DNA from: Persephonella marina EX-H1 | GTDB lineage: Bacteria; Aquificota; Aquificia; Aquificales; Hydrogenothermaceae | DNA length: 64,000 bases | Assembly (NCBI RefSeq): GCF_000021565.1 | Contig: NC_012440.1 | Location: 1,318,210-1,382,209, forward strand | Direction of reading: 5' to 3' | In this document: piece by piece, positions 1-64,000 of the stretch | Layout: every line of letters starts with the position of its first letter | How positions within the stretch are numbered: position 1 is the first letter of the stretch | Translations under genes and position numbers: made by a program | Notes under the pieces: generated by a model | What the model was told of the DNA's origin: nothing | What the model saw: only the letters and a program-made list of their open reading frames with translations | The model's database searches: none

Positions 1-722
1 AGGCTATAGGAATAAATAACAGATGGGATCTTGCCAGGGCTGAGAACATTATGAAAATGCAGTACCTGAGCTTCTGGGCGTTAAACGGAGCTACAATACA
101 CAGTCCTGAGACTGTATGGATAGAGTTTGATGTTGATCTTTCTAAGGATGTTGAGATATTTCCTAATGTTATGCTGAGGGGAAGTACACAGATCGGCGAG
201 GGAACTGTTATAGAGTCAAACTGTATCATAAAGAATAGCAGGATAGGTAAGAATGTAAAAATTCTTGCGAATACAGTTATTGAGGACAGTGTTATACAGG
301 ACAATGCTGTTGTTGGTCCATTTTCAAGGATAAGAAATAATACCGTTGTAGGATCTGAAGCTGTTATAGGTAACTTTGTTGAAGTTAAAAACTCAAAGAT
401 AGGCGACAGGACAAACGTAAGACATCTAAGTTATATAGGTGATGCTGAGGTTGGAAATGATGTTAATATAGGTGCTGGAACGATAACGTGTAATTACGAC
501 GGTTTCAAGAAACATAAAACTGTTATAAAAGATAAGGCATTTATTGGAAGTGATACTATGCTTGTTGCTCCTGTGACGGTTGGAGAGGAGGCTATAACAG
601 GATCAGGCTCTGTTATAACCAAGGATGTACCTGATAAAGCTCTTGCAGTTGAAAGATCAGCCCAGAAGATAATCCCAAACTATGCGGAAATTAGGAAAAA
701 GAAGAAGGGAGCTGATGAATGA
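1..722 (+). CDS. glmU: Bifunctional N-acetylglucosamine-1-phosphate uridyltransferase / glucosamine-1-phosphate acetyltransferase GlmU, C-terminal part
   Basis: Partial gene; the frame is open to the left edge, so the uridyltransferase half lies outside the window. The reading frame before the first ATG (position 51) already encodes GlmU linker sequence (GINNRWDLARAE), so that ATG is internal. The rest is a left-handed beta-helix of hexapeptide repeats with the acetyltransferase site: RHLSYIGDAE (the His matching the E. coli catalytic His) followed by NIGAGTITCNYDG. The enzyme makes UDP-GlcNAc for peptidoglycan and lipopolysaccharide in the cytoplasm. Its stop overlaps the next start by four bases (ATGA), so the two genes are translationally coupled. 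Confidence 0.95.
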   Translation, partial: AIGINNRWDLARAENIMKMQYLSFWALNGATIHSPETVWIEFDVDLSKDVEIFPNVMLRGSTQIGEGTVIESNCIIKNSRIGKNVKILANTVIEDSVIQDNAVVGPFSRIRNNTVVGSEAVIGNFVEVKNSKIGDRTNVRHLSYIGDAEVGNDVNIGAGTITCNYDGFKKHKTVIKDKAFIGSDTMLVAPVTVGEEAITGSGSVITKDVPDKALAVERSAQKIIPNYAEIRKKKKGADE

Positions 723-1579
723 GGGTGCTTCTTTCACTGATTCTTCTGGTAATGATGGTAGTATCATCAGCTATATCTGAGGAGAAACTGCTTGACAAAA
801 TAGTTCTCGTTGTTAATGGAAAACCTGTTTTAAAATCTGAGATTGAGCTTGCTAAAGAGTGGTATGGTGTAAAAAGTGATAAGGAGGCGGCGAAAAAGCT
901 TATAGATCAGATAATTCTCGCTCAGGCTGCTGAAAAGGTTGGAATACATGCAACGCCTACAGAGGTTGATAATGCTATTTTGAGACTTGCGAGGATGAAC
1001 AGGCTGGGAAGTGTTAATGAATTCAAAAAAAGACTTGAAGAGAGAGGTCTTGTCTTTTCACTCTTTAAGGATCTTATAAAAAGGGAGATAGTTATATCAA
1101 AGTTTGTTCATATATACCTTAAGAGAAATCTTTTTGAGGGGATTGAGGAAGGTAAAGCTGTAGATCTAAGGAAGATAAGACTTATATACCTTGATAAAAG
1201 TAAACCGGGATTTAATGAGAAGTACGAGATACTTAAAAAGCTTGTAAATAAAGAGCCGTTTGATAAACTTGCAAAAGAGTACTCTGATGATCCTGTAACA
1301 GCTGAGAAAGGTGGGCTTTTGGGAGAGGTTAAAAAGGGAGATCTTGTTAAGACGCTTGATAAACCAATATGGGAACATAAAGTAGGGGATATCTTTGAGA
1401 TAGATACAGATAAAGGTGTCTATTTTATAAAGATAGAGTCTGAAGAGAAAAAGATAGTTCATCAGGAGCCAACTGGAGAAGAGGTTAATAAGAAATTACA
1501 GAAAGAGGTTGAGCTTTATCTAAAAAAACTTAAAGAAAATGCTGTGGTAGAGTATATTGATAAATCTCTTGAGGGATAG
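719..1579 (+). CDS. SurA-like periplasmic peptidyl-prolyl cis-trans isomerase
   Basis: 286 residues. A hydrophobic signal peptide covers about residues 1-20, followed by a SurA-type N-terminal chaperone region (DKIVLVVNGKPVLKSEIELA) and a single parvulin/PpiC domain at about residues 145-240, with FDKLAKEYSDDP and the GGLLGEVKKGDL core. E. coli SurA has two parvulin domains, so this is a shorter, one-domain version. Expected role: folding of outer-membrane proteins in the periplasm, which would include the FhaC-type barrel encoded at 31342. The start overlaps glmU by four bases and has a GGGAG ribosome site inside glmU. PpiD- or PrsA-like naming is possible; the parvulin family is not in doubt. 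Confidence 0.85.
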   Translation: MRVLLSLILLVMMVVSSAISEEKLLDKIVLVVNGKPVLKSEIELAKEWYGVKSDKEAAKKLIDQIILAQAAEKVGIHATPTEVDNAILRLARMNRLGSVNEFKKRLEERGLVFSLFKDLIKREIVISKFVHIYLKRNLFEGIEEGKAVDLRKIRLIYLDKSKPGFNEKYEILKKLVNKEPFDKLAKEYSDDPVTAEKGGLLGEVKKGDLVKTLDKPIWEHKVGDIFEIDTDKGVYFIKIESEEKKIVHQEPTGEEVNKKLQKEVELYLKKLKENAVVEYIDKSLEG

Positions 1580-1582
1580 GAG

Positions 1583-2602
1583 ATGATTAAGGAGTATATA
1601 AGGAAGATTACTGAAGGTAAGGATCTATCAGCTGATGAGATGAAGGATCTTTTTAATATCCTTATGGAAGGACAGGCAACAGATGCCCAGATAGGTGCTG
1701 TTCTTATAGGTCTCAAGATGAAAGGTGAGTCTGTAGAAGAGATATCATCTGCTGCCCAGATAATGAGAGAAAAGGCCGTAAAGGTTCCTGTGAAGGATAG
1801 ATCCAGGCTGATAGACACCTGTGGAACAGGTGGTGACAAGGTTGATACATTCAATGTCTCAACGATAACGGCTTTTGTTATAGCAGGTGCGGGAGTTAAG
1901 GTTGCAAAACATGGAAACAGGTCTGTCTCTTCAAAATGTGGAAGTGCGGATATTATGGAAGCTCTTGGAGTAAAGATAGATCTGTCTCCTGAGCAGGCTG
2001 CTGAGGCTATAGACAGGATAGGGCTTGGATTCCTTTTTGCACCTGTTTACCATCCGGCTATGAAAAATGTTATAAGACAGAGAAGGGAGATAGGTGTAAG
2101 AACGATATTCAATATACTAGGCCCACTTTCAAATCCAGCTGGGGCTAAATACCAGCTTTTAGGTGTCTATGATAAAGATCTTGTGGAGCCTGTTGCAAGA
2201 GTTCTATCGCTTTTAGGTATTGAAAGGGCTTATGTTGTTCACGGGATGGAAGGTCTTGATGAGGTTTCAATAACAACAGATACTATGGTTGCTGAGGTTG
2301 ACGGTGGTGATATATCCGTTTACAGCGTAAAACCTGAAGATTTTGGTATTGAAAGAGCCTCTTTAGATGATATAAGAGGTGGAGATCTTGATTTTAATCT
2401 ACAGATAGCACTTGATATTCTTGAAGGAAAAGATAGAAGCAGGAAAACTGATTTTGTCTCACTTAATGCCGGTTTTGCATTCCATGCTGTAGGAGTTGTT
2501 GATTCAGTCAAAGAAGGTATTGAACTTGCGAAAGAAACCATTTATTCTAAAAAAGCCTATGAGATTCTGGAAAAATTAAGAGAATACTCTAAAGGAGGTT
2601 AA
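1583..2602 (+). CDS. trpD: Anthranilate phosphoribosyltransferase
   Basis: 339 residues, full length for TrpD. Transfers the phosphoribosyl group of PRPP to anthranilate, the second committed step of tryptophan synthesis. Visible motifs are the PRPP/Mg loop [15 protein letters not shown], the anthranilate site [15 protein letters not shown] and the [10 protein letters not shown] segment. The gene begins three bases after the SurA-like gene, with GAGGG at 1571-1575 as the likely ribosome site, so it is embedded in the glmU operon rather than in a trp operon. Confidence 0.95.
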
Positions 2603-2604
2603 AG

Positions 2605-2916
2605 GTGGAACTGGTACTTTCTGGATTTATAGCAGGAGCATTTTTTATCCTTATGATTATTATGTTCTGGCTTGGTTATAAGGAGGCTTACAGACACAAG
2701 GTTGAGGATCCTGTTAAGATTGAGGAATTTTATGCAGGTGAAGGCTGGGATAACGATACCCTTTTTGCCTATAAAAAGATCGTTGATACCATTCACAGAG
2801 AACTTAATGATGAGGAGCAGAAGTACTTTATGTATCTTGTGGAGGAAGGTTACAGAGGAGACTTCCTTATAAGAAAGTTTTTAGAGTTCTCAAGACAGTT
2901 TAAAGAACATCATTAA
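2605..2916 (+). CDS. Small membrane-anchored protein of unknown function
   Basis: 103 residues, starting at GTG two bases after the trpD stop, with AAAGGAGG at 2591-2598 as ribosome site. One N-terminal transmembrane segment (about residues 4-24) is followed by a charged soluble tail of about 75 residues (EEFYAGEGWDNDTLFAYKKI) that looks helical. It shows no catalytic motif I recognise. Tight spacing on both sides and good ribosome sites argue that it is real and co-transcribed with trpD and the enoyl reductase. Function unknown. Confidence 0.75.
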   Translation: MELVLSGFIAGAFFILMIIMFWLGYKEAYRHKVEDPVKIEEFYAGEGWDNDTLFAYKKIVDTIHRELNDEEQKYFMYLVEEGYRGDFLIRKFLEFSRQFKEHH

Positions 2917-2928
2917 AGGAGGATATTA

Positions 2929-3714
2929 ATGGCCTGCAGGGAGTTAGAAGGTAAGCTCGCATTTATAACAGGTGGGAGCAGAGGGATTGGAAGAGCTATA
3001 GCACTTAAGCTTGCTGAGATGGGATCTGATGTGATCATAAACTACTACAAAAATAAAGAGAAAGCTGAAGAGGTTGTGAAGGAGATAGAGAGTAAAGGTG
3101 TTAAAGGATATGCCATTCAGGGTGATTTTGGAAATAAAGATGATATAGACAGGGTTTTCAACCAGATAAAGGAAGATTTTGGATATCTTGATATATTCGT
3201 AAGTAATGCTGTTGCATCTGGAAGAGAGGTTGTTGGTGGATTTGCTCCATTTTTAAGGCTTAAAGAGAGAGGAACAAGAAGAATATTTGATATAACAGTT
3301 ATGGGCTTTATATGGTCTGTTCAGAAAGCTGTTCCACTTATGGAAGGGAGAGAAGGAAAGATAATTGCCATATCATCAACAGGAACAAGGGATTATATGC
3401 CTAACTATGCTATACATGGAGCTGCAAAGTCTGCACTTGAGGCTCTCGTTAGATACGCTGCTGTTGAGTTTGGTGAGAAGGGAATTAATGTTAATACAGT
3501 TTCAGGTGGTCCTATAGATACTGAGGCTATACAGCTCTTCCCTAACTACGAAGAGGTTAAGGAAGGAACTATAAAGCTTACACCACTTGGAAGAATGGGT
3601 GTTCCTGAAGATATAGCAGGTGTTGTTGGATTTCTATGTACAGAAGATGCTAAATGGATACAGGGTCAGACAATAATTGTTGATGGTGGACTTTCACTTG
3701 TGAGGGGTCGTTAA
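2929..3714 (+). CDS. fabL: Enoyl-[acyl-carrier-protein] reductase, FabL type (SDR family)
   Basis: 261 residues. Classical short-chain dehydrogenase with the nucleotide-binding GGSRGIG near the N terminus and a YxxxxxxK catalytic pair (YAIHGAAK). The C-terminal segment VSGGPIDTEAIQLFPN closely resembles Bacillus subtilis FabL (as I recall it, VSGGAIDTDALKHFPN), which separates it from FabI (YxxxxxxK with a different spacing context) and from FabG. Expected reaction: NADPH-dependent reduction of trans-2-enoyl-ACP, the last step of each fatty-acid elongation round. Ribosome site AAAGGAGG lies before ATG 2929. The stop codon overlaps that of the convergent gene on the other strand. A FabG-like role is the main alternative. 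Confidence 0.8.
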   Translation: MACRELEGKLAFITGGSRGIGRAIALKLAEMGSDVIINYYKNKEKAEEVVKEIESKGVKGYAIQGDFGNKDDIDRVFNQIKEDFGYLDIFVSNAVASGREVVGGFAPFLRLKERGTRRIFDITVMGFIWSVQKAVPLMEGREGKIIAISSTGTRDYMPNYAIHGAAKSALEALVRYAAVEFGEKGINVNTVSGGPIDTEAIQLFPNYEEVKEGTIKLTPLGRMGVPEDIAGVVGFLCTEDAKWIQGQTIIVDGGLSLVRGR

Positions 3715-3730
3715 TTTGGGAGCGACCCTT
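3703..3730. terminator. Putative bidirectional terminator overlapping two stop codons
   Basis: Stem GGGTCG (3705-3710) pairs with CGACCC (3723-3728), with flanking A and G/T pairs extending it. The 12-nt loop contains the stop codons of both convergent genes (TAA at 3712-3714 plus, 3713-3711 minus). A short T run follows on the plus side. Confidence 0.5.
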
Positions 3731-4202
3731 TCTGTATCATCTCTGAAAGGGAACTTATAGTCATAGATATATCATTTATCTGAGTGAGAAGTTCCTTTTC
3801 TATCTCTTTTATCTTTGAAGGTTGATCTATCGTTTCCTCAAACTGTATAAGAAGCTCTCCTATGGCATCAACTATATGTCTGTTCTTTACAAAAAGATCT
3901 TCCATGAATATGGGGATATTTGTCTCTATCATAGGCAGTGTAAAGAGTATCCAGGCAAGGGTCTCAGATGTAATGATGGATATATGTTTCAGCAGGTGAG
4001 CATCCTCCACCTCATTTATATGCTTTATAAGATCGGTGGTTTTTTTCAGACTTTTTGAAAATCTATCAAAAATAAACGCACTATCCTTTAGTGTAAGCTC
4101 CTTTTTCTCATTTATTATTGAGTTTATCTCTGCCTTCTGGCTTATTATGTAGCTCTCTAAATCACCTAAAAGGTACTCAACATAAAGATTATTCTTTCCC
4201 AT
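3711..4202 (-). CDS. Unknown protein, last gene of the flhF-flhG-fliA operon
   Basis: 163 residues, predicted almost entirely alpha-helical with charged heptad-like stretches (YIISQKAEINSIINEKKELT) and one more hydrophobic helix in the middle (ITSETLAWILFTLPMIETN). There is no signal peptide or catalytic motif I recognise. The ATG overlaps the fliA stop (TAATG), so it is translationally coupled to the flagellar sigma factor. Position suggests a flagellar or chemotaxis accessory role such as a small chaperone or phosphatase, but sequence alone does not show which. Confidence 0.75.
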   Translation of the reverse strand: MGKNNLYVEYLLGDLESYIISQKAEINSIINEKKELTLKDSAFIFDRFSKSLKKTTDLIKHINEVEDAHLLKHISIITSETLAWILFTLPMIETNIPIFMEDLFVKNRHIVDAIGELLIQFEETIDQPSKIKEIEKELLTQINDISMTISSLSEMIQKGSLPN

Positions 4203-4927
4203 TACTCTTTACTTATGTATTTTTTGATCATACTCTTAATCTTCATCATAGTTTTTGTGTGTATCTGAGATATTCTTGATTCTGTAAGTCCTAAAACCTC
4301 ACCTATCTCCTTCATAGACAGCTCTTCATAGTAGTAAAGTGTTATAACAAGTCTTTCTCTTTCATTAAGCTTAGAAATTATATCAGAAATGATTTTTTTC
4401 AATTCTTCCTCTTCAACATACTTGTCAGGTGTATCGTCATTTATTGATATGATCTGCCACAGTTTCGTATTTGCGTCCTCATCAGATCCAACAGTTGTAT
4501 CTATAGATATAAGACCGCTGTTTGATATCTTCTCAGCATACTTCATGTACTCCTCAACATCCATACCTAAATACTCTGCGATCTCCTCAGGTGTAGCCTC
4601 CCTTCCCAGTTTTTGTTCAACCTCTAAGATAGCAGCCTCAATATGTCTTGCTTTCTGTCTCACGTTTCTTGGAACCCAGTCAAGTTTTCTGAGAGAGTCT
4701 ATTATCTGACCTCTTATTCTGATCTCAGCATATGTTGATAGTTTAACACCTTTTGATGGATCGTATTTGTTGATCGCATCAATCAGACCAAGAACACCTG
4801 TGTTTATCAGATCCTCCTCAGTTACAGTTGGAGGAAGATTCTCCTGCTTCAGGCTCTGGACGATATAGTTGATCTTTGGTAAAAACTCCATGATAATCTC
4901 GTTTCTCTCTCTGTTTGAAATCTTCAT
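4202..4927 (-). CDS. fliA: RNA polymerase sigma factor for flagellar genes (sigma-28, FliA)
   Basis: About 241 residues from the chosen start. Region 2 is clear (LINTGVLGLIDAINKYDPSK, then STYAEIRIRGQIIDSLRKLD), followed by region 3 (KLGREATPEEIAEYLGM) and the region 4 helix-turn-helix (LSMKEIGEVLGLTESRISQI). I chose ATG 4927 because AAGGAGGAGG lies just upstream; an ATG at 4948 would add seven residues and overlap flhG. FliA directs transcription of late flagellar genes and is normally held by FlgM. It follows flhG by 13 bases and sits in the sigma-54 type operon that starts at flhF. Confidence 0.93.
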   Translation of the reverse strand: MKISNRERNEIIMEFLPKINYIVQSLKQENLPPTVTEEDLINTGVLGLIDAINKYDPSKGVKLSTYAEIRIRGQIIDSLRKLDWVPRNVRQKARHIEAAILEVEQKLGREATPEEIAEYLGMDVEEYMKYAEKISNSGLISIDTTVGSDEDANTKLWQIISINDDTPDKYVEEEELKKIISDIISKLNERERLVITLYYYEELSMKEIGEVLGLTESRISQIHTKTMMKIKSMIKKYISKE

Positions 4928-4940
4928 CTTTTCCTCCTCC

Positions 4941-5807
4941 TTAATCAAACTTAAGATTTATCCAGTTATTTAAGATTCTTCTCCAGAAATTTTCCTTTTT
5001 TTCTGGAAGGTTACCCTCTAAAATGGCCTTTGCAACAATTTCTAAATCCTGACTGTACTTTGAGTTTGGATATCTTGATGTTAAAACGAACCTCTCCCTG
5101 ATTGATTTTGAAAGTTTCTCATCTTTTCTTATACAGCCGTAGTATTTTATCGTTTTTCCTGAGAACTTCCTTATAACGTTATTTGTTGCGTTGTATATCC
5201 TTTCTGCTTCCTTTTCGTTATCCGTCATATTTACAACAAGACCAAGTTCCATGTTTCCTGTGTTGTAGTTTGATATTATCCTGCATATAGCGTAAGAGTC
5301 TGCTACAGCTGTAGGATCAGGTGTTGTTACAACAACAGTTTTATCAGCGGCAAGGCAGAAGTTAATAACACTTTCTGATATACCTGCTGATGTGTCTATA
5401 AGCATTATGTCAAATGAGTAGTATATATCCTGAAGTGAGTTGAGTATGAACATCTGCTGTTCTTTCGGGAGGTTTGCAAGCTCCTCAAAACCTGATGCTG
5501 CTGGTATAAACTTTATCCCATATTTTGAAGACCAGATTATCTCATTTATATTTTTCTCCCCTGTAAGGAGATGGAGAAGGTTGTATTTAGGTTTTTCGTT
5601 CAGAACTATATCAACATTTGCAAGTGCTAGATCAGCATCAAGTATGAGAACGTTCTTACCCATTTTCTGTAGTATGTATGCCAGATTTACAGTGAAGCTT
5701 GTTTTACCAACACCACCTTTACCAGATGTTATAGATATAACCTGAAAGTCAACAGATCTGTTTTTCTTTACCATATTTCTTAAGCTTTCAGCCTGATCTC
5801 TCATCAT
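4941..5807 (-). CDS. flhG: Flagellar number/placement ATPase FlhG (MinD/ParA family)
   Basis: 288 residues. Deviant Walker A SGKGGVGKTS at about residues 28-37, a switch region DADLALANVDIVL and the DTSAGI motif are typical of MinD-like ATPases. Flanked by flhF and fliA, it is FlhG (also called FleN or YlxH), which limits flagellar number and acts with the GTPase FlhF at the cell pole. The start overlaps the flhF stop by four bases (ATGA). The C-terminal tail contains an amphipathic stretch (FWRRILNNWINLKF) suited to membrane contact, as in MinD. Confidence 0.92.
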   Translation of the reverse strand: MMRDQAESLRNMVKKNRSVDFQVISITSGKGGVGKTSFTVNLAYILQKMGKNVLILDADLALANVDIVLNEKPKYNLLHLLTGEKNINEIIWSSKYGIKFIPAASGFEELANLPKEQQMFILNSLQDIYYSFDIMLIDTSAGISESVINFCLAADKTVVVTTPDPTAVADSYAICRIISNYNTGNMELGLVVNMTDNEKEAERIYNATNNVIRKFSGKTIKYYGCIRKDEKLSKSIRERFVLTSRYPNSKYSQDLEIVAKAILEGNLPEKKENFWRRILNNWINLKFD

Positions 5808-6730
5808 CTGTAAACCTCTACAAGCTGTGTAAGAATTTCAGATGCTTCTTTAATATCCTTTGGTACATCCATTCCATCGGTTATATAGCTGATCTTGTAA
5901 TTCCAGTTTAGAATTATGAAAATAAGAGGAATACTGTTCTGTATCTCATCGTATTTTGTCAGTATCAGATGATCTATATTGAATTTTGAGAAGTAGTTTA
6001 TATCCTTCTCAACTATATTTTCCTTCCTTGTTAAAGGAACTGTGAGAATATTTTCAGACTGACTGCTGTTTGTTATGAAAGATACTATCTTTTCAACCTC
6101 AGGAAGCTGTTTTATATTACCCGGTGTGTCAAAGAGTATATGATCAAACTCCTCAAATGCATCTTTGTAAAGGATAAGATCCTTCTCATTTTTAATAAGG
6201 AAGAATGGTATCTGCATTATCTCACAGAACTTTTTAAGACTTTCCGATCCCCCTATCTTGTAAAAATCAAATGATGCTATGGCTATCTTTCTGTTTTTAT
6301 TGAATTTCAGGATAGCTCCTATCTTTGCCACTGTTGTGCTTTTTCCAGAGGATATATTACCCAGAACGGTTATATACTTCTTTTTGAAAGGGTCTTTCTC
6401 AATCTTTTCCTGTATATCTATTCCCTCTATGTTCTCAGCTATTTTAAGGTAGATACCTTTTATCTCGTCTAACAGACTCTCTTCAAGCTTACCCGGTATC
6501 AGTCCTTTATCAAGGATTGAGAGAAGTCTTGATAGGGGGTTAAACTTATGATCTATCTTATGTATGTTTTTCTTAAGTTTTGTTTCCTTTTTTTCAGGTG
6601 ATGCTGCGAGGATCTCAAATCTTCCATCAATCTCTTTTATTGAAAGGATTATTGCGTTATCTCCAAGATCCTCCCTTATCTTAACCCATCCCTCTTGAAG
6701 ATTGTCAACTTGAAAGATCTTCATTTTCAT
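5804..6730 (-). CDS. flhF: Flagellar biosynthesis GTPase FlhF (SRP-type)
   Basis: About 308 residues. The N-terminal B region begins MKMKIFQVDN and is followed by an SRP-like NG GTPase: G1 GNISSGKSTT, G3 DTPGN and G4 TKYD. FlhF marks the pole for flagellar assembly and is activated by FlhG. ATG 6730 is chosen because GGAGGAG sits six bases upstream; an in-frame ATG at 6775 would lie upstream of the predicted transcription start and give an unnatural hydrophobic leader. A sigma-54 type promoter at 6774-6759 precedes it. Confidence 0.92.
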   Translation of the reverse strand: MKMKIFQVDNLQEGWVKIREDLGDNAIILSIKEIDGRFEILAASPEKKETKLKKNIHKIDHKFNPLSRLLSILDKGLIPGKLEESLLDEIKGIYLKIAENIEGIDIQEKIEKDPFKKKYITVLGNISSGKSTTVAKIGAILKFNKNRKIAIASFDFYKIGGSESLKKFCEIMQIPFFLIKNEKDLILYKDAFEEFDHILFDTPGNIKQLPEVEKIVSFITNSSQSENILTVPLTRKENIVEKDINYFSKFNIDHLILTKYDEIQNSIPLIFIILNWNYKISYITDGMDVPKDIKEASEILTQLVEVYR

Positions 6731-6758
6731 CTTAATCTCCTCCGCTGTGAATATATAA

Positions 6759-6774
6759 AGCAAGATAAATGCCA
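6759..6774 (-). promoter_or_regulatory. Sigma-54 (RpoN) promoter of the flhF-flhG-fliA operon
   Basis: On the minus strand the sequence reads TGGCATTTATCTTGCT. This matches the sigma-54 consensus (TGGCAC-N5-TTGC), with the invariant GG and GC separated by exactly ten bases. Transcription would begin about 12 bases further on, near 6748, leaving a short leader that carries GGAGGAG and ATG 6730. Early flagellar operons are often sigma-54 dependent. No enhancer site was identified. Confidence 0.72.
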
Positions 6775-6846
6775 AACTGAGAAGTGTTGTTAATAGTTAA
6801 TAATTCGTAGAGAGGGATATTAAAATGCAGTCAAAAGTATGCATTT

Positions 6847-7224
6847 TTAGAGGTAAATGATCACAATAGCAACGGAATAATTTTTCTCATGGGATATTGA
6901 AAGACTAATATTTTCAGGGTTTAGAGAGGATTCTCTGTCCTGGAAACTGGGGTGCAGTAAAATTTCTGCAGGTTCTCCCTGCTTTCCTGTTATCTCGATA
7001 TCTTTATATTTTAATTTTTTTCCAAAAGCCTGGTAGTAGGCTTTTATAAACGCCTCTTTTGCGGCAAACCTTGCAGAAAAACATTCTATCATCATTTTTT
7101 TATTTTTGCAATACCCTATCTCCCTTTCTGTAAATATCTTTCTCAAAAATGTATCTCCATATCTCTTTAAAGCATTCTCTATCCTTTTGTTCTCAACGAT
7201 ATCAATACCTGTATATAATCTCAT
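6847..7224 (-). CDS. acpS: Holo-[acyl-carrier-protein] synthase
   Basis: 125 residues, usual length for AcpS. Transfers 4'-phosphopantetheine from CoA to apo-ACP. The Mg-binding GIDIVE motif near the N terminus and the FAAKEAFIKA motif in the middle are both present, and SLSISHEKNYSVA forms the conserved C-terminal strand. The start overlaps the aroK stop by four bases. The following 116-base gap contains the sigma-54 promoter of flhF, so the operon appears to end here. Confidence 0.93.
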   Translation of the reverse strand: MRLYTGIDIVENKRIENALKRYGDTFLRKIFTEREIGYCKNKKMMIECFSARFAAKEAFIKAYYQAFGKKLKYKDIEITGKQGEPAEILLHPSFQDRESSLNPENISLSISHEKNYSVAIVIIYL

Positions 7225-7715
7225 CTGATCCTTCCTAAAATCTCATTTACAATCTGGTATGGAGATTTTCCTTCTGTACTGATTCTTATATCAGCCTGTG
7301 CATAAATTTTTTTTCTTTTTTCAAAAAGTTCCTTTATCTCTTTCCTGTTTTTTTTCAGCAGAGGTCTTTCATCATCACCTTTACATCTTTCAAAAACTGT
7401 TTCAAGCGGTGTATCAAGCCAGATAACAGTCCCGTTTTCTTTCATCTTTCTCATATTTTCACTGTCCGCACCAAGACCGCCACCTGTTGAGACAACAAGA
7501 TTTTTAGATCCCAGAAATCTCTCAATCATTCTCTTTTCAAGATCTCTGAAGTAGCTTTCACCTTTTTCCCTGAATATATCCTTTATCTTTTTTCCTTCCT
7601 CCTTTTCTATCTCCTGATCTATATCTACAAACCTGAATCCTAATTTTTCGGCGAGAAGTTTTCCGACTGTTGATTTTCCACTTCCCATAAAACCAACAAG
7701 GTATATATTTCTCAT
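7221..7715 (-). CDS. aroK: Shikimate kinase
   Basis: About 164 residues from ATG 7715. P-loop GFMGSGKSTVG, shikimate-binding VDIDQEIEKEEG, VVSTGGGLG and the lid motif DERPLL are all visible. It phosphorylates shikimate in the chorismate pathway. A longer in-frame start at 7805 would add 30 residues unlike any shikimate kinase; ATG 7715 has a GAGGGAG ribosome site and overlaps the stop of the preceding membrane gene (TGATG), so the short form is preferred. Confidence 0.94.
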   Translation of the reverse strand: MRNIYLVGFMGSGKSTVGKLLAEKLGFRFVDIDQEIEKEEGKKIKDIFREKGESYFRDLEKRMIERFLGSKNLVVSTGGGLGADSENMRKMKENGTVIWLDTPLETVFERCKGDDERPLLKKNRKEIKELFEKRKKIYAQADIRISTEGKSPYQIVNEILGRIR

Positions 7716-8011
7716 CAGACTCCCTCTTTTAAAGATAGAACAAATGCTGTTCCTGTAAGAAGTAAAAGGCTGTAAAAAGAGTAAAGGATAGATCTGATTA
7801 TACACAGTCTGTAAAGGAATCTGTTTATAAGAATGTTTGAACAGAAACCTGAGATGATAACGAGAGCAACAGTTAAACTGTAATGTTCAGACAAAAATGT
7901 TCCGGGAATAAGGTAGTCTGTTACGGAAAAAATGAAAAGATATACGATAACCCCTGAGAAAAAGATCACTGCTTTTTTTAATATTTCCATGTTAATATTT
8001 AATTTTAACAC
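7715..8011 (-). CDS. Small multi-pass membrane protein of unknown function
   Basis: 98 residues with about three transmembrane segments (VIFFSGVIVYLFIFSVTDYL; LTVALVIISGFCSNILI; LYSFYSLLLLTGTAFVL). The stop overlaps the aroK start, which supports its reality. Two starts are possible, GTG 8011 and ATG 7990; neither has a good ribosome site, and the divergent DUF167 gene begins only 17 bases from GTG 8011. I do not recognise the family. Confidence 0.6.
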   Translation of the reverse strand: MLKLNINMEILKKAVIFFSGVIVYLFIFSVTDYLIPGTFLSEHYSLTVALVIISGFCSNILINRFLYRLCIIRSILYSFYSLLLLTGTAFVLSLKEGV

Positions 8012-8027
8012 TTTTGGGGAGTGTTAA

Positions 8028-8249
8028 TTGATTGTAAAGGTAAAGGTAAAACCAAACGCAAAAAAAGAAGAGATCAGGGAGATACAGAAGGATTATTTTG
8101 AGATAAGGGTTACAGTTCCACCTGAGAAGGGAAAGGCGAACAGCAGGGTTATAGAGCTTCTCTCAAAACACCTTAAGATCCCAAAATCAAGGATAAAACT
8201 TAAAAAAGGTGAAAAATCAAGGGAGAAGATATTTGAGATCATAGATTAA
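8028..8249 (+). CDS. DUF167 / YggU family protein
   Basis: 73 residues beginning at TTG, with GGGGAGTG placed six to eight bases upstream. The sequence VKVKPNAKKEEI at the N terminus and VPPEKGKANSRVIELLSKHL in the middle are the hallmark of the small DUF167 fold. The family is widespread and its biochemical role is not settled. It is a single gene between two minus-strand groups. Confidence 0.85.
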   Translation: MIVKVKVKPNAKKEEIREIQKDYFEIRVTVPPEKGKANSRVIELLSKHLKIPKSRIKLKKGEKSREKIFEIID

Positions 8250-8250
8250 G

Positions 8251-8544
8251 CTACCAGTAGTCAGGTGCATTTGAGAATAAATAATAACAGCTGGCAAGTA
8301 ATACCATATAACCTGTAATAATACTAAGAACTGTGTATTTTATACATTCCTTTCTGTTCAACTTGAAAATATGTTGAAAAAAACCGTATATAACAGTAAA
8401 AATCAGGATATGCGTAAATATTGATGAAAATCCTGTAGATATTCCTGTTATGTCCTGAATAAAAGCTGTCAGAAAGAATATAAGAGGAAAGGATACTAAA
8501 AAAACAGAGATACCTGACAGGAGTTTTATCACAGATCCTTTCAT
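8251..8544 (-). CDS. Small multi-pass membrane protein of unknown function
   Basis: 97 residues with three hydrophobic segments (VFLVSFPLIFFLTAFIQDI; IFTHILIFTVIYGFF; YTVLSIITGYMVLLASCYYL). Its ATG overlaps the queA stop by four bases (ATGA), so it is probably translated by coupling from queA. It ends one base from the convergent DUF167 gene. No family recognised. Its size and topology resemble those of the gene at 7715-8011, but I see no sequence similarity. Confidence 0.65.
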   Translation of the reverse strand: MKGSVIKLLSGISVFLVSFPLIFFLTAFIQDITGISTGFSSIFTHILIFTVIYGFFQHIFKLNRKECIKYTVLSIITGYMVLLASCYYLFSNAPDYW

Positions 8545-9554
8545 AGTATTAACATTGCATCACCATATGAGAAAAATCTATATCTTTTTTCAACAGCTTC
8601 CCTGTATGCTTCAAGTATAAAATCCCTTCCTGCAAAGGCGGAGACCAAAAGGAGAAGTGTTGATTTTGGAAGATGGAAGTTTGTTATCATACTGTCAACA
8701 ATTTTGAAATCATACGGTGGGTATATAAATATATCGCTGAATCCTTCCTTTTTTCCTGTCTGTGCGTATGTCTCAAGTGTTCTCACAACTGTTGTTCCAA
8801 CAGCCACAACTGATCTTCCTCTTTCTTTTGTTTCCCTTATAAGATCAAGTGTTTCCTCAGGTATCTGGTAAAACTCTTCATGCATCTTGTGTTTTGTTAT
8901 ATCCTCAACAGTTATAGGTCTGAATGTTCCAAGACCAACATGTAGTGTTACAAAGGCTGTTTTTATCCCTTTTTCCTTAAGTTTTTCTAAAAGTTCCTCT
9001 GTGAAATGCAGCCCTGCTGTTGGTGATGCTACAGCACCTTCCTTTTTTGCGAAAACAGTCTGGTAGTAATCTCTGTCTTTATCCTCATCTTCCCTCTCAA
9101 TGTAAGGGGGAAGAGGTATATGACCGTATTTTTCTATGAGATATTTAATATCTTCGCCTACAAGCTGGACAACAGCCTTTCCTTCATCCAGTTTTTCTAA
9201 AAGTTTTACCCTGAAATCCTCAGATATTATTACGACCTGTCCTTCTTTTAGTCTTTTAATATTCTTTATAAGAGCTTCCCAGACATTCTCAGTTACAGGT
9301 TTTAGAAGAAATATCTCTATCTTTGCACCTGTTTCCTTTCTTCCTATAAGTCTTGCAGGGATAACCTTTGTGTCGTTTAAAACAAGGAGATCTCCCTCTT
9401 TAAGATAATCTCCTATATCCCTGAATATTCTATGTTCTATGGTTCTTTCTTTTCTGTTCAAAACCATAAGTCTACAGCTGTCCCTCGGTTCAACAGGATA
9501 CTTTGCTATAAGCTCCTTAGGAAGTCTGTAGTCATAATCTGACAGTCTGTGCAT
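8541..9554 (-). CDS. queA: S-adenosylmethionine:tRNA ribosyltransferase-isomerase
   Basis: 337 residues, full length. Makes epoxyqueuosine in tRNA from 7-aminomethyl-7-deazaguanine and SAM. The N-terminal YRLPKELIAKYPVEPRDSCR, LVLNDTKVIPARL, the AVASPTAGLHFTEELL motif and the C-terminal TNFHLPKSTLLLLVSAFAG are diagnostic. It begins one base after the DUF2905 stop and its own stop overlaps the downstream membrane gene, giving a three-gene minus-strand unit. Confidence 0.95.
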   Translation of the reverse strand: MHRLSDYDYRLPKELIAKYPVEPRDSCRLMVLNRKERTIEHRIFRDIGDYLKEGDLLVLNDTKVIPARLIGRKETGAKIEIFLLKPVTENVWEALIKNIKRLKEGQVVIISEDFRVKLLEKLDEGKAVVQLVGEDIKYLIEKYGHIPLPPYIEREDEDKDRDYYQTVFAKKEGAVASPTAGLHFTEELLEKLKEKGIKTAFVTLHVGLGTFRPITVEDITKHKMHEEFYQIPEETLDLIRETKERGRSVVAVGTTVVRTLETYAQTGKKEGFSDIFIYPPYDFKIVDSMITNFHLPKSTLLLLVSAFAGRDFILEAYREAVEKRYRFFSYGDAMLIL

Positions 9555-9555
9555 C

Positions 9556-9780
9556 TTACTTTGTGAACCTTGAGATTATTATGAATATTAATGATAGGAC
9601 TATACTCAGTACAATTGATGTTGCTAAAGGGAAGTAAAAAGTGAAGTTATCTCTTTTTATATAGATATCTCCAGGAAGTCTTCCAAGCCCAAATGGGAGC
9701 TTCTCAAAAAATGTTATAAGAACTCCTATAATCACAAGTAAAACGCCTATAAGTATTATAGTTTTTCCTAATCCTTCCAA
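9556..9780 (-). CDS. DUF2905 family small membrane protein
   Basis: 74 residues with two transmembrane segments flanking the conserved LGRLPGDIYIKRDNFTFYFP, the signature of DUF2905 proteins. Starts at TTG 9780 with GGGAAGGAAAA just upstream. The family is common in bacteria and often neighbours queA, ruvB or other RNA/DNA maintenance genes, as here. Role unknown. Confidence 0.85.
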   Translation of the reverse strand: MEGLGKTIILIGVLLVIIGVLITFFEKLPFGLGRLPGDIYIKRDNFTFYFPLATSIVLSIVLSLIFIIISRFTK

Positions 9781-9818
9781 TTTTCCTTCCCGGAAATTTT
9801 TTCAAAAATATATGTCTG

Positions 9819-10439
9819 TCATGTGAAATTTTCCATTATATTTTTTAATCTCTCTGTGTTCTCTTTTATATTATCATCCTTAAAAACAGCTGACACCACA
9901 GCAACATTTCTACAGCCCGTTTTCAGAAGATCAGTCAGGTTTTTCTCATTTATTCCACCTATAGCAACAACAGGCTGGACCGATATTTTCATAACCTCTT
10001 TAAGTTTTTCCAGACCTGCATACACAGCATCTTCCTTTGTTGACGTGGGGAAAACTGATCCAAAGCCTATATAATCAACAGGAAGGCTGTTTGCCTTTAT
10101 CACATCCTCAATCTTTTTTGTTGAAAGTCCTATGATTTTTTCAAAGCCAAGTATCCTTCTTGCAACCTCAACATCAAGATCATCCTGTCCAAGATGAACA
10201 CCATCTGCATCTACAGCAATGGCTATATCAATCCTGTCATTTACAATAAAAGGGATGTCGTATTTCCTGCATACCTTTTTTATAACAACAGCCTCCTCAT
10301 ACATCTTTTTTGAGCTTTTATTTTTTGCTCTGTACTGTATAACGGTTGCACCACCGGATATAGCCTGTTCTATACAGCTGTAAATATCCTTTCCCTCAAG
10401 GAGTTTTTCATCTGTTATAACGTAAAGTGAAAGATCCAT
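9819..10439 (-). CDS. thiE: Thiamine-phosphate synthase
   Basis: About 206 residues from ATG 10439; an ATG at 10478 would add 13. Couples hydroxymethylpyrimidine pyrophosphate with thiazole phosphate. Motifs: LYVITDEKLL, GGATVIQYRAKN, FIVNDRIDIA, DGVHLGQDDL, GFGSVFPTSTK and VVAIGGI, all typical of the TIM-barrel enzyme. The longer start lies only five bases after a TATAAT box (minus strand 10489-10484), so transcription from that box would give either a leaderless message for ATG 10478 or a short leader for ATG 10439; family length favours the shorter protein. Confidence 0.92.
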   Translation of the reverse strand: MDLSLYVITDEKLLEGKDIYSCIEQAISGGATVIQYRAKNKSSKKMYEEAVVIKKVCRKYDIPFIVNDRIDIAIAVDADGVHLGQDDLDVEVARRILGFEKIIGLSTKKIEDVIKANSLPVDYIGFGSVFPTSTKEDAVYAGLEKLKEVMKISVQPVVAIGGINEKNLTDLLKTGCRNVAVVSAVFKDDNIKENTERLKNIMENFT

Positions 10440-10493
10440 CCTTTCCAACTTTCTAAAACCTGCATTATTTATTATCATTTAATATTATACGAT

Positions 10494-10522
10494 TTGATTT
10501 TGAAAAAATTATCGGTTATTCT
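10494..10522 (+). promoter_or_regulatory. Putative promoter of nuoA
   Basis: TTGATT (10494-10499), 17-base spacer, TATTCT (10517-10522). An inverted repeat AAACG-G-CGTTT (10527-10537) follows at about the transcription start, and GAGGT precedes the nuoA ATG. Each hexamer matches the sigma-70 consensus at four positions, so support is moderate. Confidence 0.4.
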
Positions 10523-10560
10523 AATAAAACGGCGTTTGACTATCGTAGCGAGGTAGGGTT

Positions 10561-10929
10561 ATGACAGGTTACTTAGCACTGCTGATATTCTTCGTTATTG
10601 CTACAGTTATTGGAGCTGCAATGCTTATAATAAACAGACTGGTAGCTCCTAAAATCCCTGATCCTATGGAAGGTTATACATATGAGTGTGGTGTTCCTCT
10701 GTACGATAAAACATCACATCTCTCCTTAGAGCAGAAATACTATCTACTCGGCTTACTTCTCGTTCTGTTTGACCTTGAGGCAGCATTTGTTCTGCCGTGG
10801 GGTGCTGTCTTTAAAGCTATAGCTGAGATAAACCCATGGCTGATATTTATTGAGATGTTTATATTCCTTTTCATACTGATACTTGGATATATATATGCCT
10901 GGAAAAAAGGAGCGTTAAGATGGCAGTAA
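10561..10929 (+). CDS. nuoA: NADH-quinone oxidoreductase subunit A
   Basis: 122 residues with three transmembrane helices. The conserved YECGVPLYD loop carries the Cys of the mobile TM1-2 loop near the quinone site, and [17 protein letters not shown] forms TM2. This is the first gene of the complex I cluster in the inner membrane. The end overlaps nuoB by ten bases. Confidence 0.96.
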
Positions 10930-11465
10930 AACATAATAATGGGATAATACTTACTACAGTTGAGGAAGTTCTTAGCTGGGGTAGAAGGAACTCTTTATGG
11001 CCTGCATCTGTAGGTCTTGCATGCTGTGCTATAGAGATGATGCATACAGCAGCATCAAGATTTGATACTGACAGGCTCGGTATAATATTCAGAGGTTCTC
11101 CAAGACAGTCAGATGTTCTCATAGTTGCTGGAACTGTTGTTAACAAGGTTGCACCTATGTTAAAGCTTATATACGATCAGATGCCAGACCCTAAATGGGT
11201 TATAGCTATGGGAGGTTGCTCATCTGCAGGTGGACCGTTCCCAACATACGCAACACTCCAGGGTGTTGACAGAATAATACCCGTTGATGTTTATGTTCCA
11301 GGATGTCCTCCAACGCCACAGGCACTCCTCTGGGGAATACTTGAGCTCCAGAAAAAGATAAAGGCTAAAAAAGAAGGTAAGGTTTGGGAAGAGATACCTG
11401 TCAGAGAAGTGCCTACAGCTTCTCAGCCAATACCTATTAAAGAGAAATCACCTCTTGGATTTTAA
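10920..11465 (+). CDS. nuoB: NADH-quinone oxidoreductase subunit B (N2 cluster subunit)
   Basis: 181 residues. The 4Fe-4S cluster N2 ligands are visible as the adjacent pair in [11 protein letters not shown], then GGCSSAGG and [10 protein letters not shown]2 is the last iron-sulphur cluster before quinone. The gene overlaps nuoA by ten bases. It is followed by a terminator-like hairpin before nuoCD, unusual inside this operon. Confidence 0.96.
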
Positions 11466-11470
11466 TAGAA

Positions 11471-11494
11471 GCTCCCATTTTTGGGAGCATTTTC
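11471..11494 (+). terminator. Terminator-like hairpin between nuoB and nuoCD
   Basis: GCTCCCA (11471-11477), four-base loop, TGGGAGC (11482-11488), then ATTTT. It lies six bases after the nuoB stop and 41 bases before the preferred nuoCD start. It could attenuate, or act as an RNA-processing or stability element that sets subunit ratios. Confidence 0.55.
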
Positions 11495-11528
11495 CCCTTT
11501 CATATACCGGGATTTAAGGGGTATTATT

Positions 11529-13277
11529 TTGCATTTATGGGCTGATTTGGAAGAGCTTAAACTTCTTGAGGGGAAATTTTCTGATATTCAGATAGAAAAG
11601 ACAGAAAACTTTACCTCAATCACGGTTAAAAAAGAAGATCTTTTAAATGCTCTTGGATTTTTAAAGGAAGACTTAGGCTATAAGATGTTTATTGATCTTA
11701 CAGCTGTTGATTACTACCCGCAGGAACCAAGATTTCTCTGCGTTTATATACTTTTCTCACCTGATAAGAAGAAAAGGATAGCTGTAAAATGCTGGGCTGA
11801 AAATGATTCGGTTCCGTCTGTTATATCTCTCTGGAAAGGTGCTAAATGGGCTGAAAGAGAGGTTTATGATCTTTTTGGTATAAAGTTTGAAGGGCATAAC
11901 AATCTTGTCAGAATGTTTCTGTGGGAAGGTTATAAATACCATCCTTTAAGAAAGGACTTCCCGAAAGAAGGTATACAGGAGGTCTATCTCCCATCTCTAA
12001 ATCTTAGACCTGAGGAGATACCTGCTCACAACTACAGTCCCTACCATACATATGTTCCAACTATGGAAGAGCTTGAGAAAACACAGAAAAGCAGGATGGA
12101 AAAGCGGTCACAGATAGTTCTTAACTGGGGTCCTCTACATCCCGGAACTCACGGAACTATATGGTTTCTTTTTGATATGGAAGGGGAGACTATAAAGAAC
12201 TGTGAGATCATACTTGGACAGCTCCACAGGGGAATTGAGAAGCTTGCAGAGGATCTGACCTATACACAGATAATCCCATACACAGACAGAATGGATTACA
12301 TATCAGCTCTGTGCAGTCAGGTGGCATATGTAAATACCGTTGAAAAGCTTTTAGGTGTTGAACCTCCTGAAAAGGCGAAATGGATAAGAACTATGATGTG
12401 TGAGCTACAGAGGATAAACTCTCATCTCCTCTGGCTTGGGACATACGCACTTGATCTTGGAGCTCTTACGATATTTCTGTATGCCTTCAGGGAAAGGGAA
12501 AAAATTATGGACATAATAGAGGGAATTGCCGGTATAAGGCTAAACTCTACTTACATAAGGATAGGAGGTCTGTCTAAGGATCTGCCCGAAGGTGCTTTAG
12601 ATGTTATAAAACATTTTCTTCAGGACTTTCCTGAAAAACTTGATGAGTATGAAACTATACTCACGAAAAACAGGATATGGCTCAGGAGAAATCTTAATAT
12701 AGGTATTGTCAATAAAGAACAGGTTTACCAGTACGGACTTACAGGTGTTGTGGCAAGGTCTGCAGGTGTTCCTTACGATATAAGAATGTTACAGCCTACA
12801 GATGCTTATGATAAGGTTGATTTTGATATTCCACTTGGAAGGGTCGGTGACTGTTATGACAGGTATCTGATAAGAATGGAGGAGATGAGGCAGAGCCTTA
12901 GAATAATAGAGCAGTGTGTTGAAAAGATAGAAAAACTTAAAGATGATAAGCATATATCAACGGAAAACCCCTATGTTCTTCCAACACTTGATGAGGTCTT
13001 TAACTCTATTGAGTCTATGGTCAAGGATTTTAACCTCAGGATTTATGGAGAACAGGCACCTGAAGGTGAGATATATATGTCAGGTGAAAATCCAAGGGGA
13101 GAGCTTGGATTTTATATTGTGAGCAAAGGGGATGGAAAACCTTACAGGATAAAGATAAGATCAGGTGCTTTCTATAATCTCCAGATATTCCCTGAACTTA
13201 TAAAAGGAAGAACTGTTGCTGATGCTGTTGCTTTACTTGGGAGCCTTGATCCAGTTGTTGGAGAGACCGACAGATAA
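11529..13277 (+). CDS. nuoCD: Fused NADH-quinone oxidoreductase subunits C and D
   Basis: About 582 residues from TTG 11529. The first 180 or so residues are NuoC (30 kDa subunit: WAEREVYDLFGIKFEGH, then HPLRKDFP). The remainder is NuoD (49 kDa, quinone site: LNWGPLHPGTHGT, HRGIEKLAE, then GVPYDIR). The C/D fusion is also known from E. coli. I prefer TTG 11529, preceded by TTAAGGGG at 11514-11521. A TTG at 11481 would add 16 residues but lies inside the hairpin stem and has no ribosome site. An internal promoter follows the gene. Confidence 0.92.
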   Translation: MHLWADLEELKLLEGKFSDIQIEKTENFTSITVKKEDLLNALGFLKEDLGYKMFIDLTAVDYYPQEPRFLCVYILFSPDKKKRIAVKCWAENDSVPSVISLWKGAKWAEREVYDLFGIKFEGHNNLVRMFLWEGYKYHPLRKDFPKEGIQEVYLPSLNLRPEEIPAHNYSPYHTYVPTMEELEKTQKSRMEKRSQIVLNWGPLHPGTHGTIWFLFDMEGETIKNCEIILGQLHRGIEKLAEDLTYTQIIPYTDRMDYISALCSQVAYVNTVEKLLGVEPPEKAKWIRTMMCELQRINSHLLWLGTYALDLGALTIFLYAFREREKIMDIIEGIAGIRLNSTYIRIGGLSKDLPEGALDVIKHFLQDFPEKLDEYETILTKNRIWLRRNLNIGIVNKEQVYQYGLTGVVARSAGVPYDIRMLQPTDAYDKVDFDIPLGRVGDCYDRYLIRMEEMRQSLRIIEQCVEKIEKLKDDKHISTENPYVLPTLDEVFNSIESMVKDFNLRIYGEQAPEGEIYMSGENPRGELGFYIVSKGDGKPYRIKIRSGAFYNLQIFPELIKGRTVADAVALLGSLDPVVGETDR

Positions 13278-13285
13278 TTGTAAAA

Positions 13286-13323
13286 CAAACACTGTTTGAT
13301 TTTTAATTGAGATATGTTAAGAT
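13286..13323 (+). promoter_or_regulatory. Putative promoter of nuoH with overlapping palindromic operator
   Basis: CAAACA-C-TGTTTG (13286-13298) is a palindrome with six-base arms. It overlaps a -35 box TTGATT (13296-13301), followed after 16 bases by TAAGAT (13318-13323). The 19 bases 13286-13304 are identical to 55779-55797, which lie before acnB in the same position relative to a -35 box. Confidence 0.6.
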
Positions 13324-13355
13324 GTTTTAAATAAATTAGTAATGACGAGGTTAGG

Positions 13356-14366
13356 ATGGAACTACTCGGGACGGTTATCGGCGTTACTGTGAAATCTCTG
13401 ATATTTATAATCGTTATGTTCCTCGCTGCAGCTTATCTAACATTACTTGAAAGAAAATTTGCAGGTCATGTCCAACAGAGACCAGGTCCACTTCATGTTG
13501 GGCCACACGGTTTTCTACAGCCTATAGCTGATGCTTTAAAGGTTCTTACAAAGGAGGATCTTGTTCCTGATAGTGTTGATAAGGTTCTTTTCTATATGGC
13601 ATCTCTTCTTGCATTTGTACCTGCAATAATGATACTTGCAGTTGTTCCTTTTGGAGAGCCTTTTACAATTTTTGGACTTGAGATCAAACCTTATGTTACA
13701 GATTTGAATATAGCTATCTTATTAGCACTCGCATTTGGTAGTTTATCAATATACGGTGTTATATTTGCAGGATGGGCTTCTAACTCAAAATACCCTATGA
13801 TAGGGGGTCTCAGGAAAGCTGCTGTTCTTATAGGTTATGAGGTTGCACTCGGTTTTGCTATGGTTGGTCCTATTATGCAGGCTGGAAGTTTTTCATTAAG
13901 GGAGATCGTTGAAGCCCAGTCCGGTATGTGGTTTATAATCCCAAATATACTCGCTTTTGTTGTAATCATATTCGCGATACTTGCTGAAACTGGAAGAACA
14001 CCTTTTGATGTTCAGGAGGCTGAAGCTGAACTTGTTGGTGGTTATGTTACTGAGTACACAGGAATGAAGTTTGGTCTTTTCCCTCTTGCCGAGTGGTATA
14101 TAGCAACATTTGTACTTAGTGCTATTGCTGTTATACTCTTCTTTGGTGGATGGCAGCCTTTACCTTTAATGGGATGGCTTCCAATACCTGATATTATCTG
14201 GTTCTTTATAAAAGTATTCCTTCTGTTTATGTTCTTCCTCTGGGTTCACTGGACACTGCCAAGATACAGGGTTGATCAGATAACAGAGCTTGCATGGAAG
14301 GTTATGCTTCCTTTAGCTCTTGCAAATATACTTGTTGTAGCACTCTGGATAATCTTCATAGGATAG
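13356..14366 (+). CDS. nuoH: NADH-quinone oxidoreductase subunit H
   Basis: 336 residues, about eight transmembrane helices. Family signatures ERKFAGHVQQRPGPLHVGP near the N terminus and LAETGRTPFDVQEAEAELVGG in the middle. NuoH connects the quinone cavity to the proton-pumping arm. GAGGTTAGG precedes ATG 13356. It starts the second transcription block of the cluster, downstream of its own putative promoter. Confidence 0.96.
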   Translation: MELLGTVIGVTVKSLIFIIVMFLAAAYLTLLERKFAGHVQQRPGPLHVGPHGFLQPIADALKVLTKEDLVPDSVDKVLFYMASLLAFVPAIMILAVVPFGEPFTIFGLEIKPYVTDLNIAILLALAFGSLSIYGVIFAGWASNSKYPMIGGLRKAAVLIGYEVALGFAMVGPIMQAGSFSLREIVEAQSGMWFIIPNILAFVVIIFAILAETGRTPFDVQEAEAELVGGYVTEYTGMKFGLFPLAEWYIATFVLSAIAVILFFGGWQPLPLMGWLPIPDIIWFFIKVFLLFMFFLWVHWTLPRYRVDQITELAWKVMLPLALANILVVALWIIFIG

Positions 14367-14367
14367 G

Positions 14368-14970
14368 ATGGTAAAGATAAAGTACGTGGAAAGACCTGAG
14401 CTTACAAATAGGGAAAGGATATTTTTTGTTGATTTTATAAAGGGTATGAGAGTAACATTCAGAAATCTTTTGAGGAAGACTGTTACAACAGCATTTCCTT
14501 TTGAAAAATTAACTCCTCCAAAAAGATTCAGAGGAACACACGCCCACAGAGTTAAAAATGGAAAGGAACCACCATCTTTTAAGGTTATTGAGAAATTTAT
14601 GGATATAGATACCGGTGAGAGCAGATGTGTTGCGTGCTATATGTGTATGCAGGCATGTCCTGTTCCATTTCTATTTAACATAGAGGCTGTCCAGCTTCCA
14701 GACGGAAGAAAGAAGGTTGTAAGATTTGATATGAACCTTTTAAACTGCATGTACTGTGGGCTCTGTACGGAAGCATGTCCCGTTGACTGTCTTATCATGA
14801 CTGACATATATGAGACAGCATCTTACCACAGGGCTTCCTGTGTTTTACATATAGATGATATGGCGAAAAGAGGTATTGATTTTGATAGAAGAAGGTATGA
14901 TGAACCTGATAGAATCTGGATAGATGACGATCAAAGATCTAAGTTATGGGGGCAGATTAAATGGAGTTAA
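14368..14970 (+). CDS. nuoI: NADH-quinone oxidoreductase subunit I
   Basis: 200 residues. Two 4Fe-4S motifs, CVACYMCMQACPVP and CMYCGLCTEACPVD, bind clusters N6a and N6b, which lead electrons to N2 in NuoB. The N-terminal helix anchors the peripheral arm to the membrane. One base separates it from nuoH, and it overlaps nuoJ by ten bases. Confidence 0.96.
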   Translation: MVKIKYVERPELTNRERIFFVDFIKGMRVTFRNLLRKTVTTAFPFEKLTPPKRFRGTHAHRVKNGKEPPSFKVIEKFMDIDTGESRCVACYMCMQACPVPFLFNIEAVQLPDGRKKVVRFDMNLLNCMYCGLCTEACPVDCLIMTDIYETASYHRASCVLHIDDMAKRGIDFDRRRYDEPDRIWIDDDQRSKLWGQIKWS

Positions 14971-15491
14971 ACACGGTAGCTTTTTATACCTTTTCAACAC
15001 TTGCTATTTTATCAGCTGTAGGTGTTGTATTTTTTAAGAACATTATCTATGCGGTTCTCTCTCTCATATCAACATTAATAATGGTTTCAGGTCTCTTCTT
15101 CACAATGGGAGCAGAGCTTATAGGAGGTCTGCAGATACTCATATATGCCGTTGCCATTGTTGTATTTTATGTTCTTGTTATATCAACAGTCCCGGAGTTT
15201 AAGGGAAGATCTGTAGATCCAAAGTATATGCTCACGTCTATTCCTGTTGGATTTCTCATATTTATTGAGCTTGCCTATGTATCCCTTTACGGAGCATGGG
15301 AAGCTAATAAAGGTATTTTCACACCTGAGGTTGTTAATGAGGTAGGTAATGTTAAGGCTGTTGCAACAATGCTTTTCACAAAGTATCTCTTCCCATTTGA
15401 GGTTGCGTCACTTATTCTCCTTGTTGCTATGATAGGGGCAATCCTTATAGGTAGAAAAGATCATGTAATAGATGAGGAGGCTGAAGGGTAA
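14961..15491 (+). CDS. nuoJ: NADH-quinone oxidoreductase subunit J
   Basis: 176 residues, about five transmembrane helices. LIGGLQILIYAVAIVVFYVL is the characteristic TM3 segment, which contains the pi-bulge region seen in complex I structures. A membrane-arm subunit next to NuoA, NuoH and NuoK. The start lies inside nuoI, and the stop overlaps the nuoK start (TAATG). Confidence 0.94.
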   Translation: MELNTVAFYTFSTLAILSAVGVVFFKNIIYAVLSLISTLIMVSGLFFTMGAELIGGLQILIYAVAIVVFYVLVISTVPEFKGRSVDPKYMLTSIPVGFLIFIELAYVSLYGAWEANKGIFTPEVVNEVGNVKAVATMLFTKYLFPFEVASLILLVAMIGAILIGRKDHVIDEEAEG

Positions 15492-15793
15492 TGGTTCCTT
15501 ACGAGTATTATGTTGTTTTAAGTGGTCTTCTAATGGTTCTCGGGCTTATAGGTATCATAATCAGGAAAAATCTTATAGCTATGCTTTTATCCACAGAGCT
15601 TATGCTTAACGCTGTAAATATTGCCTTCGTTGCCTTTGATATGAAACTTTACGATGTTTCAGGTCAGGTTTTTGTTTTCTTCATTCTTACAATAGCTGCA
15701 GCCGAAGCTGCTGTTGGTCTTGGTCTTATTATGGCTATTTACAGACTTAGAAAAGATGTTGATGTTAACACACTCACAGAACTAAAACTATAG
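15491..15793 (+). CDS. nuoK: NADH-quinone oxidoreductase subunit K
   Basis: 100 residues, three transmembrane helices, standard length. LIAMLLSTELMLNAVNIAFV carries the conserved Glu of TM2, and AAAEAAVGLGLIMAIYR the Glu of TM3; both belong to the proton-translocation path. Coupled to nuoJ by a one-base overlap. Confidence 0.95.
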   Translation: MVPYEYYVVLSGLLMVLGLIGIIIRKNLIAMLLSTELMLNAVNIAFVAFDMKLYDVSGQVFVFFILTIAAAEAAVGLGLIMAIYRLRKDVDVNTLTELKL

Positions 15794-15806
15794 GAAGAGG
15801 AGCGAG

Positions 15807-17753
15807 ATGGAGTATTTATGGATTATACCTTTTTCTCCACTGATAGCATTTATAATACTTGGTCTTTTTGGATATAAGTTTTTCAGAGAACCTTTAGCCG
15901 GTATTATAGCTGTTGGGGCCGTTGCTTTATCTGCTGTTGTCTCTGTTATAGGTTTTATTAATGTTGCCTCAACAGGTGAACACCATGTTTTGAAACTTTT
16001 TACATGGATGCCACTGGGGGATTATGAGATCTCCGTAAGTATTCTCTGGGATCCTCTTTCTGCGTTAATGACATGTGTCGTGACGGTGATATCAACATTT
16101 ATATTCCTTTTCGCTGTAGGTTATATGAGAAATGAGCCTTCATACCCAAGGTTCTTTGCTTATCTATCTTTATTCGTATTTTTCATGCTGATGTTAACAC
16201 TTTCAGATAACCTTGTTCAGCTCTTCTTTGGATGGGAAGGTGTTGGTCTTGCTTCATACCTCCTTATCGGTTTTTACCACCACAAAAACTCAGCGGCAGA
16301 TGCTGCCTTTGAGTCATTTATAACAAACAGGGTTGGTGACTGGCTGTTCTTAACAGGTCTTATACTTGCATTTGTAACATTTGGAACACTTGATTATATA
16401 GATATCTTCAACCAGTTACCTGAGGTTGGGTACTGGACCATAACGATAATAGCACTTCTACTTTTCGGTGGTGCTGTTGGTAAATCAGCTCAGATAGGGC
16501 TCCATATATGGTTGCCTAACGCTATGGAAGGTCCAACACCTGTTTCAGCTTTGATCCACGCTGCTACAATGGTTGCAGCAGGTGTGTATATGGTATCAAG
16601 ACTTATGCCTATATTCTCCGCTTCTGATATAGCACTTGATACAGTTCTTTTTGTTGGGGTTGCATCAGCGTTTATAGCTGCAACTATGGGACTTGTTCAG
16701 AACGATATTAAGAGAATTATCGCTTACTCAACGATGTCACAGCTTGGATATATGTTTGCTGCTGAAGGTTTAGGTCTTTTCAGTGAAGGGATGTTCCATC
16801 TTGCTTCCCACGCTGTTTTTAAAGCTCTCCTATTCCTTGCAGCAGGTAGTGTTTTAATAGGTATTCACCATATACTTAATGTCCAGAAGATGGGACAGCT
16901 AAGAAAGTATATGCCTATAACGGCTGTTACATTCCTTATAGGTGCTCTTGCACTTGCAGGGATACCACCTTTTGCAGGTTTCTTCTCAAAGGATCCTATT
17001 ATTGAAGGTGCATACGAGATATCAAAGCTTGCATGGTTCTTCCTCTGGTTTGGTGCAGCTTTAACGGCATTTTATATATTCAGACTTTACTTCCTTGCAT
17101 TTGAGAATGGGGACAGACTTGATCCTCATATAAAGGAACATGTTAAAGAGTCTCCGTGGACTATGACTGTTCCACTTGTTGTTCTTGCAACAGGTGCTGT
17201 TTTCCTTGGATTTTTCAAGGATTTCTTTGGAAACTTCCTCAAACCTTCACTTGATCCACAACATATGACATTTTTAAAAGAAGATGTGAGAATCTTTGTT
17301 GAAGAAGGTCTTTCAAGGGCTCACCATGTTCATATGGCTGAAGATGCATGGCATTTTATGACACACTCACTATCCTCACCTTTAGGACTTCTTCTGCTGT
17401 TTACAGCAATTGGTGGTATATTCTTCGCCTGGGTTATGTATCAGATCAGACTTATCAGTCCTTCAAAGGTTGCAAGGGATTTCAAACCTCTATACCTGCT
17501 TCTTTACAACAGATGGTACTTTGATTTCATATACTATGCGATATTCGTTTACGGTTACTACAGATTCTCAAAGATACTCTGGTGGATAGGTGATAAGTTC
17601 ATAATTGATGGAATCGTTGATGGAACTGGAAAGGTCTCTCTCGCAACAGGTGGTGGTGTGAGACTTATACAGACTGGAAGGATAAGTGCATATGTGATGC
17701 AGATGGCTGTAGGAATAATGATATTCCTTGGAATATTCTTACTCTTTAAGTAG
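15807..17753 (+). CDS. nuoL: NADH-quinone oxidoreductase subunit L (antiporter-like)
   Basis: 648 residues, the largest antiporter-like subunit, at the far end of the membrane arm. GWEGVGLASYLLIGFY contains the key TM5 Glu, GKSAQIGLHIWLPNAMEGPTP the TM7 Lys region, and HAATMVAAGVYM follows. The C-terminal long lateral helix and last transmembrane helix are present (the frame runs past 600 residues). AGGAGCG precedes the ATG. Confidence 0.95.
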   Translation: MEYLWIIPFSPLIAFIILGLFGYKFFREPLAGIIAVGAVALSAVVSVIGFINVASTGEHHVLKLFTWMPLGDYEISVSILWDPLSALMTCVVTVISTFIFLFAVGYMRNEPSYPRFFAYLSLFVFFMLMLTLSDNLVQLFFGWEGVGLASYLLIGFYHHKNSAADAAFESFITNRVGDWLFLTGLILAFVTFGTLDYIDIFNQLPEVGYWTITIIALLLFGGAVGKSAQIGLHIWLPNAMEGPTPVSALIHAATMVAAGVYMVSRLMPIFSASDIALDTVLFVGVASAFIAATMGLVQNDIKRIIAYSTMSQLGYMFAAEGLGLFSEGMFHLASHAVFKALLFLAAGSVLIGIHHILNVQKMGQLRKYMPITAVTFLIGALALAGIPPFAGFFSKDPIIEGAYEISKLAWFFLWFGAALTAFYIFRLYFLAFENGDRLDPHIKEHVKESPWTMTVPLVVLATGAVFLGFFKDFFGNFLKPSLDPQHMTFLKEDVRIFVEEGLSRAHHVHMAEDAWHFMTHSLSSPLGLLLLFTAIGGIFFAWVMYQIRLISPSKVARDFKPLYLLLYNRWYFDFIYYAIFVYGYYRFSKILWWIGDKFIIDGIVDGTGKVSLATGGGVRLIQTGRISAYVMQMAVGIMIFLGIFLLFK

Positions 17754-17764
17754 GGGGCTGTAGA

Positions 17765-19273
17765 ATGAATGTAGAGTTTGTATCGGCTGGATTTCCGCTG
17801 ATTACTTTAAGTATAGTGATTCCTGTAGTTGCGGCAGCACTGCTGTTTGTGTTGAAAGAAGAGCTTGCAAAACCTGTAAGTATAATAACATCAGCTATAG
17901 TTTTTCTGATCTCAACATTTATGCTTTTTGCATACGATTACAGCTCATATAAGATCCAGTTTTATGAGAAGTATACATGGATACCACAGCTTGGTGTAAG
18001 TTATGAGGTTGGTGTGGATGCTCTCAGTTTAACAATGGTATGGCTGACAGCTCTTGCTTTCCTCGTGTCTTTCATCTGGAGTACAAATATACAGAAAAGG
18101 ATAAAGGAGTACTTCATATCATTTCTTATACTTGAAGCTGCCTGTATAGGTGTTTTTGTTTCATGGGATCTTGTATGGTTTTATATATTCTGGGAAGCGA
18201 TGCTCATTCCTATGTTCCTCATTATAGGTATATGGGGATATGCTGAGAGAATATACGCAGCTACAAAGTTCTTTATTTATACATTCTTCGGTTCCCTTTT
18301 CCTTCTTATCGGTGTTATAGGAATGTACATATACCAGTATTTCAATAAGGATGTGCTTTCAACAAGCTATTTTGATCTTGTAAACCTTAACCTTCCGTTT
18401 AATCTTGAGATAATATTCTTCCTCTTACTTGCACTTGGTTTTGCTATCAAGGTTCCTATGTGGCCTTTCCATACGTGGCTTCCAGCTGCTCACGTTCAGG
18501 CTCCAACGGCAGGTTCTGTTATACTTGCAGCGGTATTGCTTAAGATGGGAACTTACGGTTTTGTAAGATTCTCTCTACCATGGTTCCCTGAGGCTTCAAA
18601 ATACTTTGTTCCCGTAATGTTCACACTTGGTGTTATAGCTATTATATACACAGCTATGATGGCATTATCACAGACTCATATAAAGAGAATAATAGCTTAC
18701 TCATCTGTCTCCCATATGGGGTTTGTTACAATCGGTACGTTTGCACTTAATATGGAAGGTATGAACGGTGCGATAATAACTATGATCTCACACGGGTTTA
18801 CATCAGCTGCATTATTCCTTGCGGCAGGTTATATATACGACAGGGTTCATTCTTACGAACTTAAAGATCTTGGAGGTCTTGCCAAGTTTATGCCTGTCTT
18901 CGCAACACTTTTTATGATATCAGCTATGGCATCAGCAGGACTGCCAGGTCTTTCAGGATTCGTTGGTGAGTTTCTATCACTGGTTGGAACATTCAAGGCA
19001 AGTGTGTTAACAGCCGTTTTAGCTGGTCTCAGTCTGATTGTTGGTGCCGGTTACACACTCTGGCTTTACCATAAATCTATGTTTAAGGAGAGCCTTTTAA
19101 CACCTGAGAAGATACATAGATGGGAGAAACTCAAAGATATGAACAGTTTTGAGCTTGCATCTTTTGTTCCCCTTGTGATAATGATGTTTGTTCTCGGTAT
19201 ATACCCTGCATGGTGGATAAAATTAATAGAAACTACTTCTGCAGCTATTCTCTCAAAGATAATAGGAGGCTAA
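17765..19273 (+). CDS. nuoM: NADH-quinone oxidoreductase subunit M (antiporter-like)
   Basis: 502 residues, about 14 transmembrane helices. FYIFWEAMLIPMFLIIGIWG holds the TM5 Glu; FAIKVPMWPFHTWLPAAHVQ and APTAGSVILAAVLLKMGTYG are the central proton-path signature. Second of the three antiporter-like pumps. It lies 11 bases after nuoL and three bases before nuoN. Confidence 0.95.
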   Translation: MNVEFVSAGFPLITLSIVIPVVAAALLFVLKEELAKPVSIITSAIVFLISTFMLFAYDYSSYKIQFYEKYTWIPQLGVSYEVGVDALSLTMVWLTALAFLVSFIWSTNIQKRIKEYFISFLILEAACIGVFVSWDLVWFYIFWEAMLIPMFLIIGIWGYAERIYAATKFFIYTFFGSLFLLIGVIGMYIYQYFNKDVLSTSYFDLVNLNLPFNLEIIFFLLLALGFAIKVPMWPFHTWLPAAHVQAPTAGSVILAAVLLKMGTYGFVRFSLPWFPEASKYFVPVMFTLGVIAIIYTAMMALSQTHIKRIIAYSSVSHMGFVTIGTFALNMEGMNGAIITMISHGFTSAALFLAAGYIYDRVHSYELKDLGGLAKFMPVFATLFMISAMASAGLPGLSGFVGEFLSLVGTFKASVLTAVLAGLSLIVGAGYTLWLYHKSMFKESLLTPEKIHRWEKLKDMNSFELASFVPLVIMMFVLGIYPAWWIKLIETTSAAILSKIIGG

Positions 19274-19276
19274 GGG

Positions 19277-20746
19277 ATGTCAATATTACAGCAATTAGTT
19301 TCAGGAATTGGTGTTCCTAACTTTGGAGTTATACTTCCGGAGATTATCATACTTATAACAGCTTTTATACTACTCGTTGTTGAACTGCTGATAAGAAGCA
19401 GGGTTGTTATATCAGCAATAACAGTTACAGGTCTTATCTTAGCTGCAGCTTCTGTATTTTTAATAAAGAAGGGAGATGTTACATTTTACGGACTTTATGT
19501 TGTTGATATGTTCTCACTTATATTCAAACTTTTCCTGATACTTACAACACTTTTTGTTGTTATAAATCTGAAACCTTATCTTGATTCTAAAAAATCATAC
19601 TACGGTGAGTACTACTATATTATTCTTTTTGCCCTTATAGGTATGATGATAATGGTCTCTTCACCAAACCTTGTAACATTCTATATAGGACTTGAGCTTT
19701 CTGCTGTTTCCATATACATACTTGCAGGTACATTCAGAAAGGATTACAGATCAAAGGAAGGTGCATTTAAGTATCTGATAATGGGTGGTATGGGGACGGC
19801 TATAATAAGTTATGCTATAGCTCTCATATACGGAAGAACAGGATCATTTGATTTCTATACAATAGCATCACTTATAAACAGTAACAATATTGATGTTGGA
19901 ATTTCAGGAGCTTTAATTCTTCTTATAATAGGTCTTGCTCTTAAGGCTGCTGCTGTTCCTTTCCATTTCTGGACACCTGACGCTTACGAAGGAGCTCCAA
20001 CACCTATAACAGCTTTTATGGCGGTTGCTGCCAAGATAGCAACATTTGCTGTTATACTGAGGGTTATGGTTGAGGCTTTCCCATTTATATCAAAGGAGTG
20101 GAGCTTTGCATGGGCTATACTTGCAGCAGCTTCAATGATAATAGGTAATATCATAGCTCTGAGACAGGAAAATGTTAAAAGGATGCTTGCTTACTCATCA
20201 GTTGCACACACAGGTTATATCCTTGCTGCTATCGCTGCTCCTACAGGAATGGGATTTTCAGCACTTATCTTTTACTCTCTGATATACATATTCATGGGAA
20301 TAGGTGGATTTATACTCCTCTCTGCTTTAGAGAAGAACCACAACTGGTCTAACCATATAGATGATTTTAAAGGACTCGCTAAAAGAAGTCCTATGATGGC
20401 TCTCTTTATGCTTATATTTATGTTCTCAATGCTTGGTATACCGCCTACAGTGGGATTTATGGGTAAGTTAGGAGTGTTCCTCGCTCTTATCGGTTCAGAT
20501 ATATGGTGGCTTGCTGTTACACTTGTTGTTATGAGTATAGTGTCTGCAGGTTACTATCTGAGGGTTGTTATATACATGTACATGTATGAACCTGTATCAA
20601 AGGCAAGACTTAACTTTGCTATGACAGAGATGTTTACTGTGGCATTTATGGCTGTTTTTGTTCTTATACTCGGAATATATCCTACAGTTTTCTGGGGAAT
20701 ATCAACAACATTAAGCTCATTACTTATAGCAGGTATTGGTAGATAA
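19277..20746 (+). CDS. nuoN: NADH-quinone oxidoreductase subunit N (antiporter-like)
   Basis: 489 residues, about 14 transmembrane helices. [20 protein letters not shown] carries the TM5 Glu, and [20 protein letters not shown] the TM7 Lys and the [16 protein letters not shown] signature. Last gene of the complex I cluster. The gmk start codon follows its stop directly, so the downstream genes may be co-transcribed. Confidence 0.95.
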
Positions 20747-21367
20747 ATGAGAGGGGAGGTCTATGTTTTGTCTTCTCCGGCTGGAGGGGGCAAAACAACC
20801 CTTTCTAATCTTCTTTTAAAAGAGATACCTAACCTGAAAAAGATAGTCACATGCACAACAAGAAAACCCCGTCCCGGAGAAAAAAACGGTATTGATTATA
20901 TATTCCTGACAAAAGAACAGTTTGAAGAAAAGATAAAAAAAGGAGAGTTTTTAGAGTATGCTGTGGTTCACGGGAATTATTACGGAACACCTAAGGATCA
21001 GGTTTTTTCACAGATAGACAATGGTAATGATGTTCTTCTTGTTATAGATGTTCAGGGGATGAGGCAGATAAAATCAAATATGGATAATGTTATAACGATA
21101 TTTATGATACCCCCTTCAATAGATGAGCTTGTAAACAGGATGAGAAGAAGGGGAGATAGTGACCAGGAGATACAAAGAAGACTTCAGACAGCTATGAAGG
21201 AGTTTCCAGCATGGAAGGAGTACGATTATATAGTTATAAATGATATACTTTTAGAAGCCAAAGAGGCTGTAAAACATATAATTCTCTCAAACAGATATAA
21301 AACATCAAGGTTTGATCTGAATAAAATACTTGACAGCAGATTAAGGGAATTAATGAAAGATGGATAG
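20747..21367 (+). CDS. gmk: Guanylate kinase
   Basis: 206 residues, full length. Phosphorylates GMP to GDP. The P-loop is SSPAGGGKTTLSNLL; GMP-binding segments TTRKPRPGEKNGIDYIFLT and LEYAVVHGNYYGTPK are present. It starts immediately after the nuoN stop. The gmk and rpoZ genes are commonly neighbours in bacteria, as they are here with one gene between. Confidence 0.95.
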   Translation: MRGEVYVLSSPAGGGKTTLSNLLLKEIPNLKKIVTCTTRKPRPGEKNGIDYIFLTKEQFEEKIKKGEFLEYAVVHGNYYGTPKDQVFSQIDNGNDVLLVIDVQGMRQIKSNMDNVITIFMIPPSIDELVNRMRRRGDSDQEIQRRLQTAMKEFPAWKEYDYIVINDILLEAKEAVKHIILSNRYKTSRFDLNKILDSRLRELMKDG

Positions 21368-21701
21368 GATCTCAAAGATACTTTTTTATCTTTATCTCCT
21401 TTCTATATTTTTAGCCTCTGTATATCCTGTTAAAGAGTTACCAGCAGATGACAAACTTACACATTTTTTAGCTTATTTTATTCTTGCCGTTTTAATGAGA
21501 TTTTCATTGAACACAGGATACTGGAGTACTTTCTTCTATGGATCTTTTTACGGCTTTTTTATAGAGACTGTTCAGTACTTCCTTCCTTACAGATCTGGTG
21601 AGTACGGAGATTTTGTTGCTGACACCTTTGGAGTTCTCTGTGGACTTTTCAGTTACTTTTTATTTGAGTTTGTTTATCTGGAATTAAAAAACAAAGAGTG
21701 A
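21360..21701 (+). CDS. VanZ-like family membrane protein
   Basis: 113 residues with about four transmembrane segments. DKLTHFLAYFILAVLM, ETVQYFLPYRSGEYGDFVAD and TFGVLCG match the pattern of VanZ-like proteins (an acidic D/E-x(n)-YRSG-DFxAN type segment between helices). It overlaps gmk by eight bases. Members are often named for teicoplanin resistance, but in Gram-negative thermophiles the role is unknown. Confidence 0.75.
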   Translation: MDRISKILFYLYLLSIFLASVYPVKELPADDKLTHFLAYFILAVLMRFSLNTGYWSTFFYGSFYGFFIETVQYFLPYRSGEYGDFVADTFGVLCGLFSYFLFEFVYLELKNKE

Positions 21702-21740
21702 TATATTATTCTATTCATACTATGTGAGGAGGTTCTGTAA

Positions 21741-21947
21741 TTGAATAAAAGACCTTTGATAGAACAGGCATTAAAAAGGGTTAACAACAGGTATGAGCTT
21801 GTTCACGCCGCAGCAAAACTTGCCAAGGATCTGTATGAAACTGGAGCGGAGAGCTACGTAACTGAAGAGGGAATCCCTTTAAAGAAGACTGTAATATCAA
21901 TAAATGAGATAGCAAAAGGAAGAGCCGTTATACTCAGGAAGGAGTAG
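21741..21947 (+). CDS. rpoZ: DNA-directed RNA polymerase omega subunit
   Basis: 68 residues starting at TTG 21741, with GAGGAGG upstream. KRVNNRYELVHAAAKLAKDL in the N-terminal half and a C-terminal SINEIAKGRAVIL match the omega fold that latches the beta' subunit. Short but convincing, in the usual gmk-rpoZ neighbourhood. Confidence 0.9.
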   Translation: MNKRPLIEQALKRVNNRYELVHAAAKLAKDLYETGAESYVTEEGIPLKKTVISINEIAKGRAVILRKE

Positions 21948-21955
21948 TAGTATAT

Positions 21956-23113
21956 GTGTATTTAGAAAAGATATTTTTTAATTACAAATTAGGAAGGTTT
22001 TTCTTCTCCTTTGCACTTTTATTCGCATTCTCAGTTTTTGCAGGAACATTCAGATCAAACTATGATACATTTCCTTACGCTGCTGTAATACTTTTTTCAT
22101 ACACACTGACAGCCTTTTTCTCACTTTATATAAAAAGGATTAACTTTCTTGACTTTCTCCTAGATGTTACATTTCTTTCAGCACTGATATTTACAGATTT
22201 CAATGCTATGAAATACTTTTCGGTTCTTTACCTTATAGTTCTTTTCTTCGCAGGTTTTATTCTGAAGCCTTTTTATGCTTATTTTATAGGATTTCTAGCA
22301 CTGCTTATTTACGGTTTACTCTTTTTCCTTAACTGGAATTTTAAGGATGCAGGTCTTATAAATCTTCTTCTGAATGGATCAGCTTTTGGGATCATAGTTT
22401 ATGCGGGGACAAAGGTTAGAGAGAAGATACAGTTTCAGGAGGAGTATATAAGGTCTCTTGAGAGGGAGAAACAGCAGGCTGAACTTTACAAAAAGCTTTA
22501 CAGGATCGGGGCTGAGCTTGCACATGAGATAAGGAATCCCCTTGCTTCAATACATGGTGCTGCACAGCTTTTAAGTGAGGGAAATATTAATGAAAGACTT
22601 CTCGGTATGATAAAAAAAGAGTCTGAAAGGCTTGATCAGCTTTTAAAGGAGTTTCTGCTTTTATCAAAGCCGAGGGAGATACAGGAAAGATCAATAAATA
22701 TAAGAGAGTTTTTGAAACAGCTTGTAAGTCTTTATGGAAGTGAAGACAAAAAGATAGAGCTCAGGGTTTATGGAAATCCTGTTATATACATTGATGAGAG
22801 GGAGCTACATTCAGGAATATCAAATATAATAAAGAATGCTATTGAGTGGGCAAAAAGTACTGTTATATTAAAGGCTTACGAAAAGGATGGCAATCTTATT
22901 ATTGAGATAGAGGATGATGGGGAAGGTATTAAGGAGGAAGACAGGGAGAAGATATTTGAGCCTTTTTACACAAAAAGAAAATCAGGGACAGGTCTTGGAC
23001 TTGCTATAGCTAAGAGGGTTTTTGTTGAGAATGGTGGTAATATTACCGTTGAGGAAAGTGATCTTGGAGGGGCAAAATTTCTTATACAGATACCATTGGT
23101 GAGGGAAAGATGA
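21956..23113 (+). CDS. Membrane sensor histidine kinase (partner of the NtrC-type regulator)
   Basis: 385 residues from GTG 21956, preceded by GGAAGGAG. About six transmembrane segments occupy residues 10-155, with no sizeable periplasmic sensor domain, so the signal is probably sensed in or at the membrane. Then a short coiled coil and the HisKA domain with phospho-acceptor His190 in ELAHEIRNPLASIHGAA. The ATPase domain has the N box (ISNIIKNAIEWA), DDGEGI and GTGLGLAIAKR. The stop overlaps the regulator start by four bases (ATGA). Signal and targets cannot be told from the sequence. Confidence 0.9.
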   Translation: MYLEKIFFNYKLGRFFFSFALLFAFSVFAGTFRSNYDTFPYAAVILFSYTLTAFFSLYIKRINFLDFLLDVTFLSALIFTDFNAMKYFSVLYLIVLFFAGFILKPFYAYFIGFLALLIYGLLFFLNWNFKDAGLINLLLNGSAFGIIVYAGTKVREKIQFQEEYIRSLEREKQQAELYKKLYRIGAELAHEIRNPLASIHGAAQLLSEGNINERLLGMIKKESERLDQLLKEFLLLSKPREIQERSINIREFLKQLVSLYGSEDKKIELRVYGNPVIYIDERELHSGISNIIKNAIEWAKSTVILKAYEKDGNLIIEIEDDGEGIKEEDREKIFEPFYTKRKSGTGLGLAIAKRVFVENGGNITVEESDLGGAKFLIQIPLVRER

Positions 23114-24480
23114 GAGCTATAGTTGTTGATGATGAGAAAAATATCTCAGAGCTTCTGAGTATTCTTTTAAGTGAGTACGGTATAGAGTCAGATATAGCCT
23201 CAACTTACAGTGAGGCGAGATCTTTTATTCAGGAAAAGTACTACGATCTGGCTCTTCTTGATCTCAGGCTTCCTGACGGATCAGGTATTGATATCCTTAA
23301 ACAGATTAAGGAGAAAAACCCAAAAACTGAGGTTGTTATAATAACAGCTTTTGCTTCATCTGAAACAGCTGTTGAGGCTATAAAGTTAGGTGCTTATGAC
23401 TATATATCAAAGCCTTTCAATATTAACGATCTGAGGCTGATAATAAGAAATGTTAAGGAGAAGATAGATCTTGAAAGAAGGATATGTGTTGAGGAAGAGG
23501 AGAGGTTAGAGGGTCTGGCAGGAAAGTCTCAGGCTATACAGAATGTTAAGGATACTATAAAAAAGATAGCACCTTACGATATAAACGTTCTTATCGTAGG
23601 GGAAAGCGGAACAGGGAAAGAGGTCGCAGCAAAGATGATACACAGACTCAGCAGTAGAAAAAATAAACCTTTCGTTGCTATAAACTGTGCTTCCCTTCCG
23701 GCTGAACTTCTTGAGTCTGAGCTTTTCGGTTACAAAAAAGGTGCATTCACAGGTGCTGTATCGGATAAGAAAGGTCTTATAGAGGAGGCTAACGGCGGAA
23801 CATTATTTCTTGATGAGATAGGGGAGATGCCTATGCCCCTTCAGGCAAAGCTTCTAAGATTTCTTGAGGAGCAGATTATAAGGCCTCTGGGTTCAACAAA
23901 GGAGATAAAGGTTGATGTGAGAATAATATCAGCAACAAACAGAAATCTAGAGGAGGAGATAAAAAAAGGTAATTTCAGGGAGGATCTTTACTACAGACTT
24001 GCAACAATAATAATAAAGATGCCCTCTTTAAGGGAGAGAAAAGAGGATATACCTTTACTTGTTGAGCAGATACTTAAAGAGATAAAGATGAAGTACAACA
24101 AGAATATAAAAAGGATATCACCTGATTTTATGAAATATCTTATCTCCTACGATTATAAAGGAAATATAAGAGAGCTTAAAAATCTTCTTGAGAAGGCTGT
24201 TATCCTTTCTGATGGGGAAGAGCTGAACTTCATACCTGCATTTCCTGAAAAGTTCAACTCTCTTTATATAGACAACCCCGAGGATGAGTTTACAGTTAAA
24301 TCATTTCCAGAAGAGGGGGTTGATCTGAAAGAGGTTCTTTCAAGGATAGAGAAGGCTTTAATATTTAAAGCTCTTGAAAAGGCTGAAGGTAAAAAATCAA
24401 AAGCTGCTGATATACTCAGACTTACATTCAGGGAGTTCAGGTATAGGCTTTCAAAGTACAGAGAAGACTCCGAAAGCTGA
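23110..24480 (+). CDS. NtrC-family sigma-54-dependent response regulator
   Basis: 456 residues. Receiver domain at residues 1-120 (acidic pair D7/D8, phospho-acceptor D51 in LLDLRLPDG). AAA+ domain at about 140-380 with Walker A GESGTGKE, the sigma-54-contacting GAFTGA loop near residue 211 and Walker [14 protein letters not shown] Fis-type helix-turn-helix is at the C terminus ([19 protein letters not shown]). It should therefore activate sigma-54 promoters. One such promoter lies upstream of flhF in this window; whether this regulator acts there (as FlgR-like proteins do in other phyla) is only a possibility. Confidence 0.93.
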
Positions 24481-24543
24481 GAAATTCTCAATATTATTGA
24501 TATATAATAATTATTTCACAAAATTTCTTATCTGGAGGCAAGA

Positions 24544-26283
24544 ATGTCTGAAGAGATAATTGAGAGCAGAAGGGATCTTGTAAAAAGATTAAAAGAGAAA
24601 GGGATAAACCCATATCCACATAAATTCAGTGTGACAGCAAAACTTGATCAGATAAGAAAAAAGTATGAACTTCCTGTTGAGAGGGATAAAGAGTATATCC
24701 TTAAAGGAAGGATAAAAAGGGTATCTAAAAGGGAAGACAGATATATCATAAGATTTGCTGATCTGACTGAGCCTGTGGAGATACAGGTTATCTTTCCGAT
24801 AGATAAGGGAAAAGTATCTCCAAACACTGTATGCTCCTTTAAGGGATATCTAGATCGTATAGATGGGAAGTTAACACTTGTGGCTGAAGAGGTTCTTGAA
24901 GGAGAAGAGGGAACAGCTGTAAGTGAGGTTAAAAGGGTTTACGATCTTGATCCTGGAAGGGAGAAGGTCAGCGTAGCTGGAAGGATCGTATCTTTCAGGG
25001 ATCAGGGGAAGGCAGCGTTCGGTCATATTCAGGATGCTGACGGTAAGATCCAGATATACTTCAGAAGGGACACACTTGGTGATGAAAAGTACAACGAGGC
25101 TATGGAGATACTTGATATAGGAGATATTGTTGGTGTTGAAGGAGAGCTTTTCAGAACTATGACAGGTGAGTTAACTGTTGAGGTTAAGGATTTTAAGCTC
25201 TTAACAAAATCATTAAGGGCTTTACCTGAGAAATGGCATGGACTGAAGGATGTGGAACTGAGATACAGAAGAAGGTATGTTGATCTTATAGCAAATCCAA
25301 AGGCTAGGGAGATATTCAAGATAAGGTATAAAGCTATAAAAAGTTTGAGAGAGTTCCTTGAGAGTGAAGGTTTTATGGAGGTTGAGACTCCAATACTCCA
25401 GTCTGTTGCATCAGGTGCTATGGCAAGACCTTTTATAACACACCACAACGCACTTGATATTGATATGTACCTGAGAATAGCCCCTGAACTTTATCTCAAG
25501 ATGCTTATAGTTGGAGGATTTAACAGGGTTTACGAGCTCGGGAGAAACTTCAGAAATGAGGGTATAGACACAACACACAATCCTGAGTTTACAATGGTTG
25601 AGTTTTACGCTGCCTACATGGACTACAACGATCTTATGGATCTTACTGAGAGACTTATGAGAAAGATACTTATGGACACAGTAGGAAAGCTGAAGATAAC
25701 CTGGGAAGGTCAGGAGCTTGATTTTTCAAAGCCGTTCAGAAGACTTAGATTTTTTGATGCACTGAAGGAGAAGACAGGTAAAGATAAGGAGTTTTTCCTT
25801 GATGAAGGAAAGGCGAGAGAGTTTGCAAAAGAGGTGGGGATACCTAAAGCTGAAACATTAACACATCTGAAGATACTGGACAAACTATTTGAACATTTTA
25901 TAGAAGAAGACCTTGTTCAGCCTACATTTGTTATAGATTTTCCAAAGATACTCTCACCTCTTGCAAAAACACACAGGGATGATCCTGATCTTGTTGAGAG
26001 GTTTGAGCTTATTGTTAACAAGCAGGAGATAGCAAACGCCTATACCGAGCTTAACGATCCTGAGGATCAGAGGGAAAGGTTCTTACAGCAGCTCAAAGAA
26101 AAGGCCGCAGGTGATGAAGAAGCTATGGATATTGATGAGAACTTCCTTACAGCCCTTGAGTACGGTCTTCCTCCAACAGGAGGTGAGGGTATAGGGATAG
26201 ATAGACTTGTTATGATGCTAACAGACAGCCCATCAATAAGGGAAGTTATACTATTCCCAACATTAAGACCTGAGAAAGATTGA
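24544..26283 (+). CDS. lysS: Lysyl-tRNA synthetase, class II
   Basis: 579 residues, longer than the roughly 500 of E. coli LysS. N-terminal OB-fold anticodon domain (with a second OB-like stretch around residues 130-190, EKVSVAGRIVSFRDQGKAAF), then the class II core: motif 2 FRNEGIDTTHNPEFTMVEFY and motif 3 GLPPTGGEGIGIDRLVM. TCTGGAGG precedes ATG 24544. Charges tRNA-Lys. The 63-base gap before it holds an AT-rich stretch that may carry its promoter. Confidence 0.95.
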   Translation: MSEEIIESRRDLVKRLKEKGINPYPHKFSVTAKLDQIRKKYELPVERDKEYILKGRIKRVSKREDRYIIRFADLTEPVEIQVIFPIDKGKVSPNTVCSFKGYLDRIDGKLTLVAEEVLEGEEGTAVSEVKRVYDLDPGREKVSVAGRIVSFRDQGKAAFGHIQDADGKIQIYFRRDTLGDEKYNEAMEILDIGDIVGVEGELFRTMTGELTVEVKDFKLLTKSLRALPEKWHGLKDVELRYRRRYVDLIANPKAREIFKIRYKAIKSLREFLESEGFMEVETPILQSVASGAMARPFITHHNALDIDMYLRIAPELYLKMLIVGGFNRVYELGRNFRNEGIDTTHNPEFTMVEFYAAYMDYNDLMDLTERLMRKILMDTVGKLKITWEGQELDFSKPFRRLRFFDALKEKTGKDKEFFLDEGKAREFAKEVGIPKAETLTHLKILDKLFEHFIEEDLVQPTFVIDFPKILSPLAKTHRDDPDLVERFELIVNKQEIANAYTELNDPEDQRERFLQQLKEKAAGDEEAMDIDENFLTALEYGLPPTGGEGIGIDRLVMMLTDSPSIREVILFPTLRPEKD

Positions 26284-26348
26284 TTTATGACAAGGATTTT
26301 AAACTTTTCTATATTTAATCTTATATAACTGTCGGAGGAAAGATTTAA

Positions 26349-27296
26349 TTGAAAAATAGGTTTAGAGGTGCACTTGTTGGTGCTGCCGTTGGTGATTCAA
26401 TGGGAATGTGTGTTGAGGAGATCCCTTTTGATGAGGTTATACTACATTATGGAGATAAGATAACAAATATATGTGAGCCACATCCAGCATCTCCAGCTTC
26501 TTATCTAAAGGCAGGAGAGACATCAAGCGAGTTTGAGATAGTTAAGATAGTTGCCCAGTCACTATCTGAGAAGAAGATCCTTGATATAAAGGATATTATA
26601 GAGAGATATATACAGTGGGAGGAGAAAGAAGAACTGCACAGCTATGTAGATCCCTACTTTCTTCTTGCTATTGATGCTCTTAAAAATGGAAGGGAGATAG
26701 AGAGAGGTGGAAGCTCAATTGAAGGGGCTCTGCCGGCAATCCCACTTGGTATGTACCATTACACAAATCCTGTACTTGCTGTGGAGGGAACAAAGGCTGT
26801 TGTTATGCTGACACACAGAAATGAGATCGTTATAGATGCTGCATCAGTTATAGCTGTTGCTATTGGTGAGCTTTTACAGGGAAAGTTTTACCTTGAGGAT
26901 GAGTATCCTTACTTTATAAAACTTTTAAAAACATTTGTCCAGAAAGATGAGACAAAGTTTTATCTTGACAGGGTTGAGGCTCTCATAAAAAGGGATGCTT
27001 CCTATGAAGAGGCTGTTAATGAACTTGGTAATGGTTCCTATGCTTTAGAGGCTCTTTCGCAGGCATTATTCATATTCCTGAAAACCCCAGAAAATACGGA
27101 GAATGTTATAATACATGCTGTAAACTCTTACGGTAATTACGGTGGAGATACTGATTCAATAGGACTTATAGCAGGTGCTTTTGCAGGTGCTTATAACTCT
27201 GAGGAAAGTATCCCATCTAGATGGAAGGTATCATTGAAAAACTATAGAGAGATTGTTAAACTTGCAGATAAGCTGTACACAGTAGCACAACATTAG
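26349..27296 (+). CDS. ADP-ribosylglycohydrolase family protein, divergent metal site
   Basis: 315 residues from TTG 26349, with GGAGGAAAG upstream. The fold is recognised from RFRGALVGAAVGDSMG at the N terminus and NYGGDTDSIGLIAGAFAGAY near the C terminus, as in DraG/ARH3-type di-metal hydrolases that remove ADP-ribose. The N-terminal metal motif, usually T-D-D, reads T-S-S (AGETSSEFE), so the first aspartates appear to be missing; the C-terminal D-T-D is kept. It may be a pseudo-enzyme or use a different substrate. No ADP-ribosyltransferase gene is nearby. Confidence 0.8.
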   Translation: MKNRFRGALVGAAVGDSMGMCVEEIPFDEVILHYGDKITNICEPHPASPASYLKAGETSSEFEIVKIVAQSLSEKKILDIKDIIERYIQWEEKEELHSYVDPYFLLAIDALKNGREIERGGSSIEGALPAIPLGMYHYTNPVLAVEGTKAVVMLTHRNEIVIDAASVIAVAIGELLQGKFYLEDEYPYFIKLLKTFVQKDETKFYLDRVEALIKRDASYEEAVNELGNGSYALEALSQALFIFLKTPENTENVIIHAVNSYGNYGGDTDSIGLIAGAFAGAYNSEESIPSRWKVSLKNYREIVKLADKLYTVAQH

Positions 27297-27313
27297 AGGA
27301 GGGATAGCGTTAG

Positions 27314-27553
27314 ATGGCAAAGAAGAAGGGAAGGTTGCAGGAACAGTTTTTGAACGCTATAAGAAAGGAAAAGGTAAGGGTTAATGTGTATCTTGTGAAC
27401 GGTGTTAAGCTGGAAGGAAAGATAAGGTACTTTGATCCTTTCACAATTCTTTTAAAAGAGGGACCAAGACAGGTTTTAGTATATAAACATGCAATAACAA
27501 CAGTCATTCCTAAAAGAGAAATAGAGTTTGAGTTAGAAGAAGAACAGCAGTAA
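27314..27553 (+). CDS. hfq: RNA chaperone Hfq
   Basis: 79 residues. Sm1 motif region [20 protein letters not shown] and Sm2 [10 protein letters not shown] (compare YKHAISTVVP in E. coli). The acidic C-terminal tail (FELEEEQQ) is short. Forms a hexameric ring that pairs small RNAs with mRNAs. It lies 17 bases after the ADP-ribosylglycohydrolase-like gene, with AGGAGGG upstream, so the two are probably co-transcribed. Confidence 0.95.
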
Positions 27554-27569
27554 ATCTGATAAAAATCAT

Positions 27570-27598
27570 TTGACTGGGGGATTTTCTGCTGTTATATT
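27570..27598 (+). promoter_or_regulatory. Sigma-70 promoter of the cytochrome c peroxidase gene
   Basis: TTGACT (27570-27575), 17-base spacer, TATATT (27593-27598). Each hexamer is within one base of consensus. Transcription should start near 27605, giving an A/T-rich leader of about 47 bases with AAAGGAGG before ATG 27652. Confidence 0.75.
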
Positions 27599-27651
27599 AT
27601 TAGTAATAGTTATCAATAAAAATAATAAAACAACCTTAAAGGAGGAAAAAA

Positions 27652-28686
27652 ATGTTTAAAAAAGTATCATTAATGTTTGGTGCTGTTGCTGTGGTTTCGT
27701 CGACAGTATTTGCATCAGATACAGCATTACTTGAAAAGGCGAGAGAGCTTTTTAAGCCATTACCAGCTGAGATACCTGCCCCTAAAACAAACCCCACAAC
27801 ACCTGAGAAGGTAGAGCTTGGTAAAAAACTTTACTACGATCCAAGACTGTCGCTCAGCGGAGTTATAAGCTGTAACACATGTCACAACCTTGCAACATTT
27901 GGTGTTGATAATGTTGAAACAGCTCTCGGACACAGATTTTTAACAGGTGGAAGAAACTCTCCAACAGTTCTTAATGCAGGTTTTCATATAGCACAGTTCT
28001 GGGATGGAAGAGCCAAAACACTTGAAGACCAGGCAAAAGGTCCTATTCTTGCCCATGTTGAGATGGCAATGCCAAACCCTGATTTTGTTGTTTTAAAACT
28101 AAAAACAATCCCAGGTTATGTTGAGGAGTTCAAAAAGGTGTTTAAAAACGATCCTGATCCTTTAACATACGACAATGTTGCAAAAGCTATAGCTGCATTT
28201 GAGAGAACACTTGTAACACCATCAAGATTTGATCAGTTCCTGAAAGGAGATACAAACGCATTAACAGAAAAAGAGAAGGAAGGTCTTAAACTTTTCATAG
28301 ACAAAGGATGTGCAAGCTGTCATAACGGTGTAGCTGTAGGTGGTGGAATGTTTGCAAAGTTTGGTGTTGTAAAGCCTTATCCTACAGCTGACCTTGGAAG
28401 ATTTAAGGTAACAAAGAAAGAGGAAGACAAATTTGTATTTAAAGTTCCATCCCTCAGAAATATTACCAAAACATACCCTTACTTCCATGATGGAGCTGTG
28501 TGGGATATAAGGGAAGCTGTAAGAATAATGGGTGAAACACAGCTTGGAATAAAACTGACACAGGAAGAAATAGATAAAATAGTTGCTTTCCTTGATAGCC
28601 TTACAGGTGAGATTCCTGAGTCTGCAAGGACTGTCCCTGTACTACCTCCCTCAAGCAAGGACACCCCAAAGCCCAAAGCTGACTGA
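27652..28686 (+). CDS. Di-haem cytochrome c peroxidase (MauG/CcpA family)
   Basis: 344 residues. Signal peptide about 1-22 ending in FASD, so periplasmic. Two haem-c sites: C74-N-T-C77-H78 and C220-A-S-C223-H224. The peroxidatic region ALGHRFLTGGRNSPTVLNAG and the FHDGAVWDIREAV segment are typical. Reduces H2O2 with electrons from small cytochromes c. The Pro/Lys-rich C-terminal tail is low-complexity. Single gene with its own promoter and terminator. The haem is attached by a CcsBA-type system such as that encoded at 60679. Confidence 0.93.
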   Translation: MFKKVSLMFGAVAVVSSTVFASDTALLEKARELFKPLPAEIPAPKTNPTTPEKVELGKKLYYDPRLSLSGVISCNTCHNLATFGVDNVETALGHRFLTGGRNSPTVLNAGFHIAQFWDGRAKTLEDQAKGPILAHVEMAMPNPDFVVLKLKTIPGYVEEFKKVFKNDPDPLTYDNVAKAIAAFERTLVTPSRFDQFLKGDTNALTEKEKEGLKLFIDKGCASCHNGVAVGGGMFAKFGVVKPYPTADLGRFKVTKKEEDKFVFKVPSLRNITKTYPYFHDGAVWDIREAVRIMGETQLGIKLTQEEIDKIVAFLDSLTGEIPESARTVPVLPPSSKDTPKPKAD

Positions 28687-28710
28687 TTATTCTTTTCTCT
28701 CCTAAACCTT

Positions 28711-28735
28711 TCCCCCTTTTCAGGGGGATTTTTTT
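28711..28735 (+). terminator. Intrinsic terminator of the peroxidase gene
   Basis: TCCCCC (28711-28716), six-base loop, GGGGGA (28723-28728), then seven T. A strong rho-independent signal, 25 bases after the stop codon. Confidence 0.9.
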
Positions 28736-28762
28736 GTTAAAATGAGATAAAAAAGGAGTGTT

Positions 28763-29203
28763 ATGGGATTTTACAAAAAAATCAAAGTTAGGAATCTGGA
28801 TGAGCTTGAGTCCTTTGCCACTGCTCTGTCTAAATGTTTAAAAGGTGATGAGCTTATTCTTCTAAAGGGAGATCTTGGTTCTGGGAAAACAACATTTACA
28901 AGATTTTTAGTTTCCGCAATTGATAGGGAAGCAGGGGAGTATGTGAACTCACCTACATTTTCTGTTATGAATGAGTATGATACTGAAAAGTTCAGGATAT
29001 ATCATATAGATCTTTACAGGGTTAAAAGCTTTGATCTTTCAGATATTCTTGGAAAAGGTATTGTTATAGTTGAGTGGCCTGAGGATCGTTTTGAGGAAAT
29101 AGATATCCCACAGATAGTTTTGAGTTTTGAAATAAAAGATTATGATGAAAGGGAGATAACCGTTTATCTGAAAGGTGCTGATTATATAGCTGAATGTATA
29201 TAA
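28763..29203 (+). CDS. tsaE: tRNA threonylcarbamoyladenosine biosynthesis ATPase TsaE
   Basis: 146 residues. Walker A LKGDLGSGKTTFTRFL, followed by VNSPTFSVMNEYD, IYHIDLYRV and IVEWPEDRF, all TsaE/YjeE signatures. ATPase partner of TsaB-TsaD in making t6A37 of ANN-decoding tRNAs. Single plus-strand gene, convergent with the khpA operon across a shared hairpin. Confidence 0.94.
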   Translation: MGFYKKIKVRNLDELESFATALSKCLKGDELILLKGDLGSGKTTFTRFLVSAIDREAGEYVNSPTFSVMNEYDTEKFRIYHIDLYRVKSFDLSDILGKGIVIVEWPEDRFEEIDIPQIVLSFEIKDYDEREITVYLKGADYIAECI

Positions 29204-29205
29204 AA

Positions 29206-29220
29206 GGGGCTTAAAGCCCC
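29206..29220. terminator. Bidirectional terminator hairpin between tsaE and khpA
   Basis: GGGGCT-TAA-AGCCCC (29206-29220), with AAAA on the left and a weak T-containing stretch on the right. It lies three bases after the tsaE stop and six bases from the khpA stop. The same hairpin core recurs at 54396, 58453 and, in the opposite order, at 60555. Confidence 0.7.
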
Positions 29221-29226
29221 GATGAT

Positions 29227-29466
29227 TTATTCTAATATCTCTAAAACAGCTCTCTTATTCTGTTTTCTAGCAACAGCTGCTAAAAGTGTTCTTATCGCTC
29301 TTGCCGTTCTTCCCTGTCTTCCTATAACTTTACCAAGATCTTCAGGAGCAACTTTAAGCTCTATAACAGTGGTTTTTTCTCCTTCAATCTCTTTAACTTC
29401 AACTTTGTCCGGATGATCAACGAGAGATTTTGCAACAAATTCAACCAATTCTTGAAGTTTACTCAT
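29227..29466 (-). CDS. khpA: KH-domain RNA-binding protein KhpA
   Basis: 79 residues, a single type II KH domain with the GxxG loop in [19 protein letters not shown]. Members of this family (formerly YlqC) bind RNA and sit after rpsP, as here. GGAGGGAAG precedes ATG 29466. Third gene of ffh-rpsP-khpA. Confidence 0.92.
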
Positions 29467-29501
29467 CTAACTTCCCTCCGTTAGTTTTTTCAGCTTCAGG
29501 A

Positions 29502-29747
29502 CTATGCCTTTTGTTCTTCGTATCCAAATTGTTTCAGGATTTTTAAAGCTCTTTCTGTTGGCTGTGCACCTTTAGCAATCCATTCTTTTGCTTTTTCAAC
29601 ATTTATATTTCCTGTTTTTAATATAGGGTCGTATGTTCCTATATAGTCTATATACTTTGATTCCCTGGGAGCTCTGCTGTCCATAACAACCATTCTGTAA
29701 ACTGGATGCTTCTTTCTCCCGGCTCTTGAAAGTCTAATTCTTACCAA
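29502..29747 (-). CDS. rpsP: 30S ribosomal protein S16
   Basis: 81 residues, starting at TTG 29747 with AGGAGG upstream. RIRLSRAGRKKHPVYRMVVM followed by APRESKYIDYIGTYDP is diagnostic of bS16. Standard length. Located between ffh and khpA, a common bacterial arrangement. Confidence 0.96.
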   Translation of the reverse strand: MVRIRLSRAGRKKHPVYRMVVMDSRAPRESKYIDYIGTYDPILKTGNINVEKAKEWIAKGAQPTERALKILKQFGYEEQKA

Positions 29748-29767
29748 GTTTCCACTACCTCCTGTTA

Positions 29768-31096
29768 TTAAAATGGTAAATTAGGCATATTAAAAGGAAG
29801 TTTCATTTTACCAGATTTTTTCATTTTTTTCATCATCTTTTTCATCTCTTTGTACTGTTTTAAGACTCTGTTCACATCCATTATCGTTGTTCCACTTCCC
29901 CTTGCGATTCTTCTCTTCCTGCTGCCGTTTATAATATGTGGGTTTGCTCTCTCTTCAGGTGTCATTGAGTTTATTATAGCCTCTATTCTTATAAACTGTT
30001 TTTCATCAACTTTTAAGTCTTTAATCTTACTTCCCAAGCCCGGTATCATCTTAAGTACATTCTCAAGGGGTCCTAAATTCCTTATCATCTGGAGCTGCTG
30101 TTTAAGATCATCAAGTGTGAACTCAGCGTTCATCACCCTTTTAGCCATCTCTTCGGCTTTCTTCTCATCTATAGCTGTCTGCATCTTTTCAAGGAGTGTC
30201 TGTATATCACCAAGCCCTAATATCCTCTGTGCTATCCTGTCAGGATGGAACTGCTGGAAGTCTTCTATCTTCTCACCAACACCTATGAACTTTATAGGAA
30301 CACCGATAACCTTTCTTACAGAAAGAGCTATACCACCTTTTGCATCACCATCTAACTTTGTGAGAATCACACCTGTCAGACCAACTCTGTTGTGGAACTC
30401 TTCCGCTGTGCTTATAGCATCCTGACCCTGCATTGCGTCAGCAACATAGAGTATCTCTGAAGGGTTTACCTTCTCTTTTATATGGACAAGCTCATCCATA
30501 AGTTCCTGATCTATATGGAGACGTCCTGCTGTATCAAGTATGATATGAGAAAGACCGGCCTCTTTAGCCTTCTGTATAACCTTTTCTGTAAGCCTTACAG
30601 CATCTTTCTCTTCCTCATCTATAAAACATGGAACATCAATTGTCTTGGCGAGTGTACAGAGCTGTTTTCCAGCTGCCGGTCTTCTAACGTCTGTTGATAC
30701 GAGACCAACTTTGTATCCTTTTGATTTAAGCCATTTTGCAAGTTTACCTGCTGTTGTTGTCTTACCTGTTCCCTGAAGACCGACAAGCATTATAACTGTA
30801 GGTGGCTTTTCTGATCTCTGGAGGGGAGCTTCCTCACCTAAGATATTCAGAACTTCATCATAGATCAGTTTTATAACGGTCTCACCTGCGTTCAGACCCT
30901 TTATTACTTCCTGACCTACAAGTTTCTGTTTTAGATCGTCAAGAAAACTCTTTATAACCTCAATATTAACATCAGCTTCAATTAGAGCCCTTCTTATATC
31001 CTTGAGAGCTTCCTCAACAGTTTTTTCATCTAATCTTTTTACTCTTTTTAGCTTCTCAACTATACCGCTAAATCTTTCAGTTAATAACTCAAACAT
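29768..31096 (-). CDS. ffh: Signal recognition particle protein Ffh (SRP54)
   Basis: 442 residues. N domain at residues 1-90, G domain with GLQGTGKTTTAGKLAKWL, DTAGRLH and TKLDGDAKGG, and the Met-rich M domain from about residue 300 (ending in KKMMKKMKKSGKMK). Binds SRP RNA and signal sequences of inner-membrane proteins and delivers them to FtsY. First gene of ffh-rpsP-khpA, with GAGGGT before ATG 31096. Confidence 0.96.
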   Translation of the reverse strand: MFELLTERFSGIVEKLKRVKRLDEKTVEEALKDIRRALIEADVNIEVIKSFLDDLKQKLVGQEVIKGLNAGETVIKLIYDEVLNILGEEAPLQRSEKPPTVIMLVGLQGTGKTTTAGKLAKWLKSKGYKVGLVSTDVRRPAAGKQLCTLAKTIDVPCFIDEEEKDAVRLTEKVIQKAKEAGLSHIILDTAGRLHIDQELMDELVHIKEKVNPSEILYVADAMQGQDAISTAEEFHNRVGLTGVILTKLDGDAKGGIALSVRKVIGVPIKFIGVGEKIEDFQQFHPDRIAQRILGLGDIQTLLEKMQTAIDEKKAEEMAKRVMNAEFTLDDLKQQLQMIRNLGPLENVLKMIPGLGSKIKDLKVDEKQFIRIEAIINSMTPEERANPHIINGSRKRRIARGSGTTIMDVNRVLKQYKEMKKMMKKMKKSGKMKLPFNMPNLPF

Positions 31097-31226
31097 CGGT
31101 TACCCTCTTTGGAATATTTTTATTTTTATATTATCACACATCTGAAAAGCATAATAATAGTATCTTTGTATAATTTTTCAATATCTGTTTTTATCATCAT
31201 TATTTTAATTATTTGATCTGTGACAA

Positions 31227-31256
31227 TTGAAAATCTTAATCTTGAATTAAAATAAT
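31227..31256 (+). promoter_or_regulatory. Putative promoter of the two-partner secretion locus
   Basis: TTGAAA (31227-31232), 18-base spacer, AATAAT (31251-31256); both hexamers match consensus at five of six positions. A second -35-like TTGACT (31258-31263) lacks a clear -10 box. A small inverted repeat GCTAA-GTTA-TTAGC follows at 31271-31284. The 245-base gap 31097-31341 is A/T-rich and holds no other gene. Confidence 0.4.
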
Positions 31257-31341
31257 ATTGACTTCAGGATGCTAAGTTATTAGCTTATTATTTAAAAGTA
31301 TAAGAATTTCTTTATCTCTTTGTTTTTAAATAGGGGATGTA

Positions 31342-32895
31342 ATGACTGTTGTAATTAGAAGCAGATTATTACTTTTTATCTTAAGTTTACTTCTATTACT
31401 TTCAGGAACATCCTATTCATCAGATAAGATATACGTGAAAAACTTTCTTATAGTTGGTAATAGAGCTTTAAACTGGGATGAGATTTACAGTATAGTTAAA
31501 CCTTACAGAAACAGATATCTATCCCTGAAAGATCTGAAAGATCTAACAGACAGTATTACAAAAAAATATATAGAAAAGGGTTACATAACATCTAAAGCCT
31601 ATATACCACCTCAAAATGTAAGTGATGGGATTATAATCATCAGGATTTTTGAAGGGAAAATCGGTGAGATCAGAACAGATGGAGAGTTTGACCATTACAG
31701 TAAAGAGTTTGTAAACAGGTACTTTATACCTCTAAAAGAGGACAAGGCTTTTAACAGATTCCATCTTGAAAAGGTTCTCCTTGTTCTAAACAGCTACAGT
31801 GATCTTTCAGTAAAGGTTAACGTTAAGAAAGGATCAGAACTTGGAACTACAGATTTAGAGATCAAAGTCACAAGTGATAGATATCCATTTTCTGGGGCTG
31901 TGTTTTATGACAACTATGGATCAGAGTACACAAGTAGAAACAGATACGGGATCAATCTAAACTTCGGAAATCTTTTAATAGAAGGATCAAGTCTTTCTTT
32001 AACAGGAATAGTAGGTGACAGCTATAACAAGTTACATACAGGAAGTCTCTCCTACCAGTTTCCTTTAGGTCCTTCAGGTTTACTGACAGGTTTCTTGGTT
32101 TCTGTAGGTAACAGTAATATAGGAAAGGAGCTTGCTGTTTTAAATATAAAAAGTTACTCAGAGTATTACTCAGTTTATTTCAGCTATCCTGTTTTTAAAT
32201 CTTTTATAAAGGATCTTTCATTAAAAGGATCATTTAATGTTACAAACTATAAACAGTCCATACTGAATCAGACCACAACGAAAGATAAATACAGGTATAT
32301 AGATCTTGGTATTGGATACATAAAATCAGGATACAGATCCCGTACAAGTTTGGATATCAAGTTTGTACAGGGATTGGGGGAAACGTTAGATGATATATTT
32401 GGAAGCAGCTCTTACAACACAAGAAGTGGTGCGGATAAGGGCTTCTCAAAACTTGAGTTCTCTGCAGTAAGGAATCAGTTGGTATCGGACAGATTTATGC
32501 TGATCTTAAGATTGAGGGGACAGTATTCTGACGATACCTTACTTTCATCTCAGAACTTTTATATCGGTGGTCCAGCATCAATAAAAGGTTATCTTTTAAG
32601 TCAGTACGGAGGAGATTCTGGATACGCTTTATCTGGAGAAGTTAGATTTATGCCTCTGGAAAGAAAGGATAGATTGCAGCTTGCACTGTTTGCTGAAACA
32701 GGTCAGGTATTTTTAAATAAAACTTCCATAGGACAGTACAAGGATAAAACACTTACAGGAGCAGGATTTGGGATAAGATCAAGACTGTGGTGGGGGATAG
32801 ATCTGACAGCTGATTTGGCATTTCCTTTAGATCCTGAGGTGGATGGTGATGACAGGGAGTACAACTTTTATATTCAATTAATAAAAACGTTTTAA
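31342..32895 (+). CDS. Two-partner secretion outer-membrane transporter (FhaC/ShlB/HecB family, TpsB)
   Basis: 517 residues. Signal peptide about 1-26, then a ShlB-type POTRA region at about 30-180 (IYVKNFLIVGNRALNWDEIY; ITKKYIEKGYITSKAYIPPQ). The rest is a 16-strand-type beta-barrel with alternating aromatic strands. The conserved L6 loop motif appears as SIKGYL in FYIGGPASIKGYLLSQYGGD. The protein ends in Phe, as outer-membrane barrels do. It should recognise the TPS domain of the giant exoprotein encoded two genes downstream and export it without ATP. The inner-membrane step would be Sec-dependent. Confidence 0.9.
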   Translation: MTVVIRSRLLLFILSLLLLLSGTSYSSDKIYVKNFLIVGNRALNWDEIYSIVKPYRNRYLSLKDLKDLTDSITKKYIEKGYITSKAYIPPQNVSDGIIIIRIFEGKIGEIRTDGEFDHYSKEFVNRYFIPLKEDKAFNRFHLEKVLLVLNSYSDLSVKVNVKKGSELGTTDLEIKVTSDRYPFSGAVFYDNYGSEYTSRNRYGINLNFGNLLIEGSSLSLTGIVGDSYNKLHTGSLSYQFPLGPSGLLTGFLVSVGNSNIGKELAVLNIKSYSEYYSVYFSYPVFKSFIKDLSLKGSFNVTNYKQSILNQTTTKDKYRYIDLGIGYIKSGYRSRTSLDIKFVQGLGETLDDIFGSSSYNTRSGADKGFSKLEFSAVRNQLVSDRFMLILRLRGQYSDDTLLSSQNFYIGGPASIKGYLLSQYGGDSGYALSGEVRFMPLERKDRLQLALFAETGQVFLNKTSIGQYKDKTLTGAGFGIRSRLWWGIDLTADLAFPLDPEVDGDDREYNFYIQLIKTF

Positions 32896-32908
32896 ACAGG
32901 AGGATGCT

Positions 32909-33628
32909 ATGACTGAAGCAACAGAACCACTTTACAAACAGATAGAGATAATAAACTCAGATATCCATAAAGATCTAAGGATATCTCCTCTGAAGGATTT
33001 TAGAAGATTTAAAAATCTAAACTCCTGTATCGTTCTCGGTGGTGAGTTTGCAGAGGCATCAAAGTTTTATCCTATAGTCTTTATAAAAACAGCTAAAGAA
33101 GGAGTGACGCCTGTCATCATTCTCGGTTTTGATCAGAACTTTTTTGTTGATGAAGATGGCAAATGGAAGGAAGGCTATTACATTCCAGCTTTTGTAAGAA
33201 GATACCCCTACATCCTCGTGGAAGAAAAAGGAGAGAAAGAGGAGGACAGAAAGCTTTTTGTTGCTGTTGATAAATCATATGAAGGATACAACGCAGAGAA
33301 TGGAGAGAAGCTGTTTAACGAAGATGGAAAAAACACAGATTATCTGAACAGAATGATTGACTTCTTACGGGCTTATGATCTTGATTACAATCTGACAATG
33401 AGATTTGCTAAAAAACTTGAAGAGCTTGATCTATTCCAGACAATAGAGGCAACAATAAAAACTCCAGACAACAGAACATTTGTTATGAAAAATCTCCTTG
33501 CTGTAGATGAGAAAAAGCTTAGAGAACTTGAGGATAAGGAAGTTCTTGATCTTTTCAGATCTGGTTTTTTAGGCTGGATATATGCCCATCTTATATCACT
33601 TAATAACTTTGCGAGAATTGTGAGGTGA
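32909..33628 (+). CDS. SapC-family protein
   Basis: 239 residues, no signal peptide or transmembrane segment. The pattern HKDLRISPLKDFRRFKN, CIVLGGEFAEASKFYPIVF, GYYIPAFVRRYPYIL and LDYNLTMRFAKKLEELDLF matches my knowledge of the SapC family (PF07277), named after a gene beside the Campylobacter fetus S-layer secretion locus. AGGAGG lies five bases before ATG 32909, 13 bases after the transporter gene and 30 before the exoprotein. Placement suggests a cytoplasmic accessory of exoprotein handling, perhaps a chaperone or modifier; no catalytic motif is evident. Confidence 0.8.
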   Translation: MTEATEPLYKQIEIINSDIHKDLRISPLKDFRRFKNLNSCIVLGGEFAEASKFYPIVFIKTAKEGVTPVIILGFDQNFFVDEDGKWKEGYYIPAFVRRYPYILVEEKGEKEEDRKLFVAVDKSYEGYNAENGEKLFNEDGKNTDYLNRMIDFLRAYDLDYNLTMRFAKKLEELDLFQTIEATIKTPDNRTFVMKNLLAVDEKKLRELEDKEVLDLFRSGFLGWIYAHLISLNNFARIVR

Positions 33629-33658
33629 AAACTTTAAAATTGTTTGAGGTTTTCAGCC

Positions 33659-36600
33659 ATGGGGAAGACAAATCTTTTAAGGAAGAAAAGATGGGATCTG
33701 TTTGAAAAGGCTGTTTTAAGAAGAGATATTTTAAAGGGAAAGTATAGATCTCCTGAAAGGGAAAGATCAGGTCTGTTCAGGATAATCGCAGGAGGTTCTG
33801 CATCAACACTGATACTTCTGTCCTCATCGTACGGTCTTCCCAAGGGAGCTACCGTCGTTTCTGGGAATGTTTCTATAAGTACAGATCCTTCAAGGATGAT
33901 CATAAATCAGGCTACAGATAAGGCGATACTGAACTGGATCTCCTTCAGTATAGACAGGGGAGAACTTGTCAGGTTTAATCAGCCGGGTGTTAACTCTGTA
34001 ATTTTAAACAGGGTAACAGGTCAGGATCCAACTCTGATCTTAGGTCAGCTGATAGCAAACGGAAAGGTATTCCTTGTAAATCCAAACGGTATAATCTTTG
34101 GCAGGTCTGCTGTTGTAGATGTTGCAGGTTTAGTGGTAACCACACTTAATATATCCGATAAGGATTTTCTGTCTGGAAACTATAAATTTTCTCAGATGGA
34201 TGACAAGGAATTAAGTCAGATTGTTAATAAAGGTGAGATAAAGGTTTCGGAGGGAGGGTTTGTAGTTCTTTCTGCACCATCTGTTTCAAATGAAGGACTT
34301 ATTTACGCAAAATTAGGTACTGTTGTTTTAGGTTCAGGAACTCAGTTTAGCTTTGATTTTACAGGAGATGGGCTTGTTACATACTCTGTGGAAGCACCTG
34401 TTGGTGAGAAGGTTCTTGATTTAGAAGGAAGATCTGTAGACACAGCTGTCTCAAACAGAGGTGTTATAAAAAATGATGGTGGTACGGTTTTACTTACAGG
34501 AGATGCTGTCCAGCAGGTGTTTTCTTCAATAGTAAACAATGAGGGCGTTATAGAGGCAAACTCACTTTCTATAAAAGATGGAAGGATTATTATTGAAGGA
34601 AACTCAGGAACTGTTAAAAATTCAGGTGTTATAGATGTATCTGCAAAAAAAGACGGTAAAGAGGGGAGTATCTCAATAACAGGGGATACTATCATAAACA
34701 GCGGTGTTATAAAAGCTGATGGAAATGATAATGCTGATGCTGGAGAGATCTATATATACTCAGAAAAGCTGACGGAGTTAGATCAGAACTCTTTAATTCA
34801 GACTGTTGGAAAAGGTAAAGACTCAGATGGTGGTTTTATTGAGGTAAGCTCGGAGAAAGAGGTTAAGTTAGGTGGGCAGATCTATGTTTACTCGGAAAAA
34901 GGAAAGGCAGGAAAAGTTCTTATTGATCCTGAGAACCTTATTATAGATACAGATTACTACTCTGCAGGTGGTGATTACCTTTTTGAAGCTACAAACAGTA
35001 TCACAGTTAATCAGAATGTAACAGTATCAACGAGAAATACAGGAACTCCGACGGCTAACGGTGGAGCTCCAAATGATCAGCTCACATCCCCTTCTGTTGG
35101 AAATTCTGGAAATTTAGAGCTTAAAGCACCTAACATAACAATAGAATCTGGAGCAAAACTTCTAACATTTGCAGATTCTGGATATACATCCGGTTATCTA
35201 AAGTTAACAGCCACTGGGAGTAATACAAATATAACAATCAATTCTGGAGCTGTACTGAAAGGTGGTGATATAACAGTATCAGCAACATCTAGTAATGAGG
35301 ACAGTTTTGATCCGGTTAGTGATGAAGCTGACACTGTTATTATTGATTTTCTTGATCCTTTTACTGAGTACTACGCACCTGGCAGTAAAGTAAATGCTGA
35401 GGCGATATCTAAAGTAGACATTAAAGACCAGGCAACCTTAGAGGGTAGCAGTGTAACTGTTACAGCCTCTTCAACAGGAACTGTATCATCAGAGGTTCAT
35501 CTTAACCAGACTCTTGTAACATATGCAAAGGTTAAATCTCAGGCAGAGGTAAATATAGACGGTATTATAAAATCCTCTGGAACGATTGATATAAAAGCAA
35601 CATCCACAGAAAATCTGATATCACACGCAACAGCTGTAAATGCAGGTCAGAGGGTCACCGGTGAGGATATCTTTATAAGTGTTGCCTATGGAAAGGGAGA
35701 CCTTATATCTAAGGTCACAGTTGGATCAACAGCGGATATAGAAGGTGGAACGGTAAGTATAAGTTCAACCGGAACTAAAAATGTTTCTATAAAGGCAAAA
35801 GGTGCTGCTTATGAGGATGGAACACTAAGTGGAGCTGTGGCTGTAGCTTTCTTAAGTGATACTGTTGAGACTTCCGTAAACGGAAAAGTGAGATCGTTAA
35901 CCGGTAATGTTGGTATAACCTCAACACTTGATGTAACAAAAACAGAAACTAAAACTAATGCAGCCTCAGGAACTGGACTTTTAACTCCTGTCACTGATAC
36001 GGCAACATTTTTAGAGGTTAAAGGTGTCAACAAATTTATAGACAAGTATGTTCCCCTTGGTGAAGAGGGAAGCGGGAAGACAAAATTCAGTTTTTCTATA
36101 ACGTTTACATATCTTGACACAAAGTCTGATGTTCTTTCGTATGTTGGCTCAGGTGGAGATATAAGATCAAATCTGAACATAGATATAAAGTCAGAACTGA
36201 AATATAAGGATAACGGTATTCTGTCAGGGGCTTCTGCTTCAGTTAATAACAACGATGAGAACAAGAAGGAATACTCAGTAGCTGGAGTAATAAATGTTGT
36301 AAAGGCTGATGAAAATGTAAAAGCCTATGTTGGGAGTAACGCGGTCTTAAATCTCCTTGGAGATCTTTCCGTTTACTCAAATATATATATACCCCATGGT
36401 TACACTCCTGCTTATAAAGATGGAATCCTTTATGACATAGGAATGGGAGATTTCTTTGATGAGGTGAGAAGTTATATCGCAGAAGTTACCCCAAACACCC
36501 TGACCCTCAGTACCTCAGGTGGTGATGTGGTCGGTGCGGCAGGAACGGTTAATATCGCTGTATTTAATGAAAAGTCTTATGCTTATATAGATTCTAACGC

Positions 36601-39600
36601 ATCTGTAAACCAGGATGAAACTTTTGTGACAAATCCAGGAAAGGTCTCAGTTAAAGCTGAAAACCATTTTGAGTACTTCAACTACGGTGGCGATATAGGT
36701 GGAGATTTTTCAGGTCAGGATAAGACAGCTGTAGGTGGATCTTACCTTGGTGTGGATCTTACAATGGATACACAGGCTTACATAAATGATAACGTTTCTC
36801 TCAGAGCTGAAAATCTTCTTGTTAACGCCTATACAGATCTTTTCCTTGCAAACGCAGGTGTTGCAGGTGGTTTTGCAGATGAGTACGGGATAAACGGTGT
36901 ATTCAATTATGTCTCACTTAATGAAACAACAAGATCTTTTGTTGGAAATGGATCTGTTCTAAATATAGGTGTGACACCTGTTGATCTAAATAACAACGGT
37001 ATTTTAGATCCAGATGAGACAGAGAGCCTTGTCGTAAACGCTGTTTCCAGAAATAGAATCCTGAATGTTTCAGGAGGAATAGTAAAGTCCCACAGTGTAG
37101 GAATAGGAGCTTCTGTATCAATAAATAATATAACAAGAAATACTGAAGCATATCTTTCTGGAACTGTATACACAGAAGGTAATATAGGAGTAAGTTCAAA
37201 AACGGAAGGATGGATCTCTGCTGGATCTTTAGCAGGATCGTACACATCTCCAAACCGTTTTAAAGGTATAGAAGAGGATGATCCTCTGGATGGAGTCAGT
37301 CTTCCAAACCTTTTTGGTGAAGAGAAACAGGATGCTTCAAAACCACAGTCCGGTATCGCTATTGCCGGAACAAGCTCTGTAAACATAGTTGATAGCACAA
37401 CAAAGGCATATATAGATAGTGCGATAATTTCAGGCGGTGGTATCTCCTCTGGCAGCGTAGATGTAAATGCTCTTGATAAATCTGGAATTTATGCTACAGG
37501 TGGAACTGTTGCTGTAGCAAAAATGTCAGGAAGTTCTGCAGGTCTTGCCGGTGGATTTTTCGGAAATTATATCACCACTGATATACAGAGTTATCTATCT
37601 TCATCCGATCTTGATATCTCCTTTCTCAGTTTAAAGTCTGAAGACAGCACTGTTATTATGGGTGTTGGGGCTGGTGGTGCAGTTGCCATTAACAGTGAGA
37701 GTAAGATATCCACATCTCTGGCAGGTGCTGTTTCCAAAAACAGCATAACAAAGAACATTCTTTCCTATATTTACAGCTCATCGGTTGACTCTTCTGGATC
37801 AGTTTCTACAGATGTTGCCGACACATCAGATATCATTTCAGCTGCCGGTGATGTTTCTGTATCAGGTTATGCTGCTGGGGCAGCTATCGCATTGAATACT
37901 GTTTCAGGGGAGGAGAAAGCTTATATAGAAAGTTCCGATATATCTGCGGACAGTGTTTCTGTAAAATCTGAGAGTAACGTATCGGTAAAAGATATTAGTG
38001 TTTCAGCCTCAGCATCCTTAGATAAGCTCGCTGCGGCAGCTTCGGTCTCTATAAATGATATTTCAGTTAATAACAGAAGTTATATCAGAGGTAAGAGATC
38101 ATCAGGTATATCAGCTTTAAATGATATAACGGTAAGGTCTTCATCAACCCATACCATAACCATTATCTCAGGTTCGGCGGCTGTAGATAAAACGTTCTCA
38201 GGTCTTGGTATAGGTGGATCAGCTTCTTACAACAATGTTAATAATGAGGTTGATTCTTACATAGAAGGTAGCTCTGTAAGCTCTTCAGCTGGAAATCTAA
38301 CTGTGTCCGCAACTCAGAGTATAGATAGTTTAACAGTTTCTGTAAATACACAGCTTTCAAAACTGAATATTGGTGTAAATCTGGCTGTAAATAATTTTAG
38401 CAACTTTACAAGATCATACATAACAGGCTCGTCAGTTGATGTTTTCGGATCTGTTGGTGTTCTTTCAACATACACGGGAAGTAATGAGGTTTACGGTGGT
38501 GTTGTTCAGGGTGGAAGTGGCGGATTCGGACTTGGAGGTTCAGGTGTTGTTAATATATACGAAAACACAACAGATGCGTATATAGACTCATCAGATATCT
38601 CAGGCAGAGGAAATAAAGGGATAACACACAGTAATGCAGACCAGAATAAAGCTGATGAGGTCTCATCAGGTGTTGTTGTTGTTGCAGATGCGAGAGAAAC
38701 AGAAAAAGCTGGAACAGCTACAGCTACTGTTAATGCCAGTGGGGCTCTGGCTTTAGATGGATCTTTGAGTGTTGATCTTTTCAAAAATAGCACAAATGCC
38801 TATATAAACAGTTCTAATATAAATCAGGATAACTCAGCTGATAATCCTGTCCAGTCTGTAAAAGTTAAGGCTTACTCAGGTGTTGTTGTTGATACAGGAA
38901 ACGGAGGACTTAACTTTGGTTCAAATGCAGGGGTGGGTCTCTCTGCAGGTGTTGTGAAGATCCAGAACAGAACATCATCATATATTAATAACTCCGATGT
39001 GAACAGTAAAGATGGTGGAGTTCAGGTAACATCCAGAACTCTTGAGGATATTCTCACAGTATCAGTTGCAGGATCTATATCAAAAAATATATCATTTGCA
39101 GGATCAGGTAATGTAATCTATTTAGACAGTTCAAACAGCTCATACATACATTCATCAACAGTCAAAACTGAAGGAAACATTGATGTTATCGCGGAAGATA
39201 CTGTAAAAGTCGGTGATAAGGATCAGAACGGAAATTATGATGCTGGTGCTGTAGCCGGTAGTGTATCAGTTGGAGGGACAACAGTTGGTGTAGGTGGTTC
39301 TGTAAATGTTGTGAATGTTAAGAATAAAACGTATTCGTATATAATCAGCTCAACCACTGATTCAGCTTTAACAACTACAGTTTCAGCAAACTCAGATAAG
39401 CTTTTTTCCATGTATGCTGCAAATGTTGCTGCTTCTGCAACAGCAGGAATAGGTGGTTCTGTAAATGTTCTGTTGGTATCGTCAGATACAAAGGCTTTCA
39501 TAGGTTCTGACGATTCTGGAAATGGTTCTGATATTAACAGTTCATTCAGAGGTGGAAGTCAGACTGTAAATGTGAGCTCTACAGATAAAACAGATTACAA

Positions 39601-42600
39601 AGGTGGTGTGGGAAGTGGTGAAGTATCTAAGTTAATAGCAGCAGGTGGAGCTGTAGATGTTGCGATAATAAATGTTAAGAACCGTGCCTATATCGGTGAA
39701 AATACAACTGTAAAAGCTGATTACTCCGTAGGCGTAACAGCCTACACAGAAAACAAGGTTGACTCTACAGTTATAGCCTTTGGTGGTGGTCTTGGTGGTG
39801 TGGCAGGTTCTGTGTCTATTGCTAATATAGGTAAAGCGTTTGATGCAGATCAGGATGAGGCTACAGGAGATATAGGCGGAAGTATTGACGGAAGTATAAA
39901 CAGATACACAGATTTAGATTCTGGAGATCAGAGTATAAACAATGATTTAACTGATGCAAAAGCAGGACTTACAGTCTCAGATAGTGTTGATCCTGGTGCG
40001 AATTTTGAGAGTGTGACAGCAGCATTTGTTGGGAAAAATTCAAATGTTTCCTCTGGATCTGGTGGTATAAGAATAAATGCAACTGAATCAACAGCTATAA
40101 GTTCTGTTGTTGGAGCTATAGCAGGTGGAGCTGTTGGTGTCAGCGGTTCTGTCTCTGTTCAGAAGAATTACTCAAATCTTTTCTCGTACGCCGACTCAGG
40201 TTCGGTTTTATCCTCAACGGGAGATATAACATTAGATTCTTACAGAACTGTAAGTGCAGGGATAAATACCTATGCAGGTGAAGGTGGTGGTGTAACACTT
40301 GGAGCAGCTGTTTCTTACCTGTATCTCGGTGGTGATATATACTCCTTCTTAGGAGATAATACTCAGGTTACGGATACGCCAAAACTCAGCCTGAAGTCAC
40401 AGGAAGTTAACAGTGCAGAGGTAAGAGCTTACGGAACACATGCAGGTGTAGCTGTTGCAGGTGGTGCTGCATCAAAGGTTGTCTTAGAAAGTAATGTTCA
40501 CTCGTATACAGGAAGTGGTGTAAAGATCGGAAGTTCTGAAGATAAGAACAGGGTAAAGAATGTATCAATAATCTCTGATACAGACACAACGGTAAGAGCT
40601 TCTGCTGTTCCTGTTAATGTTGGAGCTGTGTCTGCACAGGCTGCTGTTGTTGATATCTCATATAAAACCAATGTCAGATCTTATACTGGTTCAGGAAATC
40701 AGGTGTTCATATCAGGACTCCTTGAGGTTGGATCTAAAGCAGCGTACGAGATTTACGGCTCTACAACAGGTGTTAATTTAGGAGGTGCTACCGCCGGTGC
40801 TTCAGTAACAACGATAGATATATCACCTGATCTTAAGTCATATCTGTCAGGTGGAAACAGTATAGATGCAGAAGATATAAGTATCTACTCAAAGGTGGAA
40901 GATCCATCAAACACATCTGCAGATGGTTCGGCATATGCTGAGGCTAAATCTTCAGCATCCTCAGGTGGAACACTTTTAGGTGCGAACGCTTCCGTCTCAA
41001 CGGTAAATAACACAACGAACATTGAAACTTACATAGGAACAGGTTCAGATATCAGATACGGAAACAGCCTTTCCCTTGAAAGCTATCTGAAAGGAAGAAC
41101 GTACAGTTATGCTACAGGAATTGGGGTGGGATTTGTTGGTATTGGTGCAAGTGTTACGGAGAACAGCTCACAGATAAATGTGAGTACAGGTTTAAGATCA
41201 GACAGTAATATTTACTCGGATAATGGAAGTTTTGCTCTTAACGCATACTCCCTTTACGGCTCAAAGGCTGAGTCTGTTGCAGGATCTGGTGGAGTAGTGG
41301 CCGGAAATGCATCTGTTGCAAAAAATGATATAACAGGAACTAACAGGGTTTATATAGATAGCGGTTCAAGACTGAAAGGAAAAACAGGAAGTATAAAATC
41401 TGAAAGAGATATTGAGTTTAACAGTTTTGCAGACAGTAAAAACGCATCTGTACTTGGTATGAGCGGTGCTTATTCAGAGGATTATATACATGATTCACAT
41501 TCTAAAGTAGATATAGGTAGTGGATCATCTCTTGAATCCTACTCTTTATCTGTAAAAGCGAAGAACAGACATTCTAAAAAAGCTTCAGGCTGGTTTGGCG
41601 GAAAAAATAACTCTGAAGCAGGATCGGGAGGTGTATATTCTGGTGCGGCTTCTCTAACATCTGTAAGATTAAAGAATATAAACGCTCAGATAAATATAAA
41701 TGACGGTGCTAATCTGAAATTACTTGGAAATCCTACAAACTTTTACAATCTTGAGAGTATGCTTATAGAGGCATATGGAAATATAGATCTTGACGCTAAT
41801 GCAAAGCTTTCAGCAGGTGGAACTATAGTAGGTGCTAAATCTGATGTAAAGGTGGAGGCGGATGAAGGTATAGGTTCTGCTGTAAATATCGGAAATAATG
41901 TTCAGATGCAGATTAACGGAAATCTCACAATAGCTGCATCAACATCAGGAAAGGCCAGTGCAAAGGCAAAAACAAACACTTACGGTCTTGCCGCTGCAGG
42001 TCAGGGAAAGTCAAAAGCAAGCCTGGCTGTTAACGACAGTATAAAGATAAACTCCGGCTCAGATATAAGAGTTTTCGGGGATGCAACCCTTGTAGCAGGC
42101 AAAAGTTCTGGTGGAAGTGGATATATAGAGACATACGCAAATACAGATGTTTACAATAAAACCGCCTTTGCTTATAGTGGGTCTCCTGATGCTGACGCAA
42201 CATCGGTAAAAAATGCGTTCATATCTGTGGGATCTGGATCATCACTTAAAACAGGAAGGGATATAAATCTGTCTGCGGAGAAAGGTTATCTTTCCGCTTA
42301 TGGGTATGGAAAGGCAACCGATGCATCCAGAGAGGCTATAGAATCTATAGTTTCAACAATCTCAGAGACATTTGGTGGTGATGAAGTCTCCCTTGATACA
42401 ATCGCAGGAAGCAGTGTAAAAGCAGGTTCTGGTAATGTGGAGATAAATGGACTTGTGGAAACAGGCCTTTACAGACATGTTTATATAACCTTTGGAAATG
42501 GAATGGATCCTGGTTTTTATGTTGAGGAAGAATATGATTCTGCTCAAAATCTCGTATCAAATCTTGTTCCAAATAGAGTTGAGTATGAAAACGGAAAATG

Positions 42601-45600
42601 GAATGTTTACGACAGGGATGGTAATTTTGTAAAAACTTTAACCCCATCTGAGCAGAGTGAGATAGGTGTAGACTGGGAGATACTGAAAGATATCAGGATC
42701 GCAACATCACTTGATAAACAGATAGAAGAGCTTAAAAAACTTAAAAGCCTTTATCCTGAACTTTCGCAGGATATAGATGCAACAATAGCAACACTTGAAG
42801 GCCAGAAAACAGATCCGGCAACAAATCAGACAACACATATCATAAAACTTAAAGATATAGTGGCATCTTCTGGTAATATAAGCGTTAGAGCTGACAACCT
42901 GTATGGTTTTGGAAGTTTAAAAGCTCCCGGCGATGTTAAGATAGAGATAAAAAACAACTCTCCTCTTCCTATTGAAGTAGGTCAGATAGAGATCCCTAAG
43001 GATTACGGTGGCAATATAGAGTTTAACGGTAAAAAGGTATCCCAGACATCAGATGTTTTACTTATAAATGATAATAAGCTACTTCCGGTTAACCTTTCTC
43101 TTCAGGATGCACAGAACAGCGAATCACCATCTATTCTTATAGAGTCCACATACAGCAAAAAATACGCTGGAACGGACAGTAACGGAAAGGTTTTCTACAA
43201 ATATCCACCACCCATACTTGTTGGACCTGTCAATGCCATATCTGCAGATGATGACAGCGTATCTGTAAGTGGGGACTCTCCTACAGGTAACAAGGCTATA
43301 TCAAACTTTGCAGGTTCTGTAACTATCAGAAATAATAACGGTAGTGTTTTTGTGACAGAGGATATATTTGCGAACACCATCACAATATCAGCAGGTGGAA
43401 ACTTTGTTTTCAACAATCCAAAACTTGTTTTTAATGTGGCTTACTCTCCAGAATCGTACTTTTCTTCACTCCATGATTATGCAAAAGGACAGCTTTCTTC
43501 ACAGAATGACGGTAATGTTTCGTCTGATAGCGACACTAATTTACAGAACAGTTACGACAGCCTTATTGCTGGAACGTATAACCACTCAAATAAATATCTC
43601 CTTGCGGGGAACAATATATTTATAAATGCTGAAATTATAAATGTTAACGGCCTTATCCAGAGCGGTATCCCTTATAAAGATATAACGATCACAGATGATA
43701 TGATAAACAATGCTATAGCATCAGGAAATTACACTCTGTTTAACGGAGAGGAACAGTACGATCCGGGGAGAGATCTTTTTGTAGGTAAGTACAATGTAAC
43801 GATAAACCCTGATGAGAAAAAGGTTTATGTCTCAGGTCTTGATATAACAGGTGGAACTGTATTTCTATCAGGAAAGATAGCAAATACAGGTGGTGGAAAG
43901 ATAAATGTACTGGATGGATTTGGAAAAATAAATATAAACAACCAGAGCAGTTACGAACTTGTACTTGATTCTGTAGATACAGGAAATATAGAAGGAAAGG
44001 TTACCATTGTAGACAAGCTTAAAGATAACGGAACTGGAAAGTATCTTGTAACAGAGATAAGAAGAATTGGTAATGAGATAAGGGTTTACACAAATCAGGG
44101 TGTTGACTCAAACCAGGCAACAGTATTAACGGCAACTGCTACAGGCAGGACAACATCTTACAACCCGCTTTCAGGCCTGAGATACTACTGGATGGAAGGT
44201 TACACAACCTCTACCTATACCCTGACAGAGTACTATAAAGAGTTTAATAAATTCCTTGGCTTTATTCCTGTATCAGAAAGGAATTTCACTAATAATGATA
44301 TAGTCAGTCAGGTCACAAGAAATCTTGGAAGTTCGGAGATTGACAGTGGATTTGTCCAGGGATTTATGAGAGATTCTAACGGAAATATAATAGCCAATCC
44401 CCCAGAGTATAACTTTGACAAAATAACAACAACGGATTATGACTTCACATTTACTGAAAACTTTTCAGGCACTAAATGGGATTTCTTAACTAAGAAAACA
44501 TGGATAAGAAGGATCACTCACAATTATACAGGAACAACAACCAAATTATACTCTTCCGTTAAAGCTGATTATCCTATAGAGATTGTATTTACAGGTGAGG
44601 ATGTAGGTGAAGTAAATATAAACAGTACAACAGATGTAATTCTGAAAGGAGGAATAACAAATAAAGGAGGAGCTGTAAATATAAATACAGGAGGAAGCCT
44701 GTACACAGAAAGCCTTGCTCCTATTAATGCAAGTGTAATAAATATCAATGCACCGGATTCCGTTGGAACTGTTGATAACCCTATAAGAGTAAGTGGAGAT
44801 CCTGCAGTTTCCGTCGGTGCAAATCTAAATGGTGTTTATATTGACGCTGTATCAAGTAATATCCTGGTCTCAACAGGAATAAACACTGCAGGAGATCTTA
44901 GAATAAGATCTGATAAAGGAATGACAATTGTTGGACTACTGAAAGGTAAGAACATACATTTAGAGGCGGTAGATGGACAGATAACTTCAGGAAATCCATC
45001 AGATCCGTACATAAATATAGACACAGATATAGACAACGGCGGTAAACTTTATATGACAGCAACCTATGGAAATATTTATGTTAGAGAGGTAACAGGAGAT
45101 CTATCTGTTAATACAGTTAGCACACTTGGAAATGTGTTTATACAGGTACCTTCAGGATCTCTTGTTGATGGAAATCCAAATGAGAATGTTGATAAGAGAA
45201 CAGCTTTAGAGCTTGAGCTTCTTTATAACGATCTTGGTCTTCAGGGATTGTCAGCACAGCAGTTAAGGGATCAGCAGATAGATGCTTACAAACAGAGTAT
45301 GGAGATAGAGTACGATAAATACTGGCGTGAGTACAGAGATCTTAAACTTAATCCTGACGGAACATACTCATACACACCTTATGAACCTGTGGAGTTTAAG
45401 TTCAGTCCTGAGGAAGTGGCTGCACTGAAGGCTCAGGGCTGGACAGACCAGATGATATCAGATTATGAACAGGATTTAACAAACAAATACAACACATGGG
45501 GACAGTCAGATTACGATCCTAACTTCAGTTACATACCAACACAGAGCGAGCTTGATAAACTTACAGCAAACGAATGGACGGATGATCAGTTGAACAACAC

Positions 45601-48600
45601 TCTGCCAGCATCACTATTTAACAAGAATATAACCGATACAGAGTACAAAATTGAAGATCCAAATATAATCGGAAATAACGTAACTATTATAGCTTCGGGA
45701 TCAATAGGAAAGGATAAGAAGGAGAATATCGTTTTCTACTACAACGACACAGGAAGGTACACACAGGCAGAGCTTGATGAGATTAAAAGAGCTCTTGTTG
45801 CAGCAGAAAGACAGGATATAGAGATAGACAGGGATAATGAGGTTATCATTATCAAGCAGAGGGATGATATTGATGTTGAGGCACTGGGTTCCATCCAGGC
45901 AATAGCTGGCGGATCTGTTTACATAGGTTCAGAGCTTAATGTAAATATCTCAAATATATACAGCAGAGATAACTGGGTAAGAATAAAAACAGGAGAAGGA
46001 ATTTACTCAACATCACCGGGACTAAATGTTGATGCACCTGAAGGACTGATTATAGAAGCTTCAAACGGACCTATAGGAACAGAAATAAACCCTGTATCTG
46101 TTTCAGTAGGACAGGATGCAACAATAACCGCAAGGGCTTCGGGGGATATTAATCTCTTGGTACCTTATGGTGATCTTAATATAGACTATATCTACAGCAG
46201 GGGAGATGTTAATCTCGCTGTTCCTAACGGCTCAATAATTGATTTTTACAGTGATAGTACAGAAGATATCACAGCAAAATCAGTCACACTTACAGCCGGT
46301 ATGTACGGCGGTCTTCCGGGAAGCTACGATAACGCACTTGATATTAACCTTACAGATGAAAACGGTAAGATCAGTTTATACGGATATGGTAGTTTCAATA
46401 TATACAAGGAAAACTCCATACTGTTTGGTGATATAAATATAGGTGGCGATCTGACACCTAAAACATTCGGTGATATAACATTCACAGGTAAAGTCGCTGC
46501 CAACAGCATACAGATAGACATTCCTGGCAGTATTACAGTAAATGAGAATACAGGTATAGCAACTGTAACAGGTCTGATATTTAAATCAAACAGCGGAAGT
46601 ATTGATATAAACTCATCTCTCAGCAGTAATGGATATATATCCTTAATATCAGATAAAGGTATTCACAGTTCGGGAAGGATTTACTCATCAGGGGCTATGC
46701 TCCTGAAAACACCAGGTGATATCATATTTGATGGAGATGGTGGAGCTGGATCTGGAGTTTCTCTGTTTATGGAAGCTGGAAAGAATATAAATCTAAACTC
46801 TAAAGGTGGATATTTTGCACCAGAAGTCACAATTAATGCAGGAGAAAGCTTTTACACAAACAGTCCTATATCAGGAAACACAATAGACATAAACACAAAC
46901 GTAGATTTTACCGCAGATATTAATGGGTATATAAGAGGATACTCATATCTCAATATTAACGCAGGAAACTACTTCACAGCAAAAAACGGACTGTCTGCAA
47001 AAGGTGACCTCACATTAAGATCAGGAAATGATATGAATCTTACAGGCTTTTTAATAGGAGACAATATAGATATAACATCTGGAGGAAGTTTTACAGCAGA
47101 GAGTGATCTGTATATCTCAAGTATAAGCTCTGTTAATATATCTGCTGTTGATGATATATTCCTCGGTATGAAAACAACATCAAGGGGAGAGATAAATATT
47201 ACAGGGAAAAATATAACCATAACAGATACTGTCCAGTCTGTTGAAGATATAGACTTTATTGAACCGGAGTTTAATTTAGAGCTTGATCTTAACAATCTTG
47301 TTGACCTGATAAACAACAACAGATCCACTATAGCCCAGTACTTAGAAAGCGGGTTTGATCTTGGACAGACCTTACAGAGATCTGAGGATATTTATATAAA
47401 TCATACAGACTTCCTGAATTTAATGGGTTCAGATCTTGGTATATACGCACAGGTTAAAAGCTTTCTGTTTAATAATCAAGATCCAACAACGACACTATCC
47501 GGTGTGCCTGCCGATGGTCAGATAGGTTCAAGGCTTGTTATAAACAACCCTGTTCAGAATGTATCGTACACACCACCTTCAGTTATTGTTACTCCTTCTG
47601 ATACTGACAGTGTAAATATCTCAGCTGTTAATGATATAAATATTGACACGGCTATACTCTCAACAGGAAATGTTGATATAACAGGGCAGAGCATTTATAT
47701 AAAAGGTCTTGCAGGGGGTAAGTATCTCAGTATAGATGCTGGAAAAGGTATAGAGATTGGAGAACATACACTCCTTCATGGAGTGTTCAGTACAGATATC
47801 AGCTCTCCTGAAAGAATAAAAGGTTCAAAAGTGGCTATAGCAACAAATGGTGAGATGAACATATCCGCCCCAGTTATTGATATTGAAGGATTTATTTACG
47901 CATTTAACAATGTAAACCCAACTATCAAGCAGATAACAGACTATCTTGATCCGGTTTTAAATCTTGATTACATACTTAACACCCTTGATATGAATCCTTC
48001 AGTTGATGCATCAATAAATATTGCAGGTGGAGAGTCCATAAACTTCAAAGGTGCTATCGTTTCAACAGGTGGGGTTGATATATCAAGTAAAGATATATCA
48101 ATGACCTCAGTAACAGCTGGTAATTACGTATCTATAACCTCACCAAGTAGTATAACAATAGGAAGTGATTCAGTTGTTTACGGTGTTACGACGATAGATA
48201 TTGATGCAGGTGGAGATCTTAGTATAGATGGGTTCTTAGGTAACAACGGTATAGTTACACTGAACTCAGGTGGAGATGTTCTGATAAAAGGTTCTGCTGT
48301 CTCAATAGCTGATCTCCCACTTGATCTGGAAACGATCATAGACGCTGCAGGAAAGCTTACCGCTGGAGATGTTTATTCAGCTATCGTTGATTTTGCAGGA
48401 ACTTACAACCCATCAGATTCTAACGGTGTATTCCTTAATGCACCTGACGGAGATATCACAATCTCAGGAAATTTTGTATCCACAGCTACAGCGAAATTCA
48501 CAACAAACAACGTTTACATATCAGGAACTGCTGGAGCAAAGAACTTTGTTGCTGAAGTTCCTGGTGATTTCATAACTGAGGAAAGATCTATCGTTTATAA

Positions 48601-51088
48601 CCTTGGAAAACAGATCATAGATGTTGAAGGTTATGTAAAGATAGGTGGATATCTTTCAGGAACAGGAGAGGTAAAAATAAGCTCAGATAAAGATGTTACA
48701 GTATCAGGATATATACTCTCTGTAGGAAATGTTCCATTCACCATAGATGATCTTGTAAGGGTTGTAGGAAGTAGAAATGTTGATCTTCCTTACGAAAAGG
48801 TCAGGAATTTTGAAGGAGAGTTTAATGCTCTTAATAACAACACAATAGATATTTACGCAAAAGGAAAGATTGATGTAACAGGATACATACTTACAATGGC
48901 AGATGTTACATTAAAGGCTGAGGACAGACTGAATATAGATCATGTTGTTTTAGGCAACTCTGTTACACTTGAAAGTCCCAATGATATTCCTGTAAAAGAT
49001 AACACGATCATAGCATCCTACGATTTTGTAAATATAAACACACCTTCAGATGTTCAGGTAGGTGGAACTGTCGCTACAAATGGATCAGCATCAATAAACG
49101 GAAACAATGTGTTTATATCAGGTAAGGTGCTTTCAAATGATAAACTTCCTATCAACCTGAGCGATTACATAAAACAGGCTTTAGATATGACGCCAGATAG
49201 TCTGTTCAATGAACTTAAAGATGATGCTTACAATCTTACAGGTAACGATATAAATACCGTTGATGTGAACGCAAAAGGTTACGTTGATATTACAGGTGGA
49301 ATAGTTTCCAATGCAAGGGTGAATATTGATGCTGGATCTTTCCTCAATGTTGATGGAATAGGGGTTGTTACTGTAAACGGTGCAGATCTTAAAGCTGGCG
49401 ATACTGTAAATATCAACTCTGTTGTTAAATCTACAGAGAAGGATGTGATCATAACATCAGGTTCAGATATCTCATTAAACGGGGCTGTATTTGGATTTAC
49501 AGATGTTTCTATAAATTCAGGTGGAAAGCTGATAACAGGTGAAAAAACAGCTATCTTTGGTAGAAACTCTATCTCTCTAACTGCAGATAAGGATTTGGTT
49601 TATAAAGGTTTTGCAGGTAGTAAGGATAGGATAGAGATAACAGCAGGAAAAGATATAAATCTGAAAGGTTATTTAGCTGTTTATCCAGAATTTGAGTTCG
49701 GAGACGAACTGTTCACTGAAAATACAGATCCAGGAGATCTTTACAGAAGAGTTAAAAAAACAGATGCAACTTACTCATTTAAGGACAGAGGAAATGTTAG
49801 TGTTGTCTCTAACGGAGGTAACACTGTAGTCTCAGGAACTGTTTTATCCTCAGACAGACTGTATCTGGAAGGAAAAGGAACGTTTATAACAGGTATTGTA
49901 GGAGGATACGATTTAGATATAAGATCGCCTCAGATATTTGTATCAGGTTCCAAATCTGTTATTTACGAATCAAAAGATCAGAAGATAATCTCAGATGGGG
50001 ATATACTGATTGGTGGATATCTTGGAAGTGACAGTAATATAGAGATAAACTCCGGTTCAAATCTTACAGTTAACGGCTATATAGTTTCTAATGATGATCA
50101 GGCTACAGATATAGATGAGCTGTTCAGAATTACAGACGGAGATGGATCTGCAGTTGTTGAAAAAGGAAAGCAGTTTATAAAGAATTACAGGGATAATATA
50201 TCAGATCAAAAAGAAAACTCTGTGCTGATCAGTTCTGGAGGGTTTACAGAGATAAATGGTGGTATCCTATCCTCTTCTGAGATCAGTGTAACCTCTGATA
50301 GTATATCAGTTAAAGGTCTCGGTGTCATAACTGAGGACAATCTAATCCTTAAATCAGGAAAGAATGTTGAGCTTTATTCAGGGGTTAAAGCATTAAAAGG
50401 TTTAGCTGAAATCTCAGCAGATGACAGGATAGTCAGAGTTGGAGGACCAAGGGAGATTGATGATCTTGATATTGAGGCTGTAAATACAGAACTTTACGGA
50501 TTTAACGGTATAGGTTCTCCGTCTAATCCTATCAGAATAAGAACAGAAAAAATAAAGGCTGATTCACAGAATGGTGGGGTTTATATCGATCTTTACGGAG
50601 ATTCCTACGCTGAAACGATTACGGCTGGAAATGGGGATATAAACATAAATCTTTTTGATGGAGATCTGAGATTTACAGGTATTACTGCAGATAAAGGACA
50701 GATCAGTATAAATGTTAAGAGAGGCAGTGTTACAGGAGTTGATGATCCTCATATCTCAGCAGATGGAAACACATTCATTGAAGCTGAATATATAAATTAT
50801 GAAGGAGATACCCCAATCAGAATGAAGCTTGATAAAGAGATATTTGTTGTTGATTCAAAATCTGATAGATGGATGTTTGATCTGTCCCAGCCTGTTCCTG
50901 AATGGATCGTGTTTAACAAAACCCTTTACGGTGGTAGAAAACTTGATGTTGTTATGGAAGCTTTATCTTCAACAACAGTTCCACCTGAAGAGATCATTAA
51001 GATAATTGAAGAGAGGGGAATAGTTGAACCTGAAGTGAATAAAGAAAAAGAGGTGATCAACTACTCACAGTTAGAGACGGTATGGTAA
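33659..51088 (+). CDS. Giant two-partner secretion exoprotein, filamentous haemagglutinin/adhesin family (TpsA)
   Basis: About 5,809 residues in one uninterrupted frame. Start ATG 33659 has GAGGT nine bases upstream; TTG 33644 would overlap that ribosome site. A long, basic signal sequence (about 1-62, hydrophobic core ASTLILLSSSYG) leads into the TPS domain: AILNWISFSIDRGELVRFNQ, then VFLVNPNGIIFG near residue 141. Residues about 860-2680 hold roughly 53-residue repeats, and 4,530-5,560 a longer module with helical inserts. I found no cysteine. There is an EF-hand-like loop at residues 1109-1120 and two helix-rich spacers (about 2,930-3,060 and 3,840-4,000). No VENN motif, toxin domain or immunity gene is seen, so an adhesin or matrix filament is more likely than contact-dependent inhibition. 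Confidence 0.9.
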   Translation: MGKTNLLRKKRWDLFEKAVLRRDILKGKYRSPERERSGLFRIIAGGSASTLILLSSSYGLPKGATVVSGNVSISTDPSRMIINQATDKAILNWISFSIDRGELVRFNQPGVNSVILNRVTGQDPTLILGQLIANGKVFLVNPNGIIFGRSAVVDVAGLVVTTLNISDKDFLSGNYKFSQMDDKELSQIVNKGEIKVSEGGFVVLSAPSVSNEGLIYAKLGTVVLGSGTQFSFDFTGDGLVTYSVEAPVGEKVLDLEGRSVDTAVSNRGVIKNDGGTVLLTGDAVQQVFSSIVNNEGVIEANSLSIKDGRIIIEGNSGTVKNSGVIDVSAKKDGKEGSISITGDTIINSGVIKADGNDNADAGEIYIYSEKLTELDQNSLIQTVGKGKDSDGGFIEVSSEKEVKLGGQIYVYSEKGKAGKVLIDPENLIIDTDYYSAGGDYLFEATNSITVNQNVTVSTRNTGTPTANGGAPNDQLTSPSVGNSGNLELKAPNITIESGAKLLTFADSGYTSGYLKLTATGSNTNITINSGAVLKGGDITVSATSSNEDSFDPVSDEADTVIIDFLDPFTEYYAPGSKVNAEAISKVDIKDQATLEGSSVTVTASSTGTVSSEVHLNQTLVTYAKVKSQAEVNIDGIIKSSGTIDIKATSTENLISHATAVNAGQRVTGEDIFISVAYGKGDLISKVTVGSTADIEGGTVSISSTGTKNVSIKAKGAAYEDGTLSGAVAVAFLSDTVETSVNGKVRSLTGNVGITSTLDVTKTETKTNAASGTGLLTPVTDTATFLEVKGVNKFIDKYVPLGEEGSGKTKFSFSITFTYLDTKSDVLSYVGSGGDIRSNLNIDIKSELKYKDNGILSGASASVNNNDENKKEYSVAGVINVVKADENVKAYVGSNAVLNLLGDLSVYSNIYIPHGYTPAYKDGILYDIGMGDFFDEVRSYIAEVTPNTLTLSTSGGDVVGAAGTVNIAVFNEKSYAYIDSNASVNQDETFVTNPGKVSVKAENHFEYFNYGGDIGGDFSGQDKTAVGGSYLGVDLTMDTQAYINDNVSLRAENLLVNAYTDLFLANAGVAGGFADEYGINGVFNYVSLNETTRSFVGNGSVLNIGVTPVDLNNNGILDPDETESLVVNAVSRNRILNVSGGIVKSHSVGIGASVSINNITRNTEAYLSGTVYTEGNIGVSSKTEGWISAGSLAGSYTSPNRFKGIEEDDPLDGVSLPNLFGEEKQDASKPQSGIAIAGTSSVNIVDSTTKAYIDSAIISGGGISSGSVDVNALDKSGIYATGGTVAVAKMSGSSAGLAGGFFGNYITTDIQSYLSSSDLDISFLSLKSEDSTVIMGVGAGGAVAINSESKISTSLAGAVSKNSITKNILSYIYSSSVDSSGSVSTDVADTSDIISAAGDVSVSGYAAGAAIALNTVSGEEKAYIESSDISADSVSVKSESNVSVKDISVSASASLDKLAAAASVSINDISVNNRSYIRGKRSSGISALNDITVRSSSTHTITIISGSAAVDKTFSGLGIGGSASYNNVNNEVDSYIEGSSVSSSAGNLTVSATQSIDSLTVSVNTQLSKLNIGVNLAVNNFSNFTRSYITGSSVDVFGSVGVLSTYTGSNEVYGGVVQGGSGGFGLGGSGVVNIYENTTDAYIDSSDISGRGNKGITHSNADQNKADEVSSGVVVVADARETEKAGTATATVNASGALALDGSLSVDLFKNSTNAYINSSNINQDNSADNPVQSVKVKAYSGVVVDTGNGGLNFGSNAGVGLSAGVVKIQNRTSSYINNSDVNSKDGGVQVTSRTLEDILTVSVAGSISKNISFAGSGNVIYLDSSNSSYIHSSTVKTEGNIDVIAEDTVKVGDKDQNGNYDAGAVAGSVSVGGTTVGVGGSVNVVNVKNKTYSYIISSTTDSALTTTVSANSDKLFSMYAANVAASATAGIGGSVNVLLVSSDTKAFIGSDDSGNGSDINSSFRGGSQTVNVSSTDKTDYKGGVGSGEVSKLIAAGGAVDVAIINVKNRAYIGENTTVKADYSVGVTAYTENKVDSTVIAFGGGLGGVAGSVSIANIGKAFDADQDEATGDIGGSIDGSINRYTDLDSGDQSINNDLTDAKAGLTVSDSVDPGANFESVTAAFVGKNSNVSSGSGGIRINATESTAISSVVGAIAGGAVGVSGSVSVQKNYSNLFSYADSGSVLSSTGDITLDSYRTVSAGINTYAGEGGGVTLGAAVSYLYLGGDIYSFLGDNTQVTDTPKLSLKSQEVNSAEVRAYGTHAGVAVAGGAASKVVLESNVHSYTGSGVKIGSSEDKNRVKNVSIISDTDTTVRASAVPVNVGAVSAQAAVVDISYKTNVRSYTGSGNQVFISGLLEVGSKAAYEIYGSTTGVNLGGATAGASVTTIDISPDLKSYLSGGNSIDAEDISIYSKVEDPSNTSADGSAYAEAKSSASSGGTLLGANASVSTVNNTTNIETYIGTGSDIRYGNSLSLESYLKGRTYSYATGIGVGFVGIGASVTENSSQINVSTGLRSDSNIYSDNGSFALNAYSLYGSKAESVAGSGGVVAGNASVAKNDITGTNRVYIDSGSRLKGKTGSIKSERDIEFNSFADSKNASVLGMSGAYSEDYIHDSHSKVDIGSGSSLESYSLSVKAKNRHSKKASGWFGGKNNSEAGSGGVYSGAASLTSVRLKNINAQININDGANLKLLGNPTNFYNLESMLIEAYGNIDLDANAKLSAGGTIVGAKSDVKVEADEGIGSAVNIGNNVQMQINGNLTIAASTSGKASAKAKTNTYGLAAAGQGKSKASLAVNDSIKINSGSDIRVFGDATLVAGKSSGGSGYIETYANTDVYNKTAFAYSGSPDADATSVKNAFISVGSGSSLKTGRDINLSAEKGYLSAYGYGKATDASREAIESIVSTISETFGGDEVSLDTIAGSSVKAGSGNVEINGLVETGLYRHVYITFGNGMDPGFYVEEEYDSAQNLVSNLVPNRVEYENGKWNVYDRDGNFVKTLTPSEQSEIGVDWEILKDIRIATSLDKQIEELKKLKSLYPELSQDIDATIATLEGQKTDPATNQTTHIIKLKDIVASSGNISVRADNLYGFGSLKAPGDVKIEIKNNSPLPIEVGQIEIPKDYGGNIEFNGKKVSQTSDVLLINDNKLLPVNLSLQDAQNSESPSILIESTYSKKYAGTDSNGKVFYKYPPPILVGPVNAISADDDSVSVSGDSPTGNKAISNFAGSVTIRNNNGSVFVTEDIFANTITISAGGNFVFNNPKLVFNVAYSPESYFSSLHDYAKGQLSSQNDGNVSSDSDTNLQNSYDSLIAGTYNHSNKYLLAGNNIFINAEIINVNGLIQSGIPYKDITITDDMINNAIASGNYTLFNGEEQYDPGRDLFVGKYNVTINPDEKKVYVSGLDITGGTVFLSGKIANTGGGKINVLDGFGKININNQSSYELVLDSVDTGNIEGKVTIVDKLKDNGTGKYLVTEIRRIGNEIRVYTNQGVDSNQATVLTATATGRTTSYNPLSGLRYYWMEGYTTSTYTLTEYYKEFNKFLGFIPVSERNFTNNDIVSQVTRNLGSSEIDSGFVQGFMRDSNGNIIANPPEYNFDKITTTDYDFTFTENFSGTKWDFLTKKTWIRRITHNYTGTTTKLYSSVKADYPIEIVFTGEDVGEVNINSTTDVILKGGITNKGGAVNINTGGSLYTESLAPINASVININAPDSVGTVDNPIRVSGDPAVSVGANLNGVYIDAVSSNILVSTGINTAGDLRIRSDKGMTIVGLLKGKNIHLEAVDGQITSGNPSDPYINIDTDIDNGGKLYMTATYGNIYVREVTGDLSVNTVSTLGNVFIQVPSGSLVDGNPNENVDKRTALELELLYNDLGLQGLSAQQLRDQQIDAYKQSMEIEYDKYWREYRDLKLNPDGTYSYTPYEPVEFKFSPEEVAALKAQGWTDQMISDYEQDLTNKYNTWGQSDYDPNFSYIPTQSELDKLTANEWTDDQLNNTLPASLFNKNITDTEYKIEDPNIIGNNVTIIASGSIGKDKKENIVFYYNDTGRYTQAELDEIKRALVAAERQDIEIDRDNEVIIIKQRDDIDVEALGSIQAIAGGSVYIGSELNVNISNIYSRDNWVRIKTGEGIYSTSPGLNVDAPEGLIIEASNGPIGTEINPVSVSVGQDATITARASGDINLLVPYGDLNIDYIYSRGDVNLAVPNGSIIDFYSDSTEDITAKSVTLTAGMYGGLPGSYDNALDINLTDENGKISLYGYGSFNIYKENSILFGDINIGGDLTPKTFGDITFTGKVAANSIQIDIPGSITVNENTGIATVTGLIFKSNSGSIDINSSLSSNGYISLISDKGIHSSGRIYSSGAMLLKTPGDIIFDGDGGAGSGVSLFMEAGKNINLNSKGGYFAPEVTINAGESFYTNSPISGNTIDINTNVDFTADINGYIRGYSYLNINAGNYFTAKNGLSAKGDLTLRSGNDMNLTGFLIGDNIDITSGGSFTAESDLYISSISSVNISAVDDIFLGMKTTSRGEINITGKNITITDTVQSVEDIDFIEPEFNLELDLNNLVDLINNNRSTIAQYLESGFDLGQTLQRSEDIYINHTDFLNLMGSDLGIYAQVKSFLFNNQDPTTTLSGVPADGQIGSRLVINNPVQNVSYTPPSVIVTPSDTDSVNISAVNDINIDTAILSTGNVDITGQSIYIKGLAGGKYLSIDAGKGIEIGEHTLLHGVFSTDISSPERIKGSKVAIATNGEMNISAPVIDIEGFIYAFNNVNPTIKQITDYLDPVLNLDYILNTLDMNPSVDASINIAGGESINFKGAIVSTGGVDISSKDISMTSVTAGNYVSITSPSSITIGSDSVVYGVTTIDIDAGGDLSIDGFLGNNGIVTLNSGGDVLIKGSAVSIADLPLDLETIIDAAGKLTAGDVYSAIVDFAGTYNPSDSNGVFLNAPDGDITISGNFVSTATAKFTTNNVYISGTAGAKNFVAEVPGDFITEERSIVYNLGKQIIDVEGYVKIGGYLSGTGEVKISSDKDVTVSGYILSVGNVPFTIDDLVRVVGSRNVDLPYEKVRNFEGEFNALNNNTIDIYAKGKIDVTGYILTMADVTLKAEDRLNIDHVVLGNSVTLESPNDIPVKDNTIIASYDFVNINTPSDVQVGGTVATNGSASINGNNVFISGKVLSNDKLPINLSDYIKQALDMTPDSLFNELKDDAYNLTGNDINTVDVNAKGYVDITGGIVSNARVNIDAGSFLNVDGIGVVTVNGADLKAGDTVNINSVVKSTEKDVIITSGSDISLNGAVFGFTDVSINSGGKLITGEKTAIFGRNSISLTADKDLVYKGFAGSKDRIEITAGKDINLKGYLAVYPEFEFGDELFTENTDPGDLYRRVKKTDATYSFKDRGNVSVVSNGGNTVVSGTVLSSDRLYLEGKGTFITGIVGGYDLDIRSPQIFVSGSKSVIYESKDQKIISDGDILIGGYLGSDSNIEINSGSNLTVNGYIVSNDDQATDIDELFRITDGDGSAVVEKGKQFIKNYRDNISDQKENSVLISSGGFTEINGGILSSSEISVTSDSISVKGLGVITEDNLILKSGKNVELYSGVKALKGLAEISADDRIVRVGGPREIDDLDIEAVNTELYGFNGIGSPSNPIRIRTEKIKADSQNGGVYIDLYGDSYAETITAGNGDININLFDGDLRFTGITADKGQISINVKRGSVTGVDDPHISADGNTFIEAEYINYEGDTPIRMKLDKEIFVVDSKSDRWMFDLSQPVPEWIVFNKTLYGGRKLDVVMEALSSTTVPPEEIIKIIEERGIVEPEVNKEKEVINYSQLETVW
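36240..41700 (+). repeat. Coding repeats of about 50-55 residues in the giant exoprotein
   Basis: Protein-level, degenerate repeats. A typical unit runs: small glycine/alanine-rich strand (GGSVNV), N-x-T/S, aromatic turn (AYI or SYI), S-S-x-I/V, then a V-x-V-x-A strand. Examples are VGGSVNVVNVKNKTYSYI, AASVSINDISVNNRSYI and GGSGVVNIYENTTDAYI. At least 20 units are discernible. The pattern recalls the tandem repeats of Fusobacterium LktA-type adhesins, from memory and unverified. Confidence 0.7.
47242..50340 (+). repeat. C-terminal tandem modules of about 137 residues with helical inserts
   Basis: Each module has several beta-helix coils (patterns such as INSGGDVLIKG, G-x-AG-x-K and IVYG) followed by a 30-40 residue charged, helix-prone insert. 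The inserts begin near 47242, 47907, 48308, 48727, 49141, 49686 and 50096. Four of the six intervals are 401, 419, 414 and 410 bases; the others are 665 and 545. Similarity between modules is seen by eye. Confidence 0.65.
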
Positions 51089-51121
51089 AAAGATCTTTGT
51101 AACAGCTTTCTTTCCTTCTGA

Positions 51122-51127
51122 TATAAT
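51122..51127 (+). promoter_or_regulatory. Possible -10 box upstream of the M16-like gene
   Basis: A perfect TATAAT lies 41 bases before ATG 51168, but no good -35 box stands at the right distance. No terminator was seen between the end of the giant gene (51088) and this site, so read-through from the secretion locus is also possible. Confidence 0.3.
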
Positions 51128-51167
51128 TGATTTATGGAAAAAGTATCTCTTATTCTATGGAGAAAAA

Positions 51168-52454
51168 ATGAGAAATATAATAAATCTGTTTTTTTCGTTC
51201 TTAATCTTTCTTTCTTCCACAGTTTACGGAGGTGAAAAAGTGATAAAAAATATACTTCCAAATAGAGTAACAATACTTTTTAAAGAGACTAAAGGGGAAG
51301 GGATAATAGCAGGAACTTTATTCATAAAAGGTGGAAGCTTTGAGGATCCTGAAGGAAAGAAAGGTTTGACGAACCTTACAGTTAAAATGCTTATAAAGGG
51401 ATCAAAAAACTACTCATCATACGATATAAACAAGGTTTTTGAAGATAGCGGTGGATATATATCAACATCTGTTGGTGAGGAGTTTTCAACAATTGAGTTT
51501 GCGATGAGAACTGAGGATCTGAAAAAAGGGCTGAAAATACTGAAGGATATAATATTTAATCCTGTTTTCCCTGAGGATAAGCTGAAAATAGAAAAGGGTA
51601 ATGTTATCGCACAGATAAAGGCGAAAAAAGAGGAAGGTTTCTCATACGGTTTTGATGAGCTGAGAAAGCAGATCTATAAAGGAACCCCTTACCAGTACTC
51701 ACCTCTTGGTGAGATAGATGATATTGAAAAGATAACAAGAGAAGACCTGAAAGAGAGATGGGATCAGCTTTTAAACGGTAGCAGATGGGTTGTTTCTTTT
51801 GTTGGTGATATAACTTACAGTGAGGTTGAGAATGATATAAAAGATCTTTTTGAGAAAATAGATAGAGGTCAGGAGTACCAGTATCCTGTTTACAGTTACT
51901 ACATAACAGGTGAGAGATGTAAAACATTAAAAAGGGAAGGAGCTCAGACAACGATACTTGTTGCTTACAATGCTCCTCAGGCTACAGACAGATATTACTT
52001 CAGTATGAAGGTTCTCAATGGGATAGCTGGAAGTGGTTTTACATCAAGGTTATTTCAGGAACTTAGAGAAAAAAGAGGACTTGCCTACGCTGTAGGCTCT
52101 TTCTTTCCAACAAGGGTAAATATGGGAAGGCTGATAGCCTATATAGGAACAGCTCCGGAGAAAACTGAAGAATCCCTTAAAGGTATAAGGGAGGTTTTAA
52201 AAGGTATTGGAAAAGGTGTTACAGATGAGGAGCTAAAGACAGCTAAGGAAAAGATAATCGGGAATTTTCTTTTAGAGCATCAGACAAGGGCAAAACAGTC
52301 GTGGTATTTAGGCTGGTTTGAGACTATAGGCTTAGGTTACGAGATGGATCAGAAATATCCGGAGTATATAAATAAGGTGACAAAATCTGACATAACAGAA
52401 ACATGGAAAAGATACATTCCTGAAGGAAATATATGCGTTATAGTAAGACCATAG
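51168..52454 (+). CDS. M16-family peptidase-like protein lacking the zinc motif
   Basis: 428 residues. Signal peptide about 1-22, so periplasmic. The N-terminal half has the M16 context (GTLFIKGGSFEDPEGKKGLT), but where the zinc motif HxxEH should follow it reads NLTVKM, so the metal site is absent. The C-terminal half keeps the ELREKRGLAYAVGSFF motif, which contacts substrate in non-catalytic M16B subunits. It probably works with a catalytic M16 partner not in this window. GGAGAAAAA precedes the ATG, and speE follows after ten bases. Confidence 0.85.
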   Translation: MRNIINLFFSFLIFLSSTVYGGEKVIKNILPNRVTILFKETKGEGIIAGTLFIKGGSFEDPEGKKGLTNLTVKMLIKGSKNYSSYDINKVFEDSGGYISTSVGEEFSTIEFAMRTEDLKKGLKILKDIIFNPVFPEDKLKIEKGNVIAQIKAKKEEGFSYGFDELRKQIYKGTPYQYSPLGEIDDIEKITREDLKERWDQLLNGSRWVVSFVGDITYSEVENDIKDLFEKIDRGQEYQYPVYSYYITGERCKTLKREGAQTTILVAYNAPQATDRYYFSMKVLNGIAGSGFTSRLFQELREKRGLAYAVGSFFPTRVNMGRLIAYIGTAPEKTEESLKGIREVLKGIGKGVTDEELKTAKEKIIGNFLLEHQTRAKQSWYLGWFETIGLGYEMDQKYPEYINKVTKSDITETWKRYIPEGNICVIVRP

Positions 52455-52464
52455 GAGGTTTAAA

Positions 52465-53298
52465 TTGATCTGGTTTACAGAGTACTGGACTGAAAATGTA
52501 GGGCTTACAGTAAAAGCAGATCAGGTTAAAAAGATAAGATCAAAATACCAGGAGATACTTGTTCTTGATACTCCCCAGTTTGGAAAGATGCTGATACTTG
52601 ACGGTCTTGTCCAGACAACAGAAAAGGATGAGTTTATATACCATGAGATGCTCGCACATCCAGCACTTTTAATGCATCCCAACCCTGAGAGAGTCCTTGT
52701 CATAGGTGGCGGAGATGGTGGAACTGTAAGGGAAGTTCTTAAACATAGCTCTGTTAAAGAGGTTCACCTTTGTGAGATAGATGAGGAGGTTATTCTGATA
52801 TCAGAAAAGTACTTTCCCAGTATCTCTGAGAAATTAAGGGATCCTAAGGTAAAGATATTTATAGAGGATGGTAATGAGTTTCTGCAGGAGAGGCAGAACT
52901 ACTACGATGTGATAATAATGGACTCTTCAGATCCTGTAGGAGCATCTGAGGTTCTGTTCAGGGAAGAGTTTTACAGAAAGGTAAAAAGCTCCCTCAGACA
53001 CGATGGAATAATGGTTGCACAGACGGAGTCACCTGTCCTTCAGGAAGAGTACTTTTCAAAAGCTTACAGGGAGATAAGAAAGGTTTTCAGAAATGTTGGT
53101 GTTTATCTTGCTTATATACCTACGTATCCATCAGGTATGTGGAGTTTTACAATAGCATCTGATTTTATAGATATAACAGATACAACACGTAATATTGAAA
53201 AGGTTAAGGAATTGAAAACAAAGTATTTCTGTGATAGTATATATGCTTGTCTTTTTTCACTGCCCAGATTTGTTCAGGACATTTTGAAAAAATCTTAA
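52465..53298 (+). CDS. speE: Spermidine synthase-type aminopropyltransferase
   Basis: 277 residues from TTG 52465, with AGGAGG upstream. N-terminal beta-domain (LDTPQFGKMLILDGLVQTTE), then the decarboxylated-SAM site VLVIGGGDGGTVREVLKH and the catalytic-Asp region IIMDSSDPVG. Transfers aminopropyl groups to putrescine, or in many thermophiles to agmatine or longer amines. The next gene is a BpsA homologue, so the product probably feeds branched or longer polyamines. Confidence 0.92.
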   Translation: MIWFTEYWTENVGLTVKADQVKKIRSKYQEILVLDTPQFGKMLILDGLVQTTEKDEFIYHEMLAHPALLMHPNPERVLVIGGGDGGTVREVLKHSSVKEVHLCEIDEEVILISEKYFPSISEKLRDPKVKIFIEDGNEFLQERQNYYDVIIMDSSDPVGASEVLFREEFYRKVKSSLRHDGIMVAQTESPVLQEEYFSKAYREIRKVFRNVGVYLAYIPTYPSGMWSFTIASDFIDITDTTRNIEKVKELKTKYFCDSIYACLFSLPRFVQDILKKS

Positions 53299-53312
53299 AA
53301 GGAGGTAAACAA

Positions 53313-54389
53313 TTGGCAGAAGTTTTAAAGAAGATCGCTGAGAGAGCAACGGAGAAAACAAATATCAGGCTGATTCCAAGGAATGTTGAGAGAATACTGG
53401 CGGCACTTCAGGTAACATCGGATTTCTGGAAGGTTGTTGATTATTCTGATCTGCCTGTTCCAGCAGCATCTGAGATATCAAAAGGTCTTATTGAGGAAGG
53501 GTTTGTAAAGGTAGAGAATGATGAGCTCTTTCTTACAGAAAAAGGGTTAAACCTTGTTAAAGAGTTAAATATACCACCATATGTTGATTATACATGTCAG
53601 GCTTGTGAGGGAAGAGGAATACCATTTTATGCAAATAAAGAATGGTACAGAACGTTTGTTGAGCTTGCTAAAGACAGACCGAAGGCTATACAGGAGTATG
53701 ATCAGGGGTCTGTTACTCCAGAGACAACAGTTTCAAGAGTTTTATTCCTTGACTCAAGGGAAGACCTTAGAAACAGGGATATACTTGTTATGGGTGCTGA
53801 GGATGATCTGACAGGACTTGCTGTTGCATTAACAGGTCTTCCAAGAAGGGTTCTAATACTTGATATAGATGAGAGAGCTATTGATTTTGATAACAGAATA
53901 TTCAAGGAGCTTGGAATAGACAACGCAGAGGCTATAAGATTTGATCTTAGAAATCCATTCCCAGAAGAATGGATAGGAGCTTTTGATGTTTTTATAACTG
54001 ATCCACCGGAAACAGTTAAAGCTTTTAAAGCGTTTATAGCAAGAGGTATAGCATCACTTAAAGGGGAAGGTTCTGCAGGATACTTTGGACTCACTCTCAG
54101 AGATTCTTCTTTAAACAGATGGCAGAAATTCCAGAAAGCACTCATAAATGATTACGGAATGGTAATAACAGATATCGTTCAGGACTTTAACGCATATATG
54201 AACTGGGAGTACCACAGTGAAACAAGAGCTCAGAAAGTTGCTCCGGTAAATAAAGGACCATCAGATATATGGTACAGATCAGCATGGTACAGAATAGAGG
54301 CAATGCCAGGATTCAAAGGTGAAAATATCCAGATAAAAGATGAGGTCTTCAGGGAGCTTTACTTAGACGAAGAAGGATCAACAACATAA
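53313..54389 (+). CDS. bpsA: N4-bis(aminopropyl)spermidine synthase (branched-chain polyamine synthase)
   Basis: About 358 residues from TTG 53313, with AAAGGAGG just upstream; an earlier ATG at 53247 would overlap speE by 52 bases and lacks support. N-terminal winged-helix-like part (residues about 20-85), a CQAC pair, then a Rossmann domain: ILVMGAEDDLTGLAVAL, ILDIDERAIDFDNRI and VFITDPPETVKAF. GAEDD matches the Gly-Asp-Asp-Asp-type active-site motif known from Thermococcus BpsA. Makes quaternary branched polyamines that protect nucleic acids at high temperature. Second gene of speE-bpsA, ended by a terminator. Confidence 0.87.
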   Translation: MAEVLKKIAERATEKTNIRLIPRNVERILAALQVTSDFWKVVDYSDLPVPAASEISKGLIEEGFVKVENDELFLTEKGLNLVKELNIPPYVDYTCQACEGRGIPFYANKEWYRTFVELAKDRPKAIQEYDQGSVTPETTVSRVLFLDSREDLRNRDILVMGAEDDLTGLAVALTGLPRRVLILDIDERAIDFDNRIFKELGIDNAEAIRFDLRNPFPEEWIGAFDVFITDPPETVKAFKAFIARGIASLKGEGSAGYFGLTLRDSSLNRWQKFQKALINDYGMVITDIVQDFNAYMNWEYHSETRAQKVAPVNKGPSDIWYRSAWYRIEAMPGFKGENIQIKDEVFRELYLDEEGSTT

Positions 54390-54395
54390 AACACG

Positions 54396-54415
54396 GGGGC
54401 TTTAAGCCCCTTTTT
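54396..54415 (+). terminator. Intrinsic terminator after bpsA
   Basis: GGGGCT-TTA-AGCCCC (54396-54410) followed by TTTTT. Six bases after the bpsA stop codon. Confidence 0.9.
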
Positions 54416-54494
54416 GTATATCATCTATTCAGAGAGAAATGACACTCAATGTTAAAGAAGATCTAAATGTCTGCTCACTTTTTTAGTATCCAGC

Positions 54495-54553
54495 TTGACA
54501 TATTAATATTTTGCTCCTATATATTAGGAATATAGTCCCAAAAAATATAGGAG
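54495..54553 (+). promoter_or_regulatory. Promoter of the AAA/DUF4143 gene with inverted repeats over -10 and ribosome site
   Basis: Perfect TTGACA (54495-54500), 17-base spacer, TATATA (54518-54523). CTCCTATAT (54514-54522) covers the -10 box, and its exact inverse ATATAGGAG (54545-54553) contains the AGGAG ribosome site. A nested repeat CTATAT-N7-ATATAG lies at 54517-54535. The layout suggests an operator for an autoregulator or an antisense-type element. The stretch 54416-54494 holds nothing else that I recognise. Confidence 0.6.
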
Positions 54554-54554
54554 T

Positions 54555-55763
54555 ATGATCCTGAAATTTAAGAGGCATTTGGAAGATATCTTAAAAGATG
54601 CGGTAAAAACCTTTCCTGCTATTTTCATCTCAGGAGCAAGGCAGACCGGTAAATCCACATTATCCATAGAACTTTGCAGTAATTATATAACTTTTGACGA
54701 TATAAATGCATACCTTTCAGCTAAAAATGATCCGGTTAACTTCATTATGCAGATAAAAACTCCTGTAGTTTTAGATGAAGTCCAGAAAGTACCAGAAGTT
54801 TTTGAGGCTATTAAGAAAAGAATAGATACAAACAGAAAACCTAATGAGTTTATTCTAACTGGTTCTGTAAATATTCTCAGGTTTAGAAAAGTAAAAGAGA
54901 GTTTAGCAGGTAGATTGGCTATATTTGAGCTTTATCCTTTATCTATCTTTGAGGTTTTTAATAAAAAAGAGAATCTGATTGAAAAAATCTTTTCAGGAAA
55001 ATTTTTAGAAGAAAGTAGAAGTAACTTATCCTTTGATGACCTGCTTGGCTTTATATTAAAGGGCGGTTTTCCAGAGATACATAAGATAGAATCAGAAAAG
55101 ATGAGATACATATGGTTTAGCTCTTATGTCAGCACTTATATAGAAAAGGATGTTCTGGAGCTGGGAGAGATCAGAAATATAGATAAATTTTTAACTCTTT
55201 TGAATATTATCTCTTCCTATTCAGGGAATTTAATAAACAAATCAAAGATTTCCCAGTTTGCTGGTATTGATAATAAAACGTTAGATTATTATCTTAATTT
55301 ACTTCAGCTTATATACCAGATAAAATTCCTGAGACCCTTCAGTCAGAACGTTAAAAAAAGATTTATCAAAACTCCAAAGATCTATTTTAATGATACAGGA
55401 CTTCTATGTTATCTGCTTGGAATTACTTCTATCAACGAGCTAAAAAAACATATCTACTTTGGCAATATTGTAGAAACATTTATGTTTAATGAGTTTTTAA
55501 AACATTCAGCCTGTTCTCAATATCCAGTGGAGATTTTCTTTTACAGAACTACAGACAAAAAGGAGATAGATTTTATACTGAAATACAGAGGAGAGTATAT
55601 TGCTGTTGAACTGAAAACTTCATCAACTGTTTCAGAAAAGGATTTCTTACCAATGAAGGATATTTACAGCCTGCTAAAATATGGGATTGTTCTGTATAAA
55701 GGGGATAGAGTTTTTTCATTTGGTGACAGATTTTTTGCGGTTCCATTTAAAAATATCTTTTAA
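54555..55763 (+). CDS. ATP-binding protein, AAA_14/DUF4143 family
   Basis: 402 residues. Walker A SGARQTGKSTLS at about residues 25-36, Walker B VVLDEVQKVPE, sensor FILTGSVN. The DUF4143 part follows (YFNDTGLLCYLLG) with a C-terminal nuclease-like core FYRTTDKKEIDFIL and VELKTSS, resembling PD-(D/E)xK folds. These ATPases are common, often horizontally spread, and have no agreed function. It stands alone between the bpsA terminator and the acnB promoter. The AGGAG site is only one base from the ATG, so initiation may be weak or the start slightly different. Confidence 0.85.
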   Translation: MILKFKRHLEDILKDAVKTFPAIFISGARQTGKSTLSIELCSNYITFDDINAYLSAKNDPVNFIMQIKTPVVLDEVQKVPEVFEAIKKRIDTNRKPNEFILTGSVNILRFRKVKESLAGRLAIFELYPLSIFEVFNKKENLIEKIFSGKFLEESRSNLSFDDLLGFILKGGFPEIHKIESEKMRYIWFSSYVSTYIEKDVLELGEIRNIDKFLTLLNIISSYSGNLINKSKISQFAGIDNKTLDYYLNLLQLIYQIKFLRPFSQNVKKRFIKTPKIYFNDTGLLCYLLGITSINELKKHIYFGNIVETFMFNEFLKHSACSQYPVEIFFYRTTDKKEIDFILKYRGEYIAVELKTSSTVSEKDFLPMKDIYSLLKYGIVLYKGDRVFSFGDRFFAVPFKNIF

Positions 55764-55777
55764 AGGTGATCGTTTTT

Positions 55778-55818
55778 TCAAACACTGTTTGATTTTTCCA
55801 ACGGAAGGATTATATAAT
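55778..55818 (+). promoter_or_regulatory. Promoter of acnB with palindromic operator over the -35 box
   Basis: TTGATT (55789-55794), 18-base spacer, perfect TATAAT (55813-55818). Palindrome TCAAACA-C-TGTTTGA (55778-55792, seven-base arms) overlaps the -35 box. Bases 55779-55797 are identical to 13286-13304 before nuoH. Confidence 0.72.
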
Positions 55819-55855
55819 AATCAGTCTAATAAAAACTAATTTGGAGAGGTGTAAA

Positions 55856-58447
55856 ATGGGCTTTTTAGAGGAATACAGAAAGCATGTTGAGGAAAGGGCT
55901 AAGCTCGGAATACCGCCACTTCCTTTAAATGCTAAACAGGTTGAAGAGCTGATAAAACTTCTTCAGCAGGTTCCTATCGTTGAGGAAGAGTACCTGATGG
56001 ATCTTTTCCTTAACAGAGTTCCACCAGGTGTTGATGATGCTGCATTTGTTAAAGCTAAATTCCTGGCTGATATAATTGAAGGTGAGAAATCTTCTCCGGC
56101 TATCACTCCTGTTCACGCAGTTCAGATACTTGGAACAATGCTTGGGGGATACAACGTAGAACCGCTCGTAAAGGCACTTTCCCATAAAGATGAGGAGATA
56201 GCTAAGGAGGCTGCTAAAGCTCTTAAAAATATACTCCTTGTTTATGATTACTTTAATGATGTTGTTGAGCTTGCAAAATCTGGAAATAAGTATGCTCAGG
56301 AAGTTCTTGAAAGCTGGGCAAATGCTGAATGGTTCACATCAAAAGATCCTCTTCCTGAGAAGATAACTGTAACTGTTTTCAAGGTTCCAGGTGAGACTAA
56401 CACTGACGATCTCTCACCTGCGAGGGAGGCATCAACAAGAAGTGATATTCCATTACACGCATTATCAATGCTCCAGGCAAAGATGCCTGATGCGATAAAA
56501 ACAATCCAGGAGTTAAAGAAAAAAGGACATCCGGTTGCATTTGTAGGTGACGTTGTTGGAACTGGATCTTCAAGAAAGTCTGCAACAAACTCTCTTATGT
56601 GGTGGATTGGTGAAGATATACCTTATGTTCCAAATAAGAGAAGAGGTGGAGTTGTAATAGGTGGTGTTATAGCTCCGATATTCTTCAACACATGGGAGGA
56701 CTCAGGAGGTCTTCCAATAATAGCTGATGTTTCTAAGCTTGAGACGGGAGATGTTATTGATATATACCCTTACGAAGGAAAGATCGTTAAAAATGGTGAG
56801 GTTGTTGCCACATTTGAGCTTAAGCCAAACACACTTCCGGACGAGGTTAGAGCTGGCGGAAGAATCCCGTTAATTATCGGAAGAAATCTTACAAGAAAGG
56901 CAAGGGAAGTACTTGGAATGCCTGAAGAGCAGATATTTATAAGACCAGAGCAGCCACCTGAGAAGGAAGGTGTTGGTTATACACTTGCCCAGAAGATGGT
57001 AGGTAGAGCATGTGGAATGGAAGGTGTAAGACCTGGAATGTATGTTGAGCCTCAGGTCTTAACTGTTGGTTCTCAGGACACAACAGGAGCTATGACAAGG
57101 GATGAGATAAAAGAGCTCGCTGCCCTCTCATTTGGAGCAGACCTTGTTATGCAGTCATTCTGTCACACAGCTGCTTATCCAAAGCCGGCAGATGTTAAGC
57201 TCCAGATGACACTTCCACAGTTCATCATAAAGAGAGGCGGTGTATCTCTCAGACCTGGAGATGGTGTTATACACTCATGGCTTAACAGAATGGTTCTCCC
57301 AGATACTGTTGGAACAGGTGCTGACTCACATACAAGATTCCCAATAGGTATATCATTCCCTGCGGGTTCTGGACTTGTTGCATTTGCTGCAGTTACAGGA
57401 ACAATGCCTCTGAATATGCCAGAATCAGTTCTTGTCAGATTTAAAGGTGAGATACAGCCAGGAATTACAGTCAGAGATCTTGTAAATGCAATTCCTTACT
57501 ATGCTATAAAACAGGGACTTTTAACTGTAGAGAAGAAAGGTAAGAAGAACATATTTGCAGGAAGAATACTTGAGATAGAGGGTCTTGAAAATCTCAAGGT
57601 TGAGCAGGCTTTTGAGCTTTCTGACGCTTCAGCAGAGAGAAGTGCTGCTGCATGTACTGTAAAACTGAACAAAGAGCCTGTTATTGAGTACATACAGTCA
57701 AATATAAAACTCCTTGAGAAGATGATAGAGGCTGGCTATCAGGATGCAAGAACACTCCAGAGAAGAATAGACAAGATGAAGGCATGGCTTGACAATCCTG
57801 AGCTTCTTGAGGCGGATGAGAATGCTGAGTACGCTGCTGTTATAGAGATAGATCTCAATGAGATAAAAGAGCCTATACTCGCATGTCCAAACGATCCTGA
57901 TGATGTTGCAACACTCTCAGAGGTTTTAGCAGATGAGAGAAGACCTAAGAATATAGATGAGGTGTTTGTAGGATCATGTATGACAAATATCGGACACTTC
58001 AGAGCAGTTGGTGAGATACTTAGAGGAGAAGGACAGATACCAACAAGGCTGTGGATAGTTCCACCTACAAAGATGGACGAGAGACAGCTTATAGAGGAAG
58101 GTTACTACAACATTTACGGTGTTGCAGGTGCGAGAACTGAGGTTCCGGGATGTTCACTCTGTATGGGTAACCAGGCAAGGGTTAAGGACGGTGCTATAGT
58201 CATGTCAACATCAACAAGAAACTTTGACAACAGAATGGGTAAAGATGCTAAGGTTTACCTTGGATCTGCTGAGATATCTGCTATGTGTGCTATACTTGGA
58301 AGACTTCCAACAGTTGAGGAGTACCACAAATTTATGGAAGAGAAGATAGCTGGAAAAGAAGATCAGATCTACAAATTCCTGAACTTCCATGAGCTCTCAG
58401 ATGAGGAACTTGATATTCTCGTAGCTGACGCTTTATACACATTCTGA
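55856..58447 (+). CDS. acnB: Aconitate hydratase B
   Basis: 863 residues from ATG 55856, which is preceded by GGAGAGGT; a TTG at 55841 would overlap that site. N-terminal HEAT-like domain (residues 1-160), swivel domain ([31 protein letters not shown]), then the 4Fe-4S domains: [28 protein letters not shown] and [13 protein letters not shown] with the cluster cysteines. Interconverts citrate and isocitrate. In an autotrophic Aquificota it would serve the reductive TCA cycle. Single gene between its own promoter and a terminator. Confidence 0.96.
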
Positions 58448-58451
58448 TATA

Positions 58452-58473
58452 AGGGGCTTTAAGCCCCCTTTTT
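58452..58473 (+). terminator. Intrinsic terminator after acnB
   Basis: AGGGGCT-TTA-AGCCCCC with a following T run (to 58473). Five bases after the stop codon. Confidence 0.9.
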
Positions 58474-58526
58474 CTAATTAAACCCATCCTTTCTTCCGAA
58501 AGTGTTATAAAAGTCTGGAGAAAGGT

Positions 58527-59741
58527 ATGGGTTATATCTCTGTATGTATCATTCAGGAAGATCCAAAAAGTCTGAAAGAGACAGTTGAATCCCTTGAAGG
58601 AAATGGAAAGTTTATCAAAGAGATAATATACACAGGGGAAGACCAGAAGATTCCTGATATAAAATATCTCAACCAGTACTCTGAAAATAGAGCCTTTCTT
58701 AGAAATAAATGTATCCAGAATGCTACAGGCGATTTAATACTATGGCTTTCTGACACAACACAGCTTGAAGATACAACACTTGAAGAGTACGATCAGGTTT
58801 TAAAAGAGTTTCCAGATGTAGATATCATATATCCAAATGAGATAGTTGTAGACCTTAATGGTGAAGAGAATATCAAGAACTACAAGGACTGGTATGGAAA
58901 TGAGATTGAGCTTATACAGGGACTTACCCTGGAAAGTTATATCCCACAGTGGGGGGTTCTCACAAGAAGGGATCTTTTTGAAAAAACAGGTCTGTTTGAT
59001 GAGGATTTTGAGGATTATGAGTTTTACAGACTTTTAGCTTTAAATCTTAAAGGTATAAAGCTTAAGCATTCTGAGGAGAGTTTTGTAACAAACCGGATAA
59101 CAGAAAGCTTCATAGACACATCCTACAGATCAAAAACCTTACGTGATACTTTAAATCTTTATGACTGGAAAAGGGAGATATTTCCCCTTTTAAAATGGGA
59201 TGAGAATGAGAAGCTTGCTTTAACCACAGCCTATACAACGATAGGGGATAAACTGAAAAAGTACCTTGATCTTTTAAACGCATCAGAGTATTACAGAAAA
59301 GCTATCCTGACATTTCATAACCAGTACTCTTTAAAAAAGCTTATAGATACTTTTATCTCAATGGGGGAGTTTGATAAGGCATTATATCTTACTGAGGAAC
59401 AGGGACTGGAAGAGGAGGAGGTTAAAAATTACAGAACATTTATAGAGAATATCAAAAAACTTATAGACAGACTTGAAGATCTTGTTAAAGAAGGAAAGAT
59501 AAAGGATGTTCTTACTTCCATAAATGATGTTGTGAGCGTTTATGAGGGAGCACCTGTCTATAATATTTTAGGCGTGGTTCATTTCATTCTTAAGGATTAT
59601 GAAAACTCCTTCAGATTTTTAACAAAAGCTGTTACTATGAACCCATTAAAAGAGGAGTATGTAGAAAATCTTTTTGATGTTGGAAGATTAATTAACAGAG
59701 AAGAGAAAGTCTATTCCCTTCTTGAGAGACTCAGACCTTAA
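58527..59741 (+). CDS. Glycosyltransferase-2-like protein with TPR C-terminal region
   Basis: 404 residues. The first 220 or so resemble a GT-A family 2 glycosyltransferase (ISVCIIQEDPKSLKETVESL; FLRNKCIQNATGDLILWLSD), but the usual DxD at the end of that strand reads SDT, so sugar-nucleotide/metal binding is uncertain. Residues about 240-400 are helical repeats of TPR type (YYRKAILTFHNQYSLKKLID; MGEFDKALYLTEEQG; YENSFRFLTKAV). No signal peptide or membrane segment. The TCTGGAGAAAGG site precedes ATG 58527. Acceptor unknown; a scaffold without activity is possible. Confidence 0.7.
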   Translation: MGYISVCIIQEDPKSLKETVESLEGNGKFIKEIIYTGEDQKIPDIKYLNQYSENRAFLRNKCIQNATGDLILWLSDTTQLEDTTLEEYDQVLKEFPDVDIIYPNEIVVDLNGEENIKNYKDWYGNEIELIQGLTLESYIPQWGVLTRRDLFEKTGLFDEDFEDYEFYRLLALNLKGIKLKHSEESFVTNRITESFIDTSYRSKTLRDTLNLYDWKREIFPLLKWDENEKLALTTAYTTIGDKLKKYLDLLNASEYYRKAILTFHNQYSLKKLIDTFISMGEFDKALYLTEEQGLEEEEVKNYRTFIENIKKLIDRLEDLVKEGKIKDVLTSINDVVSVYEGAPVYNILGVVHFILKDYENSFRFLTKAVTMNPLKEEYVENLFDVGRLINREEKVYSLLERLRP

Positions 59742-59788
59742 ACTTCACAGATTTTTTACTAATTTTTCTGTAAAATATTAGAAATAAA

Positions 59789-59804
59789 AATAAGAATTAT
59801 TCTC
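59789..59804 (+). promoter_or_regulatory. Short palindrome just upstream of the carbonic anhydrase gene
   Basis: AGAAT-T-ATTCT (59793-59803) sits within AATAAGAATTATTCTC, directly before the AAGGAGG ribosome site. A -10-like TAAAAT lies at 59771-59776, without a clear -35. The A/T palindrome resembles Fur-family sites only loosely. Confidence 0.25.
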
Positions 59805-59818
59805 AAGGAGGTATAGGT

Positions 59819-60550
59819 ATGAAAAAATTTGTAGTCGGGCTTTCATCTCTTGTACTTGCAACATCTTCATTTGCAGGTGGTGGCTGGAGTTATCACGGGG
59901 AACACGGACCGGAACATTGGGGCGATCTAAAAGATGAATACATAATGTGTAAGATCGGTAAAAATCAGTCTCCGGTAGATATAAACAGAATAGTTGATGC
60001 GAAATTAAAACCTATAAAGATAGAATACAGAGCAGGTGCAACAAAGGTATTAAATAATGGACACACAATAAAAGTTTCTTACGAACCGGGAAGTTATATA
60101 GTTGTTGATGGGATAAAATTTGAGCTGAAGCAGTTTCATTTCCACGCACCAAGTGAGCATAAATTAAAAGGACAGCATTACCCGTTTGAGGCTCATTTTG
60201 TTCATGCAGATAAGCATGGTAACCTTGCTGTTATAGGTGTTTTCTTTAAAGAAGGAAGAGAAAATCCTATCTTAGAAAAGATATGGAAAGTTATGCCTGA
60301 AAATGCAGGCGAAGAGGTTAAACTTGCACACAAGATAAATGCTGAAGATTTACTGCCAAAGGATAGAGATTACTACAGATACAGCGGTTCTTTAACTACT
60401 CCACCATGTTCTGAAGGTGTAAGATGGATAGTTATGGAAGAGGAGATGGAGATGTCAAAGGAGCAGATTGAGAAGTTCAGAAAGATTATGGGTGGAGATA
60501 CAAACAGACCGGTTCAGCCTTTAAATGCAAGAATGATTATGGAAAAATAG
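59819..60550 (+). CDS. Periplasmic alpha-carbonic anhydrase
   Basis: 243 residues. Signal peptide 1-19 ending SSFA. Zinc ligands H107, H109 (QFHFHAPSEH) and H126 (FEAHFVHAD); SLTTPPCSEGVRWIV is the substrate-pocket signature. C44 and C197 can form the disulphide typical of bacterial alpha enzymes. Hydrates CO2 to bicarbonate in the periplasm. The sequence agrees with my memory of the very heat-stable Persephonella marina enzyme. Neighbouring acnB and the autotrophic lifestyle suggest a role in carbon supply or pH balance. Confidence 0.96.
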   Translation: MKKFVVGLSSLVLATSSFAGGGWSYHGEHGPEHWGDLKDEYIMCKIGKNQSPVDINRIVDAKLKPIKIEYRAGATKVLNNGHTIKVSYEPGSYIVVDGIKFELKQFHFHAPSEHKLKGQHYPFEAHFVHADKHGNLAVIGVFFKEGRENPILEKIWKVMPENAGEEVKLAHKINAEDLLPKDRDYYRYSGSLTTPPCSEGVRWIVMEEEMEMSKEQIEKFRKIMGGDTNRPVQPLNARMIMEK

Positions 60551-60554
60551 TTTA

Positions 60555-60579
60555 AAGCCCCTTTTAAGGGGCTTGTTTT
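60555..60579 (+). terminator. Intrinsic terminator after carbonic anhydrase
   Basis: AAGCCCC (60555-60561), six-base loop TTTTAA, GGGGCTT (60568-60574), then GTTTT. Same arms as the other GGGGCT hairpins, in the opposite order. Confidence 0.85.
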
Positions 60580-60678
60580 CTTACCCGTTTTAAGGGTATT
60601 TATGATAAATATCAGGAAAATTTATCTGATATATATTAATTATATTTAGATCGTACTTTTTATTTTAAGGAGGTTTAT

Positions 60679-63600
60679 ATGAAAACTGTTCTTGATGTGC
60701 TGTTCTCAATGAAAACCACCATTATCCTGATGTTAATATTTGGTGCTGCTGTTGGTATAGCAACTTTTATTGAAAATGATTTTGGTAGAGAGACAGCTTA
60801 CGTTATTGTTTATGGCTCTAAATGGCTTGAGTTTGTAATGGTTCTTTTAACAATAAATCTTATAGGTAACATATTTGTTTATAAGATGTGGCAGCCTAAA
60901 AAACTTCCTGTTTTTATATTCCATCTCTCCTTTGTATTTATCTTTATTGGAGCTGCTATAACGAGATATATAGGATACGAAGGAATGATGCATATAAGGG
61001 AGGGACAGTATCAGGACACTATGTACTCAAGGGATCCTTTCCTTCAGATAACAGCAGAAAAAGATGGTAAAAAATACCATAAAGAAGAACCTATGATGCT
61101 TTCAGCCATTGGCTTTAATGGGTTTGAGGAAAAGATTGATATTGATGGAAAACCTCTGATAGTAAGATATAAAAATTATATAAAAGGTGTCAAAACCCAG
61201 CTCCAGGAAGATCCAGAAGGAAAGCCAATTATCACATTGAAAGCATCATCAGGAATGGACACAGTTGATCTTACACTGAAAGAAGGAACTGTAGAAGATT
61301 TTGGAAGTTTTGTCTTCCTTTTTGAAAATCCTGATGAGTATAAAGGAAGGCTTGAAGGTAAGGATTTTGTTTTCTTCTATATTAAAGACGGTAAATTCTT
61401 CTTAAAATCAAACCTGCCTGTAAAATGGCTGAGAATGGCAGATCAGTCACAGGGAAGTATAGAGGCAGGAAAAGAGGCTGAGCTCCAGACAGGGACATTA
61501 TACTCTGTAAGCGGTCTTAACTTTGTAGTGAGACAGGCTCTTCTTAAAGGAAAAGAAAAGGTAGTTCCTCTTCCAAGGGACAGAAAGGTTCTTCAAAACA
61601 GTTCTGTTCTATCCGCTCTTTTTGTTGATGTTGAGTATGATGGAAATAAAAAGGAAGTTGTACTTCTTGGAAGAGGTGGTGGTACACCTGGAATTCCTGC
61701 TGATATCCAGATAGGAGATCTTAAGGTTTCTCTTGTCTGGGGAGCAACAGTTATAAAACTTCCATTCCAGATATACCTTGAGGATTTTGTTCTTGAAAAA
61801 TATCCAGGTTCAAATAAGGCTTCATCTTATGAGAGTCATGTTATTGTTATAGATGAAAGAAATGGTCTGAGAATGCCTTACAGAATTTATATGAACCATC
61901 CTCTTAACTACGGTGGTTATAAATTCTTCCAGATGTCCTATGATCCCGATGAAAAGGGGACAGTTCTTTCGGTAAATCATGATCCGGGGGTTCTTCCTAC
62001 CTACATAGGATACGGACTTTTAGCACTTGGACTTTTACTTAACCTGTTTAATCCAAAGAGCAGGTTCGGGAGGACTTTAAGAATGCTTAATAGAAATGAC
62101 AGTATGAGATCTTTACTTGCTTTATTATTCCTTCTCTTTTCAGTATCAACAGGAATCTCCCACGCTTACCCTGGTATGCAGGAAGATCAGAAGAAGGAAG
62201 ATGTATCTATTCCAAAAAAGGTTGATATGAACGAGATAATAAACACTGTTAAAAAGATTGACAGGGATCATGCCGATAAATTTGGAACAGTTCCTGTACA
62301 GAGCAGTGATGGAAGGATAAAACCTTTTGATACATTGTCACTTGAGGTTGTAAATAAGATACATGGTGGAGACACCATACTCGGTCTGAATCACAATCAG
62401 GTTGTCCTTGGAATGTTCCTTATGCCGGGACCCTGGCAGTATATAAAGATGATAAAGGTTAAACATCCAGCCATTAAAAAGGTTCTCGGTATTCCTCAGG
62501 ATGAAAAGTATTTTGCATTTATAGATGCCTATGATGAGAAAGGGATGTACAAGTTTGCCTCTGCTGTTGAACAGGCACAGAGGAAAAATCCTGCTGAAAG
62601 GAACACTTTTGATAAGGAGATATTAAAACTTGATGAAAGGCTGTACATATGCTATCTGGTTTTTACAGGGGAGATACTGAGAATATTCCCGAAGGAGAAC
62701 GATCCAAATAACACATGGTATGGTCCGAGGGATGCATTAACAACATTCCCTCAAAAACAGAAAGAGGAGATACAGTTAATACTCTCAAATTATATACACG
62801 GTGTTCAGCAGGGTTTAAAGAATGGAGACTGGACTAAGGCCAATATGGCTATAGATGATATAAAACAGTTTCAGAAAAAATACGGTTCAGCGGTTTTACC
62901 TTCAGAAACAAGACTTAAAGCTGAGATACTGTACAACAAGCTTATCATCTTTGAGAGACTTATACCTGTTTACTTCCTTATAGGTTTTATAGCCCTTGGT
63001 GTTATATTTGCCCAGATATTCAATCCAAGAAAGAACTTCCAGAAAGCAGGTCTTGTTATAGTTGTTTTACTTTTCCTTGCATTTTTAGTTCATACATTTG
63101 GCCTTGGTCTTAGATGGTATGTTGCCGATCATGCACCCTGGACTGATGCTTATGAATCAATGCTTTTCATATCTTGGGCTGTTGCACTTGCCGGTATAGT
63201 TTTTGCAAGAAAATCACTTTTTGTTCTTGCATCAACAGGTATATTTGCTGGTGTTTTCCTCTTTGCCGCTCATCTTGGATGGCTTGATCCTCAGATAACA
63301 ACAATAGTTCCAGTACTTAAATCTTACTGGCTTTTACTGCACGTTTCTGTTCTGACTGCGAGCTACGGATTCTTAGGACTTTCTGCCGTTCTTGGAATTC
63401 TTATACTCATACTTTTTGCTATTAAAAGCGAGAAATTACTTGGTAAGGAAAGGGTTAAAAGAATTGAGGAAGGTATAAAAGAGGCAATAAAGATAAATGA
63501 GCTTTCTCTGATAATAGGTCTCTCACTTATAATAGTAGGAAACTTCCTTGGTGCTATATGGGCTAATGAGTCATGGGGAAGATACTGGGGATGGGATCCA

Positions 63601-63876
63601 AAAGAGACCTGGACGGCGGTATCTGTCCTTGTTTACGCAGCTATAGTTCACCTCAGATATGTTCCCGAATGGTACTCTGTATATAAGATGGCTGTGTTCT
63701 CAACACTCGGATACTTTGCAATACTGATGACATACTTTGGTGTTAACTACTACCTCTCAGGTCTTCACTCTTATGCAGCAGGAGATCCAGTTCCTATACC
63801 AACATGGGTTTACTGGGCGGTAGGATCCCTTGGTTTACTGATAATACTTGCTTATAGAAATAGAAAGTTAAGCTGA
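60679..63876 (+). CDS. ccsBA: Fused cytochrome c biogenesis protein CcsBA (ResB-CcsA/CcmF)
   Basis: 1,065 residues. N-terminal ResB/CcsB part with transmembrane helices in the first 120 residues and a periplasmic domain, then a helix near residue 440-460. A soluble linker (about 500-750) leads to the CcsA part with several helices and the haem-handling WWD motif WANESWGRYWGWDPKETW. It exports haem and attaches it to CxxCH motifs, as in Helicobacter-type system II. AAGGAGG precedes ATG 60679. Client proteins here include the peroxidase at 27652. Confidence 0.93.
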   Translation: MKTVLDVLFSMKTTIILMLIFGAAVGIATFIENDFGRETAYVIVYGSKWLEFVMVLLTINLIGNIFVYKMWQPKKLPVFIFHLSFVFIFIGAAITRYIGYEGMMHIREGQYQDTMYSRDPFLQITAEKDGKKYHKEEPMMLSAIGFNGFEEKIDIDGKPLIVRYKNYIKGVKTQLQEDPEGKPIITLKASSGMDTVDLTLKEGTVEDFGSFVFLFENPDEYKGRLEGKDFVFFYIKDGKFFLKSNLPVKWLRMADQSQGSIEAGKEAELQTGTLYSVSGLNFVVRQALLKGKEKVVPLPRDRKVLQNSSVLSALFVDVEYDGNKKEVVLLGRGGGTPGIPADIQIGDLKVSLVWGATVIKLPFQIYLEDFVLEKYPGSNKASSYESHVIVIDERNGLRMPYRIYMNHPLNYGGYKFFQMSYDPDEKGTVLSVNHDPGVLPTYIGYGLLALGLLLNLFNPKSRFGRTLRMLNRNDSMRSLLALLFLLFSVSTGISHAYPGMQEDQKKEDVSIPKKVDMNEIINTVKKIDRDHADKFGTVPVQSSDGRIKPFDTLSLEVVNKIHGGDTILGLNHNQVVLGMFLMPGPWQYIKMIKVKHPAIKKVLGIPQDEKYFAFIDAYDEKGMYKFASAVEQAQRKNPAERNTFDKEILKLDERLYICYLVFTGEILRIFPKENDPNNTWYGPRDALTTFPQKQKEEIQLILSNYIHGVQQGLKNGDWTKANMAIDDIKQFQKKYGSAVLPSETRLKAEILYNKLIIFERLIPVYFLIGFIALGVIFAQIFNPRKNFQKAGLVIVVLLFLAFLVHTFGLGLRWYVADHAPWTDAYESMLFISWAVALAGIVFARKSLFVLASTGIFAGVFLFAAHLGWLDPQITTIVPVLKSYWLLLHVSVLTASYGFLGLSAVLGILILILFAIKSEKLLGKERVKRIEEGIKEAIKINELSLIIGLSLIIVGNFLGAIWANESWGRYWGWDPKETWTAVSVLVYAAIVHLRYVPEWYSVYKMAVFSTLGYFAILMTYFGVNYYLSGLHSYAAGDPVPIPTWVYWAVGSLGLLIILAYRNRKLS

Positions 63877-63879
63877 GGA

Positions 63880-63905
63880 GAGGGAATTTTCTCCCTCTTT
63901 TTTTA
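63880..63905 (+). terminator. Intrinsic terminator after ccsBA
   Basis: GAGGGA (63880-63885), loop ATTTTC, TCCCTC (63892-63897), then eight T. The remaining 95 bases to the window end are A/T-rich without a gene; a -35-like TTGACT at 63987-63992 may start a promoter continuing past the edge. Confidence 0.88.
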
Positions 63906-64000
63906 TTTATACAAAAAATGAGATTTATTCTTATTTAGATTAAAAAGTTGCTGTTATCATTATCTTTTTAAAAACTAAAAAAGATATTGACTTTTAGAAA

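Follow-up and report, generated by a model that had tools for sequence, protein, structure and literature searches.

The locus lies at positions 31342–51088 of the window (the 64,000-nucleotide stretch of the Persephonella marina EX-H1 genome analysed here), on a 1.93-Mb contig, one of two in the genome assembly. It consists of three genes on the forward strand: one for a TpsB-type barrel, one for a protein of the SapC family (PF07277), and a single 17.4-kb open frame with an N-terminal TPS domain (Table 1). The gap between the TpsB and SapC genes is 13 bp and that between SapC and the exoprotein gene is 15 or 30 bp depending on the start codon, so that all gaps are below 31 bp. The adjacency, positions and spacing given in the initial annotation were confirmed for all three genes, and its description of a two-partner secretion (TPS) locus with a giant exoprotein in a member of the Aquificota is supported by the ShlB, POTRA_2 and TPS-domain matches. 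T5bSS have already been reported from Aquificae in a genome survey (PMC4793230). As a TPS locus this one falls within a known kind; the SapC-containing trio is a variant of which we found no description.

Table 1. Features of the locus and its flanks, in window positions.
Feature	Position	Strand	Description	Evidence
tpsB	31342..32895	+	FhaC/ShlB/CdiB-type outer-membrane transporter, 517 aa	Pfam ShlB, POTRA_2
sapC	32909..33628	+	PF07277 protein, 239 aa	Pfam, 3.6e-70
tpsA	33659..51088	+	giant TPS exoprotein, 5,809 aa, 610 kDa, 0 Cys	open frame; full-length homologue in G127
TPS secretion domain with NPNG motif	33836..34636	+		PF05860, TIGR01901; EtpA/HxuA/HMW1 structures
Region rich in ~53-aa LktA-type repeats	35846..41083	+		NF012206 LktA_tand_53
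Inserted 20.07-kb stretch between ffh and M16 protease gene	31097..51167	none		empty in relatives
ffh (SRP54)	29768..31096	-	left flank, outside locus	Pfam SRP54, 4.8e-74
M16 peptidase	51168..52454	+	right flank, outside locus	Pfam Peptidase_M16

The transporter and the exoprotein

TpsB matched ShlB (E 2.2e-25) and POTRA_2 (E 3.7e-20) above the Pfam cut-off, with a score over the PF03865 cut-off. The domain search reported one POTRA region, and the nearest solved structures were CdiB (6wim, E 7e-21) and FhaC. The transporter has the POTRA domain and the ShlB-type barrel of a T5bSS, and the adjacent frame encodes an exoprotein that bears a TPS domain at its N-terminus.

The extent of the exoprotein frame stood as initially annotated, except for the start codon: ATG 33659 is the likelier start than TTG 33644, because a GAGG sequence (33646–33649) lies 9 nt upstream of it. 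Translated from this ATG, the protein is net acidic. PF05860 covers residues 65–331 (E 2.9e-37, 129–136 bits), TIGR01901 matches with E 2.3e-22, the solved TPS proteins EtpA, HxuA and HMW1 match with E 1e-36 to 1e-42, and the NPNG motif lies at residue 141. The NCBIfam model LktA_tand_53 (NF012206) detected 10 repeat stretches in the first 2,000 residues (E 5.6e-50) and more in the next piece, and an [AST][YF][ILV] anchor recurs in the repeats at a spacing that is often 52–54. The NCBIfam model was used instead of a home-made repeat HMM, which gave no match in the exoprotein under default filters. In the signal region (33659–33790), a long charged stretch that includes RRDILKGKYR precedes the hydrophobic part, an arrangement like that of an extended signal peptide; this charged stretch is not conserved in the exoprotein of G127, a genome of another family in the same class.

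Calculated as a complete beta-helix, with 20 residues and 0.48 nm per coil, TpsA would reach about 138 nm at most, and the earlier estimate of hundreds of nanometres is too long. For scale, the 220-kDa TPS adhesin CdrA reaches 70 nm (PMC7616799). TpsA most probably serves as an adhesin or forms a fibre on the cell surface, and it could plausibly attach to surfaces or cells; beyond the repeats themselves, a fibre shape is what we infer. The structure prediction of the exoprotein from a single sequence had a pLDDT of 51, being low over the TPS domain and beta-rich and confident directly after it; the best fold matches of this low-confidence model were TPS domains, but with an E-value of 0.009. 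For SapC, a prediction from three sequences reached a pLDDT of 48. These models of SapC and of the TPS domain are too weak to add support; at the level of sequence, the homology of the TPS domain is very strong.

Compared with the T5bSS represented by FhaC/FHA, HMW1, HxuA and EtpA, the locus shares a TpsB with POTRA and ShlB-barrel regions, an adjacent TPS exoprotein bearing NPNG, and a repetitive body; it differs in the 5,809-aa length of the exoprotein, in the SapC gene between the partners and in its Aquificota host. The tandem repeats of about 53 aa are shared with LktA-family filamentous adhesins, and an LktA-family gene of Terrarubrum likewise has ShlB and SapC neighbours. The TpsA sequence is divergent from these adhesins, and the likeness speaks neither for nor against leukotoxicity.

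Distribution in the Aquificota

TPS domains were found in 4 of 136 Aquificota genomes. The initial annotation looked to other Hydrogenothermaceae for the same three-gene order, but none of the 40 other genomes of the family has a TPS domain, and the nearest locus of the same order lies in another family, in G127, where genes for TpsB, SapC (51–52% identical to the window SapC) and a 5,261-aa exoprotein follow each other. The flanking ffh and M16 genes form a divergent pair that is 81–126 bp apart in 15 relatives (genera g7 and g2), 767 and 775 bp apart in two more, and 20.07 kb apart in the window; the M16 gene is part of the family's core, being carried by 40 of its 41 genomes. Because the flanks abut in relatives and are so far apart here, the simplest reading is that the three genes were gained in this lineage. 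The GC content of the insert (0.352–0.387, compared with 0.377 upstream) does not mark it as foreign, so the case for transfer is made by the empty site and the distribution. Two genomes (G059 and G062) have TPS genes with no adjacent SapC gene, indicating that TPS in general can do without SapC.

The SapC protein

The unusual element of the locus is SapC, a point that the initial annotation missed; in other phyla, too, SapC is encoded next to giant exported proteins. The window protein matches PF07277 over its full length (236 bits, positions 1–219 of 220), above the gathering score. It has no hydrophobic N-terminal segment and so probably stays in the cytosol. Among 85 SapC sequences, E46, F58, N77, P93, P100 and S230 are invariant, and variation at H20 and D121 is limited to two; taken with the near-invariant H and D, the invariant E, N and S point to a possible active, binding or ligand site. 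Solved structures offered SapC nothing better than matches with E > 0.2. A search of genome contigs with SapC returned one match, to a distant Gammaproteobacterium, and viral contigs searched with three SapC proteins returned none. Our literature search found no paper that names the SapC family or gives it a function, and none that joins SapC with two-partner secretion, an absence that is weak evidence of novelty.

SapC beside giant exported proteins

The same three families occur together on plasmids of the Alphaproteobacteria Azospirillum and Thalassospira, which carry the closest plasmid TPS domains (46–47% identical to that of the window) and exoproteins of 4,669–5,964 aa. Their gene order is TpsB-TpsA-SapC, with SapC downstream of TpsA, whereas in the window SapC lies between the partners. 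In four loci of Pseudomonadota (L137, L141, L120 and L111) the order is TpsA-TpsB-SapC, and a Terrarubrum plasmid has the order LktA adhesin-ShlB-IalB-SapC. As judged from these sequences, the trio persists while gene order changes. On other plasmids a SapC gene adjoins a 38.7-kb LEPR-XLL ORF with HlyD, a 25.7-kb ORF with a type I system, a 17.9-kb haemagglutinin gene, or an autotransporter-type gene; three further plasmid SapC loci that were examined had no giant or export neighbour of such kind. At another locus (L118) SapC occurs with giants plus OEP and HlyD.

SapC was present in 141 of 397 Pseudomonadota genomes, about a third. From these 141 genomes the best-scoring 80 loci, one per genome, were compared with 40 control regions (514 genes) drawn from other parts of some of these genomes, the more complete ones. 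An ORF was counted as giant if it had at least 1,200 aa, an N+G+S+T content of at least 30% and a K+R+E+C content of at most 14%, and lay within two genes of SapC. Giant neighbours were found for 13 of the 80 SapC genes and 6 of the 514 control genes (odds ratio 16.4, p 2.7e-8), a p-value that is optimistic because the thresholds were set after a first table had been seen and the loci were the best-scoring, one per genome; related genomes, moreover, are not independent. All 13 giants are on the same strand as SapC, and most of these 13 loci have no TpsB, which was found in the region of 5/80 SapC loci and 0/40 controls. The other 67 of the 80 loci have no giant neighbour. On a SapC tree of 104 rows, the link with TPS takes six changes, at least three of them forced by well-supported branches. 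These statistics suggest that SapC works with giant export substrates.

Two arrangements with giant ORFs are of note. Three loci of Pseudomonadota (L108, L124 and L114; for example L108:2-17690) have a giant ORF, cut short at more than 3,100 aa, followed by SapC, HlyD/GAF and PqqD/M50-like genes, and L108 also has a SecA paralogue (SecA_DEAD, E 1e-95); these may be export clusters, in L108 with an accessory SecA. At L129 and L146, SapC adjoins a giant ORF very rich in Gly, Ser, Thr and Asn and a gene for a parvulin-type PPIase, identified by HMM in L129 and through a near-identical gene in L146. SapC and the PPIase could form a chaperone pair.

Proposed role of SapC and alternative explanations

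In two-partner secretion the exoprotein crosses the inner membrane by Sec, after which its TPS domain docks on TpsB. The interpretation that we favour, with moderate confidence, is that the locus is a horizontally acquired TpsB-SapC-TpsA secretion operon whose exoprotein forms a surface fibre, and that SapC acts in the cytosol on the exoprotein prior to export. The three genes, the TPS domain, the TpsB, the insertion and the conservation of the trio are the parts of this proposal that can be read from sequence. SapC would either keep TpsA export-ready, as a dedicated chaperone, or modify it, as an enzyme; its chemistry may be of either kind. TpsA, made with an N-terminal signal region, would then cross the inner membrane by Sec, its TPS domain would be recognised by the POTRA part of TpsB, and the chain would thread through the barrel and, once outside, fold into a fibre that is repetitive and mostly beta-helical, within the length limit calculated above. 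The association of SapC with giants across export machines yields a direct, testable hypothesis for SapC function. It also suggests that exoproteins of great length depend on a helper that acts in the cytosol, on the side of the substrate; the Aquificota locus offers a compact thermophile example with a clean empty site in relatives.

A potential difficulty with so long and repetitive a frame is that it might be an assembly or repeat artefact, an outcome named beforehand as one that would undo the initial annotation. We regard this as extremely improbable, because the contig that carries the frame is 1.93 Mb long, in an assembly of two, and the exoprotein of an independent genome of another family (G127) is homologous and co-linear almost end to end, with 36.6% identity across about 5,300 alignment columns and zero internal stops in both. 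The exoprotein might also belong to a contact-dependent inhibition or toxin system, CdiB being the closest protein to TpsB in the structure library; but the exoprotein has no VENN motif, no toxin domain was found in its C-terminal 1,614 residues, and no immunity-like gene is present, the next gene being the core M16 gene, whose immediate neighbour in relatives is ffh. This reading is highly improbable and was rejected. More weight attaches to the view that the locus encodes an ordinary TPS adhesin and that its SapC gene is a passenger with an unrelated job, kept nearby by chance or co-transfer. The frequency of SapC in Pseudomonadota, mostly away from giants, and the TPS loci of G059 and G062 would fit such a view; the 16-fold enrichment with all giants on the same strand, the same trio in changed gene order and the repeated link on the SapC tree argue against it, and we consider it unlikely.

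A sharper version of the favoured interpretation makes SapC an enzyme of the FliB kind that modifies exported filament proteins, flagellin and giant exoproteins being alternative substrates. Nine Aquificota proteins (L038–L041 and L044–L048) match SapC over most of its length (E 1e-25 to 2e-38), and all nine carry CX4CX3CC, which in the flagellin methyltransferase FliB has been shown to be a [4Fe-4S] motif (PMC8598068). At two loci (L036 and L037) a SapC lacking these cysteines lies beside flagellin, FliD and FliS genes, which suggests a flagellar modification locus, and the conserved residues of SapC would suit an active or ligand site. Against this, the motif is absent from 95 of 104 sequences and from the window SapC, for which FliB chemistry therefore cannot be assumed. 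PF03692 (CxxCxxCC) matched below cut-off, solely in the nine cysteine-bearing relatives, and the FliB model gave these one weak match that is not significant (E 0.36), so a possible link between PF07277 and PF03692 is a lead, not membership. Lysine methylation as the general job of SapC is not likely, as partner exoproteins can contain only 2.0–2.4% lysine. We hold the FliB-kind reading to be doubtful, on a par with the passenger view. Somewhat better placed, though still tentative, is a wider proposal, that SapC is a widespread factor of FliB-related ancestry for the cytosolic maturation of giant exported filament proteins, whatever their export route, with the Aquificota locus as a minimal three-gene example; the routes covered by this joint proposal would be TPS, type I-like and possibly those of S-layer proteins and flagellin. 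The SapC of Campylobacter fetus is presumably a PF07277 family member. In the sapCDEF S-layer locus of that organism, sapC is linked to an abundant exported surface protein (PMC4943207); unlike in the window, the S-layer protein is exported by another machine.

Other genomic contexts of SapC

The role of SapC may be wider than the export of giants, since 67 of the 80 loci have no giant neighbour and other contexts exist. The other main context is a TonB receptor-halogenase-cupin cluster: at six loci (L119, L123, L125, L138, L145 and L155) a large TonB-receptor-like protein, a tryptophan halogenase, SapC, Cupin_8 and a second halogenase-like protein are encoded together. Further SapC contexts include an FAD oxidase and a parvulin isomerase. 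At L036, L037 and L043, SapC adjoins a gene for a GT9-methyltransferase fusion.
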